64,000 nucleotides of DNA. Origin: Amphiura filiformis. Taxonomy: Eukaryota > Echinodermata > Ophiuroidea > Amphilepidida > Amphiuridae. The DNA is taken from assembly GCF_039555335.1 (NCBI RefSeq), contig NC_092647.1:14680094-14744093 (forward strand), written 5' to 3'. The position numbers and the translations under genes were made by a program. Shown one piece after another: positions 1-64,000 of the stretch. Every line of letters begins with the position of its first letter. Position 1 is the first letter of the stretch. The notes below the pieces were generated by a model, which saw only the letters and a list, made by a program, of their open reading frames with translations, did not search any database and had not been told where the DNA came from.

Positions 1-150
1 GATTTACTACAGGGGCCCTTCATAAAGTTACGTCTAGTATTAATGTATTCATCATTTACAAACAGTCACTTGATTTAAGAAGGGTTAAAAGTTTAGTGAA
101 ATACACCCAGGTATGTCAATAATCAATTATAATCATAGATTATTGACATA

Positions 151-375
151 CCGTAAAACCCCGTCTACAAGCATATATAGTGTTTTTTATAAAAGCTTAA
201 TTAATTCGAAGCAAGCGTTAATATACCAATACAATAGATCGGTCTTAAAATAATACTTGTTAATGTTTGTATATGCTTGGATCCGTAATTTATTTGCTCA
301 AACTCCATAATGGCGACTGGATTAATGTAGCTTTCATCAGAAGCACACTATATGCTTGTAGACGGGGTTTTACGG
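151..375. mobile_element. TA-flanked MITE (225 bp)
   Basis: About 30-bp terminal inverted repeats (CCGTAAAACCCCGTCTACAA inward from both ends) sit between TA dinucleotides at 149-150 and 376-377. This fits a Tc1/mariner-type non-autonomous element. A separate 15-bp-arm hairpin (110-152) abuts its left end. Confidence 0.85.
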
Positions 376-601
376 TACATGATAACTATACTTTCTTTTC
401 CAAAAACATTTCCTATTCAAATATGGCTGGCTGGTTCTCTTCACTTAGCACTAAGCACTTGTTCCCATTTTTGGATCAAAGCTTGTCTCCCCCACCCTGA
501 TAAACAAACATTTTTGTGCAATGTTTTAATAAACTGTCAAAAAGTCATCAAAATGTTGCCCATTGGGCAGTTTTGGCCTATATATAGGGTGATTTCATGT
601 A

Positions 602-751
602 AGGTCATTAGTTCAAATCTGCCTCCAGAAGACATGATGCATGTATAAAGCACAAAAGAAATCCCCAGTTGAAGTGATATTGATTGACTCATTTGCTTTG
701 TACTTACTCCATGCATCATGTCTTCTGATGGCAGATTTGAACTAATGACCT
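602..751. repeat. Inverted repeat with tRNA-T-arm-like arms
   Basis: Arms 602-643 and 710-751 are near-perfect inverted copies. Each contains GGTCATTAGTTCAAATCTGC, resembling a T-arm or weak B box. It may be two head-to-head SINE tails or a foldback element. Confidence 0.6.
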
Positions 752-2194
752 TTTAAAAAATCGCCCTGGAGAAAAACCTTTTTGCAGGACATTTACCTGT
801 AGCGCTTCCTAGCCTTGCTGCAAGTAGTTGTAGTACTAGTCCCATGACAGTTGACCACATCAACACCCATAATAACTGAACGGAAGAGAAATAAACAACA
901 TGTCAACTTTTGGCCAAAGGAGGTAATTTGACCAAATTACCAGTACCATAGATAGCATAGTTTTTTTTAAAAATAGAGTCAAAATATTATTTTTATTTAG
1001 CCTTATCTGATTATTTATTTGCTCAATAGATAGTTATTTTGGTAGTGGTTGTCATTGGAGCAGTAGGTTTTTATCACTTACCCAGACATGACATTTATTG
1101 CATGTTTAACTTATTTTTGCAGGCTTTGGGATTGGTAATTTACATTAGTATGGAACTTCACCTACTTCAAAGAAATATTTTGAAGAAAAGCCAACTAGCA
1201 TTGTTACTTGTCCCACTTGACCCTGGTGGGGTCCAGGGGCGAAAACGTAGATCATTTGTGACCTGTCACGGCGAATGAGCCGTAAATTCCTTCCCCGGTC
1301 AAAATTGTTTTATTTCGTGTTTAGAAAATATACACCATAAGCTTTAAAATGGTATATTATTTGACTTAGTAGCGGGGTTATGGTTTGTTGAACTTTGCTC
1401 CTTCAACAAAATGGTAGCATTTTTCGTTTCTATGTGTGTCTCTTTTTCCACATTGCTGGCAATAAATATCAAGCAGTCATAATTGGTGGCCATACCAAAT
1501 CATCCCCAAGTCAACAAGGTTCAAGAAAGTTCTCTCATTGTTTATTATTGGTTATACATACTATACAAAATAGAATGCCTGGTAACCCACCACTTGAACA
1601 GGATTTATCCAAAGCAAACAAAGACCAGAGCTATTAATAATTCTATTGCCATCTAAGGTAGAAGCTTATAGAGGCCCTGCATGAAATTATCGATTGGCTC
1701 TAAACAAAGGATTTGAGCCGGTGTCCTTCACCGTAGTTATGGCGGAGTGCAGTCCATTCAATTAAATGTTGTTATCAACCTATTTGATCATAGTGCAGGG
1801 TTATGTGTGTGAGACGAACTGTCACGTTAGATTGCAATCATGCTTTTGTTGAATGCATTTGAGTAGTCCGCCATATTTACGGGATGATACGTCACATGCA
1901 AGGCCTCTATTATCCTCTTCAACAATAGGATTATTGATTGGTGTTTGACTATAAAAATGAGATAGAATATGTCGCGCCAGCTAAAAATGCGGATGAATCC
2001 GTCCTGCATGCACATTTTACACTGTAACTTAGAATACAATTTAGGGAATTTACGGCTCATTTGTGCTGTACGGTCACATTTTTACCAAAATTCGGATTTC
2101 GGTTCAAATCATTAAAAAATCCGGAAATTTTGGAATTCCGGATAAATTCGGAAAAGTGACATCTCTGACTATAATAATACATTTGTAGACATAC

Positions 2195-2317
2195 CTTGTA
2201 TTCAGCTACGGCCCCTGACTGTAAATCTGACTCAATATTGCCTGGATCAAGGTATGCTATGCTCATCAGAAAACCTGGCCCTGTGAATGCCCACAGCTTC
2301 CTGAAGCTAAATGTGTT
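2195..2317 (-). CDS. SLC11-like exon 2 (TM1 with DPGN metal-binding motif)
   Basis: This exon has 41 codons, phase 0 at both ends, an acceptor ttattccag and a donor gtatgt. It encodes [20 protein letters not shown] followed by [17 protein letters not shown]. The Asp and Asn of DPGN coordinate the metal ion in NRAMP structures. Confidence 0.95.
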
Positions 2318-3659
2318 CTGGAATAACAAATGGATGATTATGAAAACATAAATGTAGGAAGTTATTGTGTATTTCTAATGCAGCTTTCATGTTAGCTTAT
2401 GCTCACATAGACAGTTTCCTCCAAAAACAAATACTGTAATTAACCTAATCATCATTCATTTCAGAAAAGCATATTTAATAACACACCAAAAGTCCCCGAA
2501 AATCCAAGTAGTGGAACAGTGCTTAATTTGCATAAACACATGGCGCTTATGCAGGGGATGAAATTTCAAAGTTAGTCAAACCTTTAAAACAAACCTTACC
2601 AATGTATTGCTCTCATCATAAGAATTCAGAGAAAGTAAAGTTTGAAGTGTCTTCGACATACAGTTCTCGAGTTATAGGCAAAAAGTCAAATTTTGGGGTC
2701 CACACGTGTCTACAGTTGAAAAATGCTCCAATTTTAATCCAACTGGTCTCAAATTGTTCCTTTGGCAAAAATGAATCAAAATGAGAAAAGTTGTATTGTT
2801 TTTGATGTTTTGTCAAGGCATAGACTGTGAAGTCCGAGTCTATGGTCAAGGTCAACAGGGCTCAATGGATTTTGATCTTTTATGCTTTGTTACCAATGTA
2901 ACAAACCATATGAGATATGGCAAACTATGTTCTTGCAAGAGTAATCCAAGACCATTTTTATCAAAATCAGAGAATTTTTTCAATTTTTGGCCCATGTGGA
3001 ATCCAAATTTTGACATTTGCCCTTTTCCCCTATAACTCAAGAACTGTACATCAGAGATAGGTCATACTATACTTTTTCTAAATCCTTATGACAAGAGGAA
3101 TACATTGGTATGGTTTATTGCATGAAGATTTGACCAATTTTGAAATTTCACCCCCTGCATAAGTCGCCATTTTGGATTAATGCAAATTAGGCACTGTTCC
3201 ACTACTTGGATTTTTGGGGACTTTTGATATGTTTTTATGTGAGCTTTTGGGAGATGTATTCACGTGAAATGCATTCTGCTGCATTTAGTGGTGAGTAATT
3301 TCCTTAATTTGACTGGTCTATGAACTACAACACTATTTTGCATGAAAAATGTTTCACTTTCAAAATATGGTAATTATTAAAAAATATTAAGGGCTCCCTT
3401 TTAATAAGTTACTTTTAATTGCTTGGGGCAGATATTATGTACAATTGAATACGGTACCATACATTGCTCTCAATTTATTTGCCACACTTACCCTTTCCTC
3501 CTGACTTTCTGGTACATTCACCGACCCTGGTGTGATTTCCGATGTAATACTATTCACAGATTTTTCCCTCACCATGGTCTGACCATTAGCCATAACATCT
3601 ACTCTCTGCCCACCATAACTGGTGGACATACCACCAACTAGTGGTTCCCGTTCATCCAT
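2195..3659 (-). CDS. NRAMP/SLC11-type divalent metal transporter, 5' part (exons 1-2; gene continues past the left edge)
   Basis: Two exons on the minus strand encode the start of a proton-coupled divalent-metal (Fe/Mn) transporter of the NRAMP/SLC11 family, a polytopic membrane protein of endosomal or plasma membranes. Exon 1 gives a 56-residue hydrophilic cytosolic N-terminus beginning MDEREPLV. Exon 2 gives 41 residues reading [19 protein letters not shown] then [15 protein letters not shown], which is the family's first transmembrane helix with the metal-binding DPGN motif, nearly identical to vertebrate SLC11A1/SLC11A2. Both exons have clean GT donors and join in phase 0. The remaining ten or more helices are not in the window, since nothing matching them lies at 1-2190. 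The intron between the exons holds a foldback element. The family call is secure; which paralogue it is cannot be told. Confidence 0.93.
2478..3240. mobile_element. Foldback element in SLC11-like intron 1
   Basis: Arms of about 120 bp (ends ACCAAAAGTCCCC inward) flank a core that itself folds back (AAGTATAG and CTTATGAC motifs). The core motifs are shared with the larger foldback at 48570-49501, so the two are related. Confidence 0.75.
3492..3659 (-). CDS. SLC11-like exon 1 (start codon, cytosolic N-terminus)
   Basis: This exon covers 56 codons from ATG at 3659 to AGG, followed by the donor gtaagt. Its last residues (SQEER) lead in phase 0 into the exon at 2317. It contains no membrane segment and is rich in Ser, Thr and Glu, as is usual for NRAMP N-tails. 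The start was chosen because it is the first ATG of the open frame and opens a typical MDEREPL-like tail. An upstream non-coding exon is possible. Confidence 0.8.
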
Positions 3660-3798
3660 ATTGTATCTTGATTATCTTGATGGATTTATCTAAAAGTATT
3701 TTGTTAACCCTCAGCGTTGTAATGTGGTCCTTGGTATGGTACTACAATGTAAATCAAACAAAGAAAATGTATAAATATGATCATCTAACAGTCAAAAT

Positions 3799-4082
3799 GG
3801 GCTTTTTCATTTAAAATCCACACTACCCTGTGGAAGATTTTGGAAATATCTTCCACAGGGGAGTATAATTTTAAATGGAATGAATACATTGCAGCTCCGC
3901 TTGATACACACCTCCCTCAGTGGAAGATTAAGGTTGAATCTTTCTCAGAGGGTGTATGAAATTCAAATGGAGCTGCCTAATGTGTTTATTCCATTTAAAA
4001 TTCATACTCCCTCTGTGTCAGATATTTCCAAAATCTTCCACAGGGGTAGTGTGGATTTTAAATGGAATAGGTCAATAGCCCA
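3799..4082. mobile_element. Palindromic MITE
   Basis: Near-perfect inverted halves contain CATTTAAAATCCACACTACC and ATCTTCCACAGG. No coding content. Confidence 0.75.
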
Positions 4083-4275
4083 ATACTACAAATGATGAGA
4101 TAAGACCATCTTTTCTATAGAGTTTATCCAGGCCATCCAGCATAATGCCATGCTACACAGCATAAATAGCGAATGAGGTACCGTTATTGAAGGTTTCCGG
4201 GATGGGGGGGGTCTTCAAAACAATTTGTACGGGGATGTGCCACACAGACTTTTGGATGCTGACTTTCTCTATGTA

Positions 4276-4720
4276 CCGTATTGTTTGTAATAAACGCCCC
4301 GGGGGCGTTGCATTTTTCCAAAAGGGGGGCGTTTATTGGAAGTGAATTGTCAGTGAAAAATGCTTCAAAATTGGGTTCAATTTCCCGATGGTGCTCCTGT
4401 TAAAAGAAGGGATTTACGACTATACATGATGGCGGCGCCCACGGAAAATGATATTTTTGTGGGAAATACAACAAAATTACACCTGTAAGTGCATGGAATA
4501 TAGTGAAATTCTACAATAATTAGGCAATGAAATGGATGGGAGTTGAGTCATATTAGGTTTTGTCCATGCAATTTAGTGATCGTGACTGACATGACTGATG
4601 CAAGTTTTAAGCTTACCTACACGATATGGCATGGAAATGTTTGCATATTTGTCAATTTTTCACAGAAAAATTGGAGGGGGGCGTTTATTAGAGGGGGAGC
4701 GTTTATTACAAACAATACGG
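4276..4720. mobile_element. TA-flanked MITE (445 bp)
   Basis: Terminal inverted repeats CCGTATTGTTTGTAATAAAC face each other, flanked by TA at 4274-4275 and 4721-4722. A degraded relative with the same GCATTTTTCC and AATAAACGCC parts lies near 38455-38590. Confidence 0.85.
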
Positions 4721-4894
4721 TACCGTACCTACTTTTTACACATCAGTATACCAATTTTTCACCCAAAACACTCAAAAGCACTCAAATTGGGCGCACTTGG
4801 CAGCACTTTTGCCCAAATGCACCATCACCACTGAAAACCCACCCTTCGATATACATGTACATGTATACCAAAATCGAACAGTACCAGCCAAATA

Positions 4895-5175
4895 CCTTAT
4901 TCGGCGATGATGACAATTTTGTAATCCTTGTCTCTTTACAAACAGAGAGGTAGACAAAAGACCTGTTAAAACGGTTCCGGTTATCCAAACACTCAAGTAT
5001 CAGGATGGTCCACAATCACGCAACATGAATAAGGATTTAAAAAGCTGTGAAGTGTTGCCACATGCATCTTTTGTCTACTTTGACATCAAGATTTTGTAGG
5101 GAAACAGTTCAGACCCAGAACATGATCATGTCAGTTATAAATATTTTGTTCTGAGACTGAATATTCTGACTAGGA
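4895..5175 (+). repeat. Dispersed repeat, copy 1 (second copy 49655-49956)
   Basis: About 280 bp matching 49655-49956 in the same orientation, including ACAAACAGAGAGGTAGACAA and AACAGTTCAGACCCAGAACA. No ORF. Confidence 0.85.
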
Positions 5176-5516
5176 AGTATGGTTCATGTCAGTAATTGTC
5201 ATCAGTGTTCAAATGCATCCAAAAAATTCTGTGTGAAGTTTAATGTTACCAATGAGTTTGCTAACTCATCTGTGATCAGCTTTGTTTACACATGTACTTC
5301 CGAATTTACATGGTGTCACACCTCACTGATTCCGACACAATTTGAGATAGCTGGCAGCTCTATCCTCTATCCATCGCTGGTTTAGTTGCTCGAGAAGTCC
5401 AGCCACAAATTTGCTCACTAGTAACCGATAGCTTCAAATTTGAGGCTAGAGACCACTGCAATCGGAATCCAGTCTAAATCGGTGGAGCATGACACTGTCA
5501 GTCACTGTGTATCTAG

Positions 5517-5761
5517 TTTGATCAGCTCGTAATTGGCAGGCCTTTAATTATTCACAGATTATTATCAATATATTTTATTTTGTGAATTGCCTTCTGACAT
5601 CTCGCCAGAAGAATCACAAATTATTAATTGAATACTTTATTTATTAAACATGCACAAATAGTCCAGACAGGTCGACCAACTCTGTCACTCTTCAACGTGG
5701 ATCTACTTTTCGGCGTAGTGGTAAAAGCCTAACAATTCCTGCTGATTACATGCTGATCAAA
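5517..5761. mobile_element. MITE, TTTGATCAGC family, copy 1
   Basis: Ends TTTGATCAGC and GCTGATCAAA face each other. Shared internal sequence (CTACTTTTCGGCGTA) matches the copy at 63699-63948 in the opposite orientation. Confidence 0.8.
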
Positions 5762-7224
5762 GTATAAAGCAATGGAAGTTCAGAAGTAAACACAGTAAAC
5801 GACCGCATCAAAAATGTTGCCAGGGCTTCTCATCAATTCCATGCAGTACGTGTGGAAGCTATCGGTGCCGGTGGAGCAAATAATATACATGTGGTGCGGT
5901 CAGATATTTTGTGCAAAAAGTGATGAGCATTTCTGCCACCTTCATGACCTTTAAGTTTAATAGCCTATATTTTCAGTTAGACAACGAAAAAAAGAAACCC
6001 TGTTCTACGGGCAGACGGACCTTTCAAGTACGGTCGGTCGATCGGCCTTTTTTTAGAAAGGATAAAATTCAAATTGAGAAAATATTCTAGGTATGACTTG
6101 TTGTACTAACAATATCACTGTCAATGACAGAATGACAGTCAGCTGTATGGTATTTTTTTTAGGTAAGCTTAAAAGTAAATTGTTATTTTTAATGTCCAGG
6201 TATGCGGTGAGGTATCACATATCATTGAAAAAGACATTGTACAACAAAAGAACAGAGTTTATACCCTACCTTACATCAAAATAGTTTCAGTAACGATTAT
6301 TCACATTTTCATACATTTTATATTCACATCACATCAGTAAAGACGTCGTGGGCCAGCTGGATCTGGATCATGTGCCGGTGACAGAAATTATGAAATCAAT
6401 CAGCTGTGGCGTCAAAGGTCAAATAAATCGGGGCAAATCGTAATGTAAACTTCAAGGGCGCTCTCCACTATTTTGTGTGATGTCAGGGCCTGTGTGATGT
6501 GAAGTATCTGAGATGCATAGAGATGTGTGGGTGGGGGAGTAGGGGGGCAGCAGACCTGGTGGGAGTGCAATTTTTGATCCATTTATATTTCTTTACATAT
6601 TTGGTTCCATGCTATCATAGGTTTTTTTTTAATTGCTGGCATCAATGCGAACAACATTCAGTGGCAGCGCCGGGGGGTGATGTGGGGAAACCGCCAGTTA
6701 AAACTCTTGCCCCCTGTTTCCCCCCAGTAAAAACCAAAAATTACGCAAATTTCCACTTTTTAAGGCATTTTTGCGCAAAATTTGTTGATTTTCCCCTGAA
6801 ATTCACTTTGCCCCAATGCCCCCCCCCCGAAAAATTTTCCTGGTGCCGCCACTGACAATGCTCAGTCTGGTTCGATTTCCTCAATCATCTCAGCTATATC
6901 ATTCACATATGAGTGAAAGCAGTGGTGTAGCATGAGCCTCATCCTAGTATGGGGGAGGAGGGGGATGGCGACCATGATTGGGGGAGGGGGTGACAGGGCC
7001 TGATTTTTTTTGGCAATTTCCATAATTTTATGATTTATCTAAATTTTCAAATTGATTGGGGCAGGCATGTGCCCCCATGGTATGACACTACGCCACTGAC
7101 TGTTGGCCTACAAGATCCCGATTGCTTTATTTTACCGTGTCGGAGGGCCGGGAGGGTAAAAGACACACTCCTCACAACATCCCAGGCAACATCCTCAGTC
7201 CGTATGTTTCATGATCATTTGCAG
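5762..7224. other. No gene seen; repeat-derived sequence
   Basis: No supportable exon. Fragments resembling other repeats here (GGGGGG-flanked CCAAAATTTTCC stretches near 6690-6850 and 6930-7090) look like decayed elements. Confidence 0.5.
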
Positions 7225-7429
7225 CTATAGTAGAAATTTCATTCAAATGAAAACAGTTGCCTACAGGATGACGATTGTCAGCATACCGTATGATTGGTTA
7301 GTATTTTCATTATTAGCAAGTCGTGTGTTTGCGTTGTATTTTGAAATCAGATCAAGGTCAGATCGCGTAGGCCTAGGCCTACAGCTGTTGGTTCATTCAA
7401 AAAAATTTCAAATTAATTTTTTAGTATAG
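7225..7429. mobile_element. CTATAG-end MITE family, copy 1
   Basis: Ends CTATAGTAGAAATTTCATTC and the inward mirror AAATTAATTTTTTAGTATAG. It is a degraded relative of 50297-50571. Confidence 0.6.
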
Positions 7430-8244
7430 TCTCCAGGCCTATTGCCCCATTTTAATTCAGATCTGTTGGATATCGCTTTTTCAACACCTGGGAGTGGCGT
7501 AACTAGAGTTGCTACCCCTCACCCACGCCCAGTGCTATACATAATGGCGCACCCCCCCCCCCAATTCTTAAAACAATTGCGCGCCCAAAATTTTGGACAA
7601 ATAAGGCCTACCACTAATTAATTTTGGTTACTAGAAGTTGAATATCGGTCTTAAAATGTTCTTTCAATTGATTTTTACCGTAACTTTCATCGCTTGGAGG
7701 GGCGCAGAATCGATGCTGAATTGGTCAATTTGACGCCCCCCCCCCATGATTTCATTTCAAGCTTTCACACACAAAAAATAGTGTTGTGTGCCCTTAATAT
7801 TGATTGAAACGAGACTAGGATTGACGGACTGATGCTGAGACTCAAAGATATTTACCTCTGTGTGGCAAGTAGACAACTCGCTCTTTTTGGCTAAATTAAA
7901 ATAATATTGTTTCAAATATCATGAGTTTGTTGCAGCAATATCAAGGTAGGATATCTTCCTTGTCCAGTTATGTAAGCTTATGTAGTCAAAGTAGCGGGCG
8001 TAGGCCTACTTTAGCTCAGGACAGGAGCTCAATGCATGAATGTGAAACAGTGATGGAGCTAGGCCAGGCATGCCAGTGCAGGTTAGGTTAAGCTTAACAT
8101 TTTCCACAAATTTGTGCATCTCTTTTCGCGAATTTTTCTGGGGAAAACATCCCGATTTTGCAAGTTTCTTGCTCTTCAACAATTATACCCCATTTTTCAC
8201 TATTTAAATGCAAAAGATATTTATAATATTATAGGGCCTAGCCC

Positions 8245-8447
8245 TATACTAAAATGCAGTAAACCTTTGACGAGCGCGTATTGTAAGGATACGTCGCGTA
8301 TTTACTGCATTGCACGCACTTGTCTCTGATTGGCCACAGAGGCGAGTGGAAATTTGTGAATGAACTGTGCGCCGTACGCGTTGTTAGCGCCGAATTTGCA
8401 ACATCACGGTAGTCGCGCTCGTCAAAGGTTTGCTGCATTTTAGTATA
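8245..8447. mobile_element. MITE with about 34-bp TIRs
   Basis: TATACTAAAATGCAGTAAAC at the left is mirrored at the right (TTTGCTGCATTTTAGTATA). The arms extend through CCTTTGACGAGCGCG, and TA can be read as the target duplication. Confidence 0.85.
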
Positions 8448-8726
8448 GTCAGGCCAGGGTTCGATTTACCCAGTCCCAGGACAGGTACACACACTGACTG
8501 ACACTGGCAGTGCATGTAGATTTTTGCTTGTGCATGTAAAGTGTTATTCAGATTTCCTTTTACAAATTAAGCGTACTGCTAGTCATCCAGCGCGTATTAT
8601 TTGCACATGCTTCAATGCACACGCTTGACATCGCGCACATAGACGCGATGGTTAAGCTGTCAAGGAACCTTGGAAAAGATTATCACTTTTCTACTGTACA
8701 TGTACGCCGTGCATGTAACTTTTCAC

Positions 8727-8959
8727 TAAAGTTAATTTTTTATTACTTCCGTGGTCCAAGCTGTGCGCCAAGCGTAGACGAGCGTACACGCAGAAGAAAT
8801 AAACAATCACGCTGATTGGCTGATCAACGCGCTTGACAACAAGCCGATTGAACCATTGGTCGTCGGCGCGGCGCGTAGTAGGCGACCTTTGTCACTTCTA
8901 CGCGATCGCAATTCACCAGCGCGTACCCGGACCACGGAAGTAATAAAAAATTAACTTTA
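8727..8959. mobile_element. MITE with perfect 31-bp TIRs
   Basis: The left arm (8727-8757) and right arm (8929-8959) are exact inverted copies containing TTTTTTATTACTTCCGTGGT. The GC-rich core has no ORF. The perfect arms suggest recent activity. Confidence 0.9.
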
Positions 8960-9424
8960 ACCATCCATTATCTACTTCATAGATAATATCGGTCCTGAAA
9001 ATCGGGCCAAGTGAGACTTGAAATGAGAATAAAGAATAAATTGAGTTTGTTGAAAACTTTACCAAATAATGTGTGAATACAGGTGTTATTTCATTTAGTA
9101 AATCCACAATTTTCCTCGCAGCAGATTCAGAATCAGGTCGTATCGTAAACTATCGTTTTTTTACTTAGAATCTGAAATACCCCCAGAATGTAAACAAGGA
9201 GTGTCATCATAGGGTTATCATAATTATTGATTCAATTGAGACAACCCCTCAAGAGTCAAGGCAAGTATCGGTGCACGTGTGGAGCTGTCAGGGGTGCATG
9301 CATGCAGGGTTTACTTTAACGCACAAAACACATGTATTTACACGGACCCTTCAAATCCAAAGTTCAAACTCCAATGCGTACAAAATCTACGCGTTCAAAT
9401 ATTACAAAATTTGAATATCGTCAC

Positions 9425-9740
9425 TGGGCGGGAAAAGTCAAGGTTAAAATCAAGGTTAAATTCTTTCTTGGCTCTCTGGATGAAAGTTTCCTTGAAAAAC
9501 CCAGAAATATGAGGAATAAGCAATTTTGCGGCCTTTTAGAGCTGAATTATTAAAATCAAGGTTCTTTTGGAACTTTATTTTGGTCAAATTTAGGGGTCTT
9601 TCAGAGCTGCGAAATCCAAAAAAAAGGGGGGGTCTTTTGAGAAGGAACATACCTATATGGTCATTTGTGATAAGTGCCCCCAGGCTTCTGAAATGCACCC
9701 TAAACAGGTGCTTAACATGTCACATATTGAGTGACACCCC
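9425..9740 (+). repeat. Dispersed repeat, copy 1 (second copy 41165-41485)
   Basis: It shares ACCCAGAAATATGAGGAAT, TCAGAGCTGCGAAATCCAAA-like text and TATGGTCATTTGTG with 41165-41485. No coding evidence. Confidence 0.75.
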
Positions 9741-10259
9741 TCCCCCCAGTGGGGCTAGGCTCTGGGCCTAGTATGATGTAACATCAAAATATTTCTTTTT
9801 AACACACTAACATTTTGAATCGTTAATACGATTAAAGCCATATTATAACATTTCCAACTTCACTAGAAACCTGGAAATAAAACACAAAGCATGCTTGATT
9901 TTTTATCAAAGTGTCATTATCATTATAGTAAAGTATTGTTCTCATAAATGTATAAGTGGCATGTACATCTCATCATGTTAACTGGATTGAATTTGAGCTG
10001 CTTTAAAACAAGTTTTTACAGTTGACTGGACATTTTGAATCATACTTCCTTCCGTCTTCATTAATATCATCTTTTTTCATTACTTTTTACACATGAACTT
10101 CAATGAACACTATTTGAAGAAGCTGCATCTTGGTGAGTATTTATAGTATACTGTCAGGCCTGGAAAAAATGTAGAATGTAGAATGTAGGAAGCTCTTTCC
10201 AGAGAAAGTTTGGCATTTGGAGGGAATTTTTGGAATTTGGAGAGAAATTTGCTTCCCCA

Positions 10260-10568
10260 TATAGACGAATCCAATTTCACGCATTCCTACACCTCAATGG
10301 CAGCCATAGCCACGACGGGGACCCGGCTATCTCACCTAAAATGTGAAATGATACGGCCTTGAAGGGTATTTTAAACTGCATTCTATCACCGGTGTTACAC
10401 GTAGACAAAAGAATGATGACAGTTTATAACACAAAAGAATCTAACATTGAATTTTAAGCGGGTTTAATCCAACCAATTGGGCACTCACAACACCTGTTTG
10501 GTGCATGCGGGTCCCAATAATGGCCGGCCAAATCCTGACCATGACTTGGCTCGTTGGATTCGTCTATA
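10260..10568. mobile_element. TA-flanked MITE (309 bp)
   Basis: TATAGACGAATCCAA at the left is mirrored by TTGGATTCGTCTATA at the right. No ORF. Confidence 0.8.
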
Positions 10569-10721
10569 CTGAGTAATACAGATTGTCCCCCCAAAAAAGA
10601 TTAAGAAAATCACAGACACACCATGGATACAAAATCAGTCAGACACAATAAAATGAATTTCCCACCCCTGAAAACAAGTGCACTTTGGCAGGAAATGTCA
10701 AATTTGTAACTGCAAACAAAC

Positions 10722-10954
10722 ATATAAACAAAATGATTGAATGAACACAGCTTTCAACAGCTGTACATGATCCAACCGTGATCATATATTACATATTTCA
10801 AACTTCAATGTGACCGCACGACCTTGGATACGTTGTTGGCATGGTTGGATTCACTTTCGTACAGTCACACACGCTGGCGTATATGGTGCAGTATACGCAA
10901 AAAATTGTCACGCCATGTCAGGCTATGTACATGCAATTGAAATTTCTACTGTAG
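10722..10954. mobile_element. CTATAG-end MITE family, copy 2 (degraded)
   Basis: It shares GAATGAACACAGCTTTCAAC, ACACACGCTGGCGTA and CAATTGAAATTTCTAC with 50297-50571. Confidence 0.6.
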
Positions 10955-11520
10955 GACACCTTGCTAAAAAAATTTTGATTTTTTTTTTCCAGGAAGGGGG
11001 GGGGGGCAAAGTGAAATCTGGGAAATTGAGAGGGGGGAAATTACAAACATTGACTTTAATTTGACATTTTATCCCAAATTAATGAGATTTTTGGTGATTT
11101 TGTTCTTGTGAGTTGGGGGCAAGTTGTTTGAGGACACTCCCCTGGGTGTTGCAACTGAATTTATTGTACCTACAGAGCTACAAAGTTGAGACTAAAACTT
11201 TTTGCATCAGGGAGAGTGAAAAAGAATCTAAGGAAACATTTGTTTTGCATTTTCTGGTATGGTTAGGTATGATCATGATTCATGAACAGTCTATAATACT
11301 GAATTTATTAATTTGTTTTAAACAATTCATTAATGTTAGCACTGGTAGTAGCCATTACTGCCAGTAGACAGTAAGTCTAGAAAGGTGACCTCAATGGTGT
11401 GGGTGGTCTTCCTGTGCTTTTGAATGGGAGAGCAGTAACCTTGGCCAATTGATGAATTGCTTGATTCAAATTAATCAATTTGATATTACAGATGAACTTT
11501 GTTTCAATTTATTTTCGTAG

Positions 11521-11650
11521 GTTGTCAGCAGCAGCAGAAGAAAGTCAGAAGACAAGCCATGTTGATCTACAGCTGCTGATAACAAACTGTGAAAACTGCA
11601 TTGGATCTGTAGAGGACATCAGAAAAGAAGAACAAAATGTATCTAGAAAG
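11521..11650 (+). CDS. VPS4-like exon A (MIT-like helices)
   Basis: Acceptor attttcgtag, donor gtaata. One base completes a codon from an unseen upstream exon, then 43 codons follow from [17 protein letters not shown] to EEQNVSRK. It aligns by position and helix pattern with helices 1-2 of the VPS4 MIT domain, but sequence identity is low. Confidence 0.75.
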
Positions 11651-14600
11651 GTAATAACATTTTGTTTTTGTAGGATATAGCTGGTATCGTGGAGCAAAAT
11701 ACTATTAAATTTCTATCACTTTGCAACTCAATTTTGGAAATGTGCAGCAATTTTATGCCATAGACTTATACAGTGAAGTGTGCAAATATAACAAAAATCA
11801 TGTATATGTCTTACATCCCATACTGATTGCTTACAATTGGGGAGTAGATAAACCTAGGACCTGCCTGTACAGGCCATCCGGAGAGTTTCTTCTTTATATA
11901 GGCATAGATCCCAGGGGGCAAATTTTTGCTAGGGGGGATGGTCCATACAATCATCACCCCCCCCCAATGTTGATGCCTGTCAGTGTATGTGGGTTTCTGA
12001 CCAAATTTACCTCATATTCGGCCATTTTAGCCTCAAAAGTGCAATTTCACTTTTGCACCATATTTCAACAGATGATCTTCAAAATGGCAACTTTTTTTTT
12101 GTGCGATTCGCGTGCATTTCTACCATAAACTTATTCTTTCGCCAAAAGGTGCTGGATTCACTATACTTCAAGATACTTTTTCTAACCCCATCCCCCAATG
12201 TTAAAAAGAAATCTACCCCACTGACATTAAAGAGAGAAAGGAAAGGAGAAAAGATATGGATGGTTCTAGTTTTAGCCATTTAACTAAACACCTGTAGTTC
12301 ACTTCTTAATACATTGAGCCAATAATCACAATCATATTTCCATTTCATAGGTCTTGAGGTTCTTGAGTTAAAGGCATCCTAGCATCCTCTTATGACATTT
12401 GTCAGTAGACAGTCAATTTTAAGTTATTTTTGCTAACAAATTCATCTGCAAGAAATTGTTTGTACATAAAAATTATGAAGCCAGAGGTTTCCAATGGTAT
12501 AATAATCGCTTTTTTTTTGTTGAGAAAAATGGGGTGGGGGTGGGGTATGGCTGTAGATCACAAAATGCCCCTTTAGGCCACTAGTATTTGAGAAAAATCA
12601 TACACACATATGGGGTGGAAATGACACCCTTAATATCAAGCCTTGGGATCTCCTTCATAGAACCCATAGCATTCCACTTGTGTGTCAGCTTTATTTGTCT
12701 CAATATTTTATTTTTATCTTATTATGGTTATATTTTAGGCTGCTCTTGATCAGTTGCTTGTTACCATAAATGATCATCTAGACATCCTGAGAGCAAAGAA
12801 GGCACAACTAGAGAGAGGTCAAGTGAAAAGTACTACATCTGCATCAAAAACAGGTATATAATATGCTGATATCAGGTGTCAGATATCCAATATGATGATA
12901 TTAGGTATCCAATATGCTGATATCAGATATCTAATATGCTGATATCAGATATCCAATATGCTGATATCAGGCATACTGTATGCTGATAGCATGTATACAC
13001 TATGCTGATATCACATAATACAGTATGCTGATATCAGGCATATGTGGCCTATGCTGATATCAGGTATTCAATATGCTGATATCAGATATCTAATATGCTG
13101 ATATCAGATATCCAATATGCTGATATCAGGCATACTGTATGCTGATATCAGGCATACTGTATGCTGATATCACATAATACAGTATGCTGATATCAGGCAT
13201 ATGTGGCCTATGCTGATAATATCAGGTATTCAATATGCTGATATCAGCTATACAATATGCTGATATCAGGCATACTGTATGCTGATATCACATAATACAG
13301 TATGCTGATATCAGGCATATGTGGCCTATGCTGATAATATCAGGTATTCAATATGCTGATATCAGCTATACAATATGCTGATATCAGATATCAGATATCC
13401 AATATGCTATAATATCAGCAATTTATCTTATTACCATTAGCTGATGAGTGACCAGGCTTGTAGCCAGCCCTCCAAGTTAGGGGTTCTTTTTATAGATTTA
13501 AGATAATTGTGAATATTTATGATTGAAGCAATAGCCGGGGAGCAGCCATCGTGCCACATGGGGTGTCTCAGGGGGATGTGCCCCCCCCCCTCAGAATTGG
13601 AAGAATTTCCAATAATGTAATCCCAATTGAAGGCATTTGGTGCATCATTTTTACATTATTATCAGGAATGTATGGAGTTTTTTTCTATATGGGTTCAATA
13701 TTTTATAACAAAGAAAAAATTTAAAAATCTCCCTGATGACATATCTCTTGTAGGTGCCCAGCAAACACAAAACGTTTTTAAAACGTTTTAAATAAGTTAT
13801 ATTTTGGCTTTTTGGTTTAGGTAAAAACGTTTTAATAACATTAAAATGTTGGGTTATATAAAGGTCATGAAAACGTTTTAAAACGTTTTGTATTAAAACA
13901 CTTTGAAACAATATTTCTAAAAGGTTTTCAAAAATGTTATTGTAAACTATTTTTGCAAACATGTTTTGCCAAATATTTTGTCAACACTTAAATAACATTA
14001 CGTTAAAATATTTGCCCCCAGCAAACACAGAAATGTTCTTAAAATGTTTTCTTCAAAACGTTTTAATAACATTTAAATGTCGGGTTATATAAAGGTCATA
14101 AAAATGTATTTAAAACGTTATTGCAAATATTTTGGGCAAACATTTTTCGCAAAATGTTTTTTCTACCCCAAAATAACATTCTGTTTAGAATGTCTTGTAT
14201 CAGGTTTTCAAAAAATGTTTTTGGAATGTTATTAAAACGTTTTTATACCCTTTATATAACCCGACATTTAAATGTTTTCTGTAAAACATTTTATGTTTGC
14301 TGGGCAGTAGATTATCAAAAATGTTTTTCAATGTTATGAAAACGTTTTATACCCTTAATATACCCTTTATATAACCCAACATTTAAACGTTTTCTGACAA
14401 CATTTTATAACCTTTTGCGAATGAAGTCGAAAACGTTTTGTGTTTTGTGATACCGCTGTTATCGAAATGACCGTTACCATGCTAAAAAAACCAAAGGTGG
14501 CGGTGTTGCTGTATTTGTCAGAGAGTACATTAAAAGTGAGTTAGCCTCTGACATTATAGTTCCTTCTGAACTCGAGGTGATTTGGCTTAAGATAACAGTG

Positions 14601-17408
14601 CCTACTTACAAGTTTGATATTTACATCGGATGTGTTTACTTTCCATGTAAATGTAAGCTCGAAACACAGCTTCAAGAGCATTTGGTAAACACAATTGATA
14701 GTTTGAGATCTGAAAAGAATGCTTCCATCATTATTTTGGGTGATTTTAATGAATTTGATACATCTCTTGTGGAATGTCATGCCAACATGAGCCAGCTTGT
14801 TACCTTTCCAACGAGGAAAGATGCCACCCTTGATAAAATTGTCACTGATATCCATTCGTTTTATCAAGACCCAGTTAAACTTCCTGCCATTGGTAAGAGC
14901 GATCATTGTTGTGTTGCCTTACACCCAAACAAACAAGTTCGCAAACCTAAAGCTGATCATTTGTATGTGCGTCCTTTAACTGACTCTTCAATTCGCAGCT
15001 TTGGGCAGTGGATAACTCTTGAAAAATGGGAAGCGATTTACGCTGTTGAAAGCGCTGATGAGAAAGCATCTGTTTTGAAGAACTCTTGTTGGAAAAATTC
15101 CATACTCATTTTCCTGAGAAATGTGTCAAACACAGGGAGGATGACAAACCCTGGCTGACTGAATCCATAAAGCGGTTAATAGACCAGCGTCAGAAAGCCT
15201 ATATGTGTGGGAATATGGACACCTATAAACAGTTACGTAATAAAGTGCAACGCGAGATTGTCAACGCAAAAACCAGCTTTTACAATAAGAACATTGATGG
15301 GTTGCGTTGTAACCAACCGGGTAAATGGCACAAATATGTTAAAAACATAGCTGGAGGAAAATCCACTGCAAAGACCATAGAGATCGATGGAATCTCAAAG
15401 GATCCTCCTATTATCGCTGAAGCAATCAACAATCATTTTGCTGATATTTGTAACCAGTTACCCCGCTTGATCTTAGGAACCTGTCCGCTTATTGCCCTAC
15501 TCTACCTCCGCCATGGATATTACCTGGTGAAGTTAACAAAAATTACGTAACATTAAGTCTAACAAGTCCACGCATCCGCTGACATTCCACCGCGAGTCAC
15601 AAAGGAGTTTGCATTTGAACTAACTGAGCCATTAACTCACATATTTAATTGTTGTTTAAACCAAGGTGTGTTCCCAGCAGTATGGAAAACCTCATCAATA
15701 ACTCCGATACCTAAAACACCTAATGCTAAAAGCCTTGATCAACTAAGGCCTATCAGCCTTACCCGCCTCAACGGTAAGATCTTTGAGAGCTTTCTGGCTG
15801 AGTGGACTATGGTCGACTTTTACCCTCACATTGATAAACAGCAGTACGGTAATGTGAAGGACAGTTCTACTACTCACTACCTAGTGGATGTTGTAGACAC
15901 TGTCCTTAAAGGTATTGATGAGGCTGGCCATTATGCAACCTTATGTGCTGTTGACTTTACCAAAGCCTCTGACAGGATTAATCACAATATTGCTGTTCAG
16001 AAGTTAATTGATATAGATATTCGCCCAAGTATTATTCCTGTCATTAGTAGCTTTTTGTGTTATCGCACCCAATCTGTTAGAATCAAAGGCAGGTCATCAG
16101 CATGTCAATCTATTTCGGGGGGAGTGCCTCAGGGCACTAAATTTGGTCCGATTATTTTTTCCGCTATGGTCAATGATGCTGCGTCCGAAGCCCCCCTGAA
16201 ATGGAAATATGTTGATGACCTGACGTTTGGTGAAGTTGTAAATGCTAAGACAGGTGGTTGTTCACAACTGCAAAAAGATCTTGATGGTTTAGGTGAGTAG
16301 TGCAACAAAAATGACATGCTACCAAAACCTTCCAAATGTCATATTATGCACATCAGTTTTTTGAAAAGGGAGCATTCCTTCAATCCTTTGACTCTCAATG
16401 GATCTGTTTTAGATGTTACTCAGAATATGAAACTTCTTGGTATCACCTTAGAAAGTGATCTTAGTTGGACTACTCAAGTCAATTCAATGATATCTCGCGC
16501 CTCTAGACGAATGTATATGCTTTATGTTTTGAGACGCTTCAATGCTTCGTGGGATGATTTATCTTCAGTTTATCAAATGTACATTCGGCCTATCTTGGAA
16601 TATGCCAGCCCTTTATGGCATACTAGTATCTCCAGAGCACAGTCTGAGCAGATGGAGCTTGTCCAGAAGCGGGCGTGTCGTATCATCCTGGGCCAGAGCT
16701 ACACATCTTATCGGGCTGCTTTGGAAAAACTAGGTTTGGTTTCCTTATGTGAGAGGAGAGATCAGCTGTTGGTGCGATTTGGCCAAGGTTTGCAAGCGTC
16801 TGCTAAACATTCTCAAATGCTGCCTAAATCCAAAGGTGATCGGCACGGTAGGAATCTTAGGTATGCCCAGCAGATTGATCCTCCTCGCTGTAAGCTTAAC
16901 CAGGTACTTGCAATCTACCATTCCTCAAGTTGTTCAGCGTCTTAATAATCTGTGATTTTTGCCTTTGAATGTTATGCTATTGTATGCATTTTGTTGTTGC
17001 TTTGTATGTTGTTTTTATACATGTTTTTAATTGTTACCCAGGCGTATCAGGTCTGTGACCTGCTTTCTGGATTGCTTTATACCTTAATAAATAAATAAAT
17101 AAATAAATAAATTAGCATGATTAAAACCAGAAAAAGTTGTAAATCAGGTGCAGGGGGTGTCTGGGGATGTGCCCCCCTCAGAATTTGAAGAATTTTGAAA
17201 ACTTAGTCCCAATTGAAGGCATTTGGTGTACCATTTTTACATTATTATCAGGAATATGTGGGTTCAATATGTGACCTGCTCTGAGTCAACCTGCCATATT
17301 CACTCAGCCATTTCGAGATACGGCGAGTCAAAGTTGAGTCATTATGTTAGAATGCTTTGAAGGAAGTTTCAAAAAATGTTTTTGAATATTATTAATATGT
17401 TTTATACC

Positions 17409-17450
<42 letters not shown>

Positions 17451-20400
17451 GACAGTTGGGTATACAAAGTTTGGCACAGCGCCTGATAATAATGTAAAAT
17501 ACATTAAATTACACAACGTTTCGGGTATAACCCTTTTACAAGTGTGAGCAAATGCAATGATACCTTACAGAAGCAAGTAAAAAATGTGTGAGGCCATGAA
17601 CAAAGGGAAGAAAAAACCCATTGGTAATGACCAAACACTTACATAATGAGATAAAGAAAAGAACAAACCAAGCAAAAAGGAGAAGAAAACATCCTTTGTG
17701 CCTGACAGAACTTGTATACAAAAACAGTGTTAAGTGAGAAAATGATAACAACAAAAAAAAGTAGTACAGCAGAAACATGATAAAATAAAGCAAAATTGGG
17801 TAGAACCGCAGATACATGAAAAACAATGAGTCATAAGCTAAAAGTGTCAAATTTGCTGTTTAAGCCACCAGGCTGAACAGTGCCGAGCTTGTAAATGAGT
17901 TTATGTTCTGCCATGATGCGATCCTTGCTGTTTCCTCTGGCATTGATGGCAGAGGTTACCTTGACGTCGTTGATGGTACATGTGGAAGGGGGGTTAAAAT
18001 GCCGCGCTACAGGAAAACCATCAAAATTGCATTTGATTGACCGCAGGTGTTCAGTGAAGCGGTCGGCAAGTCTTCTGCAGGTTTCCCCGACATAGAGGAT
18101 GTTGCAACGGGTGCAGATAATGATATAAACTAGATTACAAGAAGTACAAGTGAAATGGTTGGCTATGTTGAAGTGTCCGGAGGGACCCTGGATTTGATGG
18201 TATGATTCCATGGTGACATAATCGCAAGTGTTGCAGCGACGTCTGCCGCAGCGGTATGTGCCGATGTTGGTAGTGTCCGGTGTTGGGGAGAGGGATGAGA
18301 TGCTCTAACAAGATGGTTCAAATGTTGCGAGCTCTTCTGAAAGCAGTGACCGGAGGATCCTTGAAGATCTCTGACGTGGTGGGATCAGATTGGAGAGTCT
18401 TGAAATTTTTGAAGATGATGTTACGGATGGGGATGTTTCTGGGGTGATATGTGAGGACTAAAGGGGTGCGATTGGATTTGTTCTCCCCGGATTTCTGCAA
18501 AGCATGGTTCCTATTAATTCCTTTAACCCGTTGGTAGGCAGACTGAGTAATATCTGGTGGGTAACCACGTTTCTCAAAGAAACCAACCATCTCTTCAGCA
18601 GCATTGTCGAAGTCATTCTGCTCACTGCAGATGCGTTTGGCCCTGAGAATTTGGCTGTATGGGATGGATTTTTTACAGGCTGGTGGGTGACTGGAGTCAA
18701 ATCGGAGGAAGTTACTTTGCTCATTTGCTCACACTTGTAAAAGGGTTATACCCGAAACGTTGTGTAATTTAATGTATTTTACATTATTATCAGGCGCTGT
18801 GCCAAACTTTGTATACCCAACTGTCGACCATATAAATAACCAGCGTCACGCAGAACTTCGACCTCTATATATATATATCTTTTATATAATTTGACCTTTA
18901 AATATTTTCTGTAAAACGTTTTGTGTTTGCAGCGTAAAGAATTGACTGTATACTGACCCCCGGGACTGACCGTAACCCTTAAATGAATACAATTACCATG
19001 ATTACTGAACTCAATAGCTTGTAATCCTGAGTTCTAGATCTAATCCTGCTAATCCTAATGCTAATCCTAACCCTAACCTTAACCCTAACAAACACAATTT
19101 TACAGGTCAATTGACATTATTATTGGCATTCAAACTTTTCAGCAGCAGGTGTTGAAGGCAACAAACAAGATGTTCAATGTGAGCATAGAAGACTAGCCAT
19201 AGAAGACACAATCATCAGCAATTCTAACGTAGGATTCAATGATGTTGCTGGGTTGGACCAAGCTAAGCAAATTCTCAAGGAGGCTATCATTATGCCAGTA
19301 CAGTACCCACAGTTATTCACAGGTAACATTTGACACAGATCACACACCACTTAGACAGTTACGGTGCCAAAAAGGAGGGGGGTATGCCCCACTTTCCTCA
19401 AGACAAAATAAGAAATTTGAACATTTAAAACTTTTTGTGCCAAAAATGCAGACCAATTTTTTTTTCATTTTCCCCCTTTCCACCCAGAAAATATTCCTGG
19501 TGCTGCCATTGTACTAGGGCCAATTCATATTTTATATTTGATGTGCAACAAAATTAATATCTGTTATATAATCTGTTTCTATAAGTCACTTTTATTCTCT
19601 AACGAATGTTTGTTGAAGAAAAAGGGAGGAAAGAGGAACCAAGCAATAGTTGTCAGGTCGAGGAATGCAATATATATTGCACTAAAAAAAGACAGTACCC
19701 AATGTTAAAACATGCAAACTTATATTTTCTGCTTGCAATGATTGCATCATTTATTTAGATGTATAAAAATTATGTACACCAAGATTTGGCATGAGCTGGA
19801 AGGGGGACAAGGATTTATTGGAGCAATATTTTGGCAGACCAAAATGTAAAACAGCACAGACCCAATATATGATATGGGGATGTGTAGGGAATAGACCACA
19901 TGTTGTGTGAATTGTAATCATGGCCAAACTATGCATGGTATAAACTGCAAACAGTATGATTATTCTACTCAAATTTTTCTAGGTGGAAGGAAACCGTGGA
20001 AGCGCATTCTACTCTATGGTCCACCAGGTACTGGAAAGACCCGTCTAGCTCAAGCTGTTGCCAAAGAAATCAACTCGGCTTTTTACTGTGTGTCTAGCTC
20101 AGATCTGGTTTCTAGTTGGGTAGGAGAGAGTGAGAAGTAAGTAAAATATTTTACTTTGGTAAAGAGTAAAGCAAAATATTTAATTTAGTAAAGTGTAAAG
20201 CAAAATATTTTCCCTTGGCATGCTTTGTAAAGTGTAAATCAAATTATTTTACCTTGGTATTGTGTAAAGCAAAATACCTTGGTAAAGTGTATGTAAAGCA
20301 AAATATTTTACCTCGGTAAAGTGTAAAGCAAATTATTTTACCTTGGTAAAGTGTAAAGCAAAATATTTTACCCTGGTCATGTTGATAAAGTGTAAAACAA

Positions 20401-23400
20401 AATATTTTACCTTGGTAGTGTGTAAAACAAATTATTTTACCTTGGTAAAAGTGTAAAGCAAAATATTTTACCTTGGTAAAAGTGTAAAGCAAATTATTTA
20501 CCTGGTATAAGCAAAATTATTTTACAAGAACCGGATGGGATAAGAAGGGTAAAAAGGGGATGTTCTTTGTGTGAAAAAACAAAGGCACACACTGATGATT
20601 GAATATACAGAGTTTCAAGGGAAAAATATTTCAATATTTTTTTTAATTCACAAAGATACTGGATACTGTGTCTTGTAGACACCAGGGAACATGCAATTGT
20701 GGCATACGTTGATTGCTGGTTTTGGGCTGCATGCATGGAGCAATCACATAGAGGGAAAAATAAGATGGCCGGTTGAATTACATACCCTTGCAGTCGGTTA
20801 AAAATCAAGTTTGCCCACGGATTGCTGATTGCTTTCACAGTTACTGCACACACCATACTATCTTGAAACTGTCATGATGCATGTTTTAAAACTTTGTTTT
20901 GTCCATTTGCTTCTGAATCAGGTTGATCAAGGAACTCTTCCACCATGCCAATCAACAAGAAGGACGATCGGTAAGTTTCTGTGAACTCTGAGGAGATAAT
21001 CATTGTTAATTAAAAGAGAGAGAGACACAAAGTTTGAAATGTGGTACCAAAGGTATCCACTAACATGCCACACAAACAAAAAGTTCACTGGGTAGCTACA
21101 AAACTGAAAATACACAATGTGTAAATAAAGTACAATGAAGGTACCGTTTTCTCACTGATTTGGCATAAAATCATTTTATTATGGTCTTGTCCATAAAATT
21201 AAATCATATTGCAAGAGGTTTTACGATTTATATATAAATGTGACAGTGGACCAAAATGACACAATGTTTTTTATGCCAGTAAACAATGTGAACGATTTGT
21301 GAGACCTATACTGACAGGAAAGTGAGTTCGGTTATAATGACATACTATCACTTCTTCTTGTTTTCATTCTTTTCCTTTGATGTTATTTTCTTCTCTTTTT
21401 GCAATTCCTTTTGCTTTTTTGCCAATGTGACAGTGGACCAAAATGACGCAATGTTTTTTGTATAAACAATCCCAGCAAACACAAAACGCTTTCGACATCA
21501 TTCGCAAAAGGTTATAAAAGGTTGTCAGAAAAGCGTTTAAATGTCGGGTTATATAAAGGGTATATCAAGGGTATAAAACGTTTTCATAACATTAATAAAC
21601 ATTTTATGATAATCTACTGCCAGCAAACACAAAATGTTTTACAGAAAACGTTTAAATGTCGGGTTATATAAAGGGTATAAAAACGTTTTAATAACATTCC
21701 AAAAACATTTTGAAAACTTGATACAAAACATTCTAAACAGAATGTTATTTTGGGGTTGAAAAAATATTTTATAAAAATGTTTGCCCAAAATATTTGCAAT
21801 AACGTTTTAAAAACGTTTTCATGACTTTATATAACCCGACATTTAAATGTTATTAAAACGTTTTGAAAAAACATTTTAAGAACATTTCTGGGTTTACTGG
21901 GTGCAAATATTTTAACATAATGTTATTTAAGTGTTGACAAAATATTTGGCAAAAAATGTTTGCAAAATTAGTTTACAATACCATTTTGAAAACATTTTAG
22001 AAATATTCTTGCAGTGTGTTTTCATACAAAACGTTTTAAAACGTTTTCATGACCTTTATATAACCCAACATTTTAATGTCACTTTATTAAAATGTTTTTA
22101 CCTAAACCAAAAGCCAAACTATAACTTATTTAAAACGTTTTTAAAACGTTTTTGTGTTTGCTGGGATGTGAATGATTTCCAAGACAGATATTGACAGGAA
22201 AGTGAGTTGAGTTATTCCTTCTTTCATTTTCATCTTGTTTTCATTCTTTTGTTTTGTTGTTATTTTCTTCCATTTTTACTTGTCTTCCTTTTGCTTTGTT
22301 GCTGATAACATACGAATGTGACAGTGGACCAAAATGACGCAATATGTTCTAAATTATGTAAACAATGTGAAAGACATACCTATAACATGCCCATACTGAC
22401 ATATTGGTCTTTTTTAGAATGATTTGAAATTAAACATTTGCATTGCAACAACAAATTAACCTAATATACTTATAACATATGAATGTGACAGTGGACCAAA
22501 ATGCCGCAATGTGTTCTATGTAAACAATGTGAAAGACTTACCCATAACCATACCGCGGAAACATGGCATGTTGCCCAGGGGATCGACGCTAAGTCAGGTA
22601 CCGTGTGAGCAAACTCAAAAATAGCGCAAACAGCGCGAGCGTACACAAAAGAAACTTCTCGTGTAAGATAAGCGATGTCGCTACACTCACAGAAAAAAAT
22701 ACACAAATTGTGTAAAATTTTACACAACTTCGATGTACGTATAGAACTCCAAAACAAATAGGTATTTTATACATAACCATGAATTATGTAAAAAAAACAT
22801 AGCAGATAAGTAACAAAAATACTTAAATATTAGGTAAAATATTTACATAACTTTTATGTAGATTTTTTACCTCAGCTATTAGGTATTTTACTACATAATT
22901 GTTATGTAATATTTTACACAAAATGTGTAAAAAATACATAACATTTATGTAGCATATGAACCCTATAACAAATAGGTATTTTTCACACAACCTTGAATTA
23001 TGTAAAAAATACATACCAGTTAAGGAAAAAAACAGGTCAATAGGATCGGGGCTTTCTTTCTTTCTTTCTTTGTTTTATTTTATGCTGAAACATAATTCAT
23101 GATAGATTTGAAGTCATCAGATCTTGGTCAACTGTTAGATTCATTCAACAATTTCATGCATGAACTATTTTATTTTGTTGTTCTTTTCATTCTATCAGTT
23201 CAACCCGCTATCTAGTTAATGTTCAGTGTAAGCATTTCTCTCTCGCATGTACGATACAATGCTACAGTACACTAATGCATTGAGGCTTCAAGCCTAATTC
23301 GAGTCCCACGCTTGGTACACTATGCTGTATGCTGCATATTTATCGAAGTCATGTCAATGCATATCACGTCTATAGTACACTGTCCGTATTACCAAATGAG

Positions 23401-26400
23401 AAGATCTCCTGTGGTATTTGTGATCTATCTCAACACGTACACACATTGCTATACACGCAGTGCCGGTCCGTCGCAGTATACAGTACAGTACGTATTGATC
23501 GCGGCAATGTCGCGGTGCATGTGTGTCAATTCTAATGTTGATCAATCTAGCAAAATGAACCCATAAATAGCCATTTATAAAGTCTCAAAGAAATCCATGC
23601 ATAACTTATCGAACGAATCTCCAGTTTGGTTCAAGTTTAATGACTCCAAAACCTACCTATTTGAATGAAGTTTCAGCAGGTATGCGCTATCGCTACCCGA
23701 TCACACACACGTCGTGTCGCCATTGCTTTCGGTCTGCGCTATAATTTTTTACATGAAATAGGTAAAAACTACACGTGTGTCGATTTACATAACACGTTAG
23801 GTAGATTTTCTCCAATCAGCGAAGTATTTTTGGCTGACATTTTACTTCATTTCATGCAATGATTACACAAACTAGGTAAACTAGCTTCGTTACAGTTCAA
23901 ATATGTATTTGAAGCATTTACAAACTGGCATGGTAAAAGTTTTTGACAAAATTGTGTATAATTTAATTTACATCGTGTTTTTTTACATAACGTGTGAATA
24001 TTTCTCTGAGTGTAGGTCTGTACGCTGTACCGGCGTCAGCTGAATTCGAGTACGCTTAGAGGGCACAGGCATGGACAATTCCAATCTGTGTATTAATAAT
24101 CTAAGCCCATAACATACCCATACTGACATACTGATCTTTTTTAGAATAATTTAAATTAAACATTCATATTGCAAAAAAAAATTAACCTAATATCCTTATT
24201 ACATATGATGTGACAGTGGACCAAAATGACGCAATGTGTCGTATGTAAACAATGTGAAAGACTATAACATACCCATACTGGGTGCACACCAGTAAATAGC
24301 CTCCATTGACTTTCTGTACAAACAGGGTCCGGGAAAACATCTTGTTTTTTTCTTTGAGCTGAGAGTGACTCAATTCTTCAAAACTCATTCTATCTGCAAG
24401 TTGAAGGTCAGATAAAGACAGGCAGTTCAGTGAAAACAGACAGGGTCCAGTGACTTTTTGCAGAAAATTGCTAACTAGATCACCCTGTAGGCCTAGCCCA
24501 CACTGCTTACGCCAGCTCGCAAATAGCTTGGTTTTTCTAATATGTAACACATTTTGAAAGTTTAGACAAATTGTCATAAAAAGTTGGATCCTGCTCATTT
24601 TTTCTTGTACAATCTATTTCTTAGGCCTAAATAAGGAATAAATATGAATCAGGGCCTAATAGTTGGTTTTAAGCCTTTTCTAATGTATTACATTAAATCA
24701 CATGGCACTTTCTCACTTTTCGAAACACTGATTTTTCTTCCAAGGGTACAGGAGTTGCATTTACTGGTGTGCACTCTACTGACAGACAACTGAGTGACAT
24801 CTACACACTTTCTTTCCATCTTGAATTTCTCACTTTTCATTTCTTTTTTCTCATTCCTTTCCTTTTTCCCCTTCTTTCTTCTTCCTTCCTTTTCTTTTTT
24901 TTCAAGGTGATATTCATTGATGAAATAGACAGCATATGCCGCACCCGCAGCTCCCGAGAGGAAGAACACACCCGCCGTATTAAAATGAACTCCTTAAACA
25001 GATGGAGGGTGCTGACAGCATGGAGGATGCTGCTGAAAATCATCTATTTCTCATGTGTGCTACCAATAGACCGTGGGAATTGGACACAGCATTTCTTAGA
25101 AGATTTCAGAAGCGTGTGTACATACCATTACCAGATGGGTAAGAAAATAACAAAGCTATATTATGGCAATAGATTTCATGAAATCAAGAATGAAACCAGA
25201 GAAAACTACATTAAAGTTTTTGTCAGAGAAGAACGGCACTTGTTTACATTTTGAGAGCTTGCAGAGCGTATACACGGAAGTGGAGTTCTGATTGGCTGAA
25301 TCAATCGTCTGACAATCATAGCAACATACCGATAATCTGATTGACTGACTGTGTGTCAAATTGTTGGTCGGCATAGATCGGCGCCCTTGAAGTGAATACA
25401 AAGTTCCACGTATGTCGCACATTAACAGGGCGCTCGCGTCAATCTGAGCAAGGGACTGCTGTTCTTCTCTGAAACACGTTGAAATGCTTTCTGAAAGGCA
25501 AGTATGTTTTCAAGTTTATGTTTAAGTTTTGATTCAATGTTTACAATGTCTTATGAAATAGCCCATAAAAGCCAATGTAATGTCCTTGTATTCTGGGTAT
25601 TTGTTAATGTCTTTGGCTAAAAGCTACTATGAAAATAAAATTTAGTTTTTTTATTTAATTTAGGCTTGAAAGCTTTCATACCGGTAATAAGTTTAAAAGA
25701 AATTCCTGGTAATTCAGCTTGTTTACAAAGAATGAGTGATGAGTGGTAGTAAAACCAAATTTAAACTTCTTCCGAACCTGCAATTACCACGTCCTACTAT
25801 CACCATGTTCATTGGCTATCTCTTAATATTGCTATCCTCAGTACATAGGCGTAGATCCTGGGGGGAATCTCCCCAATATTTTGCCGGGGGATGGTCCATA
25901 CAACCAATGTTGACGTCTGTATATGGGTTTGCTGACCAAATTAACCTCATATTTGGTCATTCTAGCCCCCAAAGTGCAATTTTTTGCGCGATTCAGGCAA
26001 ATTTATTCCACTTTTGCACCATATTTCATCAATTTAGCTTCAATATTGCAAAAATTTTTCATGCGCACCGCATGCATTTGTACCTTTAACTTATTCTGTT
26101 GCCAAAAGGGGATTGATTCACTATATTTCAAGAAATTTCTTCTAACTCCATCCCCAAATGTCAAAATGAAATCTACACCACTGCTTCAGTGTCATTGGCT
26201 ATCTCTTAAGGCTACATGCTCTTTTTGGTTGAAATTTTTGGCGGGAAATAATCCCGCACAAATATAAAGTAATCTTTTCCCACAACTAAATATCATAGTC
26301 GGAAATTAATGATGCATCTGGTAGCTTAGATCATAACTTTCATATACTTTAGTTGCAATTATCCCAGAAAATTCTTGATTTGTTTTTACAGAGTCTTGAA

Positions 26401-29400
26401 TTGACGAGGTTTATGATCAAAAAGCGTCACTTTCGGTATATTTTGAAATTGAGGCCATAACTCTTCTCAAATTAGCCCCAAATCATAATTTATTATATAC
26501 ACGTGTAGCAAACCCCATTGGGAATAATTGGACGTTGTTTGCGGAGCCTAAATTTGATTTTATTTTATTTCACAATATTTCTAGTGTGAGAATTTTGACC
26601 TGTCAATCCCTTTTCGGATTTCGCATCCGAATTCATTAAAATGTGATATATTGAATTAATAATGAGTACGCTTACCTGCAATTAACACTTCCCGGTACCA
26701 TTGTGCATCTGGTGACAGCCAATATTTTGGCTTAAAACAGTCCCTTCCTATCATTTTTGAACAAAATATTCCTCGAAATTACGTACGTGACACGTATATA
26801 TTGGGACAGCGAGGAAATAAAGAGAGCCATTTACGGTGGGGTAGGCTATTGGAAGCTATTATGGTACCAGGCATGTCAAGCAGATGCATACATAAGGGCG
26901 GTATATTCAAATGCTATTGTCTGGATCATTGAGACAGTATCGATCGGGCAAGTAAACTTATACACGTGGGGTGTGTTGTCGCTCCCTGGTTTTGACATAA
27001 ATTACAAGGGCGTCTTGAATGACCCAGCGTTTTTATTATATTCATTCAAAAATTAATCGTCGTTTATTACGAGTCCTAAGAGTCATACCAGTTCAATTCA
27101 TCAAAATTAATTTATATTAAATGAAAAACAAACAAACAAGTAGAGTCCAATGTCTTACTATGACTGTATTACTACCAAAATCTGCTTTTAATAAACGTGT
27201 TGATATGTTATCTTTGAAAATCGTCAGACATTAACCACAGGTACCGCCGTGGCACAGTGGCGTCTTTCACTGTTCAGCATAGTGTATCGGCAGTGGTTCG
27301 AACCCTGGTGTAAATTTTTTTTTTTTTAATTCTTTTTACTAATACGCTGTGCCGTTTTTCAAATTCTCCCCTGAATGAAATTCATGGGCAAGTACCCTTA
27401 ATATTGCTATCTTTGGTAGATAGCAGATGTGATGCAAGCTAAATGAGTCTGATGTTGATCAGAATCAAAATTTAGTTTTCAATTTCATTACATGAGCCAT
27501 TTTCAGAGCTTTATTTTGCTGCAAACCATTAGACTTGTGGTTCCACAGATAAGGCAATTTCAGTGTTGCTCAGAACAATAAAATACGAAGGAAGTTAAAT
27601 ACATTTACTCTTATTGGCCAGATCTCAAAATCAATATTCCCTGACATCCAACTCATTTTGCTTGATCACTTCCCATCTCCAAACACACCAGACCTGTCAT
27701 GTGGTATGGTAACAGTAAACATCATATTTTTGCTATCTCAATGTCACAATTCCAAACTTTGGTCTGAGTGAATCAAATCTTGTTCCACAAAGAAGTGACA
27801 GAGGGGATGTTTTCCCAATATGTTTCTCCATACATGTAACATACACACATCTTGAATACTTTCAGGGCTGCTCGTATGGCTATTCTTAAGATCCACATTT
27901 CATCTTGTAACTTTGGGTTAACTGACGAAGATCTGGAAGCCTTTGCTGCAAGGACAGATGGCTACTCTGGCAGTGACTTGTCCAATGTGATTATGACAGC
28001 ATTGTTTGAACCTATTAGGGACATGCAACAGGCTACTCATTGGAGACAAACAGAAGGTACTGTTTATCTGTATTTAAAAATTGTGTGTGGAAATTTAAAT
28101 AAATTAGTGTAAAGGAGAAATGCAGGGGTGTAGCCAGCTTTTTTGGTTGGGGGCAAAATAAAAAAATTGGGGGTAATGACGAAAAAAATTCCCGGTTGCA
28201 TTATTTTGACCTGATATTATCAGTGGAAACTGTAGTATAAAGTCTTTGAGTTTCCGAAAAAGGCTTTATTGGAACAATAAGTGTGCGTAGCGTGCCAAAT
28301 TTAGTATTTTGACACAATTTTTGCCCATGATGGAGGTGAAAATGGTTGTACTAGTGACAATCTGTGCGCGTAGCGCGCAAAAAATTTTACACAATTTTGG
28401 CCGATGAGCGAGATGAATTTTGGTGGAAAACAGGCTATTTACCCCTTTTTTCCTTTGCCTTCCCGATTTTCTCTTTCATTTTTGGTCAGAGGAGCACTTT
28501 GCTCTTTCATTTTTTGTCAGGGGGCACTCTGCGCTAAAAATGTGCGCAGGCACATAGCCAGGGGTGCTAAAATGCTAAAGGCCCAAAAAGGCTCATTTGG
28601 GAGTTTAGCGAGCGAAAAAATCAAGCTTTTTTATCCCTTTTTGGTCCAAAATCAGCACCCCCAAAATAAATCCTGAATGTGCGCTAAGCGCTAAGTACAA
28701 AAACCTTGGCAACACTTAAGCTTAAAGATGTAAATTGGTGTTCTCTTGCCTCTTACCTCTAACATCAATTTTACTGGAATTGAATACAATTTTGAAAAGA
28801 CCAACAGGCGACAAAATAAAGCCTGCTGAAGTAGGATCAGTCAGCCTGGCATTTTCATTGGTTTACTAAAAATTCACCACAAAATCTGAAGGTTTTTTTG
28901 CAAATATTCTTTCTGCCAAATGTTCAGCCAAAATTAAATAAATAAATTTTGGCCCCAAAATGGACAATTTTTCATGATTTTAGCCAAATTTTTAAAAAAA
29001 GTTCTCCAAAATGCAAGTACTGGGTCGGTTAGGTCACCTAATTATGGTAAATGTAGTGATTTGAGTGTTGGCCACCCAGCTGCTAGTCATTTTACAGCAT
29101 TATTCATAACAACAGTATTTTACCATAAATTTTACAATAATATTAATATACTGTTTGAAATCCTTAAATACAGAAGATTCATTATGGGAAAATGACTGGC
29201 AGCTGGGTAAGTCCTTGGTTTATTCAGATGAAACATAACAGTATATCATTCATTATAATTGTCCACAGATGGCAAATTCATCCCTTGCTCTGCCGACCAT
29301 CCCGATTGCATCAAGAATAAAACCATGAAGGATTTCCCAGCAGATCAAGTACAACCGAGAGACGTCAACCTGGAAGACCTTGTCTCATCTCTCCAAACAT

Positions 29401-29474
29401 GCCACCAGACTGTCAACCAGGAGGAATTGGCTAAGTTTGAGGAGTTTACTAGTCATCTTGGACTAACAGGATAA
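11521..29474 (+). CDS. VPS4/SKD1-like AAA ATPase (8 exons seen; first coding exon not found)
   Basis: This is a meiotic-clade AAA ATPase closest to VPS4, the hexameric ATPase that disassembles ESCRT-III polymers on endosomes and at other membrane-scission sites. Eight exons give about 418 residues. In order they hold an MIT-like helical region (residues 1-75 of what is seen), a linker, [13 protein letters not shown], Walker A GPPGTGKT, pore loop SSWVGESEK, Walker B VIFIDEID, sensor-1 [10 protein letters not shown], arginine finger FLRRFQKR, sensor-2 region [10 protein letters not shown] and a VPS4-type C-terminus ending FTSHLGLTG. The linker lacks VPS4's Lys/Glu-rich stretch, and the C-terminal beta domain is shorter than in VPS4A/B, so this is a divergent paralogue rather than canonical VPS4. 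VPS4 is about 440 residues, so only roughly 12-25 N-terminal residues are missing. All junction phases agree. One A appears to be missing at 24982-24985. The introns are packed with transposons. Confidence 0.88.
11895..12215 (+). repeat. Dispersed repeat, copy 1, in VPS4-like intron (second copy 25845-26190)
   Basis: It shares CATAGATCC/CGTAGATCC, ATGGTCCATACAA, TTTTGCACCATATTTCA and GATTCACTATA with 25845-26190. Confidence 0.75.
12739..12853 (+). CDS. VPS4-like exon B (third MIT-like helix)
   Basis: Acceptor tattttag, donor gtatat, 38 codons plus one base. It encodes [20 protein letters not shown], resembling MIT helix 3. A minisatellite begins within about ten bases of the donor. Confidence 0.8.
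12856..13432 (+). repeat. Minisatellite with TATGCTGATATCAG units
   Basis: A tandem array of roughly 20-bp units around the palindrome CTGATATCAG. Variant units alternate (GGCATACTG, ACATAATACAG, GGCATATGTGGCC) and form a higher-order pattern that recurs several times. It starts right after the donor of exon B. Confidence 0.95.
13555..13672 (+). repeat. Direct repeat on the left of the non-LTR element (partner 17148-17262)
   Basis: GGATGTGCCCCCC, CCCAATTGAAGGCATTTGGT and TTACATTATTATCAGGAA occur here and again at 17148-17262 in the same order. They flank the MITE plus retrotransposon block. Confidence 0.8.
13757..14449 (-). mobile_element. CCCAGCAAACAC-end composite element, copy 1
   Basis: Terminal CCCAGCAAACACAAAACG and internal AACGTTTT, TTATATAACCCGACATTTAA modules match the copy at 21471-22165 in reverse orientation over about 690 bp. 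Internal CCCAGCAAACAC ends (14018, 14303) show it is made of smaller units. Its last few bases were lost where the retrotransposon begins. Confidence 0.85.
14450..17113 (+). mobile_element. CR1-like non-LTR retrotransposon, 5'-truncated
   Basis: It starts inside an APE-type endonuclease ([41 protein letters not shown]) and runs through a reverse transcriptase to a 3' end with (AAAT)n at about 17084-17113. The 5' truncation and short tandem 3' tail are typical of target-primed reverse transcription. It sits in a VPS4-like intron against the end of a CCCAGCAAACAC element. Clade assignment (CR1/Rex-like) is a best guess from the RT motifs. Confidence 0.9.
14466..16945 (+). pseudogene. Non-LTR ORF2 remnant (endonuclease + reverse transcriptase)
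   Basis: The endonuclease part reads in one frame to about 15158. The linker and RT read in another from 15086, with further damage at about 15470-15600. RT landmarks are [42 protein letters not shown] and the catalytic [14 protein letters not shown] at 16297-16299 interrupts the frame where GE-stop-CNKND would otherwise be continuous. A thumb/connection region follows ([20 protein letters not shown]). Inactive. Confidence 0.9.
17340..17447. mobile_element. Left part of a CCCAGCAAACAC-type element split by the Penelope insertion
   Basis: TGTTTTATACCCTTTATATA matches the element interior and then runs into a (TA)n tract (17411-17447). The right part resumes at 18858. Confidence 0.65.
17450..18826 (-). 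mobile_element. Penelope-like retroelement fragment with inverted terminal copies
   Basis: Minus-strand coding matches the end of a Penelope-type RT and its GIY-YIG endonuclease. It is flanked by two 105-bp inverted copies (17450-17554, 18722-18826), as seen in PLEs with pseudo-LTRs. It lies in a (TA)n tract inside a CCCAGCAAACAC-type element. The 5' RT portion is absent. Confidence 0.9.
17831..18724 (-). pseudogene. Penelope-like ORF remnant (RT C-terminus + GIY-YIG endonuclease)
   Basis: The upstream part reads [37 protein letters not shown] and TAFRRARN, the conserved stretch before the PLE endonuclease. After a frame break come [11 protein letters not shown], cysteine pairs ([13 protein letters not shown]) and the endonuclease core [20 protein letters not shown] with DRFTEHLRS. 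At least two frameshifts lie at about 18212-18590. Confidence 0.9.
18858..18935. mobile_element. Right part of the split CCCAGCAAACAC-type element
   Basis: After (TA)n, TTTGACCTTTAAATATTTTC and CTGTAAAACGTTTTGTGTTT match the element's right end. Confidence 0.65.
19050..19090 (+). repeat. Interstitial telomere-like repeats
   Basis: Degenerate CTAATCCTAA then CCCTAACCTTAACCCTAAC units, 50 bases upstream of exon C. Confidence 0.7.
19143..19322 (+). CDS. VPS4-like exon C (start of AAA domain)
   Basis: Acceptor acttttcag, donor gtaaca. It begins by completing an Ala codon and runs 59 codons plus one base. It contains [20 protein letters not shown] and [10 protein letters not shown], the conserved lead-in of VPS4-type AAA domains. 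Confidence 0.92.
19983..20136 (+). CDS. VPS4-like exon D (Walker A, pore loop 1)
   Basis: Acceptor atttttctag, donor gtaagt. It encodes [20 protein letters not shown] and ends SSWVGESE plus two bases of a Lys codon. The aromatic pore-loop Trp and the ATP-binding Lys are present. The donor merges into a tandem repeat. Confidence 0.97.
20137..20520 (+). repeat. Minisatellite abutting the exon D donor
   Basis: About ten units of roughly 35-40 bp built on GTAAAGTGTAAAGCAAAAT and ATTTTACCTTG. The array starts at the 5' splice site itself, whose gtaagtaaaatattttac is a unit variant. Confidence 0.95.
20922..20970 (+). CDS. VPS4-like exon E (short exon)
   Basis: A 49-base exon (acceptor gaatcag, donor gtaagt). 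It completes the Lys codon of exon D, then encodes [16 protein letters not shown], which matches the VPS4 segment between pore loop 1 and Walker B. Confidence 0.9.
21236..22560 (+). repeat. Tandem array of about 170-195-bp units, interrupted by two mobile elements
   Basis: GTGACAGTGGACCAAAATGA recurs at about 21239, 21427, 22319, 22487 and 24210, followed by GTAAACAATGTGAA and ATACTGACA text. Removing the element at 21471-22165 restores the spacing. The last unit lies beyond the TIR element at 22682-24014. Confidence 0.9.
21471..22165 (+). mobile_element. CCCAGCAAACAC-end composite element, copy 2 (complete)
   Basis: It begins CCCAGCAAACACAAAACG and ends CGTTTTTGTGTTTGCTGGG. AT at 21469-21470 and 22166-22167 looks like a 2-bp target duplication, because sister units of the surrounding array read AAACAATGTGAA without the insert. 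Confidence 0.9.
22682..24014. mobile_element. TIR element of 1.33 kb, non-autonomous
   Basis: TACACTCACAGAAA at the left is mirrored by TTTCTCTGAGTGTA at the right. The left third has repeated palindromic ACATAA/TTATGT motifs. No convincing transposase. Confidence 0.7.
24815..24904 (+). promoter_or_regulatory. Very long polypyrimidine tract before exon F
   Basis: About 90 bases almost entirely C and T run up to the acceptor tttcaag at 24906. This is far longer than most metazoan tracts. Confidence 0.8.
24907..25138 (+). CDS. VPS4-like exon F (Walker B, sensor 1, arginine finger), one-base frame disruption
   Basis: The exon is preceded by a roughly 90-base polypyrimidine tract ending tttcaag, with donor gtaaga. 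It reads [20 protein letters not shown] then HTRRIK in one frame. From 24986 on, the family-like sequence ([34 protein letters not shown]) is one frame over. The exon is 232 bases where 233 would keep the frame. One missing A in the run 24982-24985 would explain this, and both flanking exon phases agree with 233. Confidence 0.93.
25212..25475. mobile_element. MITE with GTTCTTCTCTGA ends (inverse copy 50050-50285)
   Basis: TCAGAGAAGAACGGCA at the left is mirrored by GCTGTTCTTCTCTGA. The interior (AAATGTAAACAAGTGCCGTT and GCTCAGATTGACGC on the complement) matches 50050-50285 in reverse orientation. Confidence 0.8.
25845..26190 (+). repeat. Dispersed repeat, copy 2 (first copy 11895-12215)
   Basis: Same family and orientation as 11895-12215; this copy is longer internally. 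Confidence 0.75.
26191..27241 (+). other. Intronic sequence, nothing identified
   Basis: Within the intron between exons F and G. A 99-codon open frame at 26757-27056 has no recognisable protein features and no splice context. Confidence 0.5.
27242..27327 (+). repeat. tRNA-like SINE head or tRNA pseudogene
   Basis: A box TGGCACAGTGG (27250-27260) and B box GGTTCGAACCC (27295-27305) are both canonical and 34 bases apart. A 13-T run (27315-27327) follows, a good Pol III terminator. I could not fold a full cloverleaf, so a SINE head or pseudogene is preferred over a working tRNA. Confidence 0.7.
27866..28056 (+). CDS. VPS4-like exon G (sensor-2 helical domain)
   Basis: Acceptor actttcag, donor gtactg. 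It completes a Gly codon and encodes 63 residues including [28 protein letters not shown] and [16 protein letters not shown], matching the small helical subdomain of VPS4. Confidence 0.95.
28110..28700 (+). repeat. Degenerate repeat with GTGCGCGTAGCGCGC motifs
   Basis: Repeated GTGCGCGTAGCGCGCAAAAA-like motifs and polypurine/pyrimidine runs, with no coding support. Confidence 0.5.
29269..29474 (+). CDS. VPS4-like terminal exon H
   Basis: Acceptor gtccacag. It encodes [17 protein letters not shown] to the stop TAA at 29472-29474. The last residues, [16 protein letters not shown], correspond to the conserved C-terminal helix of VPS4 (LKKFTEDFGQEG-like). The proline/cysteine-rich segment before it is shorter than the VPS4 beta domain. 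The end of this exon is tandemly duplicated downstream. Confidence 0.93.
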
Positions 29475-29626
29475 ACAGAACACTATCATTATCATTTGTG
29501 CCTAACAATTAAATACTAGGATGAATTGGCAAAGTTTGAACTGTTTGAGGAGTTTACTAGTCATCTTGGACTAACAGGATAAACAGGACACTATCATTAT
29601 CATTTGTGCCTAACAATTAAATACAA
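29420..29626 (+). repeat. Tandem duplication of the VPS4-like gene's last codons and 3' UTR
   Basis: Unit 1 (29420-29517) spans the last 18 codons, the stop and the start of the 3' UTR. Unit 2 (29519-29626) repeats it almost base for base. Unit 2 carries a 9-base in-frame insertion, reading [20 protein letters not shown] and then stop, so it still encodes the C-terminal helix. Confidence 0.95.
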
Positions 29627-29815
29627 GCTCAATGCTTTCTTCCTAGACTGAAATATACTTTTAAATGACTTTATGAGGAGGTGAAAAAGTGGAGATTTAG
29701 TGAGATGATTGAACCCAAGGCTCTACAATAACTGGTCAAGAGTTTACCACTTCACCACTCAGGAAATCTCAATTGATCATGATTGCCTACCCTCTCCCTT
29801 TTTGTCTTAGCAGCC

Positions 29816-30415
29816 AATTGAATACCTGAGTGGAAGAAGGGCCCCAACTCCAATTTTTTACCAAAATGAGTTAGACCCAGCATTTAATAACCTGCAGTCT
29901 GTTCTTCCTTGTGTGTGTAAGATGAGCCAAAATCCACTCTCTAAGTAGTCTTACACGTACACTTAATCATGGTTTTCATGGAAGAAAGGCCCAACTCCAT
30001 GGAGTTGGGCCCTTCTTCCACAAATATTAGATTAAAGAGGAATTTTGTTCATTCATGAAATCTGCTTTTCGCTACAATAAACTTTCTTGCTAACATATTA
30101 CATGCTCCTACTTGTGCAATTAATGGATAATTGTCAAATTTCTGTAGCTATTTATGACACATCTGCTTATGGAACTGGCACTTGCAGTATATTAGTGGAA
30201 GAAGGGCCCAACTCCAGCTTGTATTAAGACCTGTACCGTTGCCATGGAAACATCATATATAATTTCGAATGTATGTAATATTGTATGTCCATGTATTAAA
30301 GGTCCCCTGAAGATGAAAACATTCTGTCTATAAAACTTTTCCAAAAAGTTTTTTCTTAATATCTCAAAAACAGTTTTGATGGAGTTCGGCCCTTCTTCCA
30401 CTCAGGTATTCAATT
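29816..30415. mobile_element. TIR/foldback element with repeated GTGGAAGAAGGGCCCAACTC motif
   Basis: AATTGAATACCTGAGTGGAA at the left is mirrored at the right end. The motif GTGGAAGAAGGGCCCAACTC also occurs as a perfect head-to-head palindrome at 29976-30022 and again at 30194. Confidence 0.8.
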
Positions 30416-30798
30416 ATATATTAAATAATAATGAGAATATACGCTGCCTTATTTTTTTTGCAAATAAGTTGAATCTATACTCTACCTGGGCGGTCTCGAA
30501 GGCTGAAGTATTTGCCACTATACTATTTTGCACCCTGATGTGGCAGTGACATCAGCGCATTGAGGGAGCTGATCATGCACACATCTATGAGGTGTTTTTA
30601 AACGTGTGCATGTGTATGCCAGCGTATTGCGCGAACACTAGCGTTTGAAGCTGGGCCTAATGAAATATGTACTGACTTCACTGCCACATCGGAGTAAAAA
30701 TGATATACATGTATATGGTTGCAGCTGTTTGGATCAACATGTTGAGTCTTAGACTGCATGTGTGTTCTGGTCATTTTGGGGTTGAGTCTTACTCTTAG

Positions 30799-31140
30799 TA
30801 GGGGTGGGCAAATGACAAAAAAAATTTAAGACGAGTGGATTCTATGGCCATTTTGGCTGCTGAAACCGAATCCGGAAAGCTTTTTTGCATAAAATGTATA
30901 TCTATGTTGGTTCAGTGGACTTTTTCAAAATGGCCGCCCAAACCCCATTTTTTTCGACATTTCGCCCCCAAAATGCCAAAATTTGAACAACCATAGCTTG
31001 TAATAAGTCTTTTTATAGCTTTTTGAGGTCACTGAATTCAAATATAAACTAACCAGAGTGTTTTAAGCATTTGAATTGCCAGTAATCTGCAAAAAATTCA
31101 AAATGGCCGCCAAAAACCACCTTTTTTCCGACATTTCGCC
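30799..31140 (+). repeat. Left terminal inverted arm of the 2.9-kb transposon
   Basis: It contains ATGGCCATTTTGGCTGCTGA, CCGAATCCGGAAAGC and ATTCAAATATAAACTAACCA, all found inverted at 33075-33724. A more diverged unit continues to about 31255. Confidence 0.9.
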
Positions 31141-31516
31141 ATAAAATTACCCCCAAAATAACAAATATAACATGTGATGTGTCATTTTATATGTTTTCGA
31201 GGTCTGTGAATTCAAATATAAACAATTTAGCCTGATTGGGGGCTCTGGTCTGCTGTTAGCTGCAATATATCGCCAAATAATAAGTAAAAATGCCACAAAA
31301 AAAAAGAATAATAAATGTTAGAAATACACAGGATTGAAAATCATAAATGTTCAAAACATCATACAACAATAAATTCAAGAAGTTTTTAATTTGCAGATCA
31401 GCAAACCATTCATGATGATGCATGCATGTCAGTAATAGGGCCTAATGGAATGAATCAAAAGGAACCGTTTACCTCTGATGTTTGAATTTATTGCAATAAT
31501 GCGACACTTATAAAAT

Positions 31517-32842
31517 TTGGAGTATGTTGCACAACAAATCCTTAACAAAGGAGACAATATTGTAACTGTTGGGCTTGATGATACGACAAAGGCGGCAGGA
31601 CATCATCGTTATGATGTAAAAGCAGACCATATCACTATTGCAGGACCTTCAGGCCAAAGAAAGTCGCTGACAACAGGGTATGTGGACAATGTAAGTCATA
31701 CTGGTGAGGATGGAGCTAAAGCCTACGAGTTTAAACTAAACTGTTTAGCTATACTTGCTAACTCAACTGTTGATGAACTGAAATCTGAAATAGACTTCTG
31801 GATGTCCGACCGTACTGGAGACTGTGAAGTGCTCATGAGGAATCTCGGTATAGACCCAAGTAAGATACTGAAATGTTGTGCCCATATAATCCTTGGAGTA
31901 GATCATGCGATTGATAAAGTAACCTACTTGAAGTCACAGCAGGGGAAAGAATCTTTACATCTCCGAGCTCTTCTATTCACACCCTGGGCTTGATTGCCAT
32001 TGCTAAGCTGTTATCTCCAAGTCATGCACAACATTCTGTGTCATTGTATAATGACTTCAAGTCCTGGATGGCAAATAACGGGCTCAAAGCTGATGGCTTT
32101 AGAGGATTCATGGCTAACAGATTTGGGAGAATAGCAGAACTAGCCCATGAGTATTTGACCTGGCGTGGGTCAATTCAAGCCTTCTTCAATGCAGTTGTAG
32201 ACATCAATAGTAACAAGCTTGTACTTGCTGTGTCTACATTTATCCAATATGACTGGTTCACATGCTGTTCAGATATCTACTCAAAGATGGGTGAGCTGAT
32301 GATATTTCCGATGATGGAGATACTAGGAATTGACAAGAGGGGTGACGAAAGAAATGCAGATAGAACATGGGCAGGAGTGAAAGGTTTCTTTGACAGCAAC
32401 TGGTGGACTTGAATGAGTTGATGGTTGAAAGAAATGAACATCCAAGATCAGGGAAAGATAGGCTTGAAGGTGCTGTAAATGAAGAAGTCATTGATGCAGT
32501 GAAAAAAGTTAGCGCTGCGCAAGAAGGAGGATCTAAAGAAGAAGAGAGCAAGCAAAACTTTGGCTGTTCTGGAAAAATGCAAAACGCATTGTTGGTCCCA
32601 TGACTCCCAACAACTTGGAAGCATTATCTGAGCTGAATGAGAATCAGCTATTAGCTGAAATTTCTTATCTGCGACTGACAATTGCCCCAGACATTCGACA
32701 AATGAGACGTGTGAAAGCAGATGGCAAGTTCAAAATGGAGAAGTTTAGTATGGATGAGCTGCGAGCTTCAATAAGAAATGCCCTGAGACCAGAGGATAAT
32801 GTTTCCACTGACATTGACACTCTCTTGATGAATGCATTGTAA
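31517..32842 (+). pseudogene. Transposase-like ORF of the 2.9-kb transposon, frame-disrupted
   Basis: About 440 codons run through the element, broken by several 1-base indels (near 31960, 32393, 32505 and 32586), mostly at short homopolymers. Landmarks are TVGLDDTTKAAGHHRYDV, IDFWMSDRTGDCEVLM, LKCCAHIILGVDHAID, IAIAKLLSPSHAQHSVSLYN, FIQYDWFTC and GPMTPNNLEALSELNENQLL. Asp residues in GLDD and MSDR and the following CxxH resemble an RNase H-fold transposase of hAT type; this is inference. No ATG opens the frame (TAA at 31511), so an upstream exon is likely. I recall similar uncharacterised proteins in marine invertebrates but cannot name a family. Confidence 0.7.
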
Positions 32843-33074
32843 CTGCTGTGATTTTCATTACACTGTACACTACATACTGTATATTGCCTTGTAGGTAAAA
32901 CACTTACCAAAAGAGCTTCTTAAATGCTAACTCCATTGTGTGGCTCATGTAGGTCATCATTGTTCTTTTGGTAAATGTTTGCAAAAACCCTTGCTCATAT
33001 TATTATATTCTGTTTATGTACATGCATATCAATGCTTTGTAAGTACGATTTTGAAGATTTTGTTTTTAACTTTG

Positions 33075-33724
33075 TGCATATTACTGGCAATTCAAATGCT
33101 TGAAACACTCTGGTTAGTTTATATTTGAATTCAGTGACCTCAAAAACCTATAAAAATACTTATTACAAGCTATGGTTGTTCATATTTTGCTATTTTGGGG
33201 GCGAAATGTCGAAAAAATGGCGTTTTGGCGGCCATTTTGAATTTTTTTGCAGATTACTGGCAATTTGAATGCTTGAAACACTCTGGTTAGTTTATATTTG
33301 AATTCAGTGACCTCAAAAACTTATAAAAAGACTTATTACAAGCTATGGTTGGTCATATTTTGCTATTTTGGGGCGAAATGTCGAAAAAATGGCGTTTTGG
33401 CGGCCATTTTGAATTTTTTTGCAGATTACTGGCAATTTGAATGCTTGAAACACTCTGGTTAGTTTATATTTGAATTCGGTGACCTCAAAAACTTATAAAA
33501 AGACTTATTACAAGCTATGGTTGTTCATATTTTGGCATTTTGGGGGCGAAATGTCGAAAAAAATGGGGGTTTGGCGGCCATTTTGAAAAAGTCCACTGAA
33601 CCAACATATATATACATTTTACGCAAAAAAGCTTTCCGGATTCGGTTTCAGCAGCCAAAATGGCCATAGAATCCACTCGTCTTATAAAAGATTTCCAAAA
33701 AATGTTCTCATTTGCCCACCCCTA
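33075..33724 (-). repeat. Right terminal inverted arm, with about 172-bp tandem units
   Basis: TATTACAAGCTATGGTTG recurs at 33161, 33334 and 33506, giving periods of 173 and 172. The units are more alike than the left arm's second unit, which implies local amplification or homogenisation. Confidence 0.9.
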
Positions 33725-33731
33725 CTCTTAG

Positions 33732-35390
33732 AGTGCACATAATGTTCTGGTCACTTTTGGGTGGGATTCAAGTTGGGAAAGCCACCAAACTTGATCTTGT
33801 CCAAAAGTTATTTTTTAAAGTACATTAATAAAAGAAACTGCAGTTTGAAGCTTGGTGTACTTACTCTATAATTTATTTCCAGAATAAATCACAAACATTG
33901 ATATGTTATCTTATGTTAAGAAAAATAAATACTCATTTTATAAAAACTTGATGGATACTTAAAATTGCATGACATATAATTCATGTCATCTCCTCATTAT
34001 ATAAGGCATACGCCACTTTTACAATTAAAATATATTTCACCTAAAATATTTGTTTGTGAATATAAAGATCCCTTAAAGTATCTAAATATTTCTATGTTGT
34101 GAATATCAGCAGAGCGGATCCACAATCAAAGAAAAGTAATGTTGGCACACTCTGGCATAATAACTGTAAATCACTGCCCCTCTCCCCCAATTCAATGTTG
34201 ATGAGAGCAATTTTGACATTTGTCTCTCCAGTCCCCTCAACATTGGTTGAGGGGGAATGGGGGAGGGAAAGGGGAAGGTTTGTACTTCTCATCAAACATA
34301 GTTTTGTATGTCTTCATTGATCAGAAGTGTATGATTTATAGTGTATTAATATCGGATCTGTGCTTGTCATTGGTAACTTACCATGCTTACGCATTGCCAA
34401 TGGTCGATTAAGAATATTAAAATTACTAAATTTACAGAAACTCTCGCTCTCACATCCCTAGAGTTTATACATCTATTTTTTAAATGTAATTTTAACATAT
34501 TGAGGCCAAAATTCAAGCATATTCTTATGAAGAATCACGTAAATACATATAAATTGCCATATATGTGTACCCTGGGCCGTTAAACACACATAAGCACACA
34601 CACAATCTTTCAGGAACACACATCCCAAGCACCCCAACACTCCCCACATACACCCCACTCACAAAACGATGCACACTGAAACCATCCCACACCCCCATAC
34701 ACCCCACTCCAACCCACCCCCACACACCAAAGCAAGTGGTATGGCTTATACCGTTTCACTATTGCCGCACATACCGGCTCCTTCAAGTAAGTAAAATTAT
34801 AACTTTGACGTGCGAGTGCTAATGTACCCTCTTTCTATACCTATGCAGCCAGGTCTTTAGAGAATAGAATATTGAGAGAATGACAGTCAGACTGATGTTG
34901 TATGACTCAATGTGCAAATTCAGGGATGAAAGTCAACTTTTGACAAAAAGCATAACCAGCATAAAAATTACCATAATGGCCCTAAAACGGGCTGAAAATA
35001 AAAGAAATTGAGTAAATCTAGACAACAAACAAGCCTGAATTCAGGCAAAAGCATGAAAACTTACATCCCTGAATTTTAACTCCAAATTTGGCAATGAAGC
35101 CTCAAAGTAACCATGATGATGGGACAGGGAGCTTGAGTGACAGCATGGCTTCAGCCATGGGACATTTCTGATTTCAGTGAATTTTGGTGTTAAAAATCTC
35201 TATTCAAAGCATACTGGATTGGTTAGATGGCGGCCAAGAGCCTATACTTTATAATAGAGTTGGTGTATTAGCTAGCCACCTGTCCGTCGTTTTAGATGGG
35301 GAATTTGCTCCTGGGATGGACAAAATGAATGCCTTTGACAGATGCAACATTATAATTATAGGTGTTGAGAAAGACTATTGACCTTTTTAG
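33732..35390. other. Intergenic, no gene seen
   Basis: Between the VPS4-like and AARSD1 genes. Contains a C/A-rich low-complexity tract (34565-34735, many ACACACCCC motifs) and otherwise nothing supportable. Confidence 0.6.
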
Positions 35391-36085
35391 TAGACCAGAT
35401 TTGCAAAACAATGCCATAGCAACACATATTTGAACTCTTTGAACCCCCAATGGACTGTAGAAGTCTGGTAAATGTTTTAAAGGTCAAATTAGGACAGGCA
35501 ATTTTATTCAAATGATGGGCAAACCTCAATTTCTAGATAAGACCCTGCCTATTTTGTGTCTTGTCTCAAATCGTAAGAGTTAACCTACTCCTGCGGGGCG
35601 AAATACACATGTGATTTGTCAGTAAGCCACCGATGCAACCACATATAAACGCACTGATTCAAATCTTGAGATGAGACACACATTTGTGGAAGATATCCTA
35701 TATGAGGAGGTACAGATGTTATTGGTAATACATTTTTTCCCCTTCATCATTATTTACAATTTTTTGTATACATCCGATTTTGCCAGAAAAAAAATGGTTG
35801 AGCAATTACTAATTCTAACAAATATCCCTTTGGCTACACCACTCTGTACGCTTTTCTGATTTTCATGCTTGAATTGTACACATCAAGTGTGACTGAAGCT
35901 AAAGAAAGAGTAAGGATGGGCAAGATCAGAGTCTAAGCTAGGATTTTGATAAGTGCCCATCATTATCAAGGAAACTGCCTGTCCAAAATTTGACCCTAAA
36001 AACATCAAACAGATCCCTACCCTTTCTGGGGGTTCAGTCAGTTCAAATAGCTGCCTTGATTTATTTGTCTGGTCTTGTTTTGAGT
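35390..36085. mobile_element. Inverted-repeat element, degraded
   Basis: AATTAGGACAGGCAATTT and TGATGGGCA at the left, and TGCCCATCATTATCAAGG with CTGCCTGTCCAAAATTTGAC at the right, are inverted relatives. No ORF. Confidence 0.55.
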
Positions 36086-36408
36086 TCACAGAACTTATTC
36101 AAGCATTATTTTTAAAATTTAGCATAATATCCCAGGCATTAATTTTGCCTGTGTCGCAGGAGCAAAAAAACTGGCCAAAATGATGGGTGGCTAGCTAACA
36201 CCCTGGCAAGAGCCTATTGTGCTCTGAGAAGGTCATAATGTTAAAAATGCTTATCAAATGAGTTAAATAATAAATAATAATAATTACTCTTGCATTGATG
36301 AAGTTGACCATGTTATAAGCATTCTTCATTTTGTCTTCGAATTAAAATTAATAAATAAAATGTAACACCATTGTTACCATTTTATGGAATGTCATTGTTC
36401 TAAGATTG

Positions 36409-36547
36409 TTATTGTTCTGAGGTTTGCATTCTGTTGACATATTCTCGGAGTATTTCTTCCGCTTTGGGTCGTTTTGCCATCTTGCATGCTTTCCCTTGGT
36501 ATCGTCCATTCTTGCATGCGCCTTTCCCTTCCAACTCCGCTGCAATT
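36409..36547 (-). CDS. AARSD1: AARSD1 terminal exon 12
   Basis: It completes Arg, encodes IAAELEGKGACKNGRYQGKA then CKMAKRPKAEEILREYVNRM and QTSEQ, and ends at TAA 36409-36411. Acceptor gatacag. Confidence 0.97.
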
Positions 36548-39500
36548 CTGTATCATAGGAGAAAAAGTCAGATTAGAAAATGATCATTTTTTAAGGCATC
36601 AGTTATGTGCTACCAGTGCTAAATCAAAAAATCTAAAAAAATTGTCTAAAATCAGATTGATGTATTTTTGTAAGCAAGATAGGCCCATCATGTTGAAGTA
36701 TACGGGATGTGCCAGCCAAATGGGGATCTTTTTCACAAATCCCTAATTACAGAAAATCCACAGACATGTTTGAAAAACCATCCAAAAAAACTGCAAAAAT
36801 GGGGTTGATTTTTACCAAAGGTCCATACAAATGCTGAAATGGGTCCATGTTTTGCCCAAAAAGAGCACAATTTAGCAATTTTTTGAGGAAAAACTACCAT
36901 TCTCGATAGGGTTTTGAATCTGCCTGTCAAAAATAATTCAAGTATCCCCTCCTGAATATTTGTATTCTTTCAGAAGGATCACTGATATGATGGTGCCTTG
37001 CCAGACTTTTTTTACTCCCTTAAGGGAAGGGGTATGAACGTTTGGACAGTATTTATTGTGGAACATTAGAGCATATCAGACATATCAAATTGCATTCTGA
37101 ATACGAAGAATGTCCTTCTGATATCAAATAATTTTAATTTTTGAAATTAGCAATGTAATACACATTTTATGGCAAATCATTAAAATTGATATTTTTGATA
37201 TTTAACAGTACTTGAAGTAAACTCTATAAATCTGATGATTTATACTTAAAGTGTATGTAGGTGGGATGAAAAGCCGACGATCAATTGAAAATTTTGACCT
37301 TTTCGTATTGAAGATATGGATTTTTTCCCAAAACACCAACAAAAAAAGGTCTTTTGGGGAAAAAATCCATATCTCCAATATAAAAGGTCAACATTTTCAA
37401 TTGATCGTCGGCTTTTCCTCCCAGCTACATACACTTTAAGAATATATCATTAGATTTATAAAATTTATTTCGAGGACTGTTATATATCAAAAATTTGAAA
37501 AATATCAAATTTTAATAATTTGTCATAAAATTTGTATTATATTGTAATTTCAAAAAATGAAAATTATTTGATATCAGAAAGACATGCTTCGTATTCAGAA
37601 TGCAATTCGATAGGTCTGAGGTGCTCTTATGTCCCACAAAAAATACTGTCGAAACGCCATAAACGCTTATTCTAGATCCCTTAAACATGTGCATTTACTT
37701 TGTATAATTATGTATCCTATACTATATAGTAGTGTAACGTTTGATGCTACTCCATTGCAGTAGTGACATAGCTGCGTATTTCTCTGGTCGCAGTATCAAA
37801 TGCAGCTAGAGTTAATTGGGCAGATAGTACATGCACGCTATATGGCGATTTATCGGGACGCTTGTGGCACAAATGTAAAAAAAGAAGCATTGACGTCACG
37901 ACCGAACTTGAGGGCCAACCAAAATATAAGCATTCAGTATATTTTACTGAAGGTTGAAATATTATTCTAAATTGAACTCTTTTGTCATCCCTTTAATTAT
38001 TTGGTAATAAAAGAGGGCAAGACACAGGCTTTCCAAAAATCACACATTTACTGACATATTGAACCCAAACGTTCAAAAACTCACTCAAAATACATGTTTC
38101 TGGCCCTTCTTTACAAACATTACTTTATTATTGCATTTGATTACAATTGAAATCTTACTTACCTGTATGGTAGGTTTCATCTAGGAACACAGAATAAAAT
38201 TATTTATCATAATAAATAATAACTTTTATTAATACTTTATATTGGAATTGAGATTAGCCTTACTCACCTAGGTGCAGCCTCTTCCACTATTTCCTTGGGA
38301 CCACCTATGAGAAAGAGACCAGCTCCTTTCTCATCTCCCGTTGTTAACAACATCAATGCATTCTGCAATTTGGGGGAAAAAAGAAGAATGGATTCAAATA
38401 ACTATGCCTTAACATATTATTATGGAGCATACATGTTGGCAACTATTCCATCTGCAGTATTTCCTCTATACGCCGGGGGATTGCATTTTCCAAAAGGAGT
38501 CGATTTTGGATGTTTGTTCACTGAAATTCACTTTTAATAAATGCCCCCATCTGGAAAAATGCAATGCCCCGGGGTGATTATACAAACAAATTAACAATAT
38601 GGTATTCTCTATTACTTTTTATATACTGCATCTAAAGATTCCCGTCATCTGATTGGTTAAAAGAGCGGGCATAGTTTTGACTATGCCCGCAAAAGTAACT
38701 ATTCCCGGGGCATAGTTTTGCGTGTGCGTTGTTCCCAGCGTAAAATGATATTACGACGCGTGTTAATGTTTTCGCGCTATAATTACGCAGATATCGCAGA
38801 TTGTAATGATCTGTGCCGTTCGCCTTGAAACTATTAATTTCTCTTCCCAAAATCGATGCTTTTAACCAAACAGATGGCAAGAATCTCAAGATTTGGTATA
38901 TAAAACAAATATTGACTGCTTAATATTCGGGACACAGTTAAAATTATAGGCCCTCGATGATGTCAAAACCATGACTATGCCCTCAGCTTCGCTTCGGGCA
39001 TAGTCATGGTTTTGACATCACCTCGGGCCTATAATTTTAACTGTGCCCCTCATAGCAGTCAATATTTGTATACTGTTTAACAGAAAGCATATGAGAACAT
39101 ACTATACTTTGGACCTCGGAATATCCTTCGGGGCTGCGCCCCTCAGGATATTCCTCAGTTCCAAAGGCAAAATGTTTAGATTTTCTCACAACGCCCTCCA
39201 TATAACCAATGCGCAGTTATTAACCTCTAATTGGTCAACTTCAACCTTCTACACTCGATATTGGCCGTTATGAATATGGTGGAAAATAAATAGCTTTACT
39301 TTTAATACATATATATCGAACTTTAAAAAAAGTACTTTAGGAGAAAAATCTATACTCTCGTATTCTTTACTGATTCCCATACAAAATATGAGAAAACCAT
39401 ACCAGTTGGCAACCCTTGGATAATCATTATTATTACATACCTCTGTTCCAATCTCATTGGCTACCATGTTAATGAATTCTGAATCTGCTTCTTTTTATGT

Positions 39501-42500
39501 AAACACAATACTGGTCTCTATTAGGCTGAGTCTTGTACCTATATGCTTCCAAGACAGCCAGCTCACGCAGTAGTAAGGTCTTTTCCTGTATGACAAAGAA
39601 CATGATTATTGATCCAGATACTAAAGCGGCAAAAGAAACATGTATCGCGTACTTAATAGACCTTGGAAATATCCTGCTATATCAACAAATGCCAGGGTTT
39701 GAACCCAGGACCATGTGCTTGGTTTTCATTATCTTACCTTGTTGGTTTGTTTCAGTGTTTTCTGTATTCTTTCAACAGCTTGGGGATGTTCATCAGGACC
39801 ACACCTGAAAGGGCAAAAGGGACAGATGAGCAGATGCAGTAGGTGCAGTCAGGACAGTTACCATAGGGTACTAAATAAAAGACACTAAATTTAATGCCCA
39901 TGTGACCCATGGGCGCCACCATACCAAGACCACCAAGTGACCAAGTAGATGTGCTACAATGCTAAGAGATAGGAATTTTTCAGACAAATATCATCAAAAT
40001 CATCCAATAATCATGAAAATTTAATAAGCAACTTAATTATACATGGGGATTCTGTTTATTTAGTATGTTTTCAAGAACTAAATTTTGTTTTGGTCGACGG
40101 AAAAAAAAGTTATCAACGGAAACTCTTACAATAATACTACAAAGTTGCAAAAAAATGACAAATTTGGACATGCATCCCGTGTTTCCAATTGAAATACACA
40201 GGAAGACCACCCGCTGTGCCAAAGGTCCCTTTTCCAGACATCCTGTCTAGACGCTGTAATGTCAGCGCCCATCTGGTCACGTGGGCATTAAATTAAGTGC
40301 CTTTATTTAAATGCGACTGCAGGAGGGTGCACGTGAGATTTCATACGGGCAATGAACATTTAGCTTTATTTTAAGCCCTTGGTATAACTATAAGAAACTT
40401 TAAAACCCTATTGAGCACTTACTTAAGGTAACTTGTCAACTGCTTTTCATTGTTGTAACTCTTGGCCAAGTAGTTGAGTAATCTGTCACCAGCAAGAAAG
40501 TACAGGTTCGTCTTACCCTTCTTCCCCTTTTCTGCACCTAGCAGCTTGATTGCCTGCAAAATTGATTACACATTAGGCCATCTTAATTTGATAGTTCTTC
40601 TCAAAACCCCCGCATGCATTAGTAGAATCGCCCCGCTTTTTGCGCATTATTCATTTTTTCCGCTATTTATTTGTCTAAATCCACCACACAAAAATCTCAA
40701 AATAACCTAAATCGTAAATCTCAATAAAATTCTTCACCTTGACCACAGTGTGACCTCCTTGAGAGATGAAAAGGTTGTCTATTCTTGTCAAAAAGCTCAT
40801 CCCACAGATAAAAAAAAAATTAAGTAAAAAAAAACAACACATTCCGCATTAGGTTTTTAACTTAAGGGCTTTGAGACGAACTATTAAATTAAGACCGCCT
40901 TATACAAGTACACTGCTATGAGATGTGCCGTTTCTAACTATAGGCCCAAGGCCCAAGGTGACATCAATGGTGCTATTTTCCCGACAGTGTCCACCTAAAT
41001 TGAAATTGGGCAAGGAATTAACTGCTCATTGTCTTTGCACATTACCCCATTGTACTTTCAATTATTCAATAATAAATCCCCGTGTTTTGTTGACTCAGAT
41101 AGTTATGTATTTCGGGGATTTAAAAAATTTGGTGGGTATGTTTCACCTGAATTTTGAGGTGGGTCTTTGGGAGCTGATGGCGTATCGGTAAAAGGGGGTC
41201 TTTTGGAGCTGCGAACAAGTAAAATGGGGACTTTTAGAGCTGCGAACAGTCAAAATCAAAGGTCTTTATTGGCTTTCTGGTTGAAAATCACCTGGAAAAA
41301 ACCAGAAATATGAGGAATGATCAGTTTTGGAGTCTTTTAGCGCTGAAATGATCAAAATCAACAGTCTTTCTGAGTTCTATTTTGGTCAAGGTCTTTCGGA
41401 GCTGCGAAATCCAAAAAGAGGGGTCTCTCCGAGGGAACATACCTGTATGGTCATTTGTGTTAAGTGCCCCCCCCCCCACCCAGGTGTATTTTCTGTCAAC
41501 AACAACACACCAGTCACATCTATTATTTTTCTCACCTGTAAATGACTAAGGTTTGAGACATGAGTTCCGCAGCACATATTGGCTTCTATACCTTCTATAT
41601 CAACGATTCTAACCAGACCTACATGGTCATCTGGTAAACCTCTGGTTCTCACCTGCACGTGAAGATGGCAAATCGAACAAATAAAGTTTAAGATGCAAAA
41701 ATTAGAATAAAAGATCCGAGACATAAATCCTACAGCAAATACTACTCGAAGACTAAAATGATTCTTGTAAGATAGTTGGTGAGCATCAATTTTGTTTCAC
41801 ACATAATTTGACAAAATTACACCCCTGCACAGGCCCTTACGCAGGATTTCATTTTGGTGGGGGGGGTGCTGATTTTGAAAAAGTGGACTTTTTTCGGGGC
41901 AAGGGGGCAATTTTGTGAAAAGTGGATTTTCTTCCCAAAATGTGGACCTTTTTTGTCCAAAAAAGTGTAAAAAACGTGCGTACAGGTCTACCCCTGCACA
42001 TAATCTTCTGGTAATCCGTCGTTCTAACCTGCAGGAGAAGATGGGAAATTCAATAGCACATATTTTTGAATCCATACATTGTACTGTCACAAACCCCTCA
42101 CGGAAATATCCTGCGCCTCTCAAGCCACTACCGGTCCTGCCGGGACTCGAACCCACGACCCTGGGTTTAAGAGGCGAGCGCGCTAGCGTATAGACCAAAA
42201 GAGGACTTCCCCGTCAGGTCTATAACACTAACGCACTTATACCTCCGTGACATGCTCCCCCCTCCTCGTAAGGCGCGTCCTCGCCGCCTTACTTCCTCTC
42301 TGTTTAAACTGGTCGTCCTTGATACAAGGCATACTCGGCCAGACTGGTCGTCCTTGATACAAGGCATACTCGGCCAGCCATTTTGTGAACGCCTAACCCT
42401 TTCCGATGGGTGGATCCCCCCCACCATTTTTGTCACAAACCCCTCACGGAATATCCTGCGCCTCCTCAAGCCACTTCCGGTCCTGCCGGGACTCGAACCC

Positions 42501-45500
42501 ACGACCCTGGGTTTAAGAGGCGAGCGCGCTAGTGTATAGACCAAAAGAGGACTTCCCCGTCAGGTCTATAACACTAACGCACTTATACCTCCGTGACAGT
42601 ACTTTCAAACTTTATTAGTACATTCCTACCTCAGCCAGTTCAGGTGAGCCAACTTCAACCCATCTTGGAGTCATTGGTATGGCTTTACGTATCGCCTCGT
42701 TCACTTCAGGTTCAAGCTCACCAAGCTGCTTGCTGTCAATTTTGGCTGTGTCTAATTCAATAAAAGACTTATCTTTTCCTAAATCCCTGGTAGAATTATG
42801 AAAAGGCAGATAACACAATATTTAAGAAATAAAGGGTAATGCTTTATCCTTTACACCCAAATAATGTGTCCGAGGCAGTAAAAGCGTAAATAATGGGTGA
42901 GGCGCGGCCGAACCCATTATTTAAACGCTTATACTGCCGAGACACATTATTTATGTAAAGGATAATGCTGCACCCTTTATTTCTATTCTATTACCATAAA
43001 ATAGTGCGATTTATAGAGAAAATATCATTTTTTGGCACAAATATTTTAAGTTGTTTACTTCAAGGTGGAGCGCGTGCTCGTAAGTGACAGCGCGTGTCGC
43101 TGAAATATTGCACGCGTAACCAAAGCGTGATGCTGTGCGTAGAATGTGTTCGGCGCTTTCGACCCATTATTGCAGAATAATGGGCTCTCACGTGACGCGT
43201 TCAACAAATCACAGTGCGCGATTTTGAATAATGGGTCGTGGAGGTAATAGAATAAAAATTAAAATCCCCAATAATGATTAACTTTCATGTATATGTCAGC
43301 TCTAATTCAGTTATGTCTGAAAAGTCGAACATTGTTCTGATACTGAGAGAAGAAATTAGCTCTATCAGTGTTTTTACACAAATTCAACAAGAGGCTTGGG
43401 GATGGCTTTAAAATCCAACTCCCAGTTGACTACCATTACCGGGCCATCACCTTGGCAGAATTGGTGGTAGAACTCCAAACAATAGAAACCAGGAACAACA
43501 ATAGAAACAAGGCTCAATTATCAGTTCTGTCAGGGTGCTGGTGAGTGACTGGTGGTTGGGGTCTTGCTGCATTGAGATGGTCTAGTTGTGTCCAAATTGA
43601 CCCTTTTGATCGCATATGTTATTTTAAAAACTTCAGAGCGCGATCTTGCCACAACGGGCCGGTAGGCAGTCGCACTACGGCACAGAACCAAAGTTACGTG
43701 AGAACCACAGTCGCCACAACAAGCATAACACCAATACATGCGCAGTATTATAGACAAACTGATGACACTTACCATGATGTTGTTTTCCATCCATATTTGT
43801 TATATGCAATAGCTGTGATGAGATGTTGACCTGCAAAACACATAGCAATTCAAAAGCATAGCATTTTATTTGTTATTTATCTTTGTGTCTATTATACAAT
43901 TTATGATACGCATCGGGAAGTAGTCAAATCACCCAACACATCGTGGCTAGTAGTTTTGACTACCTGGTACTTCCCCTCAAAACATGTTGTATTTTATATA
44001 CTATCCCCAGTTGGCTTGCAAATGTTCTCACTTTGGCGTGAACTTTATCAAATTTTGTCTGACAATTTAATAGGGATGTTTTGACAGACACATGCAACTG
44101 GGGAATCACACTTGACAGGTGTAATAGGTCAGGGGTGGGTATGTAGGTGTGAGGGGTGTGTGTGGGGTGCACAAGCAGGGGGGAGGTGCGTTTGTAAATG
44201 CCGTCAAACGAGGACCTACATATGGATACACACCGTAAAAAACGAGGACACACCTCCAAGCGAGGGGCGTCCTCGGTTTGAAACTATGTCCAGGATGACG
44301 TAAATGATGCAAATATGCATATAAGATAGCATATAAGATAGGTCCCCCATAGCGGGTATAGGACAGGTCTCAGTTGGATAGTAAGTTGTCTGGTGTGTTT
44401 GCGTGGTCCTCGTTTGAACGCATTTACAAACAGGGGTGCGTGTGTAGGGCTGTACCTGGACATTGAGGGTATTCAGTACAAATGACCATGATACAATGAT
44501 ATGCTGCTGCCATTGCAATTTCTGCAAACATGGAGAGGGGAGGCATTCTCAGCCATTTGGTTTATCAATGTCCCTTCTTTCAAGGTCATTTAGTGGTGTA
44601 TGGATGGGTCATTTTTCAAAAATGTTTAGACCAATAGCCCAAATTTGCTTCATTGTAGCCAATATTTTCAAAATTTATCAACAATTCCTGGACATTTTAT
44701 CAAAACTAGACATTACCTTTAAAATTTGTTATGATTTGGGCTCCAGGTATACTGATGTGTCCTATTGCCCCCTCACCCTGACCTGCCCGCTTGCACCCCA
44801 ATGGTGGATTATTTTGCATTTGGCAAAACAGGAATTTTTTTAATCCAAAAAAATTAGTGCTGTATTTTTCTGGAATCGGGAGTGATGAGTGTCCAACCCC
44901 ACCTCCCTGGTGATGGAGAATTACAAATAAAACACTGGTGGTGGTTAACCAGTTTTTCTGGTACAAAAGGTTATAATTATGTGGCATGATCTGGTCCATG
45001 GAGGCCAAATGATGCATTTTTGAAAATTGAGTTACTATAATTACTTCCATATAAACATTATGCTATCATATACTGAAAAAACTTGGTTTTTAAGTTTTTA
45101 AGTTGTGTGATGTCTATTTTCTTATGTATTCTATTGTTTTTTTAATCCTTTATTATAATAATAATAATATTTTTGCCTTTATCTCAATTTCAAATTTGCC
45201 GCCTTTGGCCTCCATGGACCAGATCGTGTCACATATTAACAGTTTTAAAGTTTTCTTCTGTTATGTACAAAATTAGCAATATTTACCTGAGTGTTGCTGC
45301 ATGTGATCAAATCGTCTCTGCCAATCTAAAACCTGCTTGACTGTGGTACCTGCTTCAAGTGGTGTTTGCATGAAAAAGATAGCATCACTCCCACGCCTTG
45401 TTATACGCAATACTTCAATGTCATTTACCTGTTGTTTAAAGAAATATGAAGAGCTTGGTTCTAAAACGTGTTAAGTCCACAAACACATGTTTCTGATTTA

Positions 45501-48500
45501 CCTGTGCGATATTGCAATGGGTTGTGATGCTAAATGTACAGTAATTTCAGTTGGATACACCATTTCAAAGCAAACAGTGGAAGGATGCACGGTAACAATA
45601 CTGTGTGAGGCCTTTGGTTCTCAAATGACAACAATTATAGTCTGCATATTGTTAAGCAGAATTGTTGTGGTAAATATAAATGGCTTGCTGATAGTACAAC
45701 TCATTGTTGCTAATGTCAAACTTAATTGTCAAAGTAATTGTGATTGTATCACACAAGTAAATGAGAAACATGTGGTTGTGGACTTAACATGGTTTGGAAA
45801 CAATCTTTTGATATTAAATACAGATTATAAATCACCTCACACCAACATACAAACATACATGTATACCATGCACAAAAATTATCTGAAAGTTTAAAGATTA
45901 AAATTTGTTCACAAAAAGTATGTACACAAAACAAAAGCAATATCTTAAAGACATAAAACTAAATTACCAAATAAAGTACATGTAGTTGATAGATGGAGAA
46001 TTGTGTTCTATTCCCAGGCATTTAAAGCCATATTATAACATTTCCATTAAAAATAGAATTGTATTTTTTTGGTATAAAATGTAAGTTTTCACTGTCAGAT
46101 ATGTCCTCTTTTAATTTGGCCCAAACAGAGAAGGCAAATACAAAGAAAATTGTTATTTAATACCAGCTCATTTGAACGTGAGACGTGTCAGTTCTTTTGA
46201 TATGTCACGACTGCCCGCACAGCATGTATGTGCTGTGTTATGCACATTGTGTACGCGTTCAACTGATATTTCCATCGTAATAATAAACCGTCTTATTAAG
46301 ACAGTTTATTCAAAATCTTGGATTTTGACAAAACTACAGCAAAAGTCTTGATTTTTGCAGGGTATGTTAGTTTACTAAAGTACATAACAATTGTGTAAAA
46401 AAAACCCAGAATTTTGAATGTTATAATAGCAAATGTTATAATATGGCTTTAAATGTTTAGTATTGCCAGCTTTATAAATGAATCAAGCCCCTGGATCAAG
46501 CCCACTTTAATAATTCCATAGGAAGCCAACATAATTCTTTCAGTTTGACATTGACTGAAATAATTCAAGTTAATAATAACAATATTGAATGTTTAATTGT
46601 ACTGAAATAATAAAAATGTTACTCACAGTGCCTCTGTCATCTGGCTGCATTTTCCGATGTTTATGCAAAAGATAAACAAGAAATGAAGTTTTAAAATAAT
46701 TGATAATAATTGATATTTCATGTTGAAATATTAAAATATATTAAACTATTATTATATGCAAATATAAACAGGTTAGTTTGTACTGATTTTGCAGTAGCAT
46801 AGCCAGCAAGGGGCAAGGGGCCCTATAGACCCTGGTCATAGGCCAAAATAGTGTAAAATACAGAAATATTGGGCGTGTAGTCCCAATAAAACCCTTATCA
46901 CCGCAATCATGGTCCAAATTGTGTGAAATACATGTACAAAATATTTGCATGCACATTGCCCCAATTGCCCCTCTCTAAAAACAATGGTATGTGTGTATAT
47001 CCCACCGATAATTCTAGGTAAATTTTTTTTCATCTCTGGTTCCGAAAATTTTATTATCCCTCCCCCCCCCCAAAAGAGAACTAGCTACACCCCTGTTTTG
47101 CACAATGTTACATCACCAATATTCCCCAAAATTAATCCTTTTTGCTATTCTGTTCTGCACTTCAAAGTTGAACATCTCACTACCTGCAGACTTTTTTCTT
47201 GTCATTTTGCACCTAATTAAGCTAATTGGTTGAATTTTACTTTCCAAGAAAAGAAGGGCATCATTTTTTGAATGTCCCACCTAATTTTTCCATGGGGGAC
47301 ATCCCTTTTAAAAATCCTATAGAAGAGGAAAATAAGCAATAATGCCTGTGCATCTTCCTTTTTAGCCCAGAAAACACCCATGTTTTGGGCATTGGGCCAA
47401 AATAGGGAAAATAAAATAGTAAAGATTTTGGGCTGTTTGTAAGCACTAGCCCATCAAATAACAAAACTCAACTTCATATGGTCTAAAATAGCATTAATTA
47501 ACATAGGCTTCAATCTAGGAAAATTCATGTTATCTAACCCTAACACCCAACCCTGCTTTTTGCTATCAGAAAATAAAGAAGAAACGAAAAATGGGAGAAG
47601 ATGAAGAAAGTTAGAAGTCACATGGCGGGACCGGGATTCAAACCTAAGACCCCCCCCCCCATGCCACACACACGATCACGGATCATGACGGATGTGTTAG
47701 GGTTAATTAATGAGGAAAAACAATGGAGTTTATTCTTCAAATAATAAAAAATTATTTTTATTTATAAATGAATATCTGTCGAGAGAATTCTTTAACATTA
47801 CAACAAAAAAGAATCCATTGGAAAATGAAACAAAAAACGCATGAAACGAAGGCTGGCATTAGGCTAATGAAATGAAATGATTCGTTTCCTGTCACAATTT
47901 TTTTAGTGAAATATGAGGTCATGGTTTCATTATTCATTATTTTGGAAAATTTCATTATTGTCAAAACTTTCATCAATATTGTTGATGAAAGACCACCTCA
48001 AAAACAGGTATTAATGCTTATTGCTTAAGAAAAGATTTAAATTCGTTTTTATTAAAATGAAAAGAAATTTGCAATCTTTGTAATCACTAGAAACATGATG
48101 AAGTAATCCTCTACCCCTACAACTAAGATAAATGGCTGAATGATCAGCAGGGGATCTCAGACATTTTGAGAGTTTCAATTTTTATTATTTCCATCTCAAT
48201 TTTCAGATATTTTTTTAATGAAAATAATGAAAGTTTTGGTCAAATTGAAAAAGGGGTGTGGGAGGAGGATGGGAAACTAAGAATCAACTTTCAGTAGTCT
48301 TATCTTTATCAATACCGGTACTCAAATCTTTTCATCATGATATACTTACCTGGCCTCCCCCTTCTGGGAATAGTACTGTATCTTCTAATATAATTTCAAA
48401 CCCTTTGATGATTTCTTTCTTGCCATTTGTAACTATCTTCAGCTCGGATGGTGTACATGATACAACTTTTGTAGTGAACTATGAAAAAATAAACATGCTG

Positions 48501-51500
48501 TTCTTTAACTTTATATATTATAATTAAATTTTAAAATTGTGATTGCGCCAAAAAAGAAATGTCTCAAAGTAGTCCAGTCAATCTAAACAAATTAATGGTG
48601 TCACCCACCACTAATTGCAACAGAATTTTTTTCACTTTTATACAAATTTAAGAGATGTCCCCTGAACATCATACCAAAAATATACTGAAATATACTTGGT
48701 GGAAAGGTAGTTTTTGGCGGGAAAAGGTCATACAGGGTCAAATTTCAAAATTGCTTTAATCTTTTTTAAAAACTATACCAAAGCATTCCTCTAGTCATAA
48801 GGATTCAGAAAAAGTATAGTTTGTCATATCTGCGATGTACCATTCTCCAGTTATAAGCGAAAAGGTCAAAGGTCAAATTTTGGGCTCCACGTGGGTCAAC
48901 TTTGAAAAAATGTTCCGATCTCCTTAAAAATGGTCTCAATGTGTTCGTCCTTTAAAAACACTCCAAAATAAGAATAGTTTGCCATATCTTGGATGTTTCG
49001 TTACCTAGGTAGCAAGGTAAAAGAGGTCATTGACCATTGAACTCTATTGACCCCGACCTAGTTTTCGATGTTACGCATGTAATTAAACAACCTAAACAGT
49101 GCAAATATTCTTTAAATGAATTATGTTTGCAAGCCGAACAATTTGAGACCATTTTGGTTAAAATCAGACAATTTTTAGTTTTTTGACCTCTGTTGACCCC
49201 AACATAATTTGACTTTGACCTTTTCGGTTATAACTCAAAAACCGTACATCACAGGTATGGCAAACTATACTTTTTCTGAATCCTTATGACTAGAGGAATA
49301 ATTTGGTATAGTTTTTAAATGATTAGAGCGATTTTGAAATTTGAATCCTGTATGACCTTTTCCCGCCAAAAACTACCTTTCCACCAAGTATATTTTAGTA
49401 TACTTTTTGTATGCTGTTCAGGGGCCATCTCTGACATTTATATCAGTGAAAAAATTTCTGTTGCAATTAGTGGTGAATCAAAACCCACTTTGACTGGACT
49501 AAAGCCTGCACGCGGATTTATAAAATTGTAAGATTTGAAAAAAATAGAACTTCAACCCACAAAAGACTGCTACAAATACTCATTTATCCCAAGAACCGTC
49601 ATAGACTGGATTGGAATAATCTAGTGCCGTACGGTAGGCCTACTATTACGCTGACTTTCGTATTCGGCGAGGAGGACATTTTCGACCTCCTCGTTTGTTT
49701 ACAAACAGAGAGGTAGACAAAGGGCCTGTCAAAACTGTTCCGCTTGTCCAAATACTCAAGTATCTAAAGGATGGTCCACAATAGAGTGATTCACGCAACA
49801 TGAATACCGGTAGGGGATTAAAAAACTGTGAAGTAGGACCATGTGCTTCTTTTGTCAAATTTGCCATCAAGATTTCGGATGAAAACAGTTCAGACCCAGA
49901 ACACGATTATGTCAGAAATTAATATTTTGTTCTGGGTCTGATTATTCGGACTAGGAATAATCTACCTCAAGAAATAACCAACATCGAAGATCCCAAAGTA
50001 TTCAAGAACCAGCTAAAAGACCACTTCACCTTTTACACTGGGTTTCTGAAGAACGACAGTCCCTTGCTCAGATTGACGCAAGCGCCCACTGCGCCCTGAA
50101 TGAGTGACATACGCGAAGAGCGCCGACCAACGATTTGACGCAAAATCGGCCAATCAGATTATCGGTCTGTTCACTGTTGTTATTATGATTGTCAGACGAT
50201 TGATTCAGCCAATCAAAACCCCACTTCTGTGTTTACGCTCTGCACGCTCTCAAAATGTAAACAAGTGCCGTTCTTCTTTGACAAAAACTAAGCGAACTAT
50301 AGTGGGAATTCCAATTGAATGAACGCAGCTTTTAATAGTGTGACGAATTTTTGCGTACACTGCGTGATGTACGCCAGCGTGTGTGACTGTGCGTGAGCAT
50401 GGTGAGTAACGCGAAAGTGAATCCAACCATGCCAACGCACTCATGATTGGTTAGCATTGTATCCAAGGTTGTGCGTTCGCGTTGTAGTTTGAAATACGCG
50501 ATATACGATCGCGGTTGGATCGAGTGCAGCTGTTGAAAGCTGCGTTCATTCAATTGGAATTCTTACTATAGCAGACACCACACCCGATTTCGTCTTTCCC
50601 CGGCACGGGTGTTGAATCATACCCAACTAGAACTAGATCCCGGGTCTATAGAGCTAGGGACTTTTGTCCAGCCATTTTAATAAACACGGAAGTATGAAAA
50701 TTCCAACACACTCACGATTGGATAGTATTGTGTTGTATACTATTCACTTCAGGTAAGTTTTATGCGTTTTAACCATCTAGTAAATCGTAATCGTATAAGG
50801 CCAAGTAAAAAATAAAACATGTTTCACGTCCGGGTTTTCGAAAAAAAGGAGGAGGAGGGGGCTTTTTATTTTCTATTTTTTATCGCAAAATTGATGTAAA
50901 TACCCATATTTAGAGCTGTTTTAGCGTATGCAATAATGCCTGGAAAAAGGAGGAGGCCCTTTTTTATTTGTTGTTCTGAGAGTTACACCCCTCCAATTGG
51001 CAATGATCACAAAACCTTCCTAAAATGTTTCTTGTATCTTAACAAGGCTATAGAAAGCATTCCAACTTCCTAGACATATTTTTTGAAAAGTTATAACTGA
51101 ATTTCAAAAAATAAAAATATATTTGAGGAAACCTCAAAAAGGAAGCGGAGGGGCGTGAAACATGTTTATTTTTTATTTTGCCTAATGCTTGCTGCTGACT
51201 TCAATCAAGCGTGGAATACCTTGACTTGTCAAAATAATACGCGCTGAACAAGTCGAAAACTTTATCTTGAGATCACGTACAGCTGATGGCAGCTGTGTTC
51301 AATCAAATGAAATTATTTACTGTAAACAGCAGAAGTTCTGGGATAATACTTCCGAATTCTGCACTACAAGGAAGTATACACGGCGTCTGCTTTTTATTTA
51401 TGTTTGTTTTAACCTCTCACAGTATATATATTGTGCAGTTAGAGTAAGGTCTGCCACAGAATTTAAAATAATAAGTATTAGTAAAAATTCTGGGTAGATT

Positions 51501-51586
51501 TTGTGGGCCTTTCATGAGCTAAAACATGTTAAATCGTAGGATTTTACCTCTGTTTCGTAGCTGCGCTTCTGACAGTAGAACGCCAT
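36409..51586 (-). CDS. AARSD1: AARSD1, alanyl-tRNA editing (trans-editing) protein, complete, 12 exons
   Basis: AARSD1 (AlaX-type) hydrolyses mis-charged Ser-tRNA(Ala) in the cytosol, backing up the editing site of alanyl-tRNA synthetase. Twelve minus-strand exons join in consistent phase to about 411 residues, against about 412 in human. They begin MAFYCQKRSYETE and end EYVNRMQTSEQ-stop. The zinc-binding motifs are present: HxxxH in FDHMQQHSGQHL (exons 4-5) and CxxxH in NMCCGTHVSNL (exon 7). The C-terminal domain conserves GDEKGAGLFLIGGP and GKGACKNGRYQGKA. Every junction has GT-AG ends. One exon is 18 bases. Exon 10 shows one extra A that breaks the frame, probably an assembly error. Intron 6 carries a miniature LTR element. 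Confidence in the identity is very high from the uninterrupted match to the family. Confidence 0.97.
37024..37680. mobile_element. Whole-length palindromic element flanked by TTAA
   Basis: TTAA at 37020-37023 and 37681-37684 brackets a 657-bp near-perfect palindrome centred near 37350. The arms share GACAGTATTT, GAATTGCATTCTGAATAC-like text and TCAATTGAAAATTTTGACCT. TTAA duplication suggests the piggyBac/Kolobok type. It lies in the last AARSD1 intron. Confidence 0.88.
38268..38362 (-). CDS. AARSD1: AARSD1 exon 11
   Basis: 31 codons plus two bases: NALMLLTTGDEKGAGLFLIG then GPKEIVEEAAP. Acceptor attgcag, donor gtgagt. Confidence 0.97.
38665..39154. repeat. Cluster of hairpins around GGGCATAGT motifs
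   Basis: Three hairpins: 38665-38690 (GCGGGCATAGTTTTGACTAT arm), a large one at 38905-39069 with arms of about 75 bp around TCAGCTTCGCTTC, and 39118-39154. Foldback-type sequence, no ORF. Confidence 0.8.
39441..39585 (-). CDS. AARSD1: AARSD1 exon 10, one-base frame disruption
   Basis: It starts EKTLLLRELAVLEAYRYKTQ and runs to CVYIK, then continues one frame over as EADSEFINMVANEIGTE. The exon is 145 bases; 144 would keep the frame. One surplus A in the A5 run near 39490 explains the break. Acceptor catacag, donor gtatgt. Confidence 0.92.
39738..39804 (-). CDS. AARSD1: AARSD1 exon 9
   Basis: It completes a Lys codon, then encodes CGPDEHPQAVERIQKTLKQT and NK. Acceptor ctttcag, donor gtaaga. 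Confidence 0.93.
40423..40553 (-). CDS. AARSD1: AARSD1 exon 8
   Basis: 43 codons plus two bases: AIKLLGAEKGKKGKTNLYFL then AGDRLLNYLAKSYNNEKQLT and SYL. Acceptor ttttgcag, donor gtaagt. Confidence 0.97.
41165..41485 (+). repeat. Dispersed repeat, copy 2 (first copy 9425-9740)
   Basis: Same orientation as 9425-9740. Lies just downstream of the AARSD1 exon 7 donor. Confidence 0.75.
41536..41652 (-). CDS. AARSD1: AARSD1 exon 7 (CxxxH zinc motif)
   Basis: 39 codons, phase 0: VRTRGLPDDHVGLVRIVDIE then GIEANMCCGTHVSNLSHLQ. Acceptor cgtgcag, donor gtgaga. CCGTH supplies two zinc ligands. Confidence 0.98.
42085..42252 (-). repeat. 3' terminal repeat of the miniature LTR element, tRNA-like
   Basis: Same structure as its partner, with the B box at 42143-42153. 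The two copies are about 98% identical by eye. Confidence 0.8.
42431..42598 (-). repeat. 5' terminal repeat of the miniature LTR element, tRNA-like
   Basis: On the minus strand it has a TATA-like GGTATAAGTG near its start, then a tRNA-like block: acceptor-like GTCCT/AGGAC pairing, D-arm-like GGTCTATACGCTAGCGCGC and the Pol III B box GGTTCGAGTCC (42489-42499). Confidence 0.8.
42630..42786 (-). CDS. AARSD1: AARSD1 exon 6
   Basis: It completes Trp and encodes 52 residues from DLGKDKSFIELDTAKID to WVEVGSPELAE. Acceptor ttctaccag, donor gtagga. The miniature LTR element ends only 31 bases from this donor. Confidence 0.95.
42827..43258. mobile_element. Palindromic element(s) with TTCTATTCTATTACC ends
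   Basis: A hairpin (42827-42982; arms with AGTAAAAGCGTAAATAATGG-type text) abuts a segment bounded by TTCTATTCTATTACC (42981) and GGTAATAGAATAAAAA (43242). In AARSD1 intron 5. Confidence 0.7.
43773..43830 (-). CDS. AARSD1: AARSD1 exon 5
   Basis: 58 bases that complete a Gly codon and encode QHLITAIAYNKYGWKTTS, ending with two bases of a Trp codon. Acceptor tgttttgcag, donor gtaagt. Confidence 0.95.
44186..44442. mobile_element. Inverted-repeat element, about 257 bp
   Basis: GTGCGTTTGTAAATGC with CAAACGAGGACC at the left is mirrored by GGTCCTCGTTTGAACGCATT at the right. In AARSD1 intron 4. Confidence 0.7.
45287..45428 (-). CDS. AARSD1: AARSD1 exon 4 (HxxxH zinc motif)
   Basis: 47 codons plus one base: VNDIEVLRITRRGSDAIFFM then QTPLEAGTTVKQVLDWQRRF and DHMQQHS. 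Acceptor aacaacag, donor gtaaat. Confidence 0.97.
46627..46644 (-). CDS. AARSD1: AARSD1 exon 3, 18-nt microexon
   Basis: The sequence between acceptor atgcag and donor gtgagt is exactly six codons, PDDRGT. This is the segment needed between GGGQ of exon 2 and VNDIEVLR of exon 4; the orthologue reads GGGQPDDRGTINDI. Confidence 0.95.
48350..48478 (-). CDS. AARSD1: AARSD1 exon 2
   Basis: 43 codons from FTTKVVSCTPSELKI to EDTVLFPEGGGQ, phase 0, acceptor tttttcatag, donor gtaagt. The FPEGGGQ motif is typical of AlaX/AlaRS editing domains. Confidence 0.97.
48570..49501. mobile_element. Large foldback element with about 300-bp or longer arms
   Basis: TAGTCCAGTCA at the left mirrors TGACTGGACTA at the right. 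The arms share AAGGTAGTTTTTGGCGGGAA and CTCTAGTCATAAGGATTCAG. TA probably duplicated. It carries a perfect DR1 motif, AGGTCAAAGGTCA, near 48863. In AARSD1 intron 1. Confidence 0.88.
49655..49956 (+). repeat. Dispersed repeat, copy 2 (first copy 4895-5175)
   Basis: Same family and orientation as 4895-5175. Confidence 0.85.
50050..50285. mobile_element. MITE, inverse copy of 25212-25475
   Basis: It shares AGTCCCTTGCTCAGATTGAC and AAATGTAAACAAGTGCCGTT with the complement of 25212-25475. Confidence 0.8.
50297..50571. mobile_element. CTATAG-end MITE family, best-preserved copy
   Basis: Arms CTATAGTGGGAATTCCAATT and GAATGAACGCAGCTTT at the left mirror AAAGCTGCGTTCATTCAATT and GGAATTCTTACTATAG at the right. 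Confidence 0.88.
51548..51586 (-). CDS. AARSD1: AARSD1 exon 1 (start codon)
   Basis: Thirteen codons, MAFYCQKRSYETE, phase 0, donor gtaaaa. The ATG lies in CCAAAATGGCG, a Kozak-good, YY1/TISU-like context. Confidence 0.95.
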
Positions 51587-51803
51587 TTTGGAAAAGTGCA
51601 TCATGGGTAAACCTATTTTTACTAAATTTTAAGAATAAAATTTAAAGAATAACAGGTTATTGTAAAGAAAATTATACATAAAGAAATTTTATTCAAGATG
51701 AAGAAATTAAAGATGACTCAATCAAATATAATATGATTTATATCTGCAAAATGAACAGTGCATTGTGGGTGTCAATCTCATTTGCATAATGTTTTATTTT
51801 CAG

Positions 51804-51944
51804 CCCTGGATATGAATATGGTGAAGACCACGAACTTGTGGCCAAAGATTTAGCCAAAGTTAGCCTTATTTGGATCAGCAATATAAATCGGGAGATTCCT
51901 TGGTATTTCAAGTATATTGTGGACATATTTATGTATTAATCTAG
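51804..51944 (+). CDS. Unidentified exon-like ORF upstream of AARSD1
   Basis: A strong acceptor (gttttattttcag) precedes an open frame of 44 codons from PGYEYGEDHELVAKDLAKVS to PWYFKYIVDIFMY and a TAA, followed five bases later by a donor-like AG/gtaagt. The composition looks protein-like and the frame needs two bases from an upstream exon. The bases before gtaaac at 51607 could supply them, but that would overlap AARSD1 exon 1 on the other strand. I do not recognise the protein. It could be the last coding exon of a divergent neighbour or chance. Confidence 0.35.
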
Positions 51945-52260
51945 GTAAGTGTGCTCTTGTTCTGAATTTATAATGATGGGTCATTTCGCTCATTTTGTCA
52001 TGTACACACACAATTGCAATACAATTTCCCATTTGATCATGTTGTACATGTACAGTCATAACATAGCAATGATAGCATGTTGTTCTTGTGTTAAGCAGCC
52101 CATTCATTGATTCAGAAATCATGTAGTTGAAAATAAACACGATTATGATGAACTTCAAAGACTAGAATATACAGGGATGTTGTTGTTGTTAATAATGTAT
52201 TTTTTGTATTTGATCATGATGATGACACTGCACTGCACTGACAAGACTCGGCCGGCTATT

Positions 52261-52780
52261 CTGTCGGTCCAACATCCGGGCTATCTCTAGTCTCGGGCCC
52301 AAACTGCATGTGGCTCACGGTTTGTTATGAACAACAGAAACCGGCTGTGAAGGAGGCTACATAGCGATGTTGTTGGAGTGACATTCAATTTCGGGAAAAA
52401 CAACACTCGACCATGGAATTTAATTTAAAGTTTGTCAGTACGGTATCTAAACGGTAAATCAAGTAAGTTTCTTCCACTCTGAAGACTTAGAAAAGGTTGT
52501 TTGATTCCACTGACTATTTGCGATCGAAATTTACATAACACCAATGACAGAAATCATCAACAAAAATCGAATCGGGGACTTGTTTTCACTCGACCTTGAG
52601 TCGCATCATCAACCGGAAGTGACGTGGCACGGACCGACAGAATTCTGTCGGTCCAACATCCGTGCTATCTCTATTCTCGGGCCCAACCTGCATGTGGCTC
52701 ACGGTTTGTTATGAACAACAGAAACCGGCTGTGAAGGAGGCTACATAGCGATGTTGTTGGAGTGACATTCAATTTCGGAA
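52261..52780. mobile_element. Composite repeat: 140-bp direct copies and a 24-bp junction palindrome
   Basis: About 140 bp starting CTGTCGGTCCAACATCCG is repeated at 52261 and 52646. The first unit ends GGACCGACAG (52632-52641), so an element of about 380 bp with CTGTCGGTCC TIRs is followed, after AATT, by a second, truncated copy. Confidence 0.75.
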
Positions 52781-53236
52781 AATAGGAATTACCTTGAAAA
52801 ATGTCAAAAATACAAGATGCCAGTTATATTCCGGTCTGAAAGTATCAGACAATATTTTTAACATTAATAGCATCACAAATTCGCAACAAACCCAAATTGT
52901 GAAAAAATCACTCGGGCAGATTTTTGGCTATATACGCGCTATTTCTCCATATTACGATCCTGCCCCAAAGTGTTTCCTTTTGACATGACACGGATATTAT
53001 TAATGCTGGTACTGCACATGAAAATTTAATTGCATGGTACCGTATGTCATTTATTTTAGCACATAATTTGTGCGGTACAACATTTATGATTTACTTAAGA
53101 TTAAATTGATTGAAACATTAAATTTGACCAAGCGATTCTCAAGTTATGACTTTTTAAAGATTTTCCTAAATTCTGGTTCAAATTTGGGCCATTCTTCAGA
53201 AAATGAAACTAATTTGAAAAAAATCAAATTGTAGTA

Positions 53237-54071
53237 GGCCATGCGTTTTGAGTTGGGCCTGTAAATAGGTGGAGATGTTACTTACATGCGCGCGACATTT
53301 TAGGGTTCATCTTTTTAATTTTCTCAGTTAATATGCATCCTATGTAGTTAAATTTGGTGTCAAATTAAAGCTTGTGATGAGACCAATACAGTAAACCTTA
53401 AAAAAGTTATAAAAAGTTATTAACATTTGAATAATTTGCATCTAATTAGCATAATATGCGGGGTGGAGGAGAATCAGGAGGAGGAGGATCAGGAGGAGCA
53501 AATTTAATAAAAGTGACCTCAGGTCCATTTCTTTTTTTCACATTTTTACAATTCACTTTAAACTGCATACTACATGTATAACACCATACAATCATATTCC
53601 AGGTATTTTAATTTGCTTTGAGAAGCAATTTTGCATATTTTATTTTCCGTTCTGGTTACACATTGAAGTCAATGGGAAAATATGCCTTGAAAGAGGCTGG
53701 CGCAAAATCATTATAATTGTATTGAACCCTATGATGTTATATATGTATTTAAAGCTCTGACTGAGAGGAATTCAAATATGGAACTTTTAAATATGTGGGG
53801 TGAAGCTAACTTTTTTTTTAATTTGTCAAATTTTACATTTTTTCCCAAAAATATTTGGTATTTTCAGTTTCATAACTCCTTAGTGTTACACCCTGTGTCA
53901 TTTTAAAGTGCATTTTTGGATTCCTTGGTTCATTTGCAGCCAGAAAATGTATACTTTTATATATGTTGGGTATAATATGTGAAAGATATTCATATCTAAA
54001 CGAAAAAACATGCAATTTTCATCTCGCGAAAACATGTAACACATTACCCGCCCAACTTAAAACGCATGGCC
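53237..54071. mobile_element. GGCC-end 0.8-1.1-kb family, member 1
   Basis: GGCCATGCGTTTTGAGTTGG at the left mirrors CCAACTTAAAACGCATGGCC at the right, flanked by AGTA (53233-53236, 54072-54075). Internal ACACCCTGTGTCA and AAATGTATACTTTTAT are shared with members 2 and 3. Confidence 0.8.
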
Positions 54072-55392
54072 AGTAGGTATCATTTATTTTCAAACATTTT
54101 TGTGAGAGGTACATTTGTAGGCCTACAGTTAGTTTTAAGAACTGTAATTTTCATGAAAAATTAATCGCCGAATGCCCTAATTTGAATAAATTAACATAAT
54201 CGTTAGTTTTTGGTCTAATGTAAGGTTTTTAAGGCCATTTTAACACTTGCTGTAGTTTTAACTTTGTATTTTATGTTTTTTAATTTCATGACAAATATGC
54301 TGTTATGACTCCACTAAAACAAATCAGAACTGTTGAATTTTTTTTTCAAACAACAACAATAGCGTAATTAAAACAAATGAATTGTTTTTGTATGTCACAC
54401 ATGTGACCAAAAACATGCATTTTGTTTTTACCATCAGAAAAGATTTTATTAACTGAACTTCATATTTTATGTCAAAATGTAGACTGATTATACTAACCCT
54501 CCATTCCAGCTTCCTAAATGGAAATTATTATTGTTAGTTTTTACGTAATTCATAGGGCTGGTGTCGGCACCAATTTTTAATGTCGATATAACATATGAAG
54601 TCGAGTTTTTGCGAGTTTAAACCAGACAAAAACTGGCAAAAACAGGTTTTTGCCAGTTTGATCAGGTTTTTGCCACCGGCAATGACAAAAGCCGAACCCT
54701 GAAAAACACAAAGTTTTAGCTCAACATCACCTGAAATATTCTTATAAGAGCAAAAACTGACCTGTTTTACCCCTACCCCTAAGATTAGAATATGGATTTC
54801 TGTGTCACCATCCATTTATTTCAGTTTTAACGGAGGGTTTGTATGAAGTGATTGGTGACATTGACACCATTGTTTTTCCCTAAAAATACATGTAGTTGGT
54901 TATAGGGCATATAATAAATACATTTGGAAACAAATTTACCTTTATAAAATACGTTTATTGTTCACCCAAAAGTTTGGTAACATGTGTGACATTCAGACGA
55001 ACAAAACCAAATGTCACACATGTTTATTATACAATAACAATTAACACAGCTACTGTCTGTTCAATTAGCTTAGATTCTTGAATTTTTAAGATATTTGAAA
55101 AAATAAATAATTGTGGCCAAAGTCATCAAAGAAAAGTGTTAGCACAGCCTTAGACCTAACGTGGTTTATACTTTTCAAATTCCAAAGTTCAATTTAAAGC
55201 CCCATTTCTTTTCAATTTTGCCTCATTTTAGGCAGTTACTTGGGTCCACCATAAGGGTTCGCGACCTTTTTACAAATCGAGTGGGACGGTCCATTCTCAA
55301 CTTAGGGCATAGACCCTATCCAATTTGGCAAAACAATCTGTCCACCAATCTGTCCTGCCATTCCAATTGTTATATCCAGCGTTCGAAATTTT

Positions 55393-55568
55393 GGTTGTCC
55401 GGTTGCCCGGGACAACTAAAAAAAGTCGCCGGACAACCAAAAATACTGATTCGGTTGTCCGCCGGACAACCATAAATCGAGCCAAAAGTCACATTTGTAG
55501 GCCTACAGACAACCAAAAACTTAGACGGACAACCAGAAATTGTAATCTGGTTGTCCGTGGGACAACCA
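55393..55568. repeat. Cluster of GGTTGTCC/GGACAACC palindromic motifs
   Basis: At least seven copies of GGTTGTCC or its complement in 175 bp, several as head-to-head pairs such as GGTTGTCCGCCGGACAACC. Confidence 0.85.
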
Positions 55569-56027
55569 TTTATTTTTCCTAACTTCGAACACTGGTTATA
55601 TCGTTCCGGTTATTGGATAGGTTCTATAGGTGATGATGGTCCACCGGTTTTTGTTACACGAAACTATAATTATGGCGCGATTACGTTTTATGCATAACAT
55701 TATTCTGAGCATTATGTTTTCCTAAACAATGACATTAAAATTATGGATTTCGTTCTTATTTCAACTGGTTTACAATGTAACTTGAGTTTTGTTTAATACC
55801 ATCATTCCTTCCCAAGAATATCAGCTTTAAACTTGACATTTTCAGATACAGTGACTTTACAAGAATTGTTTTCTGTAACCTGATTGTTTTAAATAATATT
55901 TTCTGATGCAAAAATTCTTTTGTTTCCAAAATGTCCTTCTCATACAAAAAAACAACAACCCGGAATAACAAATTGAAAATAAATGTGTAATTTTATAGTA
56001 GGCCTATACCTTCTCAGACCAATTCGT

Positions 56028-56217
<190 letters not shown>

Positions 56218-56783
56218 CACAAGGAATGTATTTATATATATAAGCTGGGCATATTTTAGAACAGCTTAGTTCATAAATAATAACGTAATGTTTCAACAGT
56301 AGGGTTTCAACACAAATTATGCATACTGGCAAATATAATAGCTATTTTGCTGGACAATACTTCCTGATACGGATGGTCGAATAAATATATACTATCTCAG
56401 CGCATTATGACATTCGTCCCCATTGCTCTAAATGGATTGATTCAAAAAAGTTTATGGTACCCGACGTTCTACGGCTTTTTATAAAAATATCGCGGGAAAA
56501 GACCAAAATTGAAAAGAAATGAGGTTCTAAACTGAACTTTAGAATTTGAAAAGTATAAATCATGTTAGGTCTAAGGCTGTGCTAACACTTTTCTTTGATG
56601 ACTTTGACCACAATTTTCTATTTTTTCAAATATCTTAAAAATTCAAGAATCTAAGCTAATTGAACAGACAGTAGGCATGAATGTTTCTTGTCAATGTTGG
56701 TATCATTGTAATTGCAAGATATCAATGCTTAACTCTAGGGCTGCTAAGAATACGCAATTGCATTTGCGGCACAATTTGCATAT

Positions 56784-57184
56784 TTTGTGTATGTGAAGTG
56801 TGTGTGGGTCTATACGTCACATTAGTGGGTATAAGATGCCTTCAATGTATCCGGGGTGGGGAAAGTCATTAATTTAATGTAACCGTACAAAAGATGATCT
56901 CCCGGCTCCCTCCTCACATATCTGAGGGTAGGGGTCATAATTGAGCTCCCTTAATAGTGCACCGTAATGCATAAATTAATACTCTACATTGTATATGTTC
57001 TGTCATTCTGTGCCATTTAATGATCACGATTAAGACCCCTACCCTCAGAGAAACAAGGAGGGGGCCGGGTGGTCATCTTTTGTACGGTTACGTTAATGAC
57101 TTTCCCCACCCCGGGGATACATTGAGGGCATCTTATACCCACTAATGTGACGTAATAGACCCACACACACGTCACATACACAAA
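56784..57184. mobile_element. Palindromic element, about 400 bp
   Basis: Arms sharing CACATTAGTGGGTATAAGAT and CTACCCTCAGA-type text fold around about 56985. No ORF. Confidence 0.8.
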
Positions 57185-57437
57185 CCCACCCCAATATGTG
57201 ACTTGACCTTGACCGTGGTGACGTTTGAAAAATGGCTTCAAAATCGAAATTTTAGCCTCCATTCTTCCCCCCCCCCTCCACTCACGATGTGAATGATGGC
57301 GGATATTTGTAAAATGGCGGTATTAGTACTGGGCCAGTGCCAAAATTCCTGCTTGTGGCAGGACGGAATTTTGATAGACCTTTTGATTTGTAGCTCTGTG
57401 CCTGTCTATTTTATGGATAATTCATGTTCTTTATTAT

Positions 57438-58497
57438 GGCCACGCGTTTTGAACTCGCCACCCAAAAATGGTGGTTTTGTTACGCTTTTCCAAATCGAGA
57501 CTCCTTCAAATTGTTATATCTCTGCTTAAACAAAAGGTATTGAAGTGTGTTTGGTGTCATTTTATAGCTATATCAGTGCCCTAACAGACCTCCAAAGGAG
57601 AATTGTTTATCAGCTAAGATAGTTGAGTTACAGTTGTTTGAGTTCAGAATGGCCGAGGTGGTTGTTGAGGCGGTGGCGGTTGAGGCGGTGGCGGTATGTG
57701 CAAAGTCTATGGGAAATAAAGATTTTGTGTGTGCGCGTTGAATCAACTGATCATATCTTTGCATCTATATGGGCTACAGACATGGTTAAGAGCTCTTTTG
57801 AAAGATTATTCATTCTGCTAATTGTTTTAAATCATTTTGAACTCATTATGATTGGTTTAGTCTATAAAATGCAAACTTTTATGTACAAAACTACCCGTTT
57901 TCACATTAAACACTGTAGTAAGCAATGCAGATGTCTTCAAAATCTAAAAGTTGCTGTAAATTTTTAATTACTTATCCTATCATAGTCAAAGTTTACATTT
58001 TCTGAGAGGAAATTTGATGAGGAATCTAAATATGGACTTACTTTTTCTGTATGGGTTAGGGGTAAAATGTTTCAGTTCAAAATATGTTGAATTGTAAAAA
58101 AATTTGAACATATTTTGGGACACCCTGTATTCGAGATTACCAAACAGCTGTGATTTTTTTTCTTCCAAAGTCAGTAGGCTCCCCCTAACCTCTAACCAAA
58201 TCAATGTTGTTTACTTTCAGTTTATAACTGCAAGTTAGTAATAAGCAATGCATTCAGTGACCCATTTTTTATTTGGATTTTTTTTATTCCACCCTGTATA
58301 ACTTCAAGGTCACCCTGTACAATGAGTTGAAATGTGTATATTTAAATTGCTTTTACCTTCAGCTTTCCAAAAATGTATACTTTTGCTGGTTTAGGGTTGA
58401 TAGTTGTGCCAATATTCTAATTTGAAACTTGATTGGTGTAAAAATTCATAATATTTGTGATGTAACGCTAAGGGTGGCGAGTTCAAAACACACGGCC
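57438..58497. mobile_element. GGCC-end family, member 2
   Basis: GGCCACGCGTTTTGAACTCG at the left mirrors CGAGTTCAAAACACACGGCC at the right. Internal CACCCTGTA and AATTTGATGAGGAATCTAAA match member 3. Confidence 0.8.
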
Positions 58498-58499
58498 AC

Positions 58500-59770
58500 A
58501 TAGAAACAAGTTAAGTTTGTGAAGATGTGGTAACCTGGCGAAGTATTTCCTATCCTTTTTCTACGATCGACAATAGAAATCTTTTATGGCAAATCAATAG
58601 GCGTAATTGCAAATTGATCGCATCATCACTCAGTGACTCTGTTTTAGGGGGCACACCACTAAATCAATGCGCCATTTGTGCAACCCTACTAAGTTCCGGT
58701 AAAATACGGAAAGTTTTTGAGGTATTTTGGGCTGGTCTTTAGACTAATTAACCAGAAAGAGTGGCGAATTATAGCTTAAATAAAAGTGTGAAGCCTATAC
58801 ATAAATTTGAGTCGCCAAAAAAATCGCATTTTATAATTATTGAGAAAATAGGTCCATAAATTAAAAAATGGCAGAATCGGGTTTGCAGTCTTGAGAGCAT
58901 GTCAAAAACAGTGAGGCGCTGTTCACGACCTCCTAAGCGGGAAAAACGAGGTGGAAGAACCCCATACATTGAAACATATGTTAAACTTTCATCGATTTGC
59001 AATCGACTGGTCATCATAAAATATTTTAAAACGAGCCCAAAAGGCCTCAAAATGAGCAAAGAAAACCGGTGTTTTTACACGTATTTCAATGGGAAGATTA
59101 TTTAGTAGTGTGCGCCCTTTTACAGCATAACATTAAGGGCACACTCCACTAACTGATGATTAGCTACATTTTGTATAATTCATAACATAATAAACATATA
59201 CGATATTTGGATGAAAACAGTAAAAAAAATTTGATTTATCACTTCTCATCACATCCCCCCAGCAATAAGAGTGTGTCACTGTTTTCAAAGCTAGCAAAAG
59301 ACAAATACGGTACTTCAAATCCATGAAACAAGATGTTTGAATAGAGACAATCCGTTTTTAAATTTCCAAAATTTGAATTTTCTCCAAAATTTCTTTAGGA
59401 TTGAAAAAAAAATGATTTACAAAATTTTGACACATGATTGAGTTGTGAACTGATTAACAATGTGTATAATTTTGTTTTGATACATTTTCCCTTTTTTTAA
59501 AAACATGTTAAGTTTTCTTGAACTTTACTAATTCTACAGTTCTTGTCCATTCATTATGCTTTGGTGCACAGGCCTAGAAATCAGTTGCAGTGCGGGCGAA
59601 TCCATTCGGATTTTCGCAAGAGAATTTTGCGAGAATCCCTGATTCGTGCAAAACTAAATCCCGCTCCCGCTGCACTATGATTGAAAAAATACTGCCCTCA
59701 TACGGTCATAACAGTCTGATTTAGTCATCCAAGATGGCGGCTCTGGCGAACGACACATCGGCACGCAACC
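58500..59770. other. No gene seen
   Basis: No supportable exon. A YY1-like AAGATGGCGGC at 59731 lies without any following ORF. Stretches near 59590-59650 share TTCGCAAGAGA/TCTCGCAGGAG-like text with the adjacent hAT-like element. Confidence 0.5.
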
Positions 59771-59774
59771 GATG

Positions 59775-61248
59775 CAGGGGTGGAATTTACGTTAAGTGTC
59801 ACGGGGAGTCCAAGTGGATTCTCGCAGGAGATTTTTGCAAGAGTCCATGGATTCCTGCAAACGGATTCTCGTAGTACAATCTTGCGGGAGTCAAAAATAA
59901 ATTTTGTTCACCAAAGCGTCTTAAGGTTTTATGTAAAATGCATTCATAAATGTATTACTATAACTAGGGTGTACAGAATGCAAATAAAATGATTGTCAAA
60001 TAACACACTCTGATTGTATTTGTACCAACTCTTAATTAGCCAATGTCATTATCAGTCACCATTTTATTTTAGGTTTATAGGTACTAATGATACGCCCCAC
60101 ATGATTGGCTGATTATCAGGTTGTGGGTGGGTACTACTGGGTAGATATCCACTCACTGCATTGGTTAGAAATTTGTATTGATTAATCGGTTGTAAGTATT
60201 GATTTAAATTAGGCTAAAAAAAAAAATTGTTTGTTTGTCCTCCACAACCATTTGAAAATTGGTGCGGGCGGGCGGATTTTTTTTTTTTTTTTTTTTTTTT
60301 TTTGAAATGCACATATCTGAACTGCAAATCGGCAATGGTAGCCACTGTTTCAGTAGGAGAAACAGTACTCCACGGTCCATTTCTTTTCTCCCCCACCGCT
60401 CTCTCCAGGCCGGTAAATTGATCATCAGCAGTAGCGGAACATCTGACATTACATTATTAAATAATTCCCGTAAATTTAGGGATATAGGGGCACTTACAAG
60501 GCGATCTACAATCACTTTCCTTTCACAAGCAAAAACACATACGCAAACTGCGTGAGGTCGCCATGTTTGGACTGCATCACTTGAACGTTGTTATGCAGAC
60601 AATATAAATCACCACGTGAAAATATAAAAAAAAAAAAAAAAACTATTACATATATCATTCAAATATGTATTTCAAATGTATAAAAAATATTATAATACAA
60701 TGTATTTAGTAAATATATTAAAACTTGTGAGAAAAATCGGTATATTTACACATTTTCACCCTGCGTTTTTGTCCACAAACAACGCTAGCTATAAGATATA
60801 AATTCAGTTCTTTTAATAGTACGATCGCCGAGTACAAAGTTCACAACGAAATATAGATTTGTATAGTGAGTTTGGACATGCGGCCACATGTATGATATGG
60901 TCTGCGTAAATGCCTAAATCAAGACGTAAAAGTCGTAGAAAGGTAGAAAATCCAACAAAATCGATGTTTTTAAATTACAGTTTTGGGGAAAATGTTAAAA
61001 AAAAAAAAATAGAAAAAAAAAAAAGTTGTAGGCGCTGGGCGTAAAAATAGGTGCGGGCAGTCGAGGAAAAACAAACAATTTTTTTTTTTTAGCCTTAGTT
61101 AAAAATCAGTGGAGCTGAGAGCTGGTCAAGTTTTCGCGATGGCGAGTGTTGAACTTGAACGTAAGTCCACAAGGACTCGCGCAATAGGACTTTTACGGGA
61201 GTCTCTGCGAGAGTAGACTCTCGGACCCTCGTCGAAATTCCACCCCTG
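59775..61248. mobile_element. hAT-like non-autonomous element, hosting a nested insertion
   Basis: CAGGGGTGGAATTT faces AAATTCCACCCCTG, flanked by CCGATG at 59769-59774 and 61249-61254. The CAGGGGTGG-type end is typical of hAT elements. Subterminal GGATTCTCGCAGGAG-like repeats are present. No transposase. Confidence 0.82.
60212..61094. mobile_element. Nested TIR element with A/T-rich ends
   Basis: GGCTAAAAAAAAAAATTGTT at the left mirrors AACAATTTTTTTTTTTAGCC at the right, with TTA on both sides (60209-60211, 61095-61097). It contains long T and A runs (60280-60303, 60996-61024) and lies wholly inside the hAT-like element. Confidence 0.82.
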
Positions 61249-61354
61249 CCGATGGCTGTTTTTGCTGTTAAAATGCCCTCAGTATTACAAATACAAACTA
61301 GTGGCAAATGGTGGTCATAGACCACAAACCTAGCTGGGGATGTTGGTGTTGTGG

Positions 61355-61760
61355 AGGTATCTGACCCCTGCAAAATGTTCCAAAAATGTTCCCCTGGTCA
61401 TGAGGTTTGTTGTCACCGAGTTTGAGTCCCGTATTCCTTACAGATGTCCAGAAAATGCAATTTTGATATTTAACCCCAGATGACCTTTGACCTGACCCCT
61501 GCAAAATGTTCCTAATATGTTCCCCTGGTCATCAAGTTTGTTGTCACTAAGTTTGAGCCCCATACCCCTTACAGATGTCCAGAAAATAAATTTATAAGAT
61601 TTGACATCTGCATGACCTTTGACCTGACCCCTGCAAAATGTTCCCCTGATCATGAGATATGTTGTCACAGAGTTTGGGCCCCATAACCCTTACAGATATC
61701 CAGAAAAAGAAATTATAAAATTTGACCCCAGATAACCTTTGACCTGACTCCTGAGGGCGC
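61355..61760 (+). repeat. Tandem array, about 130-bp units with DR1-like motifs
   Basis: About three units share ACCCCTGCAAAATGTTCC, CCCCTGGTCAT and TTACAGATGTCCAGAAAA. Each unit boundary carries TGACCTTTGACCT (61480, 61611) or a near match (61732). Confidence 0.9.
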
Positions 61761-61950
61761 TGTTCGAAATGTAAATGAGTTGTGACCTCAATTTTTTGGA
61801 TATGCATTGTATTTATCCTATAGCATCAGTGATAACAAAAAATAATTAGCCTGACAAAAAATGTGAATTTAGGGGGCTAAACTTGCCAGTTTACAAAACA
61901 TTACATTTTTTCTTGCATATTTAATGACCCCGTGACACAACGCGCAATTT

Positions 61951-62966
61951 GGTCGCATGTCACAAATAGGTCACCCAAAAATGGAGGAGCCGTAACATGA
62001 AAATGCTTTCTTCACACTTCAAGTTTGGTTTATTCTAAAAGTATAGTACCTATTGTGGAAAGTTTGGTGTCATTTTGTAGATAATTATGTTCTTTATCAA
62101 ATACAAAAAAACCCAAGTCAATTGGACAACTACTTTGAGATTTATACTTCAATATGTAAGATTTGTCAATGGGGGAGCCGGGGCGGGGGAGCCCCATAGA
62201 GTTGTACACAAAATTGTGAAAATATGGCAAACTTCAAACCTTTGTATCTTAAAAAGTACAACTGGCATGGACCACAAATTGCATATCATCCTGGATTGTA
62301 GATCTACCTCATAGTAGATCAACTTTAACAAAAGATGTAACTAATTAATTGCCTAATTAAATGCTAATTAAGACAGTTTTTCCTACATGTTACTGTACAA
62401 AGTGTACACGTAATGCTCTGACATTTCTAAATGGCCTATCTTTGGCCGAATCATCCTGCTTATTCAAAAGTACACATATTTTTAAGGAAATTTGATGAGG
62501 AATTCAATTATGCTATTAGTTTTAGTGCCAGAAAAGGAGGAAAAAAGTTTTGATTGATAAATGTCATAAAAATTGTAAAATTATTTTACAATTTTGACCA
62601 CCTGTATGTTTAACACAAGGGATACCAAACTCTTTCTTCCTAATTTGTTTGATGGGCCCATGAAATGTCTTTCTGAATCCATATTTATTTTGAGCTACAT
62701 AGCTTTCAGAAAAGAAAAATATGGGGTTCACTGTGACAAGAAAGACACTAATTTTGTTGATGTTCCACCCTGTATATTTCTTACCCACCCTGTATTATGA
62801 TGTTATATTTTGTTGATTTGGCATATAAGCTTTCCAGAAATATATACTTATATAATGGTCTAAAATGTATTTATTAAAAGTTGTGTTGAAGTGAATCACA
62901 ATTGGTGATATTTTCCTCATTTTACATTATGTTACACAAAAGATGACCAATTCATGACATGCGACC
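61951..62966. mobile_element. GGCC/GGTC-end family, member 3
   Basis: GGTCGCATGTCA at the left mirrors TGACATGCGACC at the right. The internal order (AATTTGATGAGGAATTC, CACCCTGTA twice, AGCTTTCCAGAAATATATAC) parallels member 2. Confidence 0.75.
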
Positions 62967-63698
62967 AATTACAGAAATTTTTTATTTTTTATTTTTTGAC
63001 AAATTGGGCGTGCAGTTAGTGTGTATACAAAGTTTCAGACCTCTCTCTCGTTTTATAAAGAAGGCACAGACTCCCAAAGATGAAATTTATTTAAAGGGCA
63101 ACTTTTGGGTCCAAATTTAGGCCCCCCTACTCCAACTTTAAATGGCTGCCACAGAAAATCCGTAAGAGCTACAGACCTCAAATTTGCAGGTTTTTAATAT
63201 TTTTACAGGTACATGTACAACATGTTTTAAAGTATAACTTCTGCAAAAAAAGTCCTGTGTTGTATTGCCTTAAAAATCAGTATCTTGACACCTTGAAATC
63301 TTGTATAGAAATTCACACAGTCACTAAATGCACAAATTTCAAATTCAAAAATTGCACCAGGTGAAACCAAATGATGTTGTGTAATTGTTATATTTTTAAG
63401 ATAAATGTTTATAAATTTCACATACATTGTTTCATCTAGCATGACTACTGAGGATTAAGATTATGTAGATTGTTATGCATTCATGCATGTAAAATTGTGG
63501 ATGACAAGCCGAGTGTGTTTACCAATATGCATGCCTAGCGTAATTTACTGTCGGTAATCAGATACATCACATTGAATTATGTGTGAACAAAGTGATTTTG
63601 GACCCTCTAAGGGGTCCAGGGGCCTGCGTTAGGGCCCCTGGTGGGGTCCTGTCCTGGTGGAGCCCCCAGAAGCTCCTGGATTTTAGCCTTTTCTATAG
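62967..63698. other. No gene seen
   Basis: AT-rich sequence without exons or clear repeats; a short CCTGGTGGGGTCC-rich patch at 63600-63670. Confidence 0.5.
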
Positions 63699-63948
63699 TT
63701 TGATCAGCTCGTAATCGGCGGGAATTGTTAGGCTTTTATCAATACGCCGAAAAGTAGACCCACATTAAAAGTGTCATAGTTGACCTGTGTATTCTCTATT
63801 GTGCGTGTTAAAGAAAACAGACAACGTATCGGACTTGAATGAATAATTTGTGATGCTTCTGGCAAGATGTCACAAGACATTCTCGAAATAAAATATATAG
63901 ATATTAATCCGCGATGTTATAAGGTCCACCGATTATGAGCTGATCAAA
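63699..63948. mobile_element. MITE, TTTGATCAGC family, copy 2
   Basis: Ends TTTGATCAGCTCGTAATCGG and GATTATGAGCTGATCAAA. Inverse orientation to the copy at 5517-5761. Confidence 0.85.
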
Positions 63949-64000
63949 GTATAGGCCTTTTGGAAGTCCCCCCAGCCAGGTTTTAGGGCCAAAATCAGAC

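Follow-up and report, generated by a model that had tools for sequence, protein, structure and literature searches.

Sequence and repeat alignment showed that the 64,000-nucleotide stretch of DNA analysed here (the window) carries, at 42598–42085 on the minus strand, a complete 514-bp miniature LTR element. The element is very probably a TRIM of the Helenus type (TRIMp3), in which the LTRs hold a tRNA-derived promoter block. The most likely identity of this block is a degenerate tRNA-Lys(CTT)-like internal Pol III promoter, belonging to a non-autonomous LTR retrotransposon. A reading made from the sequence alone had proposed a complete TRIM with a tRNA-like Pol III promoter in its LTRs, parallel to Cassandra, and the sequence supported this proposal. 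The raw letters, with no repeat library to compare against, were enough to recognise a complete insertion of a TRIM with a tRNA-like promoter; the evidence on the family is that of one copy.

With the minus strand as sense, the 5′ LTR (42431–42598) and the 3′ LTR (42085–42252) are each 168 bp long and have the ends TGTCAC...GTGACA. In the alignment they differ by 2 substitutions and 2 one-base indels, and an ungapped search splits the repeats into pieces. Copies of GTAC flank the element on the right (42599–42602) and on the left (42081–42084); as this target-site duplication is only 4 bp long, it would arise by chance about once in 256 cases with equal bases. On the minus strand, a PBS-like site containing TGG, TGGTGGGGGGGA (42415–42426), lies 4 nt past the 5′ LTR, and a 13-nt polypurine tract, GAGGAGGGGGGAG (42267 to 42255), ends 2 nt ahead of the 3′ LTR. 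The paired repeats with their ends, the flanking duplications, and the positions of the PBS-like site and the polypurine tract had all been described in the sequence-only reading and were borne out.

The interior (42253–42430, minus strand) is 178 bp long and gave no hint of protein coding. When open frames of the minus strand were scanned, the two that overlap the element (41800–42213 and 42170–42559) had no Pfam match at E 0.001. The element thus has the short size (below approximately 1000 bp), the two LTRs and the lack of coding capacity of Helenus. A 35-bp unit occurs as two identical tandem copies (42308–42377, minus strand), each of which can fold as a small hairpin; that it acts in packaging or dimerisation is only a guess. 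An unusually stable fold of the interior as a whole was not supported (z −0.6, with 51 of 200 shuffles equally low).

Since each repeat holds a tRNA-like block, two insertions of a SINE or tRNA pseudogene could be proposed in place of an LTR element, as could one unit duplicated in tandem around a spacer. Such an origin is extremely improbable, as the TGTCAC/GTGACA ends match at both repeats, the 4-bp duplication lies outside the repeat pair, the polypurine tract and the PBS-like site occupy the two interior ends, and no A-rich or simple-repeat tail was seen in the sequence. Classification as a tRNA-derived SINE was rejected on the pairing of the repeats, the lack of an A-rich tail and the placing of the duplication outside the pair.

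Boxes of the Pol III promoter type were found on the minus strand of both LTRs. Box B, GGTTCGAGTCC, is exact and occurs once in each LTR (42489–42499 in the 5′ LTR and 42143–42153 in the 3′ LTR), and the box A 7-mer TGGTCTA begins 44 nt upstream of it in both. The consensus TRGYNNANNNG is matched by box A of the 3′ LTR, TGGTCTATACG (42187–42197), only; the 5′ LTR, which would drive the present copy, reads TGGTCTATACA (42533–42543), with A replacing the final G. Box B alone is not rare, GGTTCRANNCC having 4 sites in the window, namely the two LTRs and 2 others. The box A 7-mer placed 43–46 nt ahead of box B was found, on either strand, in 1 of 20,000 dinucleotide-shuffled LTRs.

Alignment with a provisional tRNA-Lys-CTT reference sequence gave 37 identities in 47 ungapped positions and a score reached by none of 1000 shuffles. 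Against a provisional set of animal tRNAs, the part before box B scored modestly (reached by 6 of 1000 shuffles). When 18 distinct phage tRNAs were used, the score of the whole block was reached by 2 of 500 shuffles, and the part before box B showed no gain over shuffles (315 of 500 reaching its score). There are 3 additional T ahead of box A. Of the tRNA-like block in the sequence-only reading, the exact box B stood, now with a box A upstream, and the acceptor-like pairing shrank to 5 bp (GTCCT/AGGAC). ARAGORN and Rfam called no tRNA in the element; up to E 10, Rfam gave two rows only, both of them 13-nt matches to the T arm of tmRNA (8.4 bits). Because neither program makes a call, the LTR block is regarded as tRNA-derived and not as a tRNA, and a functional tRNA gene was rejected, no cloverleaf being returned by ARAGORN or Rfam. 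The LTRs show the tRNA-derived block with boxes A and B that marks Helenus, a likeness weakened by the provisional tRNA reference and the absent ARAGORN/Rfam call.

The 514-bp element holds TTTT at two places only on its sense strand: in the 3′ LTR at 42197–42200 (minus strand), where it is a candidate site for Pol III to end the RNA, and at its twin in the 5′ LTR, 42543–42546; each sits just ahead of box A. This scarcity is not significant: of 2000 dinucleotide shuffles, 1124 likewise lacked any other TTTT, as did 1346 of 2000 mononucleotide shuffles. At LTR nt 12 there is a TATAAG, through which Pol II might be used. The same TRIM would then be transcribed by Pol II from this TATA box, with the tRNA-derived block as a SINE fragment in the LTR and the boxes as passengers, and insertion of a SINE is the origin that Kojima proposed for the class (PMC10886601). 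This explanation is nevertheless unlikely, since the canonical box spacing and the exact box B are kept in both LTRs, and neither AATAAA nor ATTAAA is found on the sense strand of the element. Actual use of Pol III by the element is likely. TFIIIC and Pol III would bind boxes A and B of the 5′ LTR, with the RNA starting at approximately LTR nt 36–47; Pol III would ignore the first TTTT, cross the interior and terminate once it reached the TTTT in the 3′ LTR. An RNA made in this way would be approximately 356–367 nt long, with an R of 10–20 nt on either end.

Proteins from an autonomous element, probably Gypsy, would then prime, copy and integrate this RNA, giving the 4-bp duplications. Comparison of the PBS-like site with a provisional set of 20 tRNAs gave no good fit; the best, tRNA-Ala, matched at 9 of 12 positions, a score reached at 2 of 160 interior offsets (the PBS-like site and one other). 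Self-priming was rejected, as no exact complement of at least 8 nt to the interior's opening 30 nt is present in the element.

A strong hairpin was predicted in each LTR on the minus strand, at 42523–42583 in the 5′ LTR (z −7.0) and 42177–42237 in the 3′ LTR (z −6.7), with 0 of 300 dinucleotide shuffles equally low in either case. In the predicted fold, nt 16–36, with one bulge, pair with nt 57–76 to form a 20-bp stem. The positions of box A and TTTT put the presumed R region inside the loop; in the RNA, the arm that follows R at the 5′ end can therefore pair with the arm that precedes R at the 3′ end. For the predicted RNA, 19.76 arm-to-arm pairs were expected, the same for all four start points tried; the predicted energy of the arm duplex was −31.3 kcal/mol, and 0 of 200 arm shuffles folded equally well.

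Such end pairing would bring both R copies together and should aid the first strand transfer. We tentatively suggest, on the basis of this modelling, that end pairing may have a role and that the RNA may close as a panhandle, with the R copies side by side as a built-in strand-transfer device, although both suggestions are rather doubtful. Somewhat better than even is the chance that the hairpin arose incidentally, when the sequence around box A was duplicated in inverted form, and has no part in strand transfer: one local inverted duplication could make such a palindrome, and two near-identical LTRs allow no covariation test. Against an incidental hairpin are the z of approximately −7 over a 20-bp stem, the coincidence of the loop with an R placed from box A and TTTT, and the super-hairpin folds reported for Cassandra (PMC7215508). 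A literature search on RNA circularisation with a panhandle gave no match. The panhandle, if true, would explain how Pol III TRIMs manage with an R of 10–20 nt and may be general to Helenus; the predicted end pairing offers a testable answer to first strand transfer in a Pol III LTR element with a tiny R.

Relatives of the element were sought in several collections. In distant mode, the element matched neither phage nor plasmid records; a near-mode comparison of phage records with 24,001 bases of the window was likewise negative. Viral contigs, scanned with LTR and interior patterns, and genome contigs yielded 58 loci for comparison, two of them from genome contigs, and none was taken as a relative. 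In the nine loci from one viral-contig scan, all matches fell within an ARAGORN tRNA-Ile gene, and nhmmer stretched them to approximately 60 nt (E 0.009–0.08). When the element was compared with the fetched loci, no match among the 252 blastn rows with E up to 10 was longer than the 27 nt of the best; outside the nine tRNA-Ile loci, 7 rows of 18–22 nt in 3 loci (L011, L028, and L038) reached E 0.01. Split AAA/Vps4_C open frames are also present in the window and suggest a eukaryotic host; its placing among animals follows the sequence-only reading and the overall character of the transposons present.

The sequence-only reading knew of no description of an animal TRIM with a tRNA-derived LTR; Kojima (2024) had described such elements and named them Helenus/TRIMp3 (PMC10886601). 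They were described from six phyla of animals as well as from fungi and one lycophyte, measure 311–1263 bp, have conserved boxes A and B, a PBS and a PPT, and make 4-bp duplications in animals; wasp and molluscan families were aligned with tRNA-Lys (PMC10886601). Compared by published description, the present element resembles Helenus in its tRNA-derived LTRs, boxes, PPT, size range and animal 4-bp duplication, and differs in that its box A begins TGGTC, compared with TRGCY in most Helenus (PMC10886601). If its host lies outside Kojima's six animal phyla, the range of Helenus would be widened. Membership of Helenus would further call for a multicopy family with solo LTRs and for a PBS region in common with an autonomous Gypsy element. 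Pol III transcription of Helenus is expected and unproven, Cassandra being the only validated case named, and the word "terminator" is used once, about Cassandra (PMC10886601).

Cassandra likewise has a Pol III promoter in the LTR and a short R, of 18 bp, which arises in the same way between start and terminator (PMC10886601), and a strong super-hairpin between its LTRs is described (PMC7215508). It differs in being a plant element with 5S rRNA, in contrast to the tRNA-like block found here; no 5S rRNA row was present among the Rfam matches up to E 10, and the element was accordingly not placed with Cassandra. Biv-TRIM is also an animal miniature LTR element with a short interior; it has terminal repeats of 202–218 bp, an interior of 77–80 bp and a PPT that is mostly GGGGAGA, and the main text of its report does not contain "polymerase III" (PMC6934838). 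For the proposed end pairing, the nearest likeness is CYC5:CYC3 of Ty1, in which 5′ and 3′ parts of the RNA pair and aid reverse transcription; this is a 14-nt motif at nt 155–168 of a full autonomous element (PMC5454406). In the present element, by contrast, the predicted pairing would span approximately 20 bp immediately next to the presumed R.

The element is 514 bp long (window 42085–42598). Two direct repeats of 168 bp each, the LTRs (42085–42252 and 42431–42598), were found to enclose an interior of 178 bp; in alignment they differ at 2 substitutions and 2 one-base indels. Both LTRs start with TGTCAC and end with GTGACA, and GTAC is present on either side of the element. The sense strand is the minus strand, on which the 5′ LTR (42598–42431) is directly followed by AAAA and then, where a primer-binding site (PBS) would lie, by TGGTGGGGGGGA; 2 nt upstream of the 3′ LTR is a purine run of 13 nt. 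The LTR-element structure proposed by the sequence-only reading, with its paired 168-bp repeats, TGTCAC...GTGACA ends, GTAC flanks, purine run and PBS position, is real. The G+C content of the element was 55%, versus 41% in 4 kb of flanks. No second copy was found within the window by blastn or nhmmer, and no relatives were found in scans of viral and genome contigs or in the phage and plasmid records searched with the element.

On the same strand as the element, an exon-like open frame (42630–42780, minus) ends at a possible GT splice donor approximately 31 nt from the element; unspliced, its stop overlaps an AATAAA. From these signals, the element may lie within an intron or at the end of a gene of the same orientation. 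Elsewhere, the window contains a broken non-LTR retrotransposon (14451–16942, plus) with a reverse transcriptase (RVT_1, E 4e-15) and a sub-threshold endonuclease match, a GIY-YIG endonuclease piece (17834–18304, minus), presumably Penelope-like, and an apparently intron-split AAA gene (19895–29471, plus), the open frames of which match AAA, AAA_lid_3 and Vps4_C in order. A 172-bp unit is repeated in 3 copies, 95% alike, at 33071–33587, and tandem arrays with nested periods, including 22/118/159 and 30/69/99 bp, occupy 12860–13405 and 20139–20511.

Numbered along the sense strand, both LTRs carry box A, the 7-mer TGGTCTA, at nt 56 and, 44 nt further on at nt 100, box B (GGTTCGAGTCC); this is the canonical type I tRNA spacing. 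Box B by itself is not telling, because its pattern has four sites in the window; among 20,000 dinucleotide shuffles of the LTR, with both strands counted, 1 had box A 43–46 nt upstream of box B. In a hand-typed reference set of 20 animal tRNAs, Lys-CTT matched best, being identical at 37 of 47 ungapped positions and aligned in register over the anticodon loop CTCTTAA. In this set, none of 1000 shuffles scored as high as the whole block, and 6 of 1000 matched the part upstream of box B. With phage tRNAs (18 distinct used; 3 of 21 excluded because they contain the 22-mer used to fetch them), the values were 2 of 500 and 315 of 500, respectively; support for the 5′ half therefore depends on the hand-typed animal set. 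Neither ARAGORN nor Rfam gave a tRNA call in the element, the Rfam matches up to E 10 being 13-nt T-arm matches to tmRNA. The acceptor-like pairing measured 5 bp. A further pair of boxes, TGGCACAGTGG (A) and GGTTCGAACCC (B), lies at 27250–27325 (plus) with a spacing of 45 nt and a T run behind it; by these motifs it is a putative SINE or tRNA relic, and Rfam gave no tRNA match there at E values up to 10.

Three additional T directly upstream of box A form TTTT, which on the sense strand is limited to nt 53–56 of each LTR. The 340 nt separating the two sites are free of further TTTT, as were 1124 of 2000 dinucleotide shuffles; this absence therefore permits, and does not prove, a Pol III template. 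Neither AATAAA nor ATTAAA was found on the sense strand of the element, and TATAAG occurs at LTR nt 12. Pol III starts 10–20 nt upstream of box A at tRNA genes. We infer that the element is transcribed by Pol III, which would start at this distance, pass the 5′ TTTT soon afterwards and stop at the 3′ LTR TTTT; the sequence repeated at both RNA ends (R) would therefore be approximately 10–20 nt. By analogy, the geometry of Cassandra, a plant TRIM with 5S rRNA in its LTR, would also imply the need to pass the 5′ TTTT.

A 20-bp stem is predicted between LTR nt 16–36 and 57–76, and the hairpin loop that it closes contains the presumed R. Its z score was −7.0 for the 5′ LTR copy and −6.7 for the 3′ LTR copy, and in neither case did any of 300 shuffles fold as low. 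R-to-R transcription would split the arms, so that the 5′ R is immediately followed by one arm and the 3′ R immediately preceded by the second. Predicted RNA folds, resting like the hairpin on one element copy, paired both arms at all four start points tried (nt 36, 40, 44 and 47), with 19.76 expected arm-to-arm pairs and a predicted duplex of −31.3 kcal/mol. When the 3′ arm was shuffled 200 times (start 40), no fold was equally stable. This predicted end-to-end panhandle is the part of the finding that merits testing.

The sequence-only reading knew of no description of such an element; the class is already described as Helenus, TRIMs of 311–1263 bp with tRNA-derived sequence in the LTR (Kojima 2024, PMC10886601), and among the matches listed no title indicated further work on TRIMs with tRNA-derived LTRs. 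The element is real, was soundly interpreted at first, and most likely belongs to this described class. According to that paper, Helenus ranges over Arthropoda, Brachiopoda, Chordata, Ctenophora, Mollusca, Nemertea, fungi and Selaginella, and its members in animals show target duplications of 4 bp and a PBS region similar to that of Gypsy. The features testable in the element agree with this description, with two exceptions: the PBS, which fitted none of the 20 reference tRNAs well (best tRNA-Ala, 9 of 12), and box A, which more commonly begins TRGCY in Helenus and opens with TGGTC here. The same paper places the 18-bp R of Cassandra between Pol III start and terminator, formed in the way proposed for the element (approximately 10–20 nt). 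A conserved super-hairpin between the Cassandra LTRs is reported in PMC7215508, and the predicted arm pairing is analogous to CYC5:CYC3 of Ty1, described in PMC5454406 as a functional 5′-3′ RNA pairing.
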